This document shows, piece by piece, positions 1-64,000 of a DNA stretch of 64,000 bases (position 1 is the stretch's first letter; every line of letters begins with the position of its first letter). A program made the translations under genes and the position numbers. The stretch is taken from positions 54,238,724 to 54,302,723 of the forward strand of contig OX940860.1 of the NCBI GenBank assembly GCA_954871525.1, written 5' to 3'. The notes under the pieces are model-generated. The model saw only the letters and a program-made list of their open reading frames with translations. It made no database searches and had not been told where the DNA came from. The DNA is from Parietaria judaica (taxonomy: Eukaryota > Streptophyta > Magnoliopsida > Rosales > Urticaceae).

Positions 1-291
1 ACTACCAAATCTCAAATAAGGTCGTTGTTGCGATTTGCCCGCTGTTTTCAGGAGTGCCAAGACATGTTGTTCCGATTCTAGCGCCATGCCCAATGTCGTT
101 TATGCAAAAAACGACGACAAATGATACGGAAGCCGACCAAAACAACCAGATGCCCAACCCTAATTTAATTTCGGGTTCTTTGAGTTTTCCGCCCCTTCTC
201 TTCCACTTTCCGTACCCTCCGACGGATTTCCACGCGTTTCCGGCCTCTGCTTCACAAATCTTCAAATATTTCGCATATAGCATCCGGTAAG
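1..291 (+). other. possible host gene leader exon (no product assigned)
   Basis: The plus strand has the look of a plant 5' leader: a CCCTAATTT start-like stretch near 160, pyrimidine-rich sequence, then a good splice donor (G followed by GTAAGC) at about 288-293 and T-rich, intron-like DNA after it. Short open frames exist on both strands (54-290 plus, 2-283 minus); neither product resembles a family I know. The minus frame would include one hydrophobic segment. Any downstream exon must lie beyond the repeats to the right. The assignment is inference from composition and the donor alone. Confidence 0.25.
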
Positions 292-829
292 CCCATTGAT
301 TTCCGACCTCTCCTTCACAGATCTTCGAATTTGCTGCCCTAGTGTTGTTGAAGCTAGGGTTCGGATTTTTTTTTTCTTTAAAAAAATACGTGTTTTAGGG
401 TTAATTTAAGGGGATATTCTTGTGGATTAGTGCTAAATGTGTTGTTAATTTTAGTTTTTTGGTTAAATTCAATAATGATTTTAAGTTGTTGATTATATAT
501 TGATTTACTTAAGTTAGAGTTTGTTAATTTTCTATATGATGTTGATGATTATTTGTTTTATGGATCTTGATTATTTGTTTTTGTGATGATCTTGATTAGT
601 TGTTGAATAGTAGATATTAATTATTTACTAAGTTAGTTAGTGATTAAATAGTTACCATGCAAGTTCGTTAGATGTTTTATTAATTCAATTAAATATTTTT
701 TGATGTTAAATTTAAATTTAAATTCAATTCAACTAATTGATAAATGATTACGCTGATTAATGAAATTTTGAGAATATGTGATTATTAATTACTTACTAAT
801 GATTGTTATGATATAATCTTGATTTATGT
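292..829. other. AT-rich non-coding stretch
   Basis: T-rich DNA without a supported gene. It would fit intron sequence of the possible leader exon to its left. Confidence 0.5.
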
Positions 830-2182
830 GATGAGAATCAATGGACACATGTGGTCTGAAAGATATAATTAATACACACTAAAGAGTTCAGCTTCGAGCT
901 ATTGTGGAATGTAATCGAAGTTGGTGAAAGTTCTACCCTTTCACCGTAGCTCGATTGTGTGTCCATTTGTCCCATTTGTAGCTCCACAAGGACAACATCA
1001 CAATCATCATGTTTATTGTGCTCATTAAACATAGAATATATTCAATCAAGAGAAATTCATGATTGTTGTCACGAATTCAATGATTACCATAATAGTGGCT
1101 AAAATACCAAAGTTTTGGTCAAATGCAGAAACTGGAAAAAGATGATTGAATTTATTTCTTGGGCACCCATAGGGTTAAGGGAAATTAAATTCTGATGTAT
1201 TTATCTTTTTGAATCATGTCATTCCGACGAACGGTTTGAGATTTATGGGCATAAAAGTTTTTTGGCTAGAGCCGAAATTGACATTGTTATTTAAATCGAA
1301 ATTGAGAGAAAATTAAATATTGGAATTAATTTCTAGAATATTTAATAAAGAGAATATGTAAAATAATTTTGATTATTGGATTCGATTATTAATATTTGTT
1401 ATTAATAATTAATTAATAATTAAATAGATTTATATTAATATTATTTATTAAAATTAATTTTTGAATTATTTAAAGAAATAAGTGGCAATTTCAAATCAAT
1501 AAAAAAATCTTAAAAATAATGTAGGATTTAATTTTAAATCTTATGTGATATTTTCTGAAAGATTTAATTTGCATTTATTCTTTTTTTTATTTAATTATTT
1601 AAATCAAAACGTTGAGTGAATACATCCAAGTAGTTGAGATTATCTCTCAAATTAGTTGAGAGAATTTCTCAAATGGGGTCTACCTCTCTCTCTCTCTCTC
1701 TGCGAATTTCTTTGGGAAAATTATTCTCGGGGTTTTGCTTTTAGGTTTTAGTGATTATTAAGTGGGAGCCCACACGTCCTGGCGATCGAGTTCCGGAGAA
1801 TACATCGGAAGATGATTGGAAGCTATCTTCTTAACAGAAAATCGCAAGGAGCAAATGAGACACGGAGTTCTTGAAGATCAAAAAGCGCAGGCATAAACGT
1901 GAAAGCTGTCATACGCGTTTATGTGTTTGTCGATTTTTTCATTATTTATTTTTGCTCGTGGCTCAATTAAATCATATAATTAATGTGTTCAGAAAATAAA
2001 TAAAATTATTTTATAACTATCAGGATAATTAATTTTTGTTTTATGCATAACCGGATGGGGTAATAAAGATTATTGGTATGTGATCTAATCCTTGTTAAAA
2101 TATTTTTAAAAGGTTACCCCACGCGTCGTGTATAATGAGCAATTATTTCTTATCGGGATTCTCTGAGAATCAGATCCCAACA
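830..2182 (+). repeat. diverged remnant of LTR family X
   Basis: The order of landmarks matches the family X LTRs elsewhere in the window (27160-29131 plus; 60905-63000 minus): a GGACAC block, 'taaagagttcagc', a 'ggaaattaaattct' block, a 'cattccgacgaacggtt' block, AT-rich centre, a CT run at 1681-1700, and an end in 'cagatcccaaca' at 2182 like the 'gatttccaaca' end of the young copies. The first ~830 bases of the LTR are missing and divergence is high, so this is an old truncated copy. No target duplication could be matched. Confidence 0.6.
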
Positions 2183-2466
2183 TATAACTCCAATCAAGAG
2201 ACAAAATTACCACCTTGCATAAATCAAACCATTCTACAAATTCCATGACAGACCCAAAGACAACTGTCCTAACCACGAGTTACATATAGCGTTGAACTGC
2301 CGTCAGGGTTTGTCTTTGCTAGGTAATGCAATGCGACCTTGCTCATATTTAAGGAATCTTTTACGTTTGTTATCTATTATGAAGATATCAGTGTCATCTT
2401 CTTAAGGTTTTATTTTCATGTGAATCTCCTAGAACGTGGGTCTGTCTGACTAGAGTGCTCCAAACT
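2183..2466. other. unassigned spacer
   Basis: No coding frame or repeat recognised between the old family X remnant and the next element. Confidence 0.4.
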
Positions 2467-3000
2467 TGCAACGACCCGCTTTCTCGGGCCTGTTACTTCT
2501 TCGATAAAACTCGCCGAAGTCCTGATTTATAAAATATTTTAACGAGAAAAATATATATAAGAATTAAAACCCTAAAATATTAGTAAAATGCTATTTTTAT
2601 AATATATATAAACTTTATACAACAAGTATTAGGGACTAGGCTCCGTTTGAAAATAAATTTTTGGAGCTCTTTGATTTTACAATCGTAAAAAGAAATTTGC
2701 AAAAAATCACAAAATCGTTTCATCCACCGTATGCACCCGTATATATGTCGCTATCGTTGATTTTCACTCTCTCCGCAAGTTATCGATTTTCACCTAAATC
2801 TGAAACACAACTATTGTGAGCTAATGCCCAGTACGATAAAGGTTTTTATTACTAAGAAAAATAATTTATGCAATGCATGCAATGTGGTGCCGTGTTATAT
2901 CGTCTTATAGCTTTTTACCAAAAATTTAATATTGAACCCCGCGTACGTACCAACGCTACAACACCAACAACGTATCATTTTGAGACATCACATCTCGATA

Positions 3001-3545
3001 TGTTGGATCCCAATTCACGGATCTGCAAAGAACACGAATAACACCAAAGAAATCGAACTGAAAAATAAAGGACATAAACTTTTGGGAGAAGAAATTCTCT
3101 GATTAATAATCGAAGGCAAAATACAAGGAGATAAACTCGAAATTCTAATGGACTCAGCTATTTACAAAGTGTACATGCTAGGTATATTTATAGCCTCACA
3201 TAGGCGAAACCCTAGCTAACCAAATCGCACTAAATCAGGAAACTACCCTAAATAATCTCGCTGAATCTTTGACTTGATTTGCTTGCTCCTCAAGTTACGC
3301 GTCTTCCTTTCTGGGTAGAGTTTCCCTTTCCTGCCCGGACAGTCTCTCTGTCCCCGAGCTGACCTGCTCGTATGCTCCGGGCTGAGCTTGCCTTCTATCC
3401 GGACTCTCTGCTTGTGTTCTCCCGAGCTGGGCTGAACGGCTGTCCGTCTTCTGTTCTGGTCGGTACCCGGGCTGACTCCTCGAAATTGTTTCTGCCCGTC
3501 CTGGGTTCTGGTCGTCATCCGGACTAAGTCAAGCTTAAGCTCACA
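3001..3545 (-). repeat. Copia-1 3' LTR
   Basis: Same length as the 5' LTR; differences seen include 'gacataaac' versus 'gacacaaac' and 'cgaaattg' versus 'cgcaagtg'. The pol reading frame runs 100 codons into it. Confidence 0.95.
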
Positions 3546-5786
3546 TTCTCCTCTGTAAGCTTGACTTGCTACACTCTTTACTCCGAGCAATTCTCTCATC
3601 GCCGCGAACTTCACTCTCGCCGAAGCCTTGGTAAGAATGTCTGCTCGCTGCTCCCTTGTGCTGATGAACTGTACGATGATCTGTCGCTTCTCCACACACT
3701 CACGAATATAATGGTACTTCGTGTCAATGTGTTTGCTTCGTCCGTGAAACACTGGATTCTTCATCAACGCGATTGCAGACTTGTTGTCCACGTAGAGAGT
3801 TGATGTTTTCTGCTCGGAACCCGTCATCTCACTGAGTAGCCCTTTCAACCACATAGCCTGACATGCTGCTGTGGTTGCCGCCATGAACTCCGCTTCACAC
3901 GAGGATAAAGCTACTGTCTGCTGCTTCTGGGACTGCCAGGTGATTAGATTCTCGTTGAGATAAAACGCCATCCCTCCGGTACTCTTTCTATCGTCAATGT
4001 CACCGGCCAAATCACTGTCTGTAAAGCCGACTAGTACTTCTGCTCCACTTCCTCGGTTGTACTGGATCCCGTAGTCCGTCATGCCCTTCACGTAACGCAA
4101 GATGTGCTTCACCGCCTGCTGGTGTGCACTCGTGGGCTTCTCCATGTATCGACTGACTATCCCGACTGCGTGTGAAATGCCTGGTCGGGTGTGGGTGAGG
4201 TACCTTAGGCACCCGATCACGCGTCTGTACTCCGTGGGATCCACTCTTCTCCCTTCAGCATCCTTCCCGAGCTGCAGCTTCGCCTCCATAGGGTACTTGC
4301 TCGAGTTACAGTCTGCCATCTCGAACTGTTTAAGGATCTTCCTCGCATAGGCCGACTGCTTCAGCGTAATGCAGTCCTTCTTCTGTTCCACCTCTAGACC
4401 GAGATAGTACAAAAGTAATCCGAGGTCACTCATCTCGAATTCGGCCATCATCTGCTGCTTGAATCCATCTACACCTCCTGCGCTGGATCCTGTGACGATC
4501 AGGTCGTCCACATACACTCCCACGATCAGAGTTTCCTGCCCGGTACTCCTGGTGTAGACTGCCTGCTCGCTCAAGCACTTTGTGAATCCAAGATTCTTCA
4601 AGCTCTTGTCAAGGCGGATGTTCCACGCTCTTGGTGCTTGTTTTAACCCGTATAGGGCCTTGGATAGCTTGTACACCTTCTGCTCCTTGCCCGTGACGCC
4701 GAACCCCTCTGGTTGCTTGACGTACACTTCTTCCTCGAGGTCACCATTTAGGAATGCTGACTTGACATCTAGATGGTGAATTTCCCAACCTCGATGAGCT
4801 GCTATGGCTAGGATGAGTCTGATCGTATCCAGTCTAGCTACTGGAGCAAAGACTTCCTCAAAATCTATGCCTTTCCTCTGCACGTAGCCTTTGGCTACCA
4901 GCCTTGCCTTGTGCCTAAGGACATTCCCCTCAGTGTCCTTCTTCAGCTTATACACCCACTTCAGGCCGATGGGCTTGTGACCTTTTGGAAGGTCGGTTAG
5001 CTCCCATGTCCTGTTCTTCTCGATGGACTCCATTTCCTTCTTCATCGCTTCCTGCCACTCCTGCTCGGCCGCTGCTTCTTGGAAGTTGGTTGGCTCCTCT
5101 GCACATAGCAATGAAAGTTCCTCCAGATCCACCTTTTGAGTCTGATCATAGACGTGTGCTAGAGGTCGGAATCCTCGTGGTCCGTCTTTAATGGAGGAGT
5201 CTCCCGAGCTAGACGGGCTGGTCCTGCTCAGGCTTGGTGTCCGTGGTGTGTCCGGGGTGCTCTCTCCCGGGCTGGGTTCCCTCGTCTTTGGCAAGACTGT
5301 TCCCGAGCTGGGTGTTCCGGGCTGCTCCTGCTTGGCAACATCCTGGTCGTCTTCAACAATGAACTCTACTAAGTTCTGCTCGGGTTCTCCTTTCTCGTCG
5401 CGCCATTCCCACTTCATCTCCTCTTCGAACACAGCATCTCTGCTCACTTGGAGTCTGCCGCGTCGTGGATTGTAGAGTCTGTGTGCCTTGCTTCCTTCTT
5501 CAACTCCAAGGTACACCATCTTCTGACTCTGGTCGTCCAGCTTCTTGAGATATGGCCCCGCAACCTTCACGTGTGCGGTGCTTCCGAACACTTTCAAATG
5601 TTCTAAGTGGGGTTTCTTCCCTTTCCACGCCTGGTAGGGAGTACGCTCTCCTAGCGCTTTGGTCGGCAAACGATTAAGCAAGTAGACCGCATGTCTTACT
5701 GCTTCTGCCCAAAACTGGGCTGGAACTTGCATGCTCTTGAGCAAGCTCCTCGTTGTGTTCATCACAGTTCGGTTTCGTCTTTCCAC
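3243..5786 (-). pseudogene. Copia-1 pol: integrase end, reverse transcriptase, RNase H, LTR-encoded tail
   Basis: 847 open codons. The start is the integrase end with its catalytic Glu (MERRNRT). A Ser/Pro-rich linker (~155-215) leads to the reverse transcriptase (~245-490) with an intact YVDD catalytic motif in [11 protein letters not shown]. RNase H follows (~600-740) with 'TDSDLAGD', 'SSCEAEF' and 'LYVDNKSA' as acidic sites and ends in 'ADILTKA'. The frame then runs through the polypurine tract and 100 codons into the LTR, ending at 3243 with a basic, Ser/Pro/Arg-rich tail. This half is undamaged, but it is cut off from an initiation codon by the upstream stops. Confidence 0.9.
3546..3556 (-). 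other. Copia-1 polypurine tract
   Basis: Minus strand ACAGAGGAGAA lies directly against the 3' LTR and would prime plus-strand synthesis. It is also inside the pol reading frame. Confidence 0.75.
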
Positions 5787-5861
5787 TACGCCATTCTGCT
5801 AGGGACTGTGGGGTGCGGACAGGTGACGCTGAATTCCTTCCTGGTCGCAGAATTCTCCGAA

Positions 5862-6092
5862 CTACTGGGAAATGAATTCTCCTCCTCGGTCTGTACGCAA
5901 GACCTTTAACCTGTGCACCGAGCCATTCTCCACGATCTTCTTGAACTTCTTGAAGACCTCAAAGGCTCCGCTTTTTTCCTTAAGCATATAAACCCACATC
6001 CAGCGACTGTAATCATCAACAAGTAAAAGGAAGTACTTGTTACCTGCTAATGTTACTGGGGTGACTGGACCGCATAGATCTGCATGCACCAA
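5862..6092 (-). pseudogene. Copia-1 integrase core fragment
   Basis: 76 residues with the first two catalytic acids of the DDE integrase: VHADLCGP (Asp) and LRTDRGGEF (Asp). It lies between the TGA at 6111 and a TAG at 5862-5864 that replaces a Gln codon of the usual QQFGEF. A second TAG (5799-5801) follows before the last part. All belong to the same original polyprotein. Confidence 0.85.
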
Positions 6093-6110
6093 CTGTAGGG
6101 GTCTCTCTGC

Positions 6111-6911
6111 TCAGAATTTGGCCTTGATCAGAAACGGTATACTCGCCTGCTTCGCGATCATGTAGCACTCACATAGCTGGTCAGGGTGTTCTATCTTGGG
6201 AACCCCGAAGGCCATCTTCTTCTCGCCCATCATCTTGAGCGCGTGAAAATTCACGTGTCCGAGCCGTGCGTGCCATAGCCAAGCCGGGTCTGCCAACGAC
6301 GCCATGAGACAGACGGGCTGGCACGTCTTCAGGAGAATCTTGTAGAGTCTGTTGGGTGTTCTCTCCACCTTCATCAACAACTCTCCTTCCTTGGTCCACA
6401 TCTTCAGGTAGGACCCTTGCAGCAACACCGTGTTCCCGATCTTAGTCATCTGTCCTAGACTGATGATGTTGCTCTTCAACTTCGGGATGAAGTACACCTG
6501 GGTCATCAGACGCTGGTCGCCATTCTTGCACTCTAACAGGATCGACCCTCTGCCTCTGATCCCTACGATTGATCCATTGCCGAATTTTACGCTGCCCGTG
6601 ATCTTCTCATCGAGCTCTTCAAACTTAGCTCGGTCCCCAGTCATGTGGTTACTAGCTCCGTTGTCTAAGTACCATACGTCGGTACTGACCTTCTTCTCTC
6701 CGTCTACGAGGAGGTTTGCAATAACCTTATCCTCGATGAGGAAAACCTTCTCGCTGGTCTCCTCCGGACAGGTCTGCTCGGCCTCTGGGCTGATCGGCAC
6801 ACTGATCACTTCTGCCCGGGCCTTGGCGTCACACTTGCCATTCTGTTTGTCCAGGTGCGTTTCCTGCTCGGCAAACAACAATGCCGGCTGGTCGTCTGGG
6901 AATCTTGCCAA
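6111..6911 (-). pseudogene. Copia-1 protease and integrase zinc region
   Basis: Residues ~75-90 hold the aspartic protease motif (WYLDNGASNHMTG; Asp-Asn-Gly rather than the more usual Asp-Ser/Thr-Gly, as in Copia-2). Residues ~210-255 form the integrase zinc region: WHARLGH gives the His pair, then LCECYM. Copia-3 has CECCM here, so the last zinc ligand has become Tyr (TGC to TAC, 6162-6164). The frame ends in TGA at 6111-6113 where Copia-3 has CGA. The 266-residue frame is open but its product could not give an active integrase. Confidence 0.85.
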
Positions 6912-7092
6912 ATTCGCCTCTTCGCCCTGGTTCCTGCTCCGGCACTCAGATGCAAAGTGCCCAAGCTTCTATAAAATTGTAGCACTTCACTGTGCTCTTA
7001 TCTCTCCTGGTCGTGCCTTCCTGACGGGTAGATCCACTGCCACGACCTCGCATGTCCCGACCTCGACCTCGTCCACGACCCTGTCCGCGTCC

Positions 7093-7836
7093 TCAGAATT
7101 CTCCACCAAAGCTATTCCGACCTGAGGATCTTGTAGAAAACTCGGCTCCCCCGGTTTTCCGCTGTATGGCCGTCCACTCTTCGTGCGTGAGCAGGAGGTT
7201 CTTCTCCTCGTCTTTGTCACCGTAACCCCGAAGTCTCTCTTCGTGGGCCTTGAGACGACCAACAACCTCCTCGACCGACATGGTCTTGAGATCGCCGAAC
7301 TGCTCGATCAATGTCACGATCTGCATGTACCTATGAGGCACTGCTCGGAGAAACTTCTTAACGACGGTGGTCTCGTCCACCGTGTCTCCCAGCGAGCGTA
7401 TGCCGGTCACAATGGACGTGAGCCGCATAGCGAAGTCGTCGATCGACTCGCTCTCCCTCATCTTCATAACCTCGAACTCACTTTTCAAGGTTTGGACCTT
7501 AGCCTCCTTGACGCGATCTACGCCCATGTGCATGGTCTGAAGAGTTTTCCATGCTTCCTTCGCGGAATCCTTCTCGGCGAGCATGAGAAGAACATCTTCT
7601 GAAACTGCTTGGTAGATTGCGGCTAGAGCCATTCTTTCCTTGCGCCCTTCGACACCACCGTTCTCTACGGCCTCCCACACTCCCTGCGCCTGCAGATTCA
7701 CCCTCATCTTCAACGCCCACACGGCGTAATTGCTCTTCGTGAGCATGGGGTAATGGAGTGTAACTGTGCCTTCTCTGGTCTCTGGTTTCTGCGCAACCAA
7801 AGTTCCGTCGATTGATGACTCTGATGATGAAGACAT
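7093..7836 (-). pseudogene. Copia-1 gag, 5' part, ended by a stop
   Basis: Encodes 247 residues of the copia Gag capsid region (UBN2/DUF4219-like): the start 'LTKSNYAVWALKMRV' with a following 'GVWEAVE', then the helical part to about residue 205. Gag forms the virus-like particle in which reverse transcription takes place. The frame ends in TGA at 7093-7095 inside an Arg-Gly-rich linker where CGA would be expected. The downstream zinc knuckle (near 6970) is also damaged: CYNCQKLGH is preserved in Copia-2, but here the second Cys codon and the frame are lost. The start at 7836 is chosen because it lies 15 bases after the primer site and matches the related copies. Confidence 0.85.
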
Positions 7837-7850
7837 GTTCTTCTATTGAA

Positions 7851-7862
7851 GCTCTGATACCA
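7851..7862 (-). other. Copia-1 primer binding site
   Basis: Minus strand TGGTATCAGAGC, the standard plant copia site matching the 3' end of initiator tRNA-Met, two bases inside the 5' LTR. Confidence 0.9.
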
Positions 7863-7864
7863 CT

Positions 7865-8409
7865 TGTTGGATCCCAATTCACGGATCTGCAAAGAACACG
7901 AATAACACCAAAGAAATCGAACTGAAAAATAAAGGACACAAACTTTTGGGAGAAGAAATTCTCTGATTAATAATCGAAGGCAAAATACAAGGAGATAAAC
8001 TCGAAATTCTAATGAACTCAGCTATTTACAAAGTGTACATGCTAGGTATATTTATAGCCTCACATAGGCGAAACCCTAGCTAACCAAATCGCACTAAATC
8101 AGGAAACTACCCTAAATAATCTCGCTGAATCTTTGACTTGATTTGCTTGCTCCTCAAGTTACGCGTCTTCCTTTCTGGGTAGAGTTTCCCTTTCCTGCCC
8201 GGACAGTCTCTCTGTCCCCGAGCTGACCTGCTCGTATGCTCCGGGCTGAGCTTGCCTTCTATCCGGACTCTCTGCTTGTGTTCTCCCGAGCTGGGCTGAA
8301 CGGCTGTCCGTCTTCTGTTCTGGTCGGTACCCGGGCTGACTCCTCGCAAGTGTTTCTGCCCGTCCTGGGTTCTGGTCGTCATCCGGACTAAGTCAAGCTT
8401 AAGCTCACA
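7865..8409 (-). repeat. Copia-1 5' LTR
   Basis: Begins (plus view) TGTTGGATCCC and ends GCTCACA. It carries a minus-strand TATA box in 'gaggctataaatatacc' near 8045-8062. Confidence 0.95.
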
Positions 8410-9092
8410 CGATATAGTCGACGACTCGACGGCCAATACACATTGTACCATTCCGAGACAACGCACATCGATATATTGTACCATTCTGAGACTTCCTGTC
8501 TCGATATATTGTACCCTTCAGAGACTACGTGACTCGATACAACGGTGAAATTTAAAATCTCGGTATGACGCGATTTTATAAAAAAGTCATACATATATAT
8601 TTAGTATCATTATAGATTATATATGTATGTATGAATTCTCATGCTTCTTCCGTATAAAAATGATAAACTTTAAATAACAAAATTATTAAGAAACATATTT
8701 CACATTGTTCAAATCATACCAATTATATTATTATTGTGTTGCCGTGAGTATTTTTACGTACCTAATATCATACGAAAATACACGTTTGAACTTCATCAAA
8801 AGATTGCACAACTCTTTCTTCTCCTCATATTTTTTTTCTTCGAATGGTAAGCAAATATGATTTCAAGATATGGTATGAATATATATAGAGGAGTAAGTCG
8901 GTTGCGTACAGGATAAAAAGATTTTCATAAGGTTTAACACATTTCATAGGTAATGAATAAATGAATAAAGCAATACGTGGTTAAATAAATACATGGTTAA
9001 TAAACTCATAAACTTTAGTGTTATAAGCTTGTAAACAACCACCTACGGTAGTTATAAAATTTACACGTGGTTGATATAGGTAAAACTTAATA

Positions 9093-9627
9093 TTGTACAT
9101 GATAAGGTTAAAATATAAGAAGACACGTATAAGCTTACTAAGCTTGAAATAGAAACTTAATAGCCAAGTAGCACATGTATAGATAAATTAAGATAATTAT
9201 CTATAGATATAGTAAGAAAATAATTCTGGTAAAAATAATAATCATGAAACGTGTGAAATGTGGGTGAATTGGAAACTATCGAGCTTTGTATATTGCTTAC
9301 AAAATACCAAAATAAATATCTATTTGCGGCTGGCATATTTTTATGGCAACTACCAAACTATCATAGTGTTAAAAAAATCCAAACTTTAAAACGATAATAT
9401 ATGAAAAATAAATATAATAATATTATTTTTCTTAAAAAAAAAAAGTAAAGTCGCTAGAACTCTTCTTCCTTACAAAATTTTCGTCTTCAAAAATTAAAAT
9501 CAAAACAAGGATAACTTTCAAATCATAAAAATAAATAAATTATAATAATAACTTACAAGCGAAATATTCGGAAATCAGCTCGGCGTGCATATACAGTGAC
9601 GATAGATGAACTGCTTTGATACCATTT
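9093..9627 (-). other. short non-coding inner region of the non-autonomous element
   Basis: AT-rich, no frame of note. It is the only sequence between the two LTR-like copies. Confidence 0.45.
9613..9624 (-). other. primer binding site (tRNA-iMet type)
   Basis: Minus strand reads TGGTATCAAAGC three bases inside the right LTR, one change from the common plant site TGGTATCAGAGC. Confidence 0.55.
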
Positions 9628-10845
9628 TGTAACGAACCGCTTTCTCAAGCCCGTTACTTGTTCAATAAAACTCGTCAAAGCTCCGATTTATCAAAATATT
9701 TTAATGAGAAAAATATATAAGAAGTAAAGTCTTTAAATATTGGTAAATATATATGTATATATACATATATATTTTAAATCTACAAACTTTGAAATATACA
9801 ACAGGTATTCGGGACTAGGCTCCATTTGAAAATAAATTTTCGGAGCTCTTTGATTTTACAATAGTAAATATAAATTTGCGGAAACACAACCACAAGATCG
9901 TTTCATCCACCGTATGCACCCGTATATGTCGCACCGCTGATTTCGCTTCACCCGCAAAACATCAATTTTCACCTGAATTCTACAACACAACTATAGTGAG
10001 CTAACCCTCAGTACGTAAAAGTTTTTTATTAGTTACAAAAATAATTTATGAGCAATCACACAATAATGCATGTGCAACAATGTGATGTCGTTTTATAAAT
10101 TTATAATTTTGGGCCCTGCACCGTACCAGCGCGCTTTAACGCCTATAAAGCCTACGGGGGAGCGACCCTAACCAAGGCGTAATATCTCTCGACGTATCAT
10201 TCTGAGACAACCCGTCTCGATACAGTCGGCGGCTCGTGTACAATGTAACCTCCTGAGACGAACCGTCTCGGTCACAGCAACACGATGAGACTTTCTGTCT
10301 CGGTACAACACGATTTTATAAAATTATTGTACTTATATTAAGTATATAGATTCTATATGTATGCGTAAATGCACGTGTTTATTTAGTATGCTAAAACTCA
10401 TATTTCGAAAAATACTTTAAAAATAATTTTATAAACAACATCATCATTTAAAGGCATATTCTATATAATTCACCCAACACCAAAATGCACTAAACATATT
10501 ATTGTTGTGTTGCAGTGAGTACTTTTACGTACCTAATATCATACGAAAATACACGTTTGCACTTCATCAGAAGATTGCACAACTCTTTCTTCTCACTTTT
10601 TTTTTTCCCGAATGGTAAGCAAATATGATTTGAAGATATGGTTTTAATATATATAGAGAAGTAAATCGGTTGTGTACAGGATAAAAAGATTTTCATAGGG
10701 TTTAACACATTTCATATGAATAAAGCAACACGTGGCTAAATAAATACGTGGTTTATAAACACATAAACTTTAGTGTTATAAGCTTATAAATAACACGTAC
10801 GTAGTTATAAAATTTACACGTGGTTGATATAGGTAAAACTCAATA
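9628..10845 (-). repeat. 5' LTR of the non-autonomous element
   Basis: Direct repeat of 2467-9092 (insert removed). Shared blocks include 'cacccgtatatgtcgc', 'gagacaacccgtctcgata' and 'cctaatatcatacgaaaata'. The right boundary is only approximate, set where the two copies stop matching. Confidence 0.5.
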
Positions 10846-10946
10846 AGGACGTAATTTCCAACATCTTCCTCTTTGTAACTTTGTGTACCTTTACTACTTT
10901 TAGTTTAAAGTCTAGTTTGGAACCAACACACTACATACAAATTAAA

Positions 10947-10984
<38 letters not shown>
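10846..10984. repeat. spacer ending in a TA microsatellite
   Basis: TA repeats fill about 10947-10984, directly against the next LTR. No gene. Confidence 0.8.
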
Positions 10985-10988
<4 letters not shown>

Positions 10989-11454
10989 ATGCGTATTTTT
11001 TAATTATAAATAAATGGCCCCCAAAGACAAAATCAAGGCCCATTTACCAAAGTCAAAGCCCACTAGCCGAAGTCCAAGCCCAATAAACAAGGCCCCAAAG
11101 ACAAAGACGTAAAAGACAGAGTCCGAAAGCTGAAGACAACCTTAAAGGACCCCGAGGCGACTAGGAAAGGAACCCGACTACCCGGCGCTCTAGAGGGCAG
11201 CCTAGAAGGCCCTCGGCGAGCGACGAATACCTTAGAAGGTTCCAAGCAACCCCAGATGGCGACCACCAAAGTCATCGACGGCCCTCTTGACGAGACGGGC
11301 TCTCTGGGCGACCCACTCGAAGAGGCGAGCTCTCCAGGCGACCCTCTCGACGATCCAAGCCCTCTCAGGCAAGCCCCTCTGGCGAAAGCGACCTCCCGTT
11401 GACTTTGTCGGCGGTGACCCCCCTTGTCCAGGCAAGATCCTCCAGCGATAGCGA

Positions 11455-11470
11455 CCCCCCCCCCCCCCCC
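11455..11470 (+). repeat. C16 homopolymer
   Basis: Sixteen consecutive C inside the solo LTR. Confidence 0.9.
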
Positions 11471-11837
11471 TGGATCAAGTCAACGTCAAGGTCTTCAGCA
11501 TGACAAGTCCCCACTGACGACGTGTAGCCCCTTGCCTAAAAGACTTGACAAGGCATAAATTCACAACAAATACAAGCAACAAGAAAATTCAAGCTTACCG
11601 GGACATCAATGACGCATTAGGACCCGACAGACACGCTCGCGGAACCACCATAGGACTCTGAGGCGACCAACAAGATCAACTCTTCCAGCGACCACTCTGC
11701 GTGGCAAGGCAGCCCAATGAGCTCCCATGGCTAGGGTAATGGCGCATTTTGGGTGAGGATATTAAGGGAATTTCTCCTTTAATCCCCGTAAAAGGTGGAA
11801 AAGTAGTTGCACTTTTCCTCTATAACACATTCACACT

Positions 11838-11900
11838 CACCTCCCTCCTCTCCCTCCCTCCCTCTCTCTCTCTCTCTCTCTCTCCCTCTCCCTCTCTCGG
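11838..11900 (+). repeat. CT-rich tract downstream of the LTR TATA box
   Basis: CTCC/CT runs directly follow the TATA-like box of the solo LTR. They would lie in its transcript leader. Confidence 0.7.
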
Positions 11901-11990
11901 GCGTTTTGCCTCTGTCGATGGCTCAAGAAATTGCCTTCCCCTTACGTACGGGAAGCGAGAGACTTGTTCATTAAGGGTCCTCGCTAGGCC

Positions 11991-12576
11991 TGTTGGTTCC
12001 CAATAAAGGATCTGTAACCAAAAAAGAGCACGAAGAACAAAGGAAAGAAAGCAAGAAAAATTTGGGAGAAAAACTTCTCTGATTAATCGAATAGCAAAAT
12101 TGCAATAATGGAGTTACACTAGTATTTATAGGAGACCAAAAACGAAACCCTAGCTAACCTTCCTAAAATAAACTCAATCATATCTTATACATTTACATTC
12201 AAATCCTAACAGAATCAGGAAACCAAATCAAATCAAATCTCCAAACTTGCTCCTCAAGTTTGGCACCTTCTAGAATGGGTTTCGATGACTTCTGGTCGGG
12301 TGTCCCTAGCAAGCCTGCTAGGGTGTAGTTCTGCTCGGAACAATTCTGGTAGGAGTTCTTCTGGTAGGGGCATCTCTGGTAGGAGCATTCCTGGTCGGAT
12401 CCTTTCCTGCTGGGGAAAGTCTCTGGTCGGACCTCTCTCTGGTGGGGAGCTCTCTGGTCGGAGAACTCCTGCTAGGAAGATTTCTGCTCGGGTTCTTCTC
12501 TGCTAGGGGAAGTTCTGGTAGGGAGATCCCTGGTAGGGAAATCTCTGCTAGGAGTTGAGCCAAGTCAGGCTTAACT
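11991..12576 (-). repeat. Copia-2 3' LTR, edge deleted
   Basis: Begins (plus view) TGTTGGTTCCC. The final bases expected after 'caggcttaa' are replaced by integrase sequence. It contains the degenerate CTGGTAGG/CTGCTCGG short-repeat block of this subfamily. Confidence 0.85.
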
Positions 12577-12859
12577 CTCCACCTCGGTCTGTTCTCAAGA
12601 CCTTCATCATGTGTTCGGACCCATTCTCCACAAGCCTCTTAAACTTTTTGAAGACTTCAAAGGCTCCACTCTTCTCCTTGAGCGTGTAGATCCACATCCA
12701 GCGACTGTAGTCGTCAACAAGTAGTAAGAAATACTTGCTTCCGGCTAGAGTTACTGGGGTGATTGGACCACATAGGTCCACATGCACCAGTTGGAGAGGT
12801 CGATCTGCTCGGAACTTGGCCTTGATAGGGAATGGCACTTTAGCCTGTTTCGCTATCAA
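12577..12859 (-). pseudogene. Copia-2 integrase core, cut by deletion
   Basis: Carries VHVDLCGP and LRTDRGGE, the first two catalytic acids. It then runs into LTR sequence at the deletion joint, so the catalytic Glu and everything after it are missing. Confidence 0.85.
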
Positions 12860-12874
12860 GCAACATTCGCATAG

Positions 12875-13147
12875 TTAGTTGGGGTGTTCAATCTTGGGAA
12901 CCCCAAAGGCCATCTCTTTCTCCCCCATCATCTTGAGCGCGTAGAAGTTTACGTGCCCAAGTCTCGCATGCCACAACCAGGCCGGGTCTGCTAGGGACGC
13001 CATTAAACAGACGGGCTGGCCTGTCTCCAGGAGTATCTTGTACAACCTGTTCGGCATTCTCTTCACCTTCATCAACAGGTTGCCACTTCTGTTCCACATC
13101 TTCAGATAGGGACCAGACATCACCACTGTGTTGCCGATCTCTGTCAT
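12875..13147 (-). pseudogene. Copia-2 integrase zinc region
   Basis: 90 residues with the His pair of the integrase zinc site in WHARLGHVNF. It ends in TAA (12875-12877) where Copia-1 has a Gln codon just before LCEC. It would have been continuous with the next fragment. Confidence 0.8.
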
Positions 13148-13195
13148 CTGTCCGAGGCTGATGATGTTACTCTTCAGCTTTGGGATGTAGTAGAC

Positions 13196-13795
13196 CTAGG
13201 TCATGAGCCGTTGGTCCCCGTTCTTACACACGAACAGGATGGACCCTCTGCCTCTAATTTCGACGATCGAGCCATCGCCAAATTTCACGTTCCCTGTGAT
13301 CTTCTCATCGAGCTCTTCAAACTTAGCTCGGTCTCCTGTCATGTGGTTGCTCGCGCCATTGTCTAGGTACCAGACATCGGTAGAGACTTTCAGCTCTCCG
13401 TCAACGAGGAGGTTCGCAATAACCTTGTCCTCGATCAGGAACACCATCTCCGAGCTGGTCTGCTCTCTGGTCTCTGGTGTCTTGTCTCTGGTCTCTGCTG
13501 TCTGGTCTCTGGTCTTGGCTCTCTGCTCGGAGCTCTCTAGTCGCTGGCCTCTGATCTCTGGTCTCTGCTCGGATTCCGAGCAGGTCTGCTCTCTGCTCTC
13601 CGGGCAGGTCTGCTCTCTCTCGCCTACAAGGATCGTCTCCTCGTATTCTTGTCCGTCCAGGCTCACCTCCTGTTCGGCAAACATCAGAGCCGGCTGGTCT
13701 TCATTGAATCTCATCAGTTTCGCTTCCTCTTTGTGGTTCTTGCTGTGGCACTCTGAAGCAAAGTGCCCAAGCTTCTGACAGTTATAGCACTTCAC
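13196..13795 (-). pseudogene. Copia-2 gag zinc knuckle and protease
   Basis: Begins with an intact CCHC knuckle (CYNCQKLGHFASEC, residues 3-16) that packages RNA. There follows a linker of degenerate repeats rich in E, Q, T, R and S (~55-115), then the protease motif LDNGASNHMTG near residue 150. It ends at TAG 13196-13198 where Copia-3 keeps CAG (MTQVYYIP). Confidence 0.85.
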
Positions 13796-14149
13796 TGTGC
13801 TCTTGTCTCTCCTGGTCGTGCTTTCCTGACGGGGTGCACCACTGCCGCAACCTCGCGTGTCCCGACTTCGCCCTCGTACACGACCTCTACCACGTCCTCG
13901 GCTGTCTTCGTTGTAGCTACTCCGACCAGAGGATCTAGAAGAAAAGCCTGCTCCCCCGCTTTTCTTCTATCTGGCCGTCCACTCTTCATGCGTGAGCAGG
14001 AGGTGCTTCTCCTCTTCTCTGTCACCATAACCCCGAAGTCTCTCCTCGTGGGCTTTGAGGCGACCAACAACCTCCTCGACCGTCATGGTCTTGAGGTCGC
14101 CGAACTGCTCAATCGATGTCACGATCTGCATGTACTTGTGAGGCACTGC

Positions 14150-14653
14150 TCAGAGAAACTTCTTGACAATGGTGGTCTCCTCCACCTTGTCTCCCAGCGA
14201 GCGTGTGCCGGTCACAATGGACGTGAGCCGCATAGCGAAATCATCAATTGATTCGCTCTCCTTCATCCTCATAACCTCGAGCTCACTCATCAAGGTCTGG
14301 ACCTTTGCTTCCTTGACGCGATCTGCGCCCATGTACATGGTTTGAAGTGTCGACCACGCCTCCTTTGCGGAATCCTTCTCGGCGATCATGAGAAGGACAT
14401 CTTCCGGAACTCCTTGGTAGATGGCGGCGAGCGCTATCCTCTCCTTGAGCCCTTCGACATCGTTGCCTTCCACAGCCTCCCAAACCCCTTGCGCCTGCAA
14501 GTTCACTCGCATCTTCAATGCCCAAACTGAGTAATTGCTCTTCGTGAGCATCGGGTAATGGAGCGTCACATTCCCTTCCTTTGATCCGATCTTTGTCGCC
14601 GTCGTCAGCTCTCCTCCGGTGGACTCGCTTGGTGACGACATCTTCTTTGGCAC
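14150..14653 (-). pseudogene. Copia-2 gag N-terminal part
   Basis: 167 codons from a start also used in Copia-3 (MPKKMSSPS). It shares 'LTKSNYSVWALKMRV' and 'KEAWSTLQTMY' with the related copies. It stops at TGA 14150-14152 within KFL-AVPH, where Copia-1 and Copia-3 have CGA (Arg). The frame continues after it with another stop, TAG at 13967-13969, in place of a Gln codon. Confidence 0.85.
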
Positions 14654-14654
14654 C

Positions 14655-15235
14655 TTCTAAAGGATCTGTAACCAAAAAAGAGCACGAAGAACAAATGAAA
14701 GAAAGCAAGAAAAGTTTGGGAGAAAAACTTCTCTGATTAATCGAATAGCAAAATTGCAATAATGGAGTTACACTAGTATTTATAGGAGACCAAAAACGAA
14801 ACCCTAGCTAACCTTCCTAAAATAAACTCAATCATATCTTATACATTTACATTCAAATCCTAACAGAATCAGGAAACCAAATCAAATCAAATCTCCAAAC
14901 TTGCTCCTCAAGTTTGGCACCTTCTAGAATGGGTTTCGATGACTTCTGGTCGGGTGTCCCTAGCAAGCCTGCTAGGGTGTAGTTCTGCTCGGGACAATCC
15001 TGTTAGGAGTTCTTCTGGTAGGGGCATCTCTGGTAGGAGCATTCCTGGTCGGATCCTTTCCTGCTGGGGAAAGTCTCTGGTCGGACCTCTCTCTGGTGGG
15101 GAGCTCTCTAGTCGGAGAACTCCTGCTAGGAAGATCTCTGCTCGGGCTCTTCTCTGCTAGGGGAAGTTCTGGTAGGGAGATCTCTGGTGGGAAAATCTCT
15201 GGTAGGAGTTGAGCCAAGTCAGGCTTAAACTCACA
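14655..15235 (-). repeat. Copia-2 5' LTR, inner edge deleted
   Basis: Matches 12005-12576 and ends AAACTCACA. The inner edge starts at 'ctaaaggatctg' right after the gag start region, so the primer site is lost. Confidence 0.85.
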
Positions 15236-15847
15236 AGGCCGACCATTCTTAAGAGCACACTCGACAAGGATACAGTCCGGACACCTGGCGCTCTGACGCT
15301 CGCCAAGGATCTGAGTTTTATCTCGATCTGGCCTGATTTCGGTCGGCACTCCCTATCCCTCATCGCCTCACCGGCAATATCATAGCCATCCGCGATGGTC
15401 ACCCCTGCGTTGCCACTTCAGGCACCCTCGCCGGTAATACCCTTGCCACATGCGACGGCCACCCCCGTATCGCCATCATCGGCTCCAATGACGATAAAAA
15501 TTACCTCGTCATTACTCCATTTACCACTAACGATGAACTACGTAATGACCTGATTCTCTTTGCGATACGTAGGCGGCTCTGTTATAAGTGACGGGGTGCG
15601 GCATCAATATTTTATTTTTTACAAGTCCTCCCTCACCTCCTAGACGTCGTTGAGGAAGGAAAAACACCTCGAGGATCGTCTGAGATAGCGCGGAAGCTCA
15701 TCCAAGACAATTGATTCGCCTCTAGCTAGGGCGACATCTATTTAACCCTCGTTGACTCTACCCTTACTACCCACGCGACCACAGGGTCCGGCCTTGGGCT
15801 TGAACCGTGGGCCAAGTTCTACGTTAATCCATTTTCAAGCATTAACA

Positions 15848-16794
15848 TGTATATACAATCATAGTTTGGCCAAGTAATCTTACAAACTTCTCTAACTTCT
15901 CTATAGCGAGTTCATATGTTCAAATCTCATTAGATGACATGCCCTTTGTAAAGATACACTACTACTAATTGGAAATCTATTCCTTCGTTTAAAGTTGCGC
16001 CGTGGCCAGTCTATATGTTGCGGCGATTTCTGTGAAGATAGTCATTCAAATGACGAATTCTTTACCTTTGTCTGAAGTCACGCCGCGACGTCTATCAATT
16101 GCGCCCTGGCGTATATTGACAAATTTCAAGACTCAACCCATCGTATTTTACCGTCGCTTGAGGCGCTTCAAATGACGCAAATTATTTCGTCGTTTGAAGT
16201 CAAATGACCGAGGTTCCAACGATACTTTTCAGCGTGATCTGACTCTTGAATATATAAAAAATTGAATTCATATATATATATATATATATTTGAATTTATT
16301 CCTCTAAATATATGAAAATAGTTTTACATTTCCATCGAAATTAAATTTGAAAGACTATGGAAAGACAAAATTTATACCAAAAGGATCATTGGTATCATTT
16401 TTTATTTTAGAGGGACCATTGATGCACTAACCTTATTTACCTTGTATCAAAAGGATCGTTGGTGTCAATTTTATTATTTACCAACCCCTTATCAAGGGAC
16501 CTTTGGAGCAAAAAATATTCTATATATATATAAATAAATAAAGATGAAAACAAAATTAAGTAACCCGAAAAATCATATAAGCAATACTAGCTGTAATATG
16601 ATTATTATCTTATGCCAATTATTGATACAGACAAAGCAGTACAGATTAATCACCCATTCGAATAGAACATGGCCGATCGTATCGAAAAATACAATACTAC
16701 TCTTCAAGCCGTATCTATCTAAACACACCCTCAAAACTCTCGCGAATGAATAATAGCCACAACATTTATAAGCGTAATATCATGTTCTTCTCAA
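15848..16794. other. intergenic, no gene seen
   Basis: Contains GC-richer short repeats between 15990 and 16220 (for example CGCTTGAGGCGCTTCAAATGACG-like units facing each other) and a short TA run near 16270-16289. This may be transposon debris; I could not assign a family. The last ~50 bases would be PAR1 3' untranslated sequence. Confidence 0.5.
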
Positions 16795-17885
16795 TCACAT
16801 AGGAGCCGGGGCCGGAGCTGCCACGACGCCAACGAGGTTTCCGGCGATGCTCGCCACTGGAGCAGCTGCCAAGCCAGAGCTCATGAGCTCAACCATGGCG
16901 CGGTGAGGGTTGTAACGCGTCTTCTGGCACAGGTCGGGCAAGAAAACACCTGAAATATTCACGAACATGTGTGCTTAAGCTAGTTTACTTCCATTATGGT
17001 CAATGTAATAATTTTTTGGTACATAGGTTTGTGAAAGAAAAAAATAAGTGACATCTGTAAACTGCATGTGGGTGCTTTTTTATTGTTTATTAATTGAATT
17101 TATATATTTTTGTTATATGATCAAGTACTAAAATGGGTGCTTATATATTTATATATTTTTGTTATGATCAAGTACTACAAGTCTTAATTTCTTTTTCTAT
17201 AGTATTTTGTATTTAATTATAATAAAAAACAATTTTTAAGGTAAAAAATATTATTTTGAATACTTCGGTGGCTCCGAAAATTCATGTATTCTAAGACGTG
17301 GACGAAACGGTGATTGCTTGGAAATTCATTGCACATTCGGTATCATAAGAATGCATATTATGGCATACGAGAGAGAGAGAAATATGAAGTATGAACCATT
17401 TATTGAAGCTCCTAAATATGTGGGAAGAAATGGTGCTACATTTGCGGTTGTGTTTTCAAACTAAAAATTTCATCGAAGTGTCGTTACATTACAGATTTTC
17501 AAAACTATTTCAGGTCAAATTATTAAGCACCTTTTATTTATTCAAAGAAATGTAACCATTGACTAGTCAAGGAATGGGCTGTATTTTTCTGATTCTCATC
17601 AAAATATTTCCAAGTAGTGACCAATGAGGCTCGGAGAAACTATAACTAGTCATACATTTAATCCTTATACATGTGGTTGAGTAGTGACTTATATTTCCTT
17701 TTTTTTTTTTTTAATCATTTATAAACCTGAAAAGAGGTGAATCTTGGGGTTCATTGAATCATATACATGTAATAATTATACCTTCTGTTTAAAACTAATA
17801 ACCTAAATTAAACAACCCATCTTTCATGTGAATGAGTAACGTTACGTACGTAATAGCTTCATGGATTCAACGATAATATTTAGAA

Positions 17886-17933
<48 letters not shown>

Positions 17934-18620
17934 AAAAGATAGATGATAATAAAACTCACCCTCTCCGGCAGCCAAGTTGAAGTAAAGGTCAACGATGTTG
18001 GGGCAGTTTTGGTAGCAATCCCGCGAGCAAAGGTTGGCCATGAAGTGAGGCTCGAGGAGGGAGTCGGAAGAGATCCCGACGGAGCTGCGGTCAACACCGC
18101 AAGAAGCGACGCATCTGTCGGTCTCGATGTACTCCGACATTCTCTCCACCACCACTTCCGATGTCCGGCATTGATGAGCCGCCCCGGCCATCGTCTCCAG
18201 CAAACACCTCTTCCCTGATGACGCTATTGCGAATGCACAGACGTCCAAAGGCAATTCCTCGCACACAATCTCAGCTGCGCATTAAAAGATCATAAACAAG
18301 TATGCATATTGTAATATATATATAGATATAGGGGCAGAGCCAACAAAGTCCGCGTTGGTGTGGTCGCCCCCACTTAATTCAAACTCGTTATTTTTAATTA
18401 CTAAATATATACAATTTCAAAATATATATTAAATGTATCATAATTAGATGATGCAGCTGGTATAATGGATATCTAAGCTCAATTTAAACTCTTTCTACCT
18501 CAGAGACGACCAAAGTTCAAATGTATATGGTGTGTATATAAATAGGTATATACCTAAAGCTGCATGGACGAAGAGAGAAGAAAGGAAGAGAGCAATAGGA
18601 ACTTTAGCTGAGAAAGCCAT
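16795..18620 (-). CDS. PAR1-family secreted protein (photoassimilate-responsive type)
   Basis: Three exons: 18554-18620, 17960-18274 and 16795-16949, all with GT-AG introns, giving 178 residues. Residues 1-23 are a clear signal peptide ([20 protein letters not shown]). The mature part is the Cys-rich PAR1 domain (Pfam PF06521): [63 protein letters not shown] and [13 protein letters not shown]. It ends in an Ala/Pro tail (APAPAPM). Family members are small, probably secreted or cell-wall proteins of unknown chemistry; the founding tobacco gene responds to sugar accumulation. Length, exon number and Cys pattern are complete and no lesion is visible, so the gene looks functional. The second intron holds a TA microsatellite. 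The start is the only Met before the signal peptide, and a TATA box lies ~85 bases upstream. Confidence 0.93.
17890..17931. repeat. TA microsatellite in PAR1 intron 2
   Basis: About 21 TA units inside the ~1.0 kb second intron. Confidence 0.9.
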
Positions 18621-18703
18621 GGAGGTTTTAAGTTTGCCTTGATTGAAGAAGAAAGAATGTTGTAGAGAATGTAATTGTTGTGTGTTGGATGAAAACTGAA
18701 GTG

Positions 18704-18714
18704 CTATTTATAGA
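18704..18714 (-). promoter_or_regulatory. TATA box of the PAR1-type gene
   Basis: Minus strand TCTATAAATAG, about 85 bases before the start codon, which leaves a leader of roughly 55 bases. Confidence 0.75.
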
Positions 18715-18720
18715 ACTTGA

Positions 18721-19378
18721 TTGTTACGTACGTGGAAGAGCACAGGCTTGAGATTCGTTTAACTACTAAAGAATTGAAAGCTTAATTATAGATGTGACTA
18801 GCTAAATTTAATTATGTTAACGCGTCACCAATATAGTTCATAATGGCTGATGCGGTTGTAGGAGGACTATTGAGAAATGGAATTTATAATATTGGTGTCT
18901 CATAGTCTATATATGTTTGGTGAAAGTCATCCGCCTGTCACATTAATTAATTTTCAATAAATATATCGAAAATTAATTAATTTGTTGGTGATTAAATTCA
19001 TTGTGCTCTCCATTATTCCACTAATTGGTTCTTCTTCTTCTTTTTTATCTTTCATCCTGAGCTCTCTTACGTCATCCTTTGTTGCGGTTGAATGCCTCTT
19101 GCCGGGATTGTCTGGCTGTGAGCATGGACGGAGATATGCTTCGTGACAGTCGAATGATATGGTAATGCCATGTGGCATTCGACGGGACGCCAGATGACAT
19201 TTAACTATCAAAATGTGAATCGAACCTAAATGACATTCCAATATATCAAAGTATATATACTTTGTCTGGCTAAAAAAAATACTTATCGTTAAAATATTGA
19301 TACGTGAGCCGCTAATATTGTCATATATTAATAGTTTTGAATCACGGTTGTTACGAGTATTAATCCTCTTGTAGAATC
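18721..19378. other. intergenic, PAR1 upstream region
   Basis: No gene supported. An open frame on the minus strand here extends into the hAT-like sequence and looks accidental. Confidence 0.5.
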
Positions 19379-19570
19379 TAGAGGTGTCAAGTGGGTCAGG
19401 GCGGGCTGGGCCGACCCACAACCCGTTAAGCCCGCTCATTAAATGGCGCGGGCTAGACCCACTTTGTCCAATGCAAAGGGCGGGTTTTAAGAGAACCATC
19501 AAGGCCCAACCTATGAACCCAACCACAATGTCATGAGGCCGGGATGGGCTGAGCTTTTAAGGGTTGCGTG
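19379..19570 (+). mobile_element. hAT-like terminal fragment
   Basis: Starts TAGAGGTGTCAAGTGGG and continues with alternating GGGCGGGC/GGGCCGACCC blocks, a familiar layout for ends of Ac-type hAT elements in plants. The opposite end and the 8-base duplication were not found, so it may be a partial copy. Confidence 0.4.
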
Positions 19571-19965
19571 TAGTTTAGTGGACTTTATATAAGATAACAT
19601 GGGTTGGATTTTTACGAGACCAACGTTATAAGTTTTTATGGAGGTATTGTAGTATAGAATTTAGAATAGAGAAATGGCATGAGATAGCCTAATTGACATG
19701 TTTGTTTAGCCAAATAGCCAAACTTTCTCATATCTTTGCAAAACATCAAATTAAGTGATGTGGCTTTTTATTTTCATATTTTATACCTAAAATATCCTTT
19801 TGAAATATATTTTCAGATTTTAATATTATTCAAATTTAAATTCGTTTTTAATTATTAATTAATAAAAAAACTGAAAATAAATTATATTTTCTTCCTCTGT
19901 TCATCGTCATCGAGAGCTTCCTAAAGAACACCAAAATATCAGCACCAAAACTTCAGCTCCATTCT

Positions 19966-20063
19966 CGACGACGCCGGCGATTCTCTCGACGACGCCGGCG
20001 AATATCTCAGCTCCGTTCGCCGGCGATTCTCTCAGCTCCGTTCGCCGGCGATTCTTTCATCCT
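19966..20063 (+). repeat. short GC-rich repeats in a leader-like exon
   Basis: Two copies of CTCGACGACGCCGGCGA are followed by two copies of CTCAGCTCCGTTCGCCGGCGA, then CCTAG and a GTAAGT splice donor. This reads like the 5' untranslated exon of a plant gene. Confidence 0.6.
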
Positions 20064-20403
20064 AGGTAAGTGCTTTGTAACCTGTTCTGATTTTGTTTGG
20101 TTTCATGTTTTCAATGAGAAATTGAAAAGCAGAAGAAATCAAAAGTAGTTCAAAGAAGAACGAGACTGAAAATTATTCTTAACATACCGGAATTGCTCTT
20201 GGCTGTGGCTGTGGCTGTAATTCTTTCATCAGTTCGATCCGAACTCGATTGGATCGCATTAATGTTTCAATTTGTTTTTGTTGATTTAAGTAAAAATTGG
20301 TGATGAATTTCAATTTATGGAGATAATGAATGGTTCCATTACAAGTCGTCTTTTATCAATGAAGGATTAGAATCAGTGTGTGAGTTGTGTTCATCGTTCT
20401 CAG

Positions 20404-20536
20404 TCAGCGCATCAAGCCTTCATCGTCCTGGATTCGCGGCCGTTATTCCGACGCGCCAAAAGCTCCCACTCGATGAGCACTGAAGAGATATCAAATGGAG
20501 CGGATCACTCGACCGGTACTTCTGTGTTTGAATCAG
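20404..20536 (+). pseudogene. gene-like exon inside the Mutator-like element
   Basis: An open exon between a splice acceptor (ttctcag) and a donor (GAATCAG followed by gtttgcg). The frame is open throughout, with an internal ATG at 20473 (MSTEEISNGADHSTG). Base composition is clearly richer in GC than the surrounding AT-rich DNA. The product is not recognised. Together with the leader-like exon at ~19966-20063 it looks like the 5' end of a host gene captured by the element (Pack-MULE style). No further exons could be placed, so it is treated as a fragment. Confidence 0.4.
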
Positions 20537-21140
20537 GTTTGCGATAATTTCATTTTCCCCCTATGTTCGATTGTTGTTTTGGGATTGAATTTTAACGTTT
20601 TAGTAATGTGATGCTAAGTTAAGCCACTATATTGGTTCTTGTTCCATTAATCTCGTTCATATGTTTGTTTCGATCCCGTGAATATTAGCATATAAATGTT
20701 TGAACTGGGATTTTCTAGTAATGTGATTCTAAGTTAAGCCACTGTATTAATGATGCAGGGTTCTTAATAAAAATGAGACCAGGTTTGGTTTGAAAAGTCC
20801 CGGTGACCGGTCTCGATTTTAGCCCGAGCTAGTTCATATACTAATGTAGTCTGTTTGTGTGGTCTATTACCAGCTTTCTATAACCAGATTTGTTAATAAT
20901 GAGGTGTATTAACTTGGTTAATACTTAATAGATGGATTAGTTAACCACATTTTGTGATGTATTAACGTGGTTAATAGATGGATTAGTTAATAATGGGTGT
21001 ATTAATTTGGTTAATTCGGGTTATTATTAATTCATATAGGTTGTATTAAATCACGTTTTTGTTAGATATTAGATTGTATACAGAGTTGTATTAATGTGGT
21101 TAATTCCTCATAATATCCCATGAGATCATGTTATGTTTGA

Positions 21141-21452
21141 ATGAGTTTTGGGATTGTTGTAGCTACGTATTCACTGGACGTTATTCCGGTTGCACACGAC
21201 GGTGATTGGGATTTTCCAAGTGACACTTTAGTAATCAATCCTCCGGTTCAAAAACGCCAAGCAAGAAGACCAAAGATGAAGAAATTTCGTTCAAAAGATG
21301 AGATGCCTCATCCATACCGCAATCGTTGTGGGAATTGTGGAAAGGCGGATCACAATAATAGGACTTGTCTAGCCTATAGTTACTTTGTGGAGCGTTTTGG
21401 TTATGTTTTTGTGTGTAAATTTCTTCTTATTAACGCGGTTAATTCCTGTTAA
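21141..21452 (+). pseudogene. Mutator transposase C-terminal tail with zinc knuckle
   Basis: The product has the hallmark end of MURA-type transposases: a 'V.NPPVQKRQARRPKMKKFRS' type stretch, then a CX2CX4HX4C knuckle, CGNCGKADHNNRTC. This part follows the SWIM domain in full proteins and binds nucleic acid. The catalytic DDE domain and SWIM domain are absent upstream, so only the last coding part survives. The exon probably starts after the 'tgtag' acceptor near 21160 rather than at the listed ATG. The residues after the knuckle look like read-through into non-coding DNA. Confidence 0.65.
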
Positions 21453-22493
21453 TTCCTCATACAATATTGTATTAACTTTGTTAATACAAGTTAATTCTTT
21501 TCCAAATCCAATTTACTCAACATTTTCACAAGATAGGCATATTATTTCGAAATCAACATTGTATAAACGATGGAAATACACGTTAATATGAGTTTTTTTT
21601 TTTAAAATGAAATACAAGTTGATTGTGATCGATGAACCAAGTTATTTGATTAATTCCTAACATAAACATGTAATTAACCACATTAATACAAGTATATTAA
21701 CCTCATTAATACGTTAATACATGAAACCGATTAACCATAAAATCGATGAATACTTGAAACCAAAACCTTTAATCTTGAATGGCAATGGATCCTTTGTATC
21801 GGATTCCAAAATTGCTTATCAACAACATACTTACAAACCTGCAAAAAATAATAACATACTTAATGTTAGTGAACGTTATGCATACATAGTAAAGAAAATT
21901 ATCGGAATTATTATTTGTAACCCACCACAGTTGTAGCATTATCAGTTCTCAATGGCGATTTTGATACCATTTCCGTTGCCGGTATATTTGACGTTTCCTC
22001 TGCCATCGATACCGTTTCCGCTGCCGGCACAGCTACGGTTTCCACTGCCGGTTTCGCATCTGTTTCTTTATTTGCAACTGATCTCGTTCTCCTCATTATA
22101 TCTACCATGAACATTAATTAAACACATTAATACATGCTAAATTCAAACATTAATACCACATTCTATCTAACATAAACAAGCAATTAACCACATTAATACA
22201 ACTATATTAACCACATTAATACGTTATACATGAAACCGATTAATCATATGATCGATTGATACAAGAAGAGGCTCTTCTCCCTGAAACGACGCAGTTTCAA
22301 CGACGAAGACTTCGCCGCAGCCCCGAGCCTCGACATCTCCGAGCCTTTCCAGCGACCTCTGGAGATGCTTCTCCTTCCACGAACTCTCCTACGCCACGGA
22401 CTCTTTCGCTCCAGGTCTCTCTCTCTCTCCCTCTCTCCAGATCAATCAAGCGAAATAGGCGAGGATTGAAAGCATTACCGTACGATGATGGCA

Positions 22494-22595
22494 GCGCACA
22501 GATGTCGGCGATGGAGACGGCACGGATGTCGGCGACGGAGAGGGCACGGAAGTTGGCGACGGAGACGGCACGGAAGTCGGCGACGGAGAAGGGGT
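22494..22595 (+). repeat. 24-base minisatellite in the Mutator-like element
   Basis: About four units of GAGACGGCACGGAAGTCGGCGAC type. Unit length is a multiple of three, so both strands stay open here; the encoded 8-residue repeats are not evidence for a protein. Confidence 0.8.
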
Positions 22596-22912
22596 CATGA
22601 AAAATATTAGGTCGAAGAGAGAAACGGGGTTATCGAATAGAGGGAGAAAGGCAATATTAATATAAAAAAAACGATTATTATTAATTATGAGGGTAAAACG
22701 GTATTTGTGATTTATCAAAGTTGTTTATTGGCTATTTAACCATTTTAATCAAAACATTGGCTGTTTGACTAATTAATTTTTTAATATTGGCTATATCCCT
22801 CTAACGCCCGAATAGAATATATATAAATATATAAGTTATATATACTATTATTATATATTATAATGTTCTTAAAATCTTATTATAGTATTATCTATGTTAT
22901 ATGATACAAGTA

Positions 22913-22913
<1 letters not shown>

Positions 22914-22957
<44 letters not shown>
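22914..22957. repeat. ATT microsatellite
   Basis: About 15 units of TTA/ATT. Confidence 0.95.
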
Positions 22958-22958
<1 letters not shown>

Positions 22959-23025
22959 AATTATAATGTTTCAAACAAGATTTGGTTCTTGTTTTGGCCG
23001 ACAGGTCGTTTGCCGTTATCGACGG

Positions 23026-23233
23026 AGTAATCGGTTGTCAATGGATTTATCGATGGAAAACCTATAAAATATATCATTACCGTTATCGAAACTTATCGAT
23101 ACTTATTGATGGATTAATTGGTTATCGATGGATTTATCGATGGAAAACCTATAAAATATAGCATTACCGTTATCGAAACTTATCGATACTTATTGATGGA
23201 TTAATCGGTTATCGATGGAAAACTTATAAAACA
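23026..23233 (+). repeat. 87-base tandem repeat, ~2.3 copies
   Basis: The block 'atggatttatcgatggaaaa' starts at 23041 and again at 23128; a third partial copy begins near 23200. Each unit is rich in TTATCGATAA-like palindromic words. Confidence 0.8.
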
Positions 23234-23771
23234 TTTTCTTACATATTTACACTCAAATCATAACATAAAATAACATAAAGCAAGTCACATACTAATATGA
23301 CAAAACATAATCATAAATCAAGTCTCATAACACACAAACATAAACGCAAACAAATAGTCAATACTAACGGAATATAATGAGTTGAACGTGTGATGGCGGA
23401 CTGCTTCCCAACTACCTTGGCGGACTGTTTCCCAATTATATATACAATGTGAAATTACATTAAAAAATGCTCAATTTAACCAATTTCGGGAAGAAAAAAA
23501 ATGTACTTTTATCGCAATAATTGGACAATTCAGTAAAACGTTAATTACAAAATAAAATATTTCAAACTCACAAATTTTGAATTATATATAATCTTCCCAA
23601 TTAAAGTTATATAAAAAAAAATTAAAGAACTAGCTCAAATTAACTATGATATAAAATTTGTGTACTTTTGCCGCAAAAATTAGAAAATTTGGGAAAACCT
23701 CAAATTTCAAAAAAAAAAAAAATTATGTCAAACTCATAGTTCCCCAATTACATACAATGTTACAAAATGAA
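23234..23771. other. AT-rich intergenic
   Basis: No gene. Weakly repeated words (caatttcgggaa / aaatttgggaaa) occur twice. Confidence 0.5.
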
Positions 23772-24330
23772 ATTACTGATGATTTTTTATGCAGGTAAAC
23801 CCTCGATATTATCAGAAATATGTCTCTTAGCTCACATGATAACATTCAAAAGTATTTTAAAGCGCAAAAGTTATACTTTTGTGCAAATCAAGATCCGGGT
23901 AATTTGAAACACTGATTAGATAAATAATAAAAATTTAATATGACATCATAAATAATATTATTAAATAATCACTGAAATAAATAAAGCAATAAATGTTTGC
24001 ATATATTAACTTAATACATAAGGCCGTACCTCTCATTGGCAACTCTAGTTGCTTCGATTTCCTCAGGGTTCCGACGTGCTGAGGAAAGCTCTCGTGACCT
24101 TCCGAGATATGCTCCTGGATTCCCGGTACTGAAGCGTGGGCTTCGGCGACAGAACTTCGACACCAAAAATATAGTGGTTCTTTTGAAGCCTTCGGAGAAA
24201 TCGTCTCACTAACCCGAACGGAGAACGGGAGAGCAGTGGCAAAAATTCACAGACTCTAGAGAGAGGAGAGAGTTCTAATATTACTCTGATGAATGTGTGA
24301 AGAATTGTGTCAAATGAGGTCCCTATTTAG

Positions 24331-24888
24331 TGTGAGTTTAAGCCTGACTTGGCTCAACTCCTAGCAGAGATTTCCCCACCAGGGATCTCCCCACCAGAAC
24401 TTCCCCTAGCAGAGATCTTCCTAGCAGGAGTTCTCTCACCAGAGATAGGTCCGACCAGAGAGTTTCCCCAGCAGGAAAGGATCCGACCAGGAATGCTCCT
24501 ACCAGAGATGCCCCTACCAGAAGAACTCCTACCAGGATTGTCCCGAGCAGAACTACACCCTAGCAGGCTTGCTAGAGACACACGACCAGAAGGTTCCAAA
24601 CTTGAGGAGCAAGTTTGGAGATTTGATTTGGTTTCCTGATTTTATCAGGATTCGAATATAAATGTAAAATATTTGATTCAGTTTATTTTAGGAAGTTTAG
24701 CTAGGGTTTCGGTTTTTCTGGTCTCCTATAAATACTAGTGTTAGTGTTTATTTTTTTTTTGTAATTCCATTATTGCAATTTTTCCTTCGATTAATCAGAG
24801 AAGTTTTTCTCCCAATTTCTTTGTTCTTTCCTTCTTTTCTTGGTCTACGTTTGTTCTTTGGCAGATCCATTCCCATTGGGAACAAACA
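24331..24888 (+). repeat. Copia-3 5' LTR
   Basis: TGTGAGTTTAAGCC to GGGAACAAACA. TATA box in 'gtctcctataaatactag' (~24720-24737). It has a degenerate ACCAGAGAT/AGCAGAGAT short-repeat block. Confidence 0.93.
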
Positions 24889-24890
24889 AT

Positions 24891-24902
24891 TGGTATCAGA
24901 GC
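24891..24902 (+). other. Copia-3 primer binding site
   Basis: TGGTATCAGAGC, two bases after the 5' LTR; initiator tRNA-Met type. Confidence 0.9.
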
Positions 24903-24906
24903 AAAG

Positions 24907-26037
24907 GTGCCAAAGAAGATGTCGTCACCAAGCAAGTCCACCGGAGGAGAGCTGACGACGGCGACGAAGATTGGATCAAAGGAAGGGAATGTGACGCTCC
25001 ATTACCTGATGCTCACGAAGAGCAATTACTCGGTGTGGGCATTGAAGATGCGAGTGAACTTGCAGGCGCAAGGGGTTTGGGAGGCTGTGGAAGGCAACGA
25101 TGTCGAAGGGCTCAAGGAGAGGATAGCGCTCGCCGCCATCTACCAAGGAGTTCCGGAAGATGTCCTTCTCATGATCGCCGAGAAGGATTCCGCAAAGGAG
25201 GCGTGGTCGACACTTCAAACCATGTACATGGGCGCAGATCGCGTCAAGGAAGCAAAGGTCCAGACCTTGATGAGTGAGCTCGAGGTTATGAGGATGAGGG
25301 AGAGCGAATCAATTGATGATTTCGCTATGCGGCTCACGTCCATTGTGACCGGCATACGTTCGCTGGGAGACAAGGTGGAGGAGACCACCATCGTCAAGAA
25401 GTTTCTCCGAGCAGTGCCTCACAAGTACATGCAGATCGTGACATCGATTGAGCAGTTCGGCGACCTCAAGATCATGACGGTCGAGGAGGTTGTTGGTTGC
25501 CTCAAAGCCCACGAGGAGAAACTTCGGGGTTACGGTGACAGACAAGAGTAGAAGCACCTCCTGCTCACGCATGAAGAGTGGACGGCCAGACAGAAGAAAA
25601 GCGGGGGAGCAGACTTTTCTTCTAGCTCCTCTGGTCGGAGTAGCTACAACGGAGACAGCCGAGAACGTTGTAGAGGTCGTGGACGAGGGCGAGGTCGGGA
25701 CACGCGAGGTCGCGGCAGTGGTGCACCCCGTCAGGAAAGCACGACCAGGAGAGACAAGAGCACAGTGAAGTGCTATAATTGTCAGAAGCTTGGGCACTTT
25801 ACTTCAGAGTGCCGCAGCAAGAACCACAAAGAGGAAGCGAATCTGATGAGATTCAATGAAGACCAGTCGGCTCTGATGTTTGCCGAACAGGAGGTGAGCC
25901 TGGACGGACAAGAAGACGAGAAGACGATCCTCGTAGGCGAGAGAGAGCAGACCTGCTCGGAGAGCAGAGAGCAGACTTGCTCAAAATCCGAGCAGAGACC
26001 AGAGACCAGCGACCAGAGAGCTCCGAGCAGAGACTAG
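24907..26037 (+). pseudogene. Copia-3 gag
   Basis: The start MPKKMSSPS lies directly after the primer site. The capsid region runs to about residue 210, then a TAG at 25549-25551 falls where Copia-1 and Copia-2 have a Glu codon. After an Arg/Gly-rich stretch the same frame reopens and contains an intact CCHC knuckle (CYNCQKLGHFTSEC, near 25768-25810). It then enters a linker of CAG-AGA-ACC type repeats and ends in TAG at 26035-26037, in place of a Gln codon. Gag would form the particle; this copy gives only truncated products. Confidence 0.85.
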
Positions 26038-26330
26038 AGACCAGACGCCAGAGACCAGAGAGCAGACCTGCTCAGAGAAGAAGACCACCGAGATGGTGTT
26101 CCTGATCGAGGACAAGGTTATTGCGAACCTCCTCGTTGACGGAGAACAGAAAATCTCTACCAATGTCTGGTACCTAGACAATGGCGTGAGAAACAACAAG
26201 ACATGAGACAGAGCTAAGTTTGAAGAGCTTGATGAGAAGATCACAGGGAACGTGAAATTTGGCGATGGCTCCATCGTCGAAATTAGATGCAGAGGGTCCA
26301 TCCTGTTCTTGTGTAAGAACAGGGACCAAC
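26038..26330 (+). pseudogene. Copia-3 protease remnant
   Basis: Conserved words 'VFLIEDKVIANLLVDGE' and 'WYLDNG' are readable, but the motif after DNG is ruined (DNGVRNNKT then TGA, against DNGASNHMTGD in the relatives). It ends where the solo LTR was inserted. Confidence 0.75.
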
Positions 26331-29131
26331 TGTTGGACATATGTGTCCTTAAACAAGATATTTCATCCATTTGTAAAAGATTATGATATGTCATTGAATA
26401 AAGATAATACTTATTATGTTAATCTTATTATAGTTTCTGGTAGAGTAAAATAGAATGTTTGTTTCCTTAGTTCATAAAGGATGCAATTATGTTATTATTA
26501 TCACAGCAGAGTCAATGTGAGGAAGAATTAATAATCATAATGAATGAACTTAAAATGTCCGTGACCTGATTAACTGGGTGGGAGCCCATTAATCGTTTAA
26601 GGTCATTAATGTGACTAAGTGACAATCTTATTCTGGATTTTGTGTGTGTCACACTCACTAGAAGTGCATTAAGTATGAAGTGTTTTCATACTGGACTGGA
26701 CCTGACTTAAACTTCGGAAGCTATCATATAAGACCGTCACTGATAACTTGGAGTTGAGTCACTAGTAGATGATCAAATGGATATTCGATCTAAGTCCTGA
26801 GTGGTCTTGAGTCCGAGCTGCTGGCTTGATTGTTCTTTGATTTAACCGTTAAAGAACACAATATATTACCGTTGTTCCCAACACTATTATTTTGGGAACA
26901 TGATAGTCAGCAGTAAGGGTAGCTTGGTCATAGACATGGGCATCACACAGCTCTCTTCAGAGTGATGATGATTCCCTTGATTGTCAGTGGTGAGAAGTGA
27001 GAGGTACCCGTGCGCAACTTATGAATCGAAACCATAAGTGGGTCACTCATAATATTACTGACTGAGTCAAGGTTGAAAATGCAATGAGGGGCATAACGGT
27101 AGAAACCGCCTGCTCGTGTATGGATCATCAAGTGAAATATCAATAACCCGAATTTGATTGTATCAATGGACACCCTGCGGTTATAAAGGGAATAATATAT
27201 ACCGTATCACTAAAGAGTGCAGCCTCGGGTCTATAGTGGAATCACTTCGAGGTTTGACGAACAACTAGCAGTTCGTTGGAGCTTAAGTGATACGGGTCCA
27301 TGGTCCCCAGGATAGCTCCGTAACGGATGATACGTACGTGCTTAAAATACATTCTGGATAATGTTTAATCATTTGGCTTACCATGTTGTTGGAAATTAAA
27401 TTCTAAGCAACTTTGCTTTTTGAACCAAGTCATTTCGACTTGCGGTTAGTGATTTATGGATTTTCTAAGTTTATGTTCGGTTCGTTAACTATGAAATTAA
27501 ATCACATGTCACGAATTTAAATGATGGTGTGGCACCATAACATTTTAATGTGTGATATTGAGATAAGGAATTATTAATATAATTTAATTATTTGGATTTA
27601 ATTATTAATATCTTATTAATAATTAATTAATAATTAATATATTTATATTAATAATAATAATATATATTTAATTATATATTACATGTGTAAATCGATGTGG
27701 GCTTACATGACCTAGCCCACACAAGTTTGACCTAGCTAAGGGTTTGAGGTTTGCGGCATAAGTACCTAAAGTTTGGTACTTTGGCAAAAACCCTAAAATC
27801 AATCTTATCCTTTAGATCGGAGATGATTTAATATCAACCGTAGGATTAAGATGATTGAATTTTTGACGTAACCCTAATTCAAAAATAGTAGCTTGGTGAC
27901 CAAGCTTAGGTTTTTCGAATTTGACCTAATTAATTGTATCCGTTAGATCGGTTTAAGATTTAATCTTTACCGTCGGATTGGAAATTAATTAATATATATA
28001 TTTTCGAAGATAATGATGAAGATAAAATCGAATTAGGCTTTTACCAAGTCTTAGAATATTTGATTTTTATCCCAAATTAATTTGATCCATTAGACCGGTC
28101 TAAGATTAATCTAAGCCGTTGGATCTAGATAATTAATTTCGAAATTATCATTATTATATATATATATATATATTTCGAAATTAAGATAAGTAGATAAGAT
28201 TGGTTTACCAAGTCTTTCTTATTTAATTAAATCCCTAATTAATTGTATCCATTGGATTTAGATAAGATTGAATCTAAGCCTTTGGATTAGGATAATTAAT
28301 TATATTTAATAATAAGTTTCGAAATTAGATATATATATATATATATATAAATATTCGAATTATATTTAAATAAGAAGATAAGATTGATTTTTGTATTTAT
28401 CAAGTCTTTCTTATTTAATTAAATACAAGTTTAATTATAACCATTGGATCTAGATGAGATTAAATCTCAACCATTGGATTGGAATAATTAAAGTATTTAA
28501 ATATATATAAAATTCGAATTTAGGAGTGAAAATCTCTAATTCGGTTACAGTCTTGAGCCTATAAATAGGAGGCTCATTCTACACATTTTTCACACCTTCC
28601 CCAGAGCAAAAACTCGAGCTCTCCTTCTCTCTCTAGGATCTGCGAGTTTTCTGCTTCTGATCTCTTTTCTGGTTCGGCTTAGTGAGACGTTGTTCTCCGG
28701 AAGCTTCAAAAGAACCTCAGTTAAAGTTTTGCGACGGAGTCCTGCCGGCGAAGCCCACGCTTCGGTACGAGGAATCCAGGAGAATATCCCGGAAGATCAC
28801 GGGTGTTTCCCTCAGCACCGGCGGAGCCCTGCCGAACTTCAGAGTCCGCAACCAGAAACGTCAACCGAGGTACGGCCTAATGCATTGGGTTAATAAATGC
28901 AAACATTTACCGCTTTCTATTTATTTCTTATTTCGACTATGATATTAATAATGAGTTGTGAATATTAAATATGTAATATTTATCGGATCTTGTTAAAATG
29001 GTTATTACCCGATATCCGTGCCGTTACGATAATAAGTTTTCCGCTTTAAAATAATATTTTAAATGTTACCGGGACGGCTCGGAGGCTTATTCAGGGTAAT
29101 GGAGTCGGGAATCAAACCCCGATTTCCAACA
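26331..29131 (+). repeat. inner solo LTR of family X (2801 bases)
   Basis: TGTTGGACATATG to GATTTCCAACA, with perfect duplication CCAAC at 26326-26330 and 29132-29136. It sits inside the Copia-3 protease region. A TATA box lies in 'gcctataaatagg' (~28557-28570), followed by transcript-like GC-rich sequence. There are no internal genes, so it formed by LTR recombination after insertion. It matches the 5' ~1.1 kb at 59809-60904 closely and the full LTR at 60905-63859 in reverse. Confidence 0.93.
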
Positions 29132-29141
29132 CCAACGCCTC

Positions 29142-30602
29142 ATGACCCAGGTCTACTACATCCCAAAGCTGAAGAGTAACATCATCAGCCTCGGACAGAT
29201 GACAGAGATCGGCAACACAGTGGTGATGTCTGGTCCCTATTTGAAGATGTGGAACAGTAGTGGCAACCTGCTGATGAAGATGAAGAGAACGCCGAACAGG
29301 TTGTACAAGATTCTCCTAGAGACAGGCCAACCCGTCTGCTTAATGGCTTCCCTAGCAGACCCGGCCTGGTTGTGGCATGCAAGACTTGGGCACGTAAACT
29401 TCTACGCGCTCAAGCTGATGGGCGAGAAGGAGATGGCCTTTGGGGTTCCCAAGATTGAACACCCCAACTAGCTATGCGAATGCTGCATGATCGCGAAACA
29501 GGCTCGAGTGACATTCCCGATCAAGGCCAAGTTCCGAGCAGAACGACCTCTCCAACTGGTGCATGCGGACCTCTGTGGTCCAATCATCCCAGCAACTCTA
29601 GCCGAAAGCAAGTATTTCCTACTACTTATTAACGACTACAGTCGCTGGATGTGGATCTACACGCTCAAGGAGAAGAGTGGAGCCTTTGAAGTCTTCAAGA
29701 AGTTCAAGAGGCTTGTGGAGAATGGGTCTGAACACAAGATGAAGGTCTTGAGAACAGACCGAGGTGGAGAATTCACATCCTAGCAGTTCGGAGAGTTCTG
29801 CGATAAGAAAGGAGTAGAGCGCCACCTGACCGCACCATATACTCCCCAACAGAACGGTGTGGTGGAGAGACGAAACCGGACAGTGATGGACACAGCGAGA
29901 AGCTTGCTGAAATGTATGCAAGTACCGGCGAGGTTTTGGGGAGAAGCAGTTAGACACGCGGTCTATTTGCTAAACTGTTTGCCAACAAAGGCGCTAGGAG
30001 AGCGCACACCCTACCAGGCATGGAATGGAAAGAAACCTCACTTGGAACACTTGAGACTGTTTGGGTGCACCGCACATGTGAAGACTGCGGGTCCCCATCT
30101 GAAGAAGCTCGATGACAGGAGTCAGTCGATGGTGTACCTTGGTGTTGAAGACGAAAGCAAGGCACACAGACTCTTTGACCCCCGACGAGGCAAGATCCAG
30201 GTGAGCAGAGATGCTGTGTTCGAAGAAGAGAAGAAGTGGGAGTGGCGCGATGAGAACGGTGAGCCCGAGAAGAACTCATTTGAGTTCAAAGTTGAAGAAG
30301 ACGTTGCCGACCAGGAAGGACCAACAACATCCAGCTCGGGTATCTCTACGAGCTCGGGTACCCCTACCAGCTCTGGTGCCCCCACCAGCTCAGGTACCCC
30401 TACCAGAGATTCCTGCCCGGGTACACCCAGGACATCCAGCTCGAGCAGAACCAGCTCGTCCAGCTCAGGAGATTCATCGATCAAGGATGGCCCAAGAGGA
30501 TTCCGTCCCCTAGCAGAAGTCTACGAAGAGTCTCAGGAAGTGGAGATGAACCTAGAAGAGTTGTACTTGTTGTGCGCCGAGGAGCCGGCCAACTACCAAT
30601 AG
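29142..30602 (+). pseudogene. Copia-3 integrase and linker
   Basis: Carries the integrase zinc site (WHARLGH ... LCECCM, all ligands present), the core acids VHADLCGP and LRTDRGGEF, and the Glu in VVERRNRT. A low-complexity linker of SSG-x-STS-type repeats follows (~30330-30480). Stops at 29469 and 29781 both replace Gln codons; 30600 replaces an acidic codon. It integrated the DNA copy in life; no product would be active now. Confidence 0.85.
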
Positions 30603-32080
30603 GCAGCTACCGAGCAGGAATGGCAGGAAGCAATGAAGAAGGAGTTGGAATCCATCGAGAAGAACAAGACAAGGGAGCTCACCGACCTGCCCAAAAGTCA
30701 GAAACCCATTGGCTTGAAATGGGTCTACAAGCTGAAGAAGGACACCGAGGGGAATGTCCTAAAGCACAAGGTAAGGCTAGTAGCCAAAGGCTACGTGCAG
30801 AGGCAAGGAGTCGACTTCGAGGAAATTCTTGCTCCCGTGGCGAGACTAGACACGATCAAACTCATCCTAGCCCTAGCAGCTCATCGAGGTTGGGAGATTC
30901 ACCACATGGATGTCAAATCGGCATTCTTAAATGGTGACCTCGAGGAAGAAGTCTACGTCAGTCAACCTGAAGGTTTTGGCGTCAAGGGCAAGGAGAAGAA
31001 GGTGTACAAGCTCTCCAAGGCTCTATACGGGCTACGTCAAGCTCCAAGGGCGTGGAACATACGCCTCGACAAGAGTTCAAAGAGTCTTGGATTCACAAAG
31101 TGCTCCACGAAGCAGGCAGTGTACACCAGGAGCAGCAGAGAAGAAGTTCTGGTCGTCGGAGTTTATGTGGACGACTTGATTGTCACTGGATCCGGCGCAG
31201 GAGGCGTAGAAGGATTCAAGAAGCAAATGATGGCCGAGTTCAAGATGACTGATCTTGGACTACTTTCTTACTACCTCGGCATCGAGGTGGACCAGAAGAA
31301 GGACTGCATCACGCTCAAGCAGTCGGCCTACGCGAAGAAGATCCTCAAGCAATTTGAGATGACAGATTGCAGCCCGAGTAAGTACCCAATGGAGGCGAAG
31401 CTGCAGCTCGGGAAGGATGCTGAAGGAGGAGAAGTGGATCCCACATAGTATAGACGCGTGATCGGGTGTCTGAGGTATCTCACCCACACCGACCAGACAT
31501 TTCTCACGCAGTAGGGATAGTTAGTCGTTTCATGGAGAAGCCCAAAAGTGCACACTAGCAGGCCGTGAAGCACATCTTGCGCTACATGAAAGGAACGACG
31601 GACTACGGGATCCAATATGGAAGAGGCAGGGGAGCAGAAGAGCTAGTCGGCTTCACTGACAGCGATCTAGCCGGTAACATTGATGATAGGAAGAGTACCG
31701 GAGGGATGGCGTTCTACTTCAACGGGAACCTGATCACCTGGAAATCTCAGAAGCAGAAGACTATAGTTCTATCTTCATGTGAAGCAGAGTTCATGGCAGC
31801 AACCGCAGCAGTATGTCAAGCTATGTGGTTAAAGGGGATTCTGAGTGAAGTGACTGGAGACGAGCAGAAGCGAGTAACACTCTTCGTGGACAACAAGTCC
31901 GCAATAGCGCTGATGAAGAACCCAGTATTTCATGGTCGGAGCAAGCACATAGACACTCGGTATCATTATATTCGCGAGTGTGTGGAGAAGCGGAATATCA
32001 TCGTGGAGTTTGTCAGCACGAAGGAGCAGCGGGCAGATATACTCACCAAGGCTCTAGGAAGATTAAGTTCGCGGAGATGA
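30603..32080 (+). pseudogene. Copia-3 reverse transcriptase and RNase H
   Basis: Reverse transcriptase lies at ~30633-31330 with an intact YVDD motif ([11 protein letters not shown]). A TAG at 31446-31448 replaces Glu in DPTEYRR. A one-base deletion near 31490 shifts the frame, and a TAG at 31556-31558 replaces Gln. RNase H runs ~31565-32060 with 'TDSDLAGN', 'SSCEAEF' and 'LFVDNKSA'. A last frame change near 32060 separates it from the LTR-reading tail. Confidence 0.88.
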
Positions 32081-32123
32081 GAGAGCTGCTCGGAGTGAAG
32101 AACCTCGACCCAAGTCAAACTTA

Positions 32124-32133
32124 CGGGGGAGAA
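32124..32133 (+). other. Copia-3 polypurine tract
   Basis: CGGGGGAGAA, directly before the 3' LTR. Confidence 0.8.
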
Positions 32134-32720
32134 TGTGAGTTTAAGCCTGACTTGGCTCAACTCCTAGCAGAGTTTTCCCCACCAGGGATCTCCCCACCAA
32201 AACTTCCCCTAGCAGAGAAGAGCCCGAGCAGATATCTTCCTAGCAAGAGTTCTCCCACCAGAGAGCTCCCCACCAGAGATAGGTCCGACCAGAGAGTTTC
32301 CCCAGCAGGAAAGGATCCGACCAGGACTGCTCCTACCAGAGATGCCCCTACCAGACGAACTCCTACCAGGATTGTCTCGAGGAGAACTACACCCTAGCAG
32401 GCTTGCTAGGGACACACGACCAAAAGGTTCCAAACTTGAGGAGAAAGTTTGGAGATTTGATTTGGTTTCCTGATTTTGTCAGGATTCGAATGTAAATGTA
32501 AAATATTTGATTTAGTTTATTTTAGGAAATTTAGCTAGGGTTTCGGTTTTTCTGGTCTCCTATAAATACTAGTGTTAGTGTTTATTTTTTTTGTAATTCC
32601 ATTATTGCAATTTTGCCTTCGATTAATCAGAGAAGTTTTTCTCCCAATTTCTTTGTTCTTTCCTTCTTTTCTTGCTCTACGTTTGTTCTTTGGCAGATCC
32701 ATTCCCATTGGGAACCAACA
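32134..32720 (+). repeat. Copia-3 3' LTR
   Basis: Same ends as the 5' LTR, with an extra ~29 bases in the short-repeat block. A frame from RNase H stays open into it as far as 32397. Confidence 0.93.
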
Positions 32721-34398
32721 TTTATAGGGTTTGGTCCCAACCGATTTAGATAAATTCTCTCAACCATCTAGAAATATTATCTTCCTAATTTTTTAATATA
32801 TATATATATATATATAATTTCAATCCAATGGTCCAGATCAAACCATGTTCAATCTAACAGATGAAATTAATCAGAGAGTAAATCAAATTTTTGACTAAGT
32901 CAAAATTCGATTCTTTATCCTCATTATTTTTGAAATATATATATATATATATATATTTAATTTTCAATACAGTGGTTTAAGATTAAATCTCAATGTCATC
33001 CAACAAATCAAATTAATCGGGATTAATTCAAATATCAAAACTTGATCATCAAGTAATTCGAATTACATATATATTTAATCGATTTTTGAATCCAACGGTT
33101 AAGATTAAATGTTAACCGATCAAATGGAAAAAAAATCAATTTTAGGGTTTTTTTCAAATACCTAAACATTAAGTATTTATGCCGCAAATTGGAAATCAAT
33201 TTTAGGGTTTTTTTCATACGTGTATTTTTTTTCACATTTCATGCCTTCACAATTTTTTATTTTTATTTTTATTATAATAATAATAATATTAATATTAATT
33301 ATTAATTAATTATTAACTATCCAATTAATAATTAAATCAAAATAGTTAAATTATATATTAAATATTGTTCTCAAATATGACACATTAAAACATTGCGGGT
33401 ACAACTTTTAATTTCATGTCACGTGATTTGATTAATGCAAACCGAACTATAGGTTAAAAGCATTATATTCATCAATCAAACAGTCAGTCAGAATGTCAGA
33501 TTGACATTGTTCCAAAACATAAATTATCAGAATTAAATTTCTAACAAATTTCCAGTTGTTTCCAAATTCAATTCCATCATCCTTTGACATTTATATTTTC
33601 AATACCAAACTTTGGTCCTTTTTCCGCAGAAAAATAAAGCTTTTCAAAGTCTGACATAGACTTTTCAAATTCTGTTAATCATACTGTAGTCGACCAACTT
33701 ACGGATACGAATGGTAAGTTACGCACGAGTCCATTTTACTTTTCATGATTAACAATAAAGGAAATCATCATCACTCTAAAGAGAGCAATGTGATGTCTGT
33801 TTTTGTAATTGAGCTACTCTCTATCGACTATCATGCTCCCAAAATAACAGTTATGGGAACGAAAATGTATGTGTTCTTTAACAGGTAAATCAAAGAACTG
33901 TCAAGTCAACAATCCGGGATCACGATTACTCAGGACTTAGATTGATTTTGCATTTGACTATCTTTAGTGACTTAATTCCAAGCTACCAGTGACTGTCTTG
34001 TATGATGAGCTTCCGGAATTTAGTCAAGTCATGTCCAGTATGAAGACGCTTCATACTTAATGCACTTCTAGTGAGTGTGACACACACTATTTTCCAGAAT
34101 AAGATTTTTCACTTAATCACATTAATGACTTTAAGAATTAATGGGCTCCCACCCAGTTAATTAAGTCATGGACAACTTAAGTTCATTTATTATATTCATC
34201 AATTCTTCCTCACATTGACTTGGCCGTGATAATGATATATAATTACATTTCATTATGAGCTAGGGATGAAAATTCAATTATATTATATAGAAAACTATAA
34301 TAGCATTAACGTACATAACAACTTTGTTCAATCGATGAATCAAAATCTTTAAAGGGGGCAAAAGTCACACTGTTTAAGGACACTTTCCTAACAATTAC

Positions 34399-35105
34399 AT
34401 CAAAAAAATTGATAATGTAGCTCAAATTCACCAATTTCCAAAAAAGGGTACTTATGACGCAGTTAAATAATAACTCGGAATAACCCTAAAACATCACCTA
34501 AATCTGCAAAAATTCAAAAAAAAAAATCACACAAACAATCTTATTTCATCGATATTCAATCATGAGCATAAAAAAATTAATTTCATCAACAACATATCAT
34601 CAAAATCACAAATTCACAAGTAAACTAATATGAAACATAAACTTTAACTTTAATTCAACCTGATACATTTCTAAGAAAATACTACAAATATAGAATAATA
34701 TTATGAAAAATTGAAAGGATTCATACATATTCAACTTTAGAAGTTGAAATCTCAATATCCATTAAAAAATCAAAAAATATTACCTTCAAAATGTGATTTT
34801 ATTCTCTTTTGGTACTTATGCCGTCATTTGGAAAGGGCTTCGAAACTCAAGCCTGGCGTGGATAATCGAGCTCCTTCTTGAGTATTTGCACTCGAAAAAA
34901 TTGATCGATATATTGCTATCTTCTCGCCTCGATTAATCGCGATAAGTATAAAATGACAACGATTATCAAAGAAAACTTACGGAGAACCTCTTAATCCTTG
35001 ATTATTGTCAATAATCGCAATATCTCATTCCTTGGTTCCAAAAATATAATTATACTATTATATATACTTCTATTATTATAATACGGTGTAATTATACAAT
35101 ATAGT
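34399..35105. other. AT-rich intergenic
   Basis: No gene or clear repeat assigned; short words recall the region 23450-23700. Confidence 0.45.
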
Positions 35106-35724
35106 TGTTACGGGCTATTTCGGAATCAAAATTAAATTAAATAAGTTAATGAAAATATAATATAATAAGTTTTCTTAATTAATTTAAAATTATTTCCGAA
35201 TCTCGGTAAGAAAAAAACGCACGCTCGGGGCGTGAAATACGCCTAAAAAATACATATGAAAGCACTTATTAAAAGCATCACACATTGTGCATCCAGTATC
35301 GCGCAAGCAATATTCAAATTGTCAAAAGGCCCAATAAAACTATTTTTAATTGCACAAAGGTCCCTTGACCCTCCTATAAATAGGAGCTTCATTTGATTCA
35401 AACGATAACTTATTCAAACGCTCTCCATAGCTATAAAACCTTTGTTTTCTCTTCTCTTACATATACCAACTTCAATACCCGACTAATGTTGAGCGTCGGA
35501 GGTGGATATGGAGGCACCCCCTCCGTACCCATTTGAGTTCATCTTTTTTCCTATTTCTTCATAAAAGAAGACGGAGACGAAATATTCGAAGACAACTCCT
35601 GACCAACCAAAAAAGACAAATATACGTGCGTCAAAGCCCTTTTGACCGTCAAGTGGTTATTTAGCCTAGCCCGAAATAATATTTGGGCCCATATTAGCGT
35701 TAAGCCATTTTTCGGCATTAACAT
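35106..35724 (+). repeat. gypsy-like 5' LTR remnant
   Basis: Possible start TGTTACGGGC at 35106; firm end CGGCATTAACA at 35724. TATA box 'tcctataaatagg' near 35374-35386. The following 'ttttagcgctagatggagg' resembles a worn gypsy primer site, and gag-like sequence follows. Confidence 0.5.
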
Positions 35725-36635
35725 TTTAGCGCTAGATGGAGGGGTCCCGTCAAAATGAAGCCTCAGAATCCTGCTAGCAACCCACCTAAAACCTCATTCA
35801 CAATATCAAAGATGTTGGTCAACCTCTCGGAAGAGATAACGTCTCGCCCCGCAGGGAGCATCACCCATAATACTTGAGCACAGTTTCACGCCCGTCGAAA
35901 CCGAGCTCAGAAACAACCAGAGATAGACACACTTTCAGACCCTAGAGGCGATGACAGAAATGTGCGAATGGCACAGATCGAGAACAATGTTTCCCGGCTA
36001 ACCGAACTTATCACCAGACGCCTAGGGTTCGGCGCCTTCGTTGAAGATGTCCTCGGCGAAGACGAGAGCCCGACAGAAGGAAGATAGCAAGAGCCGAAGC
36101 TAGAGCCGAGAAACGACATGGAGGCCACCCGGCTGTAGAGACCAACACACTCCCAAGCTACGCGAAGGTAGGCATTCCCTAGAGTTGGGAGTGCGAAAGA
36201 AGTGGCAGATAGCGGAGAGACAAGGAGATTCAACTCGTCTCAACGCACCAATGTCGGAACACGCGCAGAAAACGAGAGAGATCTCAGAAACCGCCTCAAC
36301 CATCCAGGCCGAAGCAAAGACCTAAGGTAGCACATCAACCGTCAGTGGGAGATCCCTCGGCGTCAAACCTCGCATGGAGAGGTAACAGAAGTCGATGACA
36401 TAACACATATGTTGGAAGGGCCACACCACTTTCAAAATGCAGCGACACGCCAGGCGATGTTCCACGATGTCAGCACCGTGATACCACCCCCAACTATGGC
36501 ACCACCTCCGACGATGGCGCAACCTCCGACAATGGCCTCGTCAGTGAACGCGGACTGGGTGGACGTTGTCCAACGATCACAGAAAGAGATACGCGAGCTG
36601 AAGAAGGCCCAAAACGCCCAAAGGGAGAGAGAAAA
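35725..36635 (+). pseudogene. degraded gypsy gag leader and N-terminal region
   Basis: Readable pieces include 'VRMAQIENNVSRLTELI' near 35962 and a coiled-coil-like 'QKEIRELKKAQNAQRERE' near 36580-36640, with a run of PPPTMA repeats between. Stops interrupt all frames. The layout (LTR, primer-like site, coiled-coil Gag start) resembles Tat-type gypsy elements. It is cut off at ~36636 by an LTR of opposite orientation; capsid, protease and pol are missing. Confidence 0.4.
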
Positions 36636-37461
36636 TTCGAATTCTCTAGAGAGAGAAAGTTGAGTTCTAGAGAGAGAAGCTCTGATGGGAGAATGTCTCT
36701 GAAATGAGGAGGAATGACCTTCTATTTATAGGTAAATGGGTAACCACTTTTCTTTGATTTTGGGGGAATTAATGAAGAATATTCCTTGTAAATTGCACCT
36801 AAAATGGCGCATTTCCCCTTGCCAAATAGGGCTTTCCGCGGCTCCTCGTCGTGGCATGGTGCCCGCCGGTTGCTTTGTGGCTCGTTTGTAACGTCCTCCG
36901 GGTGTCCGCGACCTTGTGTATCGATTTCTTTGGAATCCTGGGGACCTCCCGAGGATCATCGTAAGCTCTGTACTCTCGTCGTGTGCAATTTTTGTGAGAT
37001 ATCCCTCATCGATATTATGAACAAGTGGAAGGTCTTCAAGGTGGCTTGTCGCCGATAAGTGGGTTCGTCGTCTGGCAATGAGGCTTGTCGGCCCGACGAA
37101 GGGGGCTCGTCGTCCGACAAGGGTGGTTCGTTGTCTTCGTCTTGGTTTGTCGTGGACCTCGGGGGTCGTCAGCTAGGCTTGTCGGGTACTCCCTTGGGTC
37201 ACCGTTGCCTTGTCAAGTTCCACTCCGAGTCACCGGGAGTCTTCTATGGTCTTCATCGCCTTGCTCCTTGGTCAGGAATTTTCCTCGGTTTATGATAACC
37301 TCGTCGGGTTGTCTGACCTCTATATTCTGAGCCTTTCGGGGTACTATGTCTCACCAAATGAGTTGAATCTTGGGCTCTTGGGCTTTGACTTGCTAACGGG
37401 CCTTGACTTTCACAATATGACCCAATTTTTATATAATCCAAAAAATACACGTACACAATAT
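36636..37461 (-). repeat. minus-strand gypsy-type LTR remnant
   Basis: Contains a minus-strand TATA box (cctataaatagaagg, ~36719-36733) and shares words with the solo LTR at 10985 (near-start 'gtattttttggat', 'gtcaaagccca', 'atgcgccatttta'). Ends are approximate. Confidence 0.4.
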
Positions 37462-40456
37462 AATTAATACGAATCAAGGTCGGTGATTTTCGGCATGTCA
37501 TATGCTGTTTAAATTTCGATTATTATGGCCAGAAATACGATACGTATGTGTCGTTTCTGTCCACAATCAAAAGCAAGAACGAAATTAAATTCTGTTCGCT
37601 ACATTTGTGTACGGACATGTTATTTGTCCCTATCAAAATAAAAATCGTCATTTATTTTGGTCGATGCAAAATATTCTTCTTAACCATTGTGGTGTCACCA
37701 AAGGAAAACGACAACATTTTAATGGAAGAACAGACAAAAAACTCACAATTCACAAACACTGAGACTAATTCATGTGTCACTCTTTACAGTTTACACTGCT
37801 TAATACTTTGTCGTCTAGTGGGAGATAATTCAGGTGAGCGACAACGACGTTTCATTGCACAGATCTTGGAAGAAATGAAAAGGAAAAAAAAAAATTGTTA
37901 TTCATTATAATTGTTTTTCAATGAAATAATAAATACAGGCTACGTGTAATAATTGCATGTTTAAAACACGTCTAGATTAGAGACACGTCTACGCTGAAAA
38001 AATAATATTATAAGAAATATCTATAATCTTTTAAAGTGTTTTAGAACAGCGAATTTTTCATTTTATCACAAAGTAATTACTCTAGACTATAATTATATCA
38101 TAATCTATAATTTATATCATAAATCTTTTATGTTCAAATTAAACTTGCAAATACAAACTTATTATAGTATTTAGTATTTAAATTTTATAATCAAATAATA
38201 ATAATATACTTAACAAAATATTAATTTATAAAGAAAGTAACAATAATATAAATATTTTTAAAGTCATTCAAAATTACAAATGTATTTTTAAAACTTAAAA
38301 ACAGTACCAAAAAATTTAATTAGAATTCCGTTAGTTTTTACTCATACGTTAAATGACACGTGTGACACGCTGATGATGCCACGTCATATATTTCATCTCA
38401 ACCAGAATTTTACGTGTTTGCCAACATGTACCGCCAAATTTTTTTTCTTCCAAAGTATACAATGATTCAAAACATGAAAATTTAATTGAACTAATAGAAT
38501 TTTCAATTTTACACTAAAACTACTTTTGTGTAATGAAAATATACTTATAAATTATAATTTTAAATGAGTTGGTAGTATCTATACCACTACTTCCTCTTTT
38601 ATGAATACTTTTTTCGTTAATATTCTTATTATAGAACAAATTTTGAAAAATGCAAGCATATACATCAAATGATGAACCGAAATATTACACATTATGCACT
38701 ATGCAGTGTTTGTGCGCGCGCACGTAACATAATCCTCAGCTGCAAATAAATACTCCGGGATTGACTCCGGATATAAAATGCTTAGCAAGTATTTTTTAAA
38801 GTAAAAAAAAAAAAAAGAATACAAATTGAACAAATAAAAATTTCAATAGATTTTAGACATTTATAATTTTTAAATTAACATGTATTCGCTATCTCATTGT
38901 GTAACAGATAACTGAAGACTTCAGCTCATAAAACAATATACTCTTAAATCTAGATTTTTCAAATTCGGATAATTATTTTGCCCTCTAAAGCAAGTATCTA
39001 AGAGAAAATGAAACCTGCCTAAGTTCCATGGAAAATGAGATACTAAGCAATGCAGATATGAAGAGGAAGTAAAAAGAAGAAGACTACAACACAATATAGA
39101 GCATAATTTCATAATTATACAGCAAAATGTACATAATTTCAGTCCTCTTAAAGTAAGTATTTCTGTTTCATTTTCTTTCTTCAACTCTTATTTATTAAAA
39201 TTCGAATCGCAAAAATTCATTTAGTAAAAGAGAAAATGAATGCTTATTCTTCTAATAATTATTAATTTTTTACCAATACTACGAACAAATCTATATGAAT
39301 ATAATACAGAAGCATACTCTACAACAAAGACTATTTTACGTGCTTCTGCTGTTCGACCCTATCCGTTTCGCAACTCGAACGGCAGTTTTGACTGTCGTGT
39401 AAGAGTCTTGATCATATAAGCTTCAACAACGCTATTTTTCACCTAATTTAGCCTTCATATGAACTTTAACTTTCGTCGCAGAAACTACTATAGCCACGCC
39501 AATTCTTAATTTTCTCATTCATAGAAACAATATATTCGCAGAAATCATGACCGGACTCGGGATAGAAAAAGCCAAACAAGAACATTTTAACGATATACAT
39601 GACACCCAAGTCTTTAATTCGAGAGCTTTGTCCGGAAAAAACTCTCGCGATAATAATCATGTTTTAGATATCTTGAATCCACGGATAGGCAAGAAGCTCA
39701 TTTAGGATCAGATTTTATATATATTATTAGATCACCTCACCAAACAAACAGGTTTATTTGTTTGATGACCGTCCGATTAAGAGAAGGGCATAGTTACCAT
39801 TTACGAGTGTCACTCTTGATCAACAGCACTTGATCGAGGAGGGCCAATTGGTAACATCTACAGGGTCAAAATGGTCAGGAAGATTATTATACAGTGGATA
39901 GCAGAATCATCGTCTATCATAAGCAAAAAAACCGAACCGAATAAGAAAAAATTATCAGGCTTGGGTTTCTGAGAAGCTCTTTCTGTTTCTGGTGTCCCAA
40001 TCAACAGCTTTTTCTACAAATCTGCATTCCTCTAATGATCATTCACCAAAGAGGAACAAAACACAAGAACAAGAGGCACCATGAGAATATATCAATGAAT
40101 TTTCAGGGTTTTTTTTTAGATTTGGGTTTTCTTTTATTCTTTTTTTTTTATCTAGGAAACATGAATTTCTATGGAGAACCTTTGAGATCAGGTCAACAAT
40201 GTTGACAACTACGAGCACTTGGTGTCCAAATCAACTGCTTTCCAATCCAACCTAACCAAAGATATATAGAAGAGAATGAGATGGAAAAAATGTACAAGAT
40301 GAACAAACACTGTTAGCGAAACCAGAACATGATAATATTATTATTCTTCATCAACTTCTTCACCCATCTCCATCCCCACTGCTTCACCTACAAGACCCAG
40401 ATCGCAAAAAGTTTTTTTTTTCGGTGTTTTTTTTCTTCTTCTTCTTCTTCTTCTTC
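37462..40456. other. AT-rich intergenic
   Basis: No gene supported. A 120-codon frame at 37548-37910 has no family features. A CACGTGTGACACGC / TGCCACGTCAT word pair at 38356-38390 looks repeat-derived. The last few hundred bases are likely 3' untranslated sequence of the heat stress factor gene. Confidence 0.5.
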
Positions 40457-42604
40457 TCACCTTGGGCTCGAACCCAAGTACCCGAATTTATCCGCCAACC
40501 CATCGACAACCTCGTCATCGCTACCCTTCTCGATGCTCTCGCTGAACAGCTCTTCCCAAAACCCGTCGTCAAGCTCCTTCTCGCTGTCCTCCAGCGGCTC
40601 TACCACCTCTACGGAACCATCCCGGAACTTGCCTTTCCCGAATCCCTGCATTTCGAGCGCGAGCGCTTCTAGCTCCGACACACCGAAACCGCAGTCCCCA
40701 GAGTCCAGTGGCTCGGTTTTTACGCCGCTGGAGCTGCATTGTCCGCGCTCCAGCGGCCGCCTCCGCTTCTTGGTCATGGCCTCCTCGAGGGCCTTCCGGC
40801 GCTCCTTCTGCTGAACTAGCTGCTGCAAAAAAGCCGGGTTTTGCATGGCACGCGCCAAAAAGGCCATCATTTGTTGCTGTTTTATCTCAGTACCTTTCAG
40901 TCTCTGCTCCATGGCTTGGACGCAGGCTCGTGTGATCTGCTGTTGCTGCCTGAGCTTGATGAGCTCCGTCATCCGCTCTTGCCTGTCCTGTCGCAGCCGG
41001 TCGATCTCGCCATCGAGCCCGAAGCGGGCCGGTTCGACGCAAGGGACTAGGGTACTAACTTGTTGTTGTTGATGATGATGATGAAGTATCATCTGTTGAT
41101 GATGTTGATGTTGCTGATGATTATGATGATTGTGTTGGTCTGAGAGAAATGGCTGCATGGAATTGGGTGTTCTTCTTCTTCTGATGGTCTTGAGAAGGTG
41201 TTTTTGGCCTCTGATGAAACCCTCGCTCGCGAATTCCCATCGGTCCGAATCGATTTTCCGAAACCCCTGCGGAATCCGTAGAAGTGTTATAAATCAAACG
41301 CAAAATAACAACAAAATTAAGTAAGAGAAATCGGTAGTAAAATAAAAAAACGGAGATAAGAAGTTTTAAATACAGAGAAACAAATTATAAAAATAGAGAG
41401 AAAGAAAAAGGAAACGAACTTTTAAATTCCGTCACTAAAAAGAAATTATAAAAATATATATATATATATAAATAAAAAAACGGTTTAAAGTCTTAAACTT
41501 TATTTGGCGGTACGAAAGAGACTTGAGTTTGGAAGTGTAGTATGTGGAACACGTGAAGAAAAGTATAGAGACAAGGATTTATGAGTACGTGTCTGTATAT
41601 TTTTGGCCCTCTGGTCCTTTTCACGGTGGTGACAGCCTAGTTAAAGAGCAAAGTTCGCTAAAAAAAACCACAAGTGGAAGAGCAAATAATGGAGCCAGCC
41701 AGCCAGACAGTGAAAAAAATAACAGAAATTGGCAGAGGTGTTCATCAACATTCCACAAAGCTATTAAATGCTCTCAGCTCAACACGAATTTACAGAAAAA
41801 TAACCAGAATTCCAGATTAATCTACGTCAACTTTTGCAATCGCACAAAAAAAGAGAACTAGGAATTTCTAAAAAACAAAGTTTCTACATTAAAAACAAAA
41901 ATAGGATATTGCAGTTTTTTTAAAGTAAAATTTGAGCTCATATATGATTTATCATCTAAGATTGAGGCTGGTTAATCAATCAGATGATTAGAGAAAAATC
42001 CAAATTAATTAGCATTCTTACATCTCAATTTCCAAAACTCGTCATTCAAGTTAACAAATGAACTTAGTTTAAATCGCAGTCAAATTCTTAATTTCACTTC
42101 CACTTCCACTAGATTAAAAGAAATTGAAATACTTTCCTAAAATCGTTTCCGTGTTTCCAGAAACTTGCAAAACATTTCCGGTCGTAAACATCTGGATCTT
42201 CATAGTCCAAAATGAAAGTTCGATTTCTCTCGATCAGGATCTTCGCCACTCTCAATCGATCAATCAATCAAGAGAGAGAGAGAGAGAGATGGACTCACGT
42301 AAGTATTGAGCTGCCTGACGAAGCTGGAGAAGTTATTATGCTTGAAATACCTAGGCAGGAGATTGACGGAGAACGAATGCGGATCCCAAACCACGAAGCT
42401 CGTACCCGATTCCCCGCTCCACGACACGATCCTGTCCGTCGCCGGATCGTCCACCATCTCGTACGTCTTTGTGAGGAACGGCGGCGGCCCGGCCTCGTGG
42501 AGCCCCTCCATCGGCGTCGGCGTCTCTCCTCCTCCGCCGCCGCCGCCGCCGCCAGAGGAGGGGGAGAACTCCTCCTTCACCACGTGGCTGTAGATGTAAT
42601 TCAT
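40457..42604 (-). CDS. HSFA: class A heat stress transcription factor
   Basis: Two exons, 42299-42604 and 40457-41266, joined by a 1032-base GT-AG intron at the family's fixed position (RQLNTY | GFRK), giving 371 residues. After a Gly-rich start, the DNA-binding domain covers ~39-135 ([31 protein letters not shown]). A His/Gln-rich spacer (~145-172) precedes the HR-A/B coiled coil (~188-255) of class A length. Then come a basic nuclear signal (KKRRRP, ~268), an AHA activation motif ([11 protein letters not shown], ~335-345) and an export-like Leu stretch at the end (LADKFGYL). It trimerises and activates chaperone genes through heat shock elements. The features fit the A2/A6/A7 group; I cannot place it further. 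The gene looks intact. Confidence 0.95.
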
Positions 42605-42678
42605 CGTACTAAAAAAAGAAGCAGATTCGAATCAACCAACGAGCGGTGTCGAAAGCCAAGCCACCATTGACGAGGTTG

Positions 42679-42691
42679 GAAGGTTCTAGAG
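42679..42691 (-). promoter_or_regulatory. heat shock element in the 5' leader
   Basis: GAA-gg-TTC-ta-GAG: two perfect units and one near unit, between TATA and start codon. It suggests feedback or cross-regulation by heat stress factors. Confidence 0.5.
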
Positions 42692-42758
42692 GAAGGGTGG
42701 GGAAAATGGCGAGAGAGAGAGTGAGTGCCGCACAACACAAGACAAGCTTCTAAAAGGG

Positions 42759-42770
42759 CTTTATAATAAT
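42759..42770 (-). promoter_or_regulatory. likely TATA box of the heat stress factor gene
   Basis: Minus strand TATTATAAAG-type box ~155 bases before the start codon, with a heat shock element immediately upstream. Confidence 0.6.
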
Positions 42771-42782
42771 AGGCAAGGCGTG

Positions 42783-42800
42783 GAAGGTACTGGAAGATCT
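42783..42800 (-). promoter_or_regulatory. imperfect heat shock element upstream of TATA
   Basis: Units spaced by five bases: GAA-gg-TAC-tg-GAA-ga-TCT. Two units are perfect and two have one mismatch. Its position 15-30 bases upstream of the TATA box is typical. Confidence 0.5.
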
Positions 42801-44187
42801 ATTGGGGCTCCGAGAGAGAGCGAGCTGGGACCCACCCACCTCTCTTATGCACCACGAAATTGATCTCCTCGCACGTGATTGGCCTCGGCTGGGACCCACT
42901 CCTTATTAAATTACCCCCTGGATGGACATTTTACTTTCCCTAGCTCTAGCGTTCGTTGGAATTGGACATATAATATAGGAGAGTTATTTTAGTAGACTAT
43001 AGTTGGAAATTATCTTGTTATTTTAACTTTATAATAAACTTTTATTATTATTTTTATTTGTGTAAATTGAGAAAATGAGATTTCAAATTTTCGTTTCAAA
43101 TTTTTTTAAATGATATATATTTTTGTTCAACTTGTTTTGATAATATACTGAATAAACTAGATAGTTATAAATTTATGTAATTAACTAAAGATAATACAAA
43201 GTATATTAGAATGTGTATGTAGTGAATATATTTTTAGAACATAATCTTTTTTTATTTATTATTTTTATATGTATAAGGAGTAATTATTCGATGCGAGTTT
43301 ACATTTGAAAAGAAATTTGATACATCATACACGATTATAGATTCAGTGAGTAAAATAATACAATGAAATATGCCATGGAGTATATGGACGCAAAAAAAAA
43401 ATATACACAAACGTAACTTAATATATTGATAAATTTACGGGATAAGTTGACTGAAAAATAAAATTTAAAAACTAACTCATAGGGATTGATATTTTTAGTC
43501 TAAATTAAAAGCAATAATTTATATGCCATGTTGTAATATTCTTGATATTAGAAAATAGGGGTGAGCGAATATTCCCTCATTCAACTTCCTTTTAGGCTTT
43601 TAACAATGGACAAATAAAATAAAATAAAGAATAGCAAATGTACCAAACCCTAAACCAAAGGCCAAATCCATCAATTTAACTTCTATAAAATACTACAAAT
43701 AAATACGTGTAAAACATATTTAAGATCTCAAAAAAGTTACCATTAGTGGATTAAGTGGAAGTTCCCGATATTTGACAAGTAATACGATTCCGAGTAGTGA
43801 CTGCGAATTAAAAAGTGGCACAAAATCGATTATTGTACTTTACTTTATATCCAACTTGGCAACTTGGCTGGCTAACCAGTGAAATAAATAAATATTTCTA
43901 GCTTACAAATATCTAAGTCTCTTATAGGAATCTAAGTATTTTTTTAATTATGGAATCATAACTTTAATTTCGTAAAAAATTGAATTTAGACTTTCGGATT
44001 CCATTTTTTTTTTTAATTATAAGCTTATAAGTTTTACATATTATGGAGCGAGACTTGTTGGTCTACTCTACATAAAATTTGACGTACAAATTATAAATAA
44101 AATGCAATAAAATTAATTCGAAATTTTTATGTTTATTCCATAAATCAAAATTTTCATTCCTCGTCTATAGACTTGCAATAAAATATA

Positions 44188-44236
<49 letters not shown>

Positions 44237-44375
44237 AAGTAACTTAAAATTATTTCTGCAACTTGCAAGTTGCCAAATATTGCCATATTGTTCTCCAATG
44301 TCTCAATGACATATAACATCATTATCTACTTTATATATTTTTTAATCGTAAATTATATAATATTATAATCCAAGC
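42801..44375. other. AT-rich region upstream of the heat stress factor gene
   Basis: No gene. It contains a TA microsatellite at about 44193-44235. Confidence 0.6.
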
Positions 44376-44403
44376 GAAACTTCCACAACCTTCTGGAATG
44401 TCC
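44376..44403 (+). promoter_or_regulatory. six-unit heat shock element
   Basis: Alternating units every five bases: GAA-ac-TTC-ca-CAA-cc-TTC-tg-GAA-tg-TCC. Four units are perfect and two have a single mismatch, all in the correct alternation. It is the strongest such site in the window. It lies 1.8 kb upstream of the heat stress factor gene but only ~45 bases from a plus-strand TATA box. Confidence 0.75.
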
Positions 44404-44447
44404 AAGACCTTGGACCTTATCTTCTAAAAATCCAAACCTTCCATTAT

Positions 44448-44457
44448 ATTATAAATA
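44448..44457 (+). promoter_or_regulatory. plus-strand TATA box next to the heat shock element
   Basis: ATTATAAATA ~45 bases after the heat shock element, the layout of small heat shock protein promoters, but directed away from the heat stress factor gene. Confidence 0.55.
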
Positions 44458-44519
44458 GAAAACACATTTTTTGTAAAAAGAAAAAAAAAAGTATCTATAA
44501 AAATAAAAAAAAGTAGACC

Positions 44520-44633
44520 ATGACACCTTCTAACTATATTGTCGAAGAAAAATATACGTGCGTCATTTTATATAATGTAGTAACGTTCATTATTATAAGT
44601 AAAAATCAAAAGACATCACGTAAGATCATATAA
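44520..44633 (+). CDS. 37-codon frame downstream of the heat shock promoter (doubtful)
   Basis: This is the first ATG after the TATA box (about 70 bases on). The product (MTPSNYIVEEKYTC...) has no recognised motif and AT-rich codons. Listed only because of its place behind a heat-type promoter; it may be chance, and the transcript could be non-coding. Confidence 0.12.
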   Translation: MTPSNYIVEEKYTCVILYNVVTFIIISKNQKTSRKII

Positions 44634-44966
44634 TATATGTAATACTGTTTTATTTCACTTGGCCTCAGCCAATAACATACTGCCACGTTTCCTAATTAAC
44701 GTTGTACAGATGTTCGATAAGTAACTAAATGTCGGAACCTAGATTTGCTCGTATTAAGGAGACAAGAAATAATAATAATTCAAATTTCAAAGCATATGTA
44801 TAAATTAAATACACATTATACATTACACGGCATAAAATTATTGGATAAAAAGATTTCTCAAGTATGAAAAATGAAACGTGTCACCTGTGCATTTATATAC
44901 GTGAAGTGAAGATTTAGGCAATAATAAAGATCAAAATTATAAAGGTGTTTTAATCTTACCAATATA

Positions 44967-45125
44967 CACGTGTGTCTCGCGTGGGCACGTGCCAGTGCGA
45001 CACGTTTCACTCCTCTAACCACTTTTGGTCTTCGGTTCGAGCGTTGACCGATTGAAAGTTACCTAGAAAGCCTCGATAAAAGATCTTTCCTCAACGAGAA
45101 GAAAGGTGCACGGCGGAGACACGTG
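44967..45125. promoter_or_regulatory. G-box / ABRE cluster
   Basis: CACGTG occurs at 44967-44972, 44986-44991 (GGGCACGTGCC) and 45120-45125 (GACACGTGGC, the classic ABRE core). Such clusters bind bZIP and bHLH factors in ABA- or light-responsive promoters. No gene follows because a retrotransposon sits 170 bases downstream. Confidence 0.5.
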
Positions 45126-45291
45126 GCAGCGCCTGGACTTGCGACGTTATGGTAATTTTATTGGTCGTGTTGTGTGTGCGCGCGTGAGAGGACCAACGCT
45201 AATGTCCTAAAAAGCATTGTTTTAGTGAGATTAAATTGTTTGGATTTTGGATATATATAAATTTATGTTTTGGCTTTTATGGCATAGTGTT

Positions 45292-45985
45292 TGTAGAGGG
45301 CGATTTTCACCACCTTACAGTCACAAGAATAATCGAAAAGAATGCAATAAAATATATACACGATTATTCCCTGATTTATTTATCCCGAAAGGACTCGGTT
45401 TTTCCCGTTTATTAGCTTGGACAATCGAAGATTACACACTCTAACCCTTGGGAGATCGAGAATGTTATGAATAAGCGAACTCGAAGACTCAAGGATTTAT
45501 TCTCTCAAACTCACGATAATAATGGGTACTGAATACTGGAAATCTCTCTCTTTATGCTAGGTTTACATTCGTATTTATAGGTTTGAAGGTCTTCTAGAAT
45601 ATTCCTCAAATCTTGCTAGGGTTCCCTTCTGAATCGCTATGATCGTTGTTGACCTTCCTTATTTTGCGTTGGATATCCCACGAAATCTTTAACCGAATAA
45701 GCCAATCTTCCCTTCTTTCTCGCGATCTCGAATGAGTTCCTCTTTTAACGCGATTAGGCTTTCTCGTAGAGCTTTTCCTCGATGAACTTCCCTTTTCGCG
45801 ACGAGGTGTTGGGCCGGCTTTATCGGATGCTGACTTCTCGTGGGCTTCGCTTGCTGGGCCTTAATTTCTTTATTCTTTCATGGGCTTGGGTTCTTCAAGC
45901 AATCCTCCTCTCGCTTTATGTCGTTTATTCCACAAACGACAAAGGGTGGTGTTAAGAAGAGATTTGACCAAATCTGACCTTAACA
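45292..45985 (-). repeat. gypsy element 3' LTR
   Basis: Same ends and length as the 5' LTR; a single base differs. Confidence 0.95.
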
Positions 45986-46000
45986 GTTAGTCCCCTATTT
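45986..46000 (-). other. gypsy polypurine tract
   Basis: Minus strand AAATAGGGGACTAAC against the 3' LTR. It is less purely purine than usual. Confidence 0.6.
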
Positions 46001-46401
46001 TATCGAGTGTGAAACAGTTGATAAAATAAACCAAAATTACTCCCCGACAAGGTTTATATCCGATGAGGTTTTTCCCCGATGAAGTTATACCTTCGAAGAG
46101 GACAATCCTCGAAGAGGTTTTTCCCTCGATGGGGGTTGTGTCCTTCGAAGACTCTTCCACTTCTTGCATGCTCACTGATGGCCTCGAGTTCCCACGTAGT
46201 GCTGACTGGGCACGATTCTCCAGGCTGTCAGATCTTGGAAATCGCCGTCAATCCTTTCGCATTAAATGCGGGGTTTTCTCGCACTCGAGTGCCTTCGGGC
46301 TTTGCAATGACTCTTTTGATCTTCACCGTTGGATGATTTCTCCCGCTTCGATCCTGGGCCATTGGATCCAAATGTGTCTCTTCAAATTCGCAAGATTTCC
46401 T

Positions 46402-46409
46402 CTATAAAT
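46402..46409 (+). promoter_or_regulatory. TATA box of the antisense gene
   Basis: CTATAAAT, ~145 bases before the ATG at 46552, followed by a CT-rich leader typical of plant genes. Confidence 0.6.
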
Positions 46410-46551
46410 CCAAACCTCGCCTTCGACTCAAACACTTTGTTTCAGACTTTTTCTCTAAATTCTTTCTGCAATTTTCTTTCTCGACTCTCTTCTTCTCAAG
46501 AAAATCTTCAAACTTTCTTTCCGTTCACCCTCTTCTTTTCCGGTCAAGAAG

Positions 46552-48135
46552 ATGTCGAATCCGGGAAAGATTTTCAAGACTCGATCGCCGAAGTCTATAA
46601 TGACCGAGAGGCATCTCGAGGATTTGAAGAAACACTACGTGGACTCCAGTCCCTGTTACCTGCGTCTCCCTCAGTCCGGCGAGCTTGGCGACGAGCCCCC
46701 GGAAGGGTACATCACTCTTTACGAACACTTCTTCCGGTCGGTGGAACTGCACCTTCCACTGCCTCATCTCATCGTGTGCTTCCTCCATGCGTACAAGATG
46801 CCGATCAGTCAGGTCAGCCCTAATTCGCTTCGCCTTCTCGTTTGCACCATGGCCATCGCTCTTGAGCAGAAAGTGGCCCTCGCTTCGCTAAACTCAGGAG
46901 AGGGAGCTTGCCGAGTGCAAGGCTAAGGCCGAGGCGGAGGTTGCGGCGCTGAAGGCCGAGTTGGATGGGGAGCGTAGGCGTCACTCCATGATAGTGAAAA
47001 GCTACGAGAAGCATCTCGAGGCGAAGAAGTGTCGGCTGGCCGAAGTCAGCGAGGCGGTGGGCGTGCCTGTCGAGCAGGAGAGCCGGCTTGCCTCTCGAGT
47101 GGCCTCGTGCCTGAAACGCCTCGGAAAGGAACTCGAGGTGTCGCAGACAGAGGCGAAATCTGAGCGCGAAGCGCGCCTGCACCTCTTTGACAAGGCTCAG
47201 GAAAAAACGCAGCGCGCCTCGGCGAGGTATAAAGCTTTGGAGGAGTCTATCAATTTTCATCGCCGCTCCGCCGCGTATGGGGCCAATGCTCGCCTTCTTG
47301 AGAAAGCTCCTCCCACGGCGACCATTGAGAGTCTTCTGCCTCGTCTTCCGAAGTATAAGACTTTGGAAGAAGAGAACGAGGCTAAAGCCCGCGAGCTGGA
47401 TGACAGGTCTCTCCTCGATCCTGGTTCTCCTCCGCTTACTCCTGGTGCTCCTTCTTCTGCTGGTATCGATTGGGTGACCCGCTTCGTAGGTGGGGATGCC
47501 TCTTCGGCGTCCGATGGCCTTGATGGGTATGGTACCAACGACGGGGTCGTCACTTCCACCAACGGAGTGGTTGCCACCGAAGCGGTCGCCTCTACCGTCG
47601 AAGCGGTTACCAACGAAGCGGTAGGGGGGGAGGAAGTTTCTTAGGCCTTTTCTCACAGCTTTCCTATGTACATTTATTTGCATTGTCTTTCCGTTGTAAC
47701 TCATTTGAGGGATTTTATCAATGAAGAGACCTTTCTTTAGCTTTAACTTGTTGTTTCTGCACTTGTTGCTTCTTTTGCGTTCCTGTCATTACTTCCTGGC
47801 TAAACTTCTTTCCTCAGGGTGACGAATTCTTCTATACCTCGGAACCGTTATTTTACTACGAGGATGTGTTAGCTTCTTTTCTTGCGATCGACGAAGAACA
47901 TCCCGCCATCCTCGAGGAGTTTGTCCAAGATATGGTAAGGCGTGCGGCTGCCTCTCTTTCCGGAGTCACGGACGACGAGACTCCCTTTAGTCCTTCTTCG
48001 GCCTACGTGATCGAATTTATGATGCTGAGGCCTGTAAATTATGCCGCCGTAGAAAATCTTCTTCGGGACGTCCTCTCCGAGAATGGGGAGTTCGTTATAG
48101 AACAAATTGCCGATAGGGTTGTTCGGGAGGATTGA
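46552..48135 (+). CDS. antisense gene inside the gypsy element (gypsy-type 'Transposase_28' domain)
   Basis: Runs opposite to gag-pol, between pol and the 3' LTR. The first frame (46552-46926, 124 residues) matches the plant 'putative gypsy type transposon' domain (PF04195): a 'PPEGYITLYEHFFRSVELHLPLP' type core, then ISQVSPNSLRLLV. A second frame (~46898-47620) is a coiled coil (AEAEVAALKAELDGERRR) with Ser/Pro-rich end; it is offset by one base from the first near 46885, so an indel or unusual splice separates them. A third part (47818-48135) follows a consistent phase-0 GT-AG intron, 47621-47817. TATA box at 46402 and AATAAA at 48198 frame the unit. Function is unknown; such antisense frames are known from Tat elements. 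Confidence 0.6.
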
Positions 48136-48197
48136 CCTTCCCCTGCTGTATCTGGATAGATTTGTATAAAGTATTGTATTTGTAACGAAGTTTTATC

Positions 48198-48203
48198 AAT
48201 AAA
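48198..48203 (+). terminator. poly(A) signal of the antisense gene
   Basis: AATAAA about 60 bases after the stop at 48135, in 'ttttatcaataaaatc'. Confidence 0.55.
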
Positions 48204-48269
48204 ATCTATGACTTTCGTACGCTATCGATGAAGTATGGGAGTATGTGTACTCCGCTTTTTTTTTTTTTT

Positions 48270-48821
48270 TTGGCGATGAGCTTGTCGGTGTGCACCGGGC
48301 TCTGTCGCGACGAAGTGCTTGGCACTGATTTGTCGGCGATGAGCTTGTCGGTATGCACCGGGCTCTGTCGCGATGTATCGATCGGAATTTGCGCCGGAGC
48401 GGCTTTGTATTTTTCTTTGATTTGTCGGCGATGAGCTTGTCGGTATGCACCGGGCTCTGTCGCGATGAATCGATCGGAATTTGCGCCGGAGCGGCTTTGT
48501 ATTTTCTTTGATTTGTCGGCGATGAGCTTGTCGGTATGCACCGGGCTCTGTCGCGATGAAGTGCTTGGCACTGATTTGTCGGCGATGAGCTTGTCGGTAT
48601 GCACCGGGCTCTGTCGCGATGTATCGATCGGAATTTGCGCCGGAGCGGCTTTGTATTTTTCTTTGATTTGTCGGCGATGAGCTTGTCGGTATGCACCGGG
48701 CTCTGTCGCGATGAATCGATCGGAATTTGCGCCGGAGCGGCTTTGTATTTTCTTTGATTTGTCGGCGATGAGCTTGTCGGTATGCACCGGGCTCTGTCGC
48801 GATGAAGTGCTTGGCACTGAT
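48270..48821 (-). repeat. higher-order tandem repeat in the gypsy 3' region
   Basis: Two unit types share 'ggcgatgagcttgtcggt' and 'gcaccgggctctgtcgcga': A (~62 bases, ends in 'agtgcttggcactgat') and B (~91 bases, with 'tcgatcggaatttgcgccgg'). Order is A-B1-B2-A-B1-B2-A, so the period is 246 bases (48272, 48518, 48764). B1 and B2 differ consistently (gtatcg / gaatcg), so the 246-base block was duplicated as a whole. The period is a multiple of three, which keeps long accidental frames open. Confidence 0.93.
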
Positions 48822-49058
48822 TTCTTTTTGTGATACGTGTTTATTTGAATCAGCGATAGAATATTGTCTTAAGAGACGAGCCTCGTTAAACCCTTTCGAG
48901 TCCCCCAACGGGTGCGGCTCGCGAGGGAAGAGTACTCCCTGTTGTATTGAATAAAGCCGGAGCCAATCGTGCGGATCCCGAACAAGTAGGGTCGGGAGTC
49001 CCCTGTTAAATAAACTTAAAATAAAATAGAAAGACTTAAGAAAAATAGGAAAGAAATC

Positions 49059-52000
49059 TTAACTAAAAACCGAAATCGTAAGGCGCCGATGACGTTCTTT
49101 ATTGGTAGAAATCTTCAAGTGCTTGACATTCCACCTTCTTATGACCTTGACTCCATCGGTGTTCTTGAGTTCGTATACCCCTGGCTTGACGATGTGGGTC
49201 ACTGTATAAGGGCCTTCCCAGCTTTCACCTAGCTTTCCCGCGTTAAGCTCGGCTGTGTTCTGGAACACCCTTCTGAGGACCAGCTCTTCGACTCGGAACC
49301 TTCTCGGTCGCACCTTTTTATTGTAGAAGCGTGCGATGGTGTTCTGGTAGTTTGCTATATGAACTCTGGCTCGCTCCCGTCTTTCGTCTATATGGTCGAG
49401 CTGGTGAAGCAGGTCCTGGTTATTGTCTTCTTCGTGGTTTGGTGCCCAGGATCGCCGGAAACTGGGGACTCCTACTTCCGCCGGGATCACCGCTTCCACC
49501 CCAAATGCTAGAGCAAAAGGAGTTTCTCCGGTGGCTGAGTGTGGCGTTGTCCGATAAGCCCAAAGTACTCCAGGGAGTTCATCTGCCCATAGCCCTTTCT
49601 TCTTGTCGAGCCGCTTCTTGAGGTTGTCAGTGATCGTTCGATTGATTGCTTCGGCGTTTCCGTTCCCCTGAGGATATCTTGGCGTCGAAGTGTTTAGCTT
49701 TATTTTCCATCGTACGCAGAAATCTCTGAACTTCTTCGAGATGAATTGTGACCCGTTGTCTGCGATTATCTCTCTGGGGAGTCCGAAGCGAGTGATTACG
49801 TTCTTCCAAACGTAACTCTCGACATCGGAATCCTTGATATTGGCGTAGGCTTCGGCTTCGGTCCATTTGGTGAAGAAGTCCGTGACCACCAGCATGAACC
49901 TCTTCTGTCTTGCTCCGATTGGCATGGGACCGACGATGTCCATGGACCACTTCATGAAGGGGTAGGGCACCGATACTACCGATAGTTCTTCGGCCGGGCA
50001 GTTGATTGCTGGGGCGTGTCGCTGGCATTTCTCGCACTTCCTGGCGTGGTTGGTGCAATCCGCTCGCATTGTTTCCCAGAAGAAACCTTGTAGCTTAGCT
50101 TTCCTCAATAGGTTGCGTCCGCCTGAGTGGTTACCGCACTCTCCGCTGTGGATTTCTTCCATGACGTAGTTCGCCTCTTCTTTGTCTAGACAACGTAGGT
50201 AGGGGCCTACGAGGCTTCTGAAGTAAAGCCTTCGGTCTATGATCGCGTATCGAGAGCTCTTAGTCTTTATTTTCCGCGCCTCTTGTCGATCTTCGGGTAG
50301 CTTTCCTTCGACCAAATATGCTCGGATGGGGGTCCGCCAATCTTCGTCTTCGGTCTCTTCTACTATTCCTGGTTCTTCGTCCTCGCTCTCTTCTTCTGCT
50401 ATGAGCTGAGTTTCTTCGTTGTTTTCCTTCTGGACGTCGTCGCTGTCACGAGTGCTGTCCTCCTCGTTGGTTTGTCCTTCTTCGCTTACTTTTAGCTTCT
50501 TCTTATCGGGCCCTTCGCTTCTCTTGATGCTAGGCGTCTGAAGCGTTTCTACCGTAATCGATCGGAGCTCTCCTACCTGGGTGGTCGACCCCAGGCTCGC
50601 CAAGGCGTCCGCGTGGTTGTTGTCTCCTCTGGACACTTGTGTTAAAGTGAAGAAATCGAACTTCTTCTCGAGAGACCTGACAATCCCAGCGTAGGCCTCC
50701 ATTCTTTCGTCGTTCGTTTCGTACTCTCCGCTGACTTGCTTTACGACTAGCTGAGAATCCGAAAAGGCGTTCAAACTCTTTACTCCGATGGCCGTGGTTG
50801 ATTGCATCCCGACGATGAGCGCCTCATATTCCGCTTCGTTGTTGGTGGAGCGATAGGCGAGGCGGCAGGCCTTCTCGATCACTTCTCCCATCGGGGAGAT
50901 GAGCCGGACCCCGATTCCTGATCCCATCGAAGTCGCCGATCCGTCGACGCAGAGTTTCCAAGTGCCGGCCTCATCGCTCAGCTCCACGGGCTCCCTAGGT
51001 AGCTCGATGATGAAATCGGCTAATACTTGCGACTTCAGACTCGTCCTCAGCTGGTATTCGATGTCGTACGCTCCTAGCTTTATGTTCCACTTCGTGATTC
51101 TGCCGGATTGGTTCGGGCTTTGAATGATGGAGCGAATCAGCCTGTCCGTCATAACGATGATCGTGTGGGCTTGGAAGTGGAAACGTAGTCTCTCCGATGC
51201 GTCGTATACGGCTAATGCTAGCTTCTCGATGGTGGGATACCTTGTTTCGGCGTCGAGGAGCTTTCTGCTGATATACGAGACTGGCTTTTGCTCCCCTTTC
51301 TCCTCTCGAACTAGCACCTGGCTTATTGCTTGATCGGACACGGCGATGTACAGGTAGAGCGTCTCTCCGGGTTCTGGCTTCGTCATAACGGGCGGCGACG
51401 ATAGATAGGTCTTTAGTGCTTGGAAAGCTTCTTCGCACTTGTCGGTCCATTCGAACTTCTTGTTTTTCCTCAACAGCTCGTAGAATAGAAGAGTTCGGTC
51501 CGCTTGTCGTGAAATGAACCGCCTTAGCGCGTTGATCCTTCCTGTCAGCTTCTGAACTTCTCGCCGGTTTCTTGGCGATGGCATGCTCTGAATGGCTTCG
51601 ACCTGTTCGGGGTTTGCTTCGATTCCTCGTCGGGTGACCATCTGACCTAAGAATTTCCCGGATGAGACACCGAAGGTGCACTTAGTGGGGTTCAGCTTCA
51701 TCTGGTGTTTGTTGAGGACGCCGAAGCATTCCTCCAAGTGCTCCACGTGCATTGCCGCTTTTAGAGATTTGACGACCATGTCGTCGATGTATACCTCCAT
51801 GCTCTTCCCGATCTGCTCGTGGAACATCTTCGTCATTAGCCTCTGGTAGGTCGCCCCGGCATTTTTCAGACCGAAGGGCATAACCTTATAGCAGTAGGTT
51901 CCTCTTTCGCTGACGAAGGCTGTCTTCTCTTCGTCGTCTGGATGCATTCGGATCTGGTGGTAGCCTGAATAGGCATCCATGAAGCTTAAGAGCTCGTACC

Positions 52001-52499
52001 CGTAAGTGGCTTCGACAAGGCGATCGATGTTCGGCATCGGGAAGCTGTCCTTCGGGCATGCTTTGTTGAGATCCGTGAAGTCGACGCACACTCTCCACTT
52101 GCCATTCTTCTTTTTAACCACAACGGTGTTGGCTAACCACTGGGGATATTTTACCTCCCTGATGGTCCCCATAGCGAGCAGCTTGTCTACTTCGTCGTTG
52201 ATGATCTTGTTCCGGTCGGAGGCCATCTTTCTTCGCTTCTGTATGACGGGCTTGTGCCCGGGGTCCGTGTTGAGCCGGTGGGTGACCATCGTCGGATCGA
52301 TCCCGGGCATGTCTTCGTGAGACCATGCGAAGCTTTTTTGGTTCTTCTTCAGGAATTCGACCAGCTGAGCTTTGATATCTGGCTCGAGTCCTGCGCCTAT
52401 ACCGACGGTTCGGGTTGGATCGGAGTCATCGATGCAAACCTGTTCTACCTCTTCGAGCTGCGGGCCTCCTAGTCTTTCTTCGGCTGTTTGGTCGTCCAT
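49059..52499 (-). CDS. gypsy Pol: reverse transcriptase, RNase H, archaeal-type RNase H, integrase
   Basis: 1146 residues from the first Met; in-frame codons extend upstream to the amber codon at 52611. Reverse transcriptase (~85-300) has the intact catalytic VYIDDMVV (~237). A worn first RNase H lies at ~385-500. The archaeal-type RNase H (~515-645) has all acids: CVDGSA, NNEAEYEAL, FSDSQLV and NNHADALA. After an acidic Glu/Asp-rich linker comes integrase with an HHCC zinc site (IHSGECGNHSG ... CEKCQRHAP), then Asp in WSMDIVGP, Asp in IIADNGSQF and Glu in GNAEAINRT. It copies the RNA and integrates the DNA. No stop or frameshift was seen. Confidence 0.94.
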   Translation of the reverse strand: MDDQTAEERLGGPQLEEVEQVCIDDSDPTRTVGIGAGLEPDIKAQLVEFLKKNQKSFAWSHEDMPGIDPTMVTHRLNTDPGHKPVIQKRRKMASDRNKIINDEVDKLLAMGTIREVKYPQWLANTVVVKKKNGKWRVCVDFTDLNKACPKDSFPMPNIDRLVEATYGYELLSFMDAYSGYHQIRMHPDDEEKTAFVSERGTYCYKVMPFGLKNAGATYQRLMTKMFHEQIGKSMEVYIDDMVVKSLKAAMHVEHLEECFGVLNKHQMKLNPTKCTFGVSSGKFLGQMVTRRGIEANPEQVEAIQSMPSPRNRREVQKLTGRINALRRFISRQADRTLLFYELLRKNKKFEWTDKCEEAFQALKTYLSSPPVMTKPEPGETLYLYIAVSDQAISQVLVREEKGEQKPVSYISRKLLDAETRYPTIEKLALAVYDASERLRFHFQAHTIIVMTDRLIRSIIQSPNQSGRITKWNIKLGAYDIEYQLRTSLKSQVLADFIIELPREPVELSDEAGTWKLCVDGSATSMGSGIGVRLISPMGEVIEKACRLAYRSTNNEAEYEALIVGMQSTTAIGVKSLNAFSDSQLVVKQVSGEYETNDERMEAYAGIVRSLEKKFDFFTLTQVSRGDNNHADALASLGSTTQVGELRSITVETLQTPSIKRSEGPDKKKLKVSEEGQTNEEDSTRDSDDVQKENNEETQLIAEEESEDEEPGIVEETEDEDWRTPIRAYLVEGKLPEDRQEARKIKTKSSRYAIIDRRLYFRSLVGPYLRCLDKEEANYVMEEIHSGECGNHSGGRNLLRKAKLQGFFWETMRADCTNHARKCEKCQRHAPAINCPAEELSVVSVPYPFMKWSMDIVGPMPIGARQKRFMLVVTDFFTKWTEAEAYANIKDSDVESYVWKNVITRFGLPREIIADNGSQFISKKFRDFCVRWKIKLNTSTPRYPQGNGNAEAINRTITDNLKKRLDKKKGLWADELPGVLWAYRTTPHSATGETPFALAFGVEAVIPAEVGVPSFRRSWAPNHEEDNNQDLLHQLDHIDERRERARVHIANYQNTIARFYNKKVRPRRFRVEELVLRRVFQNTAELNAGKLGESWEGPYTVTHIVKPGVYELKNTDGVKVIRRWNVKHLKISTNKERHRRLTISVFS

Positions 52500-52600
52500 G
52501 TCTTCCGCGTTGAGGATCTTGGGGGTGCCCGGGGGTCCTCCTTTTCCCTTTTTCCTTCGTCGCTTCCTCCTGATCGTCGATGGTGGAGGCGGAGCAGACG

Positions 52601-52616
52601 CGGCTAGCTGCTATTG
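52601..52616 (-). promoter_or_regulatory. amber codon in tobamovirus-type leaky context
   Basis: Minus strand CAA TAG CAG CTA, in frame between protease and reverse transcriptase. It matches the known read-through consensus TAG-CAR-YYA exactly. With no frameshift needed, a small share of ribosomes could make Pro-Pol. Recoding itself is inferred. Confidence 0.65.
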
Positions 52617-53249
52617 AGCGGCTGGCTTGCTGCCGCTGCACTCAGCCTTCTCGACGTCCTTGGGCGCGCTCATTGCTCGAAAGTGCATCATGTAACAGAT
52701 GCGATAGGCTTCGCTGCTTCCTCGGACTTCATCGATGGTTCCTTCTACCCGTCCGGGGAATTTTATGCATCGGTGATATGTGGACGGGACGGCCTTCATC
52801 GAATGAATCCATGGTCTCCCGAGGATTACGTTGAAGTGCGATCGCACGTCCAATACCATGAACTCGGTCATCTGATGGACGGTTCCGGCGTAGACGGGGA
52901 GATTCACCGTTCCCAGCGAGATAGCTACGTCTCCGTTGAAGCCAGACACCTTGCGCGGATGGCCTCCGATGGCCAAATCTTCGATCTCCATTCGTGTCAG
53001 ACAGTCGTAAGTGATGACGTCGACCGAGCTTCCATTATCGACGAGGACGCGAGCAACGTCGCATCCTCCTATGTTGAGCTCTAAAACTAGGGCGTCGTCG
53101 TGTTTGTCTGCGCATACTTCTTCGTCGACGAACTCTATCGTCGTCTTCTGACTGGTCATCCGCGCATCTTCCTGAGCGGACTCCTTCCCTCTGCGTTGGT
53201 AGGCCTTGATGCTGTTGATGGAATCTTCGCAGAGGCGGGATCCTCCCAT
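52611..53249 (-). CDS. gypsy protease region
   Basis: In the same frame as Gag; the real open stretch begins right after the TAG at 53361. The aspartic protease core is near residues 45-62, LELNIGGCDVARVLVDNGSS, with Asp-Asn-Gly at the active site, followed by 'ILGRPWIHSMKAVPSTYH'. It cuts the polyprotein. It ends at TAG 52611-52613, again with the frame open on both sides, and leads into pol. Confidence 0.88.
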   Translation of the reverse strand: MGGSRLCEDSINSIKAYQRRGKESAQEDARMTSQKTTIEFVDEEVCADKHDDALVLELNIGGCDVARVLVDNGSSVDVITYDCLTRMEIEDLAIGGHPRKVSGFNGDVAISLGTVNLPVYAGTVHQMTEFMVLDVRSHFNVILGRPWIHSMKAVPSTYHRCIKFPGRVEGTIDEVRGSSEAYRICYMMHFRAMSAPKDVEKAECSGSKPAAQ

Positions 53250-53360
53250 GATCAGGTCGATCCTTGGTCTTGCGGCTAGTCTCCCATCGTTCGGGCGTTC
53301 CCCCGATGCTTCCTCGATCGTGAGGCTTCTTTTTGGGGCCTCCTGGTTTCCTCCCGCGCG

Positions 53361-55049
53361 CTATGCTGGCGCCTCCCGCTTGTTCGGCCACGATCGGTTG
53401 TCGTTGTTCCATGGCTGAGTGGGCTTTTGGGAGACGTCTTGGAATTCCCCCTGCTCGATCCTCCTTTGGATCATCTTCTTCAGAGTGGCGCACTCGTCGG
53501 TCGCATGACCGTGGTATTCATGGAAAGAGCAGTACTTGCTCATGTCTCTCGGCCAAGGCTTTCTCTCGTAGCTGCCTCGGCCGCCGGTATGACCTCCTCG
53601 GCCTCCCGAAAATCCTCCTCGGCCTCCAGAATAGCCTCCTCGGTTGCCAGAGTAACCTCCTCGATTCTCCGGAAAGCTTCCCTGGTTGCTCGGGAAGTAT
53701 CCTGGTTGTGAGTTTCCTTGTGGGAGTTCCTCCTGCCGATTGCCTTCGCGGTTGCCGAGCGCCTCTTTCTTTCCGTCCATCTGGTAGACTCCGTATCCAG
53801 GGTTTTCCCTGATCCTTCGCTCGTCGGCCCCGTCTCTGCTTCTCCGATCTCGTCGTTCCCCTTCTCTCCTTGTTCTGGACGACGATCCCTCTCGTCCGTC
53901 TCTAGTTTCCTTCCTTTCTGGCCTGGTTCGGCCTTCAGCTTCCTCTTCTAACCTTTTCTTGATCGCCTTATTTTCCTCCATGTCCATGTAGATTGTCGCT
54001 TTGTGGAGCGCGTCTTCTATCGAGTTTGGCAGCGAGACGCACAGTTCGTCGTTGAACGGAGATTGGTAGTACAAGCCATGCTTCAGAGCTTGGACCGAGA
54101 CGACGTCCTCGATCTTCGGGACTCGGAACATGACGTTCTTGAATTTCTCTATGTATTGCCGAAGAGGTTCGTTCTTCCCTTGCTTGACATCGAAGAGGTT
54201 GGATACCGTCAGCTCCGTCTGTACGTAGATGGAGAAGTGTTTTAAGAAGAGGGCGACCAACTCGTCGGAGGTGTTGATGGAGCCTGGCGTTAATCTTGCG
54301 AACCAGTCGCTGGCGCGGCCCTGCAAACTCGCGATGAAAAGTCTGCATAAGATGGCTTCCTTCCGGACCTCCTCGCCCCCGATGTGGTCTGTCGCGATTC
54401 GGAATGACTTCACGTGTGTATGGGGATCCGTATCCCCTTTGTATGGCGTGAGTCTGATCTTTGGTAATTCCTCCAGCTCTATCCCCCGAATCCTCGTCGT
54501 GAACGGGGTGATTCTGGCTTCCCGCACCATCCTGTCGATTTCTGGCGCCGAACTCGTCGCCTGGTGCACCTGCGATGCGACTTGTCCGAGTTTGGCCTCC
54601 ATCTTTGCTGACATTAAGGCCATCGCCTTGGCCACCTCTTCGGCCACTCTCGCCGCCACGTCCGTCGTCGCATTGCCCTGTGTGTTCCCCGGCGTGTCCT
54701 CCACTCGATTCGCCGTGGTTGGCTGGACTGCGTCCGTGTCGAAAAGGTTCCTGATGAGCGATGGGGTTGACATGCCTACCGGTGCGTCCGTCGTCACCGT
54801 GTCTCTGCTGGCGCTTCCCCCGGCCCCTCGTGCGGCCGATTCTGCTATCTGGTTCGTCGGGCGCGGTCTCTCCGCGCGCTCTAGGAGGCTTGCGAGGCGT
54901 CTGGTCTCCGCGGCCTGCTCCTCTATCTTTCGGGCGGACTCCTCGGCTCTGCTTGTGACCTCCGTCATCTTTGCGATGGCCTCGGCCAGCTGCTGTTGCA
55001 TTCGCTGCATGGTTTGCTCCTGGGCGGAGCTGGCTTCCTCGGCTGACAT
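53361..55049 (-). CDS. gypsy Gag
   Basis: 562 residues. A coiled coil (~10-60) precedes a Ser/Thr-rich part. The retrotransposon capsid domain (~195-370) contains 'LTPYKGDTDPHTHVKSF', 'ASDWFARL' and 'DVKQGKNEPLRQYIEKF'. A basic stretch and Gly-Arg repeats (NRGGYSGGRGGFSGGRGG, ~470-510) lead to a CX2H-type zinc motif (CSFHEYHGHATDEC, ~520) like that of other Tat elements. It assembles the particle and packages RNA. The frame ends in TAG at 53361-53363, but codons after it stay open into the protease, so Gag-Pro could arise by read-through. The start is the first ATG after the primer site. Confidence 0.92.
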   Translation of the reverse strand: MSAEEASSAQEQTMQRMQQQLAEAIAKMTEVTSRAEESARKIEEQAAETRRLASLLERAERPRPTNQIAESAARGAGGSASRDTVTTDAPVGMSTPSLIRNLFDTDAVQPTTANRVEDTPGNTQGNATTDVAARVAEEVAKAMALMSAKMEAKLGQVASQVHQATSSAPEIDRMVREARITPFTTRIRGIELEELPKIRLTPYKGDTDPHTHVKSFRIATDHIGGEEVRKEAILCRLFIASLQGRASDWFARLTPGSINTSDELVALFLKHFSIYVQTELTVSNLFDVKQGKNEPLRQYIEKFKNVMFRVPKIEDVVSVQALKHGLYYQSPFNDELCVSLPNSIEDALHKATIYMDMEENKAIKKRLEEEAEGRTRPERKETRDGREGSSSRTRREGERRDRRSRDGADERRIRENPGYGVYQMDGKKEALGNREGNRQEELPQGNSQPGYFPSNQGSFPENRGGYSGNRGGYSGGRGGFSGGRGGHTGGRGSYERKPWPRDMSKYCSFHEYHGHATDECATLKKMIQRRIEQGEFQDVSQKPTQPWNNDNRSWPNKREAPA

Positions 55050-55097
55050 TCTCCTTCCTCCCTTCGATTTCCTGGCTGTGCGATAGAAAGAAACAAA

Positions 55098-55115
55098 GCC
55101 CCATGGTGGGCGCCA
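55098..55115 (-). other. gypsy primer binding site
   Basis: Minus strand TGGCGCCCACCATGGGGC, three bases inside the 5' LTR; a common type in plant gypsy elements. Confidence 0.8.
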
Positions 55116-55118
55116 AAC

Positions 55119-55812
55119 TGTAGAGGGCGATTTTCACCACCTTACAGTCACAAGAATAATCGAAAAGAATGCAATAAAATATATACACGATTATTCCCTG
55201 ATTTATTTATCCCGAAAGGACTCGGTTTTTCCCGTTTATTAGCTTGGACAATCGAAGATTACACACTCTAACCCTTGGGAGATCGAGAATGTTATGAATA
55301 AGCGAACTCGAAGACTCAAGGATTTATTCTCTCAAACTCACGATAATAATGGGTACTGAATACTGGAAATCTCTCTCTTTATGCTAAGTTTACATTCGTA
55401 TTTATAGGTTTGAAGGTCTTCTAGAATATTCCTCAAATCTTGCTAGGGTTCCCTTCTGAATCGCTATGATCGTTGTTGACCTTCCTTATTTTGCGTTGGA
55501 TATCCCACGAAATCTTTAACCGAATAAGCCAATCTTCCCTTCTTTCTCGCGATCTCGAATGAGTTCCTCTTTTAACGCGATTAGGCTTTCTCGTAGAGCT
55601 TTTCCTCGATGAACTTCCCTTTTCGCGACGAGGTGTTGGGCCGGCTTTATCGGATGCTGACTTCTCGTGGGCTTCGCTTGCTGGGCCTTAATTTCTTTAT
55701 TCTTTCATGGGCTTGGGTTCTTCAAGCAATCCTCCTCTCGCTTTATGTCGTTTATTCCACAAACGACAAAGGGTGGTGTTAAGAAGAGATTTGACCAAAT
55801 CTGACCTTAACA
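55119..55812 (-). repeat. gypsy element 5' LTR
   Basis: Minus strand TGTTAAGGTCAG to CCCTCTACA, with TATA box AACCTATAAATACG near 55396-55409. Confidence 0.95.
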
Positions 55813-55817
55813 GTGTT

Positions 55818-55964
55818 TTTGTGTAGGATGTGTCGAAGTCTACACGTCGAATTTGTGTGACCAATATTAGAAATATTTGTAGTCATTCAATGCTGAGATT
55901 TGTTTGGTTAGATTGCTGGCCAGCACCGGACTTCTGGAGCTGGAGCTCCGGCTCGGGTTACTCT
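55818..55964. other. short host segment between two elements
   Basis: Continues the sequence that stood before 45287. The right part is GC-richer, and on the minus strand it reads as an Arg/Ser-rich peptide. Not recognised. Confidence 0.35.
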
Positions 55965-55969
55965 GCCCG

Positions 55970-56167
55970 TGAGAAAAGCAAGAAGAAAAGATGATGATTT
56001 GGGAAAGATAATCAGCACTCACACAACGTGAGGCATCAGTAGTATTAGTAATAAAAGAGCACATATAAAGGACAGGTGTAGAACTAGGAGAGTCTAGCAT
56101 AAAGCATCCAAAGCAAAGAAAACAAAATAACTAATTACAAGAGTTAATCCAAAACTATTGTTTAACA
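55970..56167 (-). repeat. Copia-4 3' LTR
   Basis: Minus strand TGTTAAACAATAG to CTTTTCTCA, with TATA-like 'tttatatgtgctc'. The outer end is chosen on TG...CA form and length only; the 5' partner is not in the window. Confidence 0.55.
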
Positions 56168-57400
56168 TCCCCCAGCAAGCGAATGGGGGTGTGAACAACC
56201 GTGAGCTTGGACCGTAGAGATACAAACCGAGGCGACGGTAGAGGTTTTGTCATTATATCCGCAAGTTGATCTTCAGACGGCGTATGCTCGACAAAGATGG
56301 CTTTTGTGAGAACACGTTCACGAAAAAAATGATAGTCAATCTCGATATGTTTCGTGCGTGCATGTAAGATCGGGGTTGCAGCCAAATGTATAGTGCTCAT
56401 GTTGTCACAAAGGATCAAAGGTGGAGCAGTCAGGTTGATCTGAAGCTCTCGAAGAAGAGTTTGTAGCCACAAAATTTCAGCAGTGGCGTTGGCAAGACCT
56501 CGGTACTCGGATTCGGCACTAGAGCGGGAGACGACCTTCTGTTTGGTAGAGGACCACGAGACCAAGTTTGGGCCAAGGAAAGTGCAGTAGCCACTTGTGC
56601 TCCGACGGTCATCGGGACTAGAGGCCCAATCCGCATCAGTGTAAGCAGTGAGAGAAAAATCTGGAGACGATTGAAGCATAATGCCAAGCGTTGTCGAGCC
56701 ACTGATGTATCGGAGAATACGCTTAATCGCTGACCAGTGAGCTGTAGTAGGAGCATGCATGAATTGACAGACCTTTCTGACAACAAAACTCAAGTCGGGG
56801 CGAGTTAAAGTGCAATATTGTAAAGCTCCCACGATTTGGCGATACGGCGTGGGATCGGGCAAAGGTTCACCATCATAAAGAGATAAGTTTGTATTTGATG
56901 CCATAGGTGAGGAAGCGTGCTTGCAGTCGATCATATCCATTCGTGACACAAATGTAAGGCATCAACAGTTCGAGTTACCTGAAGGCCAAGGAAGTAGTGG
57001 AGGGGGCCAAGATCCTTAAGAGCAAAGCGTGAGTGAAGATGTGATGTTAACTCGGAAATAGCATTGTCGGAGCTACAGGTGACGATAATATCATTAACGT
57101 AGACGAGTATTATCAAAGTGATACTGCCCGAGTAAAGGCAAAACATGGAGCTATCGGCTTTAGCATTAACGAAGCCTCGTTGAAGTAAGCACCGACTGAG
57201 TTTAGTGTACCAAGCTCGAGGGCTTTGCTTGAGCCCATAAATGGACTTATGAAGACGACAAACATGAGAGGGAAACTGAGAGTCAACAAAACCTGGTGGT
57301 TGGGACATGTAGACCTCCTCACTGAGATCCCCGTTGAGAAAGGCGTTGTGAACATCAAGTTGTCGTATTGGCCAGTCATTGGAAATTGCTAGGCATAGAA
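56155..57400 (-). pseudogene. Copia-4 reverse transcriptase and RNase H
   Basis: The first part (56931-57308) carries SIYGLKQSPRAW and the catalytic site, but as LVYVNDIIV: the first Asp of YVDD is Asn (AAT, 57093-57095), which should abolish polymerase activity. The upstream start of the domain (RQLDVHNAFLNGDL) is in another frame. A gap near 56945 shifts the frame before SRMDMIDCKHASSP. The rest (56155-56949) is an open RNase H region with TDADWASS, SSAESEYRG and LCDNMSTI. The stop lies four codons inside the LTR. Confidence 0.87.
56168..56177 (-). other. Copia-4 polypurine tract
   Basis: Minus strand TGCTGGGGGA directly before the LTR. Confidence 0.75.
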
Positions 57401-59398
57401 CTACTCGGGCAGTCTTGGTTTCACAACTGGACTGAAAGTATCAAAATAATCTAGTCCGAGAGTTTGAAGAAACCCTCTAGCGACTAATCTTGCTTTGTGT
57501 CGTTCCACTGAACCGTCAGGTTTGAGCTTGAGTTTGTAAACCCACTTACAATCAATTACTTTGTGTGTAGTCGGTGAAGGCACAAAAGTCCAAGTGTTAT
57601 TCTGAATTAACGCTTGCATCTCATGACTCATAGCTTCTCGCCACTCAGGGTGGGCAGCGGCTTGTTTGAAAGTTGTCGGCTCGGTTAAAGCGGATGTTGA
57701 TGAAGCTTCCGATGAGGTCAAAAGAAGCCGAGGTCGCTGAATTTCTGTCTTGGACCTAGTAGACATCGAGTGAATATTAGTAGCATCTGGTGGTCGATGT
57801 ACCACGGGGCCCGATGTAATAAAAGTAGGAGACACTAATGTATCACATGATTGGTCATTAATAAATTCAGTGGGTGATGATGGAGTTGTCGCAGTAGTAT
57901 TTGGAGAATTTGGAATGGGTGATAGAGAAGGAGAATGGATATGCTCAGGTGTACGAGGTGTTGGAGATGTTGAAATTGGAGAGCAAGAGATACTGATAGG
58001 GATATTGTGAGGTAATGTTTGAGAGGGACTTGGAGTAGCAATTGTGGGTGAGACTTTAGCAAAAGGAAAACTGGTTTCGTTGAAAATAACGTGTCGAGAG
58101 ACATATATACGACCAGAATTGCGTTGAAGACAAAGGTACCCTTTATGATAGGAGCTAAAACCTAGAAAAATGCACTCGGTGGAACGGAACTGAAGTTTGT
58201 GATCATTGTATGGGCGAAGAAAAGGAAAACAAGCACAACCGAAGACTTTAATTGAATTGTATGAGGGTGTTTTATGATAAAGTGACTCGAAGGGAGAAAG
58301 ATTGTTGAGAACGGTGGTGGGAAGACGATTTATTAAGTAAGTGGCGGATTGAAAAGCATATGGCCAATATGAAAGAGGGACGGATGAGTGAGCTAATAAG
58401 GAGAGACCAACTTCGACCACGTGACGATTTTTTCTTTCTACGCGGCCATTTTGTTGTGGGGTGATAGGACAAGGGTGTCGGTGATGAACTCCAAGATTTT
58501 CAAGAAAAGGTTTGATCGGTCTAAACTCTCCTCCCCAATCGGTTTGGAGATTTTTTATTTTTGTTTCGAATTGAGTTTCGACCATATATTTGAACTTGAA
58601 AAATGTGGAAAAGGTTTCATGTTTGCCTTTGAGTAAATAAATCCAAGTGAAACGTGAATAATCATCGATAAATAAACAAAAATATTTGACACCAGTGATT
58701 GATTCAACGGGAGATGGACCCCAAAGATCGGAATATATTAATTCAAAGGGCTTTGTGGCCCGAAACGAAGACTTTACAAAGGGGAGACGATGACTTTTAG
58801 CCATTTGACAAGAGTTACATAAATCTGTAATTTTGATGGAAAAAGGAAGATTACATGACTTCATAACTCGATGAACAACGGGAAGAGCGCAGTGACCTAG
58901 TCGGTTATGCCGTAGACCGACTTCTTGGAGTTGAGTATGATAGACTCTATCAGATGACACGACACTGTGAAGAAAATACTGAGGTGGAGTTTGGGAGGCT
59001 TGATGAAGTTTGTAAAGACCGTCTTCAAGAATGCCCTGCAGAAGAATTTTCTTCGAGCACAGATCCTTCACAAGAAAATAAGTATCATAAAATTCAACAA
59101 AAGCATTGTTGTCTGAGCACAGTTTGCTAACACTAAGAAGTTGTTTAGTTATTTCCGGAGTGTGAAGAACATGGTTAATGAAAATTGGTTTGAGAGATGT
59201 CTTAAACCTAAAATGACCAATATGTGATATATCAATGCTTTTACCATTACCTATGAACGCCTGATTGTCTCCATAGAAAAGCACTGGATCATCAAGGTGT
59301 TGTAGCTCCGGTGTAAAATGGTGGGTCGCTCCAGAGTCGAGAAACCAGTCTCCCGAGTTAGAGGAATTGACGTGAGCTGATTCCTCGACAATGTTCAT
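57401..59398 (-). pseudogene. Copia-4 protease, integrase and reverse transcriptase start
   Basis: 665 open codons. Protease motif WFLDSGATHHFT is near residue 20. The integrase zinc region contains LRHNRLGHCALPVVHR and CNSCQMAKSHR. The core acids are in LIYSDLWGP and LQTDWGGEF, with Glu in GRVERKNRH. A Ser/Pro/Thr-rich linker leads to the reverse transcriptase start 'WREAMSHEMQAL' and 'FSPVVKP'. The frame then breaks by a missing base near 57420. Upstream, the same frame continues past a TAG (59459-59461) into the zinc knuckle. Confidence 0.88.
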
Positions 59399-59458
59399 CG
59401 GTGGAGATGGTGCGGCATAACAGAAACCGGCAAAATGGGATTGTGATTGAGGCCGATA

Positions 59459-59808
59459 CTATAAATTCAGGAGATGGTAACAGGTCGAAGCAATATGGCC
59501 AACTTTACCGCAGATCTGGCAAGTCGGTCGAGATCCACCAGACACATTGGGCCGATATTGTTGTTTGGACGAAGACTGGGGCAAAAATTTGGGCTTCCCC
59601 AAGAGGCTTGGGGACATATTAGGGCGAGAGAAATTTTGTGGAGGTCTATAGTTTTGGGGTCGGTTTTGGAAACGACGAGGAGAATGAGACTGTGGCTGAG
59701 AGAGGCTGAGTTGAGAAAAGTTAAGTTGAGCTGTTTGGGTTTGTGAGTTGAAGTTATGGGTATCAATGGCTTGTTGTTGTTCAAGCCTATAGTCATGATT
59801 GATGAGGA
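59459..59808 (-). pseudogene. Copia-4 gag C-terminal part
   Basis: Asn/Gln/Pro/Ser-rich Gag end with a complete CCHC knuckle (CQICGKVGHIASTCYH). It stops at TAG 59459-59461, in frame with the protease 20 codons later. The N-terminal capsid part is separated by the insertion at 59809. Confidence 0.8.
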
Positions 59809-60904
59809 TGTTGGACATATGTGTCCTTAAACAAGATATTTTTTATCCATTTGTAAAAGATTATGACAAGTCGTTGAATAAAGATGATGCTTATTATGAT
59901 AATCTTATTATAGTTTCTGGTAGAGTAAAATAGAATGTTTGATCCTTAGTTCATAAAGGATGCAATTATGAATTATTATCACAACAGAGTCAATATGAAG
60001 AAGAATTAATAATCATAATAAATGAACTTAAAATGTCCGTGAGCTGATTAACTGGGTGGGAGCCCATTAATCGTACAAGGTCATTAATGTGACTAAGTGA
60101 CAATCCTATTCTGGATTTTGTGTGTGTCACACTCACTAGAAGTGCATTAAGTATGAAGTGTCTTCATACTGGACTGGACCTAACTTAAACTCCGGAAGTT
60201 ATCATATAAGACCGTCACTGATAACTTGGAGTTGAGTCACTAGTAGATGATCAAATGGATATTCGATCTAAGTCCTGAGTGGTCTTGAGTCCGAGCTGCT
60301 GGCTTGATTGTTCTTTGATTTAACCGTTAAAGAACACAATATATTACCGTTGTTCCCAACACTATTATTTTGGGAGCATGATAGTCAGCAGTAAGGGTAG
60401 CTTGGTCATAGACATGGGCATCACACAGCTCTCTTCAGAGTCATGATGATTCCCTTGATTGTCGGTGGTGAGAAGTGAGAGGTACCCGTGCGCAACTTAT
60501 GAATCGAAACCATAAGTGGGTCACTCATAATATTACTGACTGAGTCAAGGATGAAAATGCAATGAGGGGCATAACGGTAGAAACCGCCTGCTCGTGTGTG
60601 GATCATCAAGTGAAAGATCAATAAACCGAATTTGATCGTATCAATGGACACCCTGCTGTAATAAAGGGAATAATATATACTGTATCACTTAAGAGTGCAG
60701 CCTCGGGTTTATAGTGGAATAACACCAAGGTTTGACGAACACCCTAGCAGTTCGTTGGAGCTTAAGTGATACGGGTCCATGGTCCCCAGGATAGCTCCGT
60801 AACGGATGATACGTACGTGATAAAGACATTGAAATGTTTTTTAAGATCATTTGGCAAGACTCATAAAACTGAAGTCTGTGACAGACATCAGATAGTTTTA
60901 TCGG
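59809..60904 (+). repeat. first ~1.1 kb of a family X LTR
   Basis: TGTTGGACATATG onward, aligning with 26331-27400. It is cut at 60904, in the word 'gatagttttatcg', by a family X element of opposite orientation. The rest should lie right of the window. Left target flank is GAGGA (59804-59808). Confidence 0.85.
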
Positions 60905-61851
60905 TGTTGGAAATCGGGGTTTGATTTCCGACTCCATTACCCTAAATAAGCCTCCGAGCCGTCCCGGTAACATTTAAAAAATTATTTTAAAGCGAAAAAC
61001 TTATTATCGTAACGGCACGGATATCGGGTAATAACCATTTTAACAAGATCCGATAAATATTACATATTTAATATTCACAACTCATTATTAATATCATAGT
61101 CGATATATAAGAAATAAATAGAAAGCAGTAAATGTTTGCATTTATTAACCCAATGCATAAGGCCGTACCTCAACTGACGTTTCTGACTGCGGACTCTGAA
61201 GTTCGGCAGGGCTCCGCCGGTGCTGAGGGAAACACCCGTGATCTTCCGGGATATTCTCCTGCATTCTTCGTACCGAAGCGTGGGCTTCGCCGGCAGGACT
61301 CCGTCGCAAAATTTAACTGAGGTTCTTTTGAAGCTTCTGGAGAAATAGTCTTCTAAGCCGAACCAGAAAAGAGATCAGAAGCAGAAAAACTCGCAGACCC
61401 TAGAGAGAGGGGGAGAGCTCGAGTTTTTGCTCTGGGGAGGGTGTGTCAAATGTTGTAAATGAGCTCCCTATTTATAGACTTGGCCCGTAACCGAATTAGA
61501 GATTTTCACTCCTATATTCGAATTTTATATATATTTAAATACTTTAATTATTCCAATCCAATGGTTGAGATTTAATCTCATCTAGATCCAATGATTATAA
61601 TGAAACTTGTATTTAATTAAATAATAAAGACTTGATAAATACAAAAATCAATCCTATCTTCTTATTTAAATATTATTCGAATATTTATATATATATATCT
61701 AATTTCGAAACTTATTATTAAATATAATTAATTATCCTAATCCAAAGGCTTAGATTCAATCTTATCTAAATCCAATAGATATAATTAATTAGGGATTTAA
61801 TTAAATAAGAAAAACTTGGTAAACCAATCTTATCTACTTATCTTAATTTTG

Positions 61852-61907
<56 letters not shown>

Positions 61908-63859
61908 ATGATAATTTCGAAATTAATTATCTAGATCCAACGGCTTAGATTAATCTTAGACCGATCTAATGTATCAAATTAATTTGGGATAAAAATCAAA
62001 TATTCTAAGACTTGGTAAAAGCCTAATTCGATTTTATCTTCATCATTATCTTCGAAAATATATATATTAATTAATTTCCAATCCGACGGTAAAGATTAAA
62101 TCTTAAACCGATCTAACAGATACAATTAATTAGGTCAAATTCGAAAAACCTAAGCTTGGTCACCAAGCTACTATTTTCGAATTAGGGTTAGGTCAAAAAA
62201 TCAATCATCTTAATCCTACGGTTGATATTAAATCATCTCCGATCTAAAGGATAAGATTGATTTTAGGGTTTTTGCCAAAGTACCAAACTTTAGGTACTTA
62301 TGCCGCAAACCTCAAACCCTTAGCTAGGTCAAACTCGTGTGGGCTAGGTCATGTAAGCCCACATCGATTTACACATGTAATATATAATTAAATATATATT
62401 ATTATTATTATTAATATAAATATATTAATTATTAATTAATTATTAATAAGATATTAATAATTAAATCCAAATAATTATATTATATTAATAATTCCTGATC
62501 TCAATATCACATATTAAAATGTCATGGTGCCACACCATCATTTAAATTCGTGACATGTGATTTAATTTCATAGTTTATCGAACCGAGCACAAACTTAGAA
62601 AATCCATAAATCACTAACCGTAAGTCGAAATGACTTGGTTCAAAAACTAAAGTTGCTTAGAATTTAATTTACAACAACATGGTGCTGATAGAAAATATAA
62701 ATTCTAACTTTCTTTAATCAGTTAATTTCGTGTACCAAGATATGGTACTTTTGCCACGCTGTCGATAAAACTATCTGACGTCTGCCACAGACCTTTCAGT
62801 TTTATAAGTCAAGCCAAATGATTAAACATTATCCAGAATGTATTTTAATCACGTAGGTATCATCCGTTACGGAGCTATCCTGGGGACCATGGACCCGTAT
62901 CACTTAAGCTCCAACGAACTGCTAGTTGTTCGTCAAACCTCGAAGTGATTCCACTATAGACCCGAGGCTGCACTCTTTAGTGATACGGTATATATTATTC
63001 CCTTTATAACAGCAGGGTGTCCATTGATACAATTAAATTCGGGTTATTGATCTTTCACTTGATGATCCACACACGAGCAGGCGGTTTCTACCGTTATGCC
63101 CCTCATTGCATTTTCAACCTTGACTCAGTCAGTAATATTATGAGTAACCCACTTATGGTTTCGATTCATAAGTTGCGCACGGGTACCTCTCACTTCTCAC
63201 TACCGACAATCAAGGGAATCATCATCACTCTGAAGAGAGCTGTGTGATGCCCATGTCTATGACCAAGCTACCCTTACTGCTGACTATCATGTTCTCAAAA
63301 TAATAGTGTTGGGAACAGCAGTAATATTTCGTGTCCTTTAACGGTTAAATGAAAGAACAATCAAGCCAGCAGCTCGGACTCAAGATCACTTAGGACTTAG
63401 ATCGAATATCCATTTGATCATCTACTAGTGACTCAACTCCAAGTTATCAGTGACGGTCTTATATGATAACTTCCGGAGTTTAAGTCAGGTCCAGTCCAGT
63501 ATGAAGACACTTCATACTTAATGCACTTCTAGTGAGTGTGACACACACAAAATCCAGAATAGGATTGTCACTTAGTCACATTAATGACCTTATTCGATTA
63601 ATGGGCTCCCACCCAGTTAATCAGGTCACGGACATTTTAAGTTCATTTATTATGATTATTAATTCTTCCTCACATTGACTCCGTTGTGATAATAATAACA
63701 TAATTGCATCCTTTATGAACTAAGGAAACAAACATACTATTTTACTCTACCAGAAACTATAATAAGTTTAACATAATAAGTATTATCTTTATTCAATGAC
63801 ATATCATAATCTTTTACAAATGGATAAAATATCTTGTTTAAGGACACATATGTCCAACA
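60905..63859 (-). repeat. family X 3' LTR
   Basis: Minus strand TGTTGGACATATG to GATTTCCAACA; TATA box in 'gtctataaatagggag' (~61466-61481, minus). It has a long TA run at ~61855-61903 and alternating '(c/t)caa(t/c)ggttgagattaa(a/t)ct'-type blocks. Confidence 0.9.
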
Positions 63860-63870
63860 ATCTCCCACTT
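63860..63870 (-). other. family X polypurine tract
   Basis: Minus strand AAGTGGGAGAT directly before the LTR. Confidence 0.75.
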
Positions 63871-63874
63871 GTAC

Positions 63875-64000
63875 TTAAAGAAGATGACCCATGTCTTTTA
63901 CGCCCATATTTTCCAGATGCCTCCTGAATATTTTCTCTGGCAACGTCTTGGTAAATGGATCAGCCACATTGTCTTCCGAATCTATTTTCACAACCCGTAC
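63875..64000 (-). CDS. family X copia RNase H C-terminus (partial)
   Basis: 41 codons, open to the window edge and ending in TAA at 63875-63877. It reads 'DSEDNVADPFTKTLP' and 'RRHLENMGVKDMG', the standard end of copia RNase H / Pol, directly followed by the polypurine tract. No lesion is seen in this piece. The main catalytic parts are outside the window. Confidence 0.85.
   Translation of the reverse strand, partial: VRVVKIDSEDNVADPFTKTLPEKIFRRHLENMGVKDMGHLL

Follow-up and report, generated by a model that had tools for sequence, protein, structure and literature searches.

The window analysed here, a 64,000-nt stretch of the Parietaria judaica genome, carries an LTR retrotransposon on the minus strand at 45292-55812, recognised by its LTRs, target-site duplication and gag, protease and pol frames. 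The 5' LTR (55119-55812, minus strand) and the 3' LTR (45292-45985, minus strand) are both 694 bp long and show a single mismatch (45560/55387), confirming the original prediction that they are one base apart. The target-site duplication GTGTT lies at 45287-45291 and 55813-55817. The gag gene (53364-55049, minus strand) is counted from the first Met at 55049, with its frame already open from 55133, and matches Pfam Retrotrans_gag (PF03732, E 2e-14). The protease frame (52614-53360, minus strand) matches Pfam Asp_protease_2 (E 2.5e-5) and 52 relatives. The pol gene (49062-52610, minus strand) comprises 1,183 stop-free codons encoding reverse transcriptase (RT), RNase H, a second RNase H (RVT_3) and integrase, and closes with a terminal TAA (49059-49061, minus strand). 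Within pol, Pfam places RT_RNaseH at residues 414-515, RVT_3 at 556-672 and H2C2/rve at 809-980. The window pol departs from its relatives at 25 of 307 otherwise near-invariant columns. Gag, protease and pol, each with Pfam support, are all in register in one minus-strand frame, which is interrupted by two in-frame stops, both TAG, at 53361-53363 and 52611-52613.

The region between pol and the 3' LTR spans 3,073 bp (49058 to 45986) and contains a tandem array at 48272-48823, with a unit of 246 nt and sub-periods of 92 and 154. The element appears to be a Retand-like member of the Tat lineage of Ty3/gypsy, on account of the RVT_3 domain between RNase H and integrase, the tandem array and the 3.07-kb pol-to-LTR region. 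A second RNase H at this position defines the Tat lineage (PMC6317226), and Retand elements have a pol-to-3' LTR region of 2,933-6,566 bp in which tandem arrays are frequent (PMC11963269). LTR size and the presence of an antisense ORF are further likenesses to Retand. Two overlapping antisense open frames, at 46459-46926 and 46892-47644 (plus strand, different frames), were seen in this region, the latter (250 codons) with a coiled-coil-like appearance. The Retand antisense ORF carries TRP28, whereas a Pfam search of the antisense ORFs found no TRP28 (PF04195) match at E values up to 5. Retand also differs in having a single gag-pol ORF, reported for 83% of eudicot clusters (PMC11963269). The 120 pol relatives listed, from 5,376, are 41-62% identical to the window pol, and an RT tree with 96 rows places the element next to a sister group of 48 rows, whose source names are mostly those of Brassicaceae. 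Viral and genome collections gave no related loci for the pol protein or alignment A1, and the plasmid collection gave nothing for the protease and only distant matches for pol (<60% identity).

Other repeats were noted elsewhere in the window. Ty1/copia-like open frames occur at 3246-7842 (minus), 29784-31445 (plus) and 56158-59458 (minus), the last interrupted between 56961 and 57404; Pfam RVT_2 was matched in 3246-5798 and 57404-59458, and the rest of this assignment was made by eye. Minisatellite clusters at 12344-15208, 24359-26066 and 32176-32369 are built from related units, TCTGGT or ACCAGA, and occupy both strands; they may belong to a single repeat family present in either orientation.

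Protease and pol are separated by the amber TAG at 52611-52613 (minus strand), which is putatively leaky. The junction reads CAA TAG CAG CTA at 52616-52605 on the minus strand. The original prediction was correct about these letters and about the shared register of gag, protease and pol, and it overlooked the second TAG at 53361-53363. The CAA codon directly 5' of the stop (52614-52616, minus strand) is also the tobacco mosaic virus codon; it is kept in 39/40 aligned genomic copies and varies between subfamilies. The CAGCTA that follows the stop (52605-52610, minus strand) fits the CAR-YYA hexamer of the type I readthrough signal, which is defined as UAG followed by CARYYA (PMC5382211). In plants, the tobacco mosaic virus context gives UAG readthrough of 6-10% in stable lines and 32% in transient assays, 25 flanking nucleotides are enough, and tyrosine is inserted (PMC2754532).

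At a single junction, the chance rate of such a match is only suggestive as evidence for readthrough. The 9-mer of stop plus hexamer shows no enrichment in the window, with a single match where shuffles predict 3.41. In-frame CAR-YYA codon pairs number 6 in 2,024, and the chance of CAR-YYA after a random stop is about one in 340-640. Since one copy proves nothing by these figures, sibling copies were needed, and conservation in other copies is the decisive evidence for a putative junction signal. No RNA structure more stable than in shuffled sequences was found in the 120 nt 3' of the stop (z 0.78), and an Rfam scan returned no match at gathering scores; type I readthrough is not known to require a 3' structure. 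Among the in-frame stretches tested for codon usage, the one just past the stop scores lowest, yet its score is the best of the three frames there.

A search of the host's own genome (538.7 Mb) gave 1,035 first-look candidates, of which 40 places were scored, the window copy included. The 39 siblings are 95-99% identical to the window copy. At the homologous codon, TAG followed by CAR-YYA is present in 39/39 scored siblings, and thus in 40/40 copies with the window copy; neither a sense codon in the siblings nor a TAG private to the window copy was found there. The hexamer itself varies, as CAGCTA (17 copies), CAACTA (14), CAATTA (8) and CAGTTA (1), and every change is confined to the degenerate positions of CAR-YYA. 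The drawn tree of the 40 copies has seven hexamer changes, and its well-supported branches force fewer. CAATTA is the tobacco mosaic virus hexamer and also occurs in copies of several other subfamilies. In one report, CAA UYA is given for tobacco mosaic virus and a second virus (PMC2754532). Besides the protease/pol TAG, 27 in-frame stop positions were found in the alignment, each in 1-3 of the 40 copies, and 0/32 of these other in-frame stops are followed by CAR-YYA. Eighteen of the 40 copies have no other in-frame stop in the 3.1 kb read.

The TAG at 53361-53363 (minus strand), in the gag/protease linker, behaves differently. It is a sense codon in 39/39 siblings, the hexamer 3' of it is not CAR-YYA, and it is a private lesion of the window copy. 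A two-step gag-pro-pol readthrough, with this TAG as a second leaky stop, was considered and rejected because the TAG is absent from all siblings. Because this private TAG lies between gag and protease, the window copy is broken and probably unable to produce its own protease and pol. The original prediction had also taken the near-identity of the LTRs to make decay a poor explanation for the stop after protease. That argument does not hold, as the same young copy bears a private amber and newly inserted wheat elements carry an estimated mean of about 0.3-1.4 in-frame stops (PMC9744471); lesions are compatible with LTRs that are almost identical. The stop after protease could, on the same grounds, be an inactivating mutation carried in copies mobilised in trans, since the second TAG is such a lesion and new insertions can carry stops (PMC9744471).

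Copies of other subfamilies bear on this explanation. A search with the protease relative P0129 gave 3,549 first-look candidates, of which 150 copies were scored. None of the 150 showed a fused gag-pro-pol open frame; in 87 the open frame measures 820-862 aa, as expected for gag-protease, and the remaining copies have shorter frames that permit no judgement on fusion. L043 is listed with a 1,813-aa frame, but two stops lie inside the match. Sequence was read at 50 of these 150 copies (30 loci and 20 short stretches), which, together with the 40 aligned copies and minus the duplicates L059 (= L022) and L061 (= L004), give 88 distinct copies. The stop codon is TAG in 85 of these and TAA, for which lower readthrough is reported, in three (L052, L053 and L069). 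CAR-YYA stands directly 3' of the stop in 84/88 distinct copies from nine subfamilies, as counted by hand from the alignment of 40 and the listings of 50 loci. The exceptions are L041 (CAATAA), L044 and L045 (CAACGA) and L080 (AAATCA), and the CAACGA pair represents one of the nine subfamilies, which lies outside the consensus. In the set of 30 loci, 25 match CAR-YYA at the first stop past the protease match; L041, L044 and L045 fail, and in L046 and L068 another stop comes first, for which the one lining up with that of the family was substituted. In the set of 20, 18 match at the first stop; L080 fails, and for L087 a second stop, three codons further, was taken as homologous. An automatic stop locator also placed 84/88, a figure biased by design, because stops without CAR or AAA directly after them were not accepted. 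The copies share descent, so 88 copies amount to far fewer than 88 independent tests.

Nine subfamily representatives, chosen by eye, share 38-62% amino acid identity downstream of the hexamer and 42-66% in the protease (the six with enough sequence). Across these representatives, the T, A, G, C, A and the final A of the hexamer are identical in 9/9 and a pyrimidine (T or C) stands at the fifth hexamer position in 8/9, whereas none of the other columns from -12 to +20 is above 0.78. The YYA codon is TTA or CTA (Leu) or TCA (Ser), depending on the subfamily, which indicates that the nucleotides are kept and not the residue. A residue constraint as the cause of the hexamer conservation was therefore rejected. 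Decay is barely credible against this background, as the stop is common to 39/39 siblings and nine subfamilies, the full CAR-YYA is kept in eight of the nine, no fused copy was seen among the 150 scored, and the pol downstream is under purifying selection. By contrast, the prediction that a Tat-lineage element suppresses an amber of tobamovirus type between its protease and pol is supported at the level of the family, at least as far as its sequences can tell.

Codons 1-100 past the stop are under purifying selection and have no start codon of their own in most copies. Among the 40 copies, pN/pS for shared changes in this stretch is 0.30 (18 synonymous, 17 nonsynonymous; P 4e-4, with polymorphisms taken as independent; L035 has a gap within these codons). 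The corresponding shared values are 0.18 for the part of gag read, 0.27 for protease and 0.11 for pol codons 38-469. The first 37 codons past the stop alone show no clear selection (6 synonymous and 6 nonsynonymous shared changes, P 0.08; P 0.04 with singletons). In 35/40 copies no in-frame ATG occurs until 101 codons past the stop, inside RT; in two, two and one copies the first ATG comes after 38, 12 and 19 codons, respectively. A constrained stretch without its own start codon in most copies points to translation through the stop.

Alternatively, pol might be made by its own initiation, through internal entry, reinitiation or a non-AUG start, with the conserved hexamer serving something else. 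Of the 120 listed pol relatives, 54 carry gag, protease and pol, 21 protease and pol, 2 gag and pol, and 43 pol only; the last group suggests separate pol frames in the lineage, although these counts are weak because many of the relatives are gene models in which stops may be masked by predicted introns. We regard own initiation as highly improbable, considering that the first ATG in most copies lies within RT, that the codons before it are constrained, and that the register with gag-protease would be needless.

A break after protease recurs in the lineage, to judge from the protease ORF ends of relatives. Among the 52 protease relatives, 29 end at projected protease positions 228-260 without a pol match, although at least P0166 among these actually continues into pol and short contigs carry some of them. 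For 23 relatives selected by this ending, P0123 and 22 from the set of 52, we counted the residues that separate the G.PW landmark from the ORF end: 16 have 50-54, P0129 and P0137 have 71, four Eutrema relatives 77 and P0123 120, and the window element has 69. Cannabis, Silene, Salvia and Eutrema are among the sources of Brassicaceae and other eudicot Tat families with protease ORFs ending at this point. Several Arabidopsis entries (P0007-P0010, P0016, P0017, P0018, P0020 and P0021) show a protease-pol linker without the usual tail. In these the gene models may have spliced out a stop-bearing segment, hiding the same junction. Ogre, also of the Tat lineage, likewise has its break at GAG-PROT | RT-RH-INT (PMC6317226). 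The position after protease, which the original prediction called unusual, is thus shared with Ogre and with many Tat relatives.

In Ogre, an intron in a spacer averaging 274 bp is partially spliced, which eliminates the break (PMC6317226), and an intron of this type between protease and RT could take the stop out of some transcripts of the present family as well. The window linker is long, with 135 residues between anchors compared with 26-125 in 60 relatives, as such an intron might predict. Its G+C content, however, is 61%, above the coding average of 54%, and of the GT..AG pairs that would keep the frame, even the best one in a simple consensus scan is weak, its AG being that of the stop itself. 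In addition, pol is in frame without any removal, in that the frame runs on through the stop, and the context of the stop is conserved. We therefore consider an Ogre-type intron very unlikely.

The features observed are the arrangement of the sequence, its conservation across copies and subfamilies, selection past the stop and the absence of any conserved start codon shortly after it. From these we infer that the family very probably programs type I UAG-CAR-YYA readthrough, with Gag-protease as the major product and Gag-protease-pol as the minor one. Most ribosomes would release after protease and yield Gag-protease, the main product, while a few percent would insert an amino acid at the UAG and continue via the variable linker into RT. 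The purpose would presumably be to set the Gag:Pol ratio, with a small dose of polymerase.

The proposed arrangement resembles several known systems. The tobamovirus type I signal shares with it the UAG, the CAR-YYA and an abundant upstream product split from a polymerase, and differs in serving a virus replicase; here the putative signal, with no 3' structure found, lies at the protease/RT boundary of a chromosomal LTR retrotransposon. Moloney murine leukaemia virus also suppresses an in-frame UAG to make its polymerase polyprotein, but that stop closes gag, ahead of protease, and works with a 3' pseudoknot (PMC2194720), whereas the present stop is after protease and has a local hexamer. The comparison with the soybean Ty1/copia element SIRE1 in the original prediction holds for the suppression of a stop codon in a plant LTR retrotransposon (PMC2829016, PMC2194720), which in SIRE1 is described as serving an envelope-like frame and not pol (PMC2829016). 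One precedent counts against the proposal, as readthrough was reported as undetectable in a yeast test at the in-frame stop of Tca2, an element from Candida (PMC2194720). Other points that weigh against it are the subfamily with CAACGA, the three TAA copies, the broken state of the window copy and its deviating pol columns, the low codon-usage score past the stop, the unclear selection on the first 37 codons and the missing 3' structure.

In a literature search covering mostly open-access titles and abstract openings, no description of UAG-CAR-YYA at a plant Ty3/gypsy gag-pro/pol junction was found. On the evidence of that search, a known recoding signal would here be new to this junction. More tentatively, and with somewhat less than even confidence, we suggest that type I amber readthrough may be old and widespread in eudicot Tat/Retand elements, as one of several answers, together with the Ogre intron and the single frame, to one ancestral post-protease break. 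If so, a plant RNA virus signal would be working in chromosomal retrotransposons, in perhaps thousands of copies. How plant Ty3/gypsy elements achieve an excess of Gag over Pol is poorly resolved, as many are reported to be single-frame and Ogre splices. The conservation of a short, well-studied recoding signal at the gag-protease/pol boundary of a many-copy lineage brings the Gag:Pol question within reach of a test, by ribosome profiling or with a reporter of 25-60 nt. It also matters for annotation, where pipelines may label such elements dead or invent introns that skip the stop.
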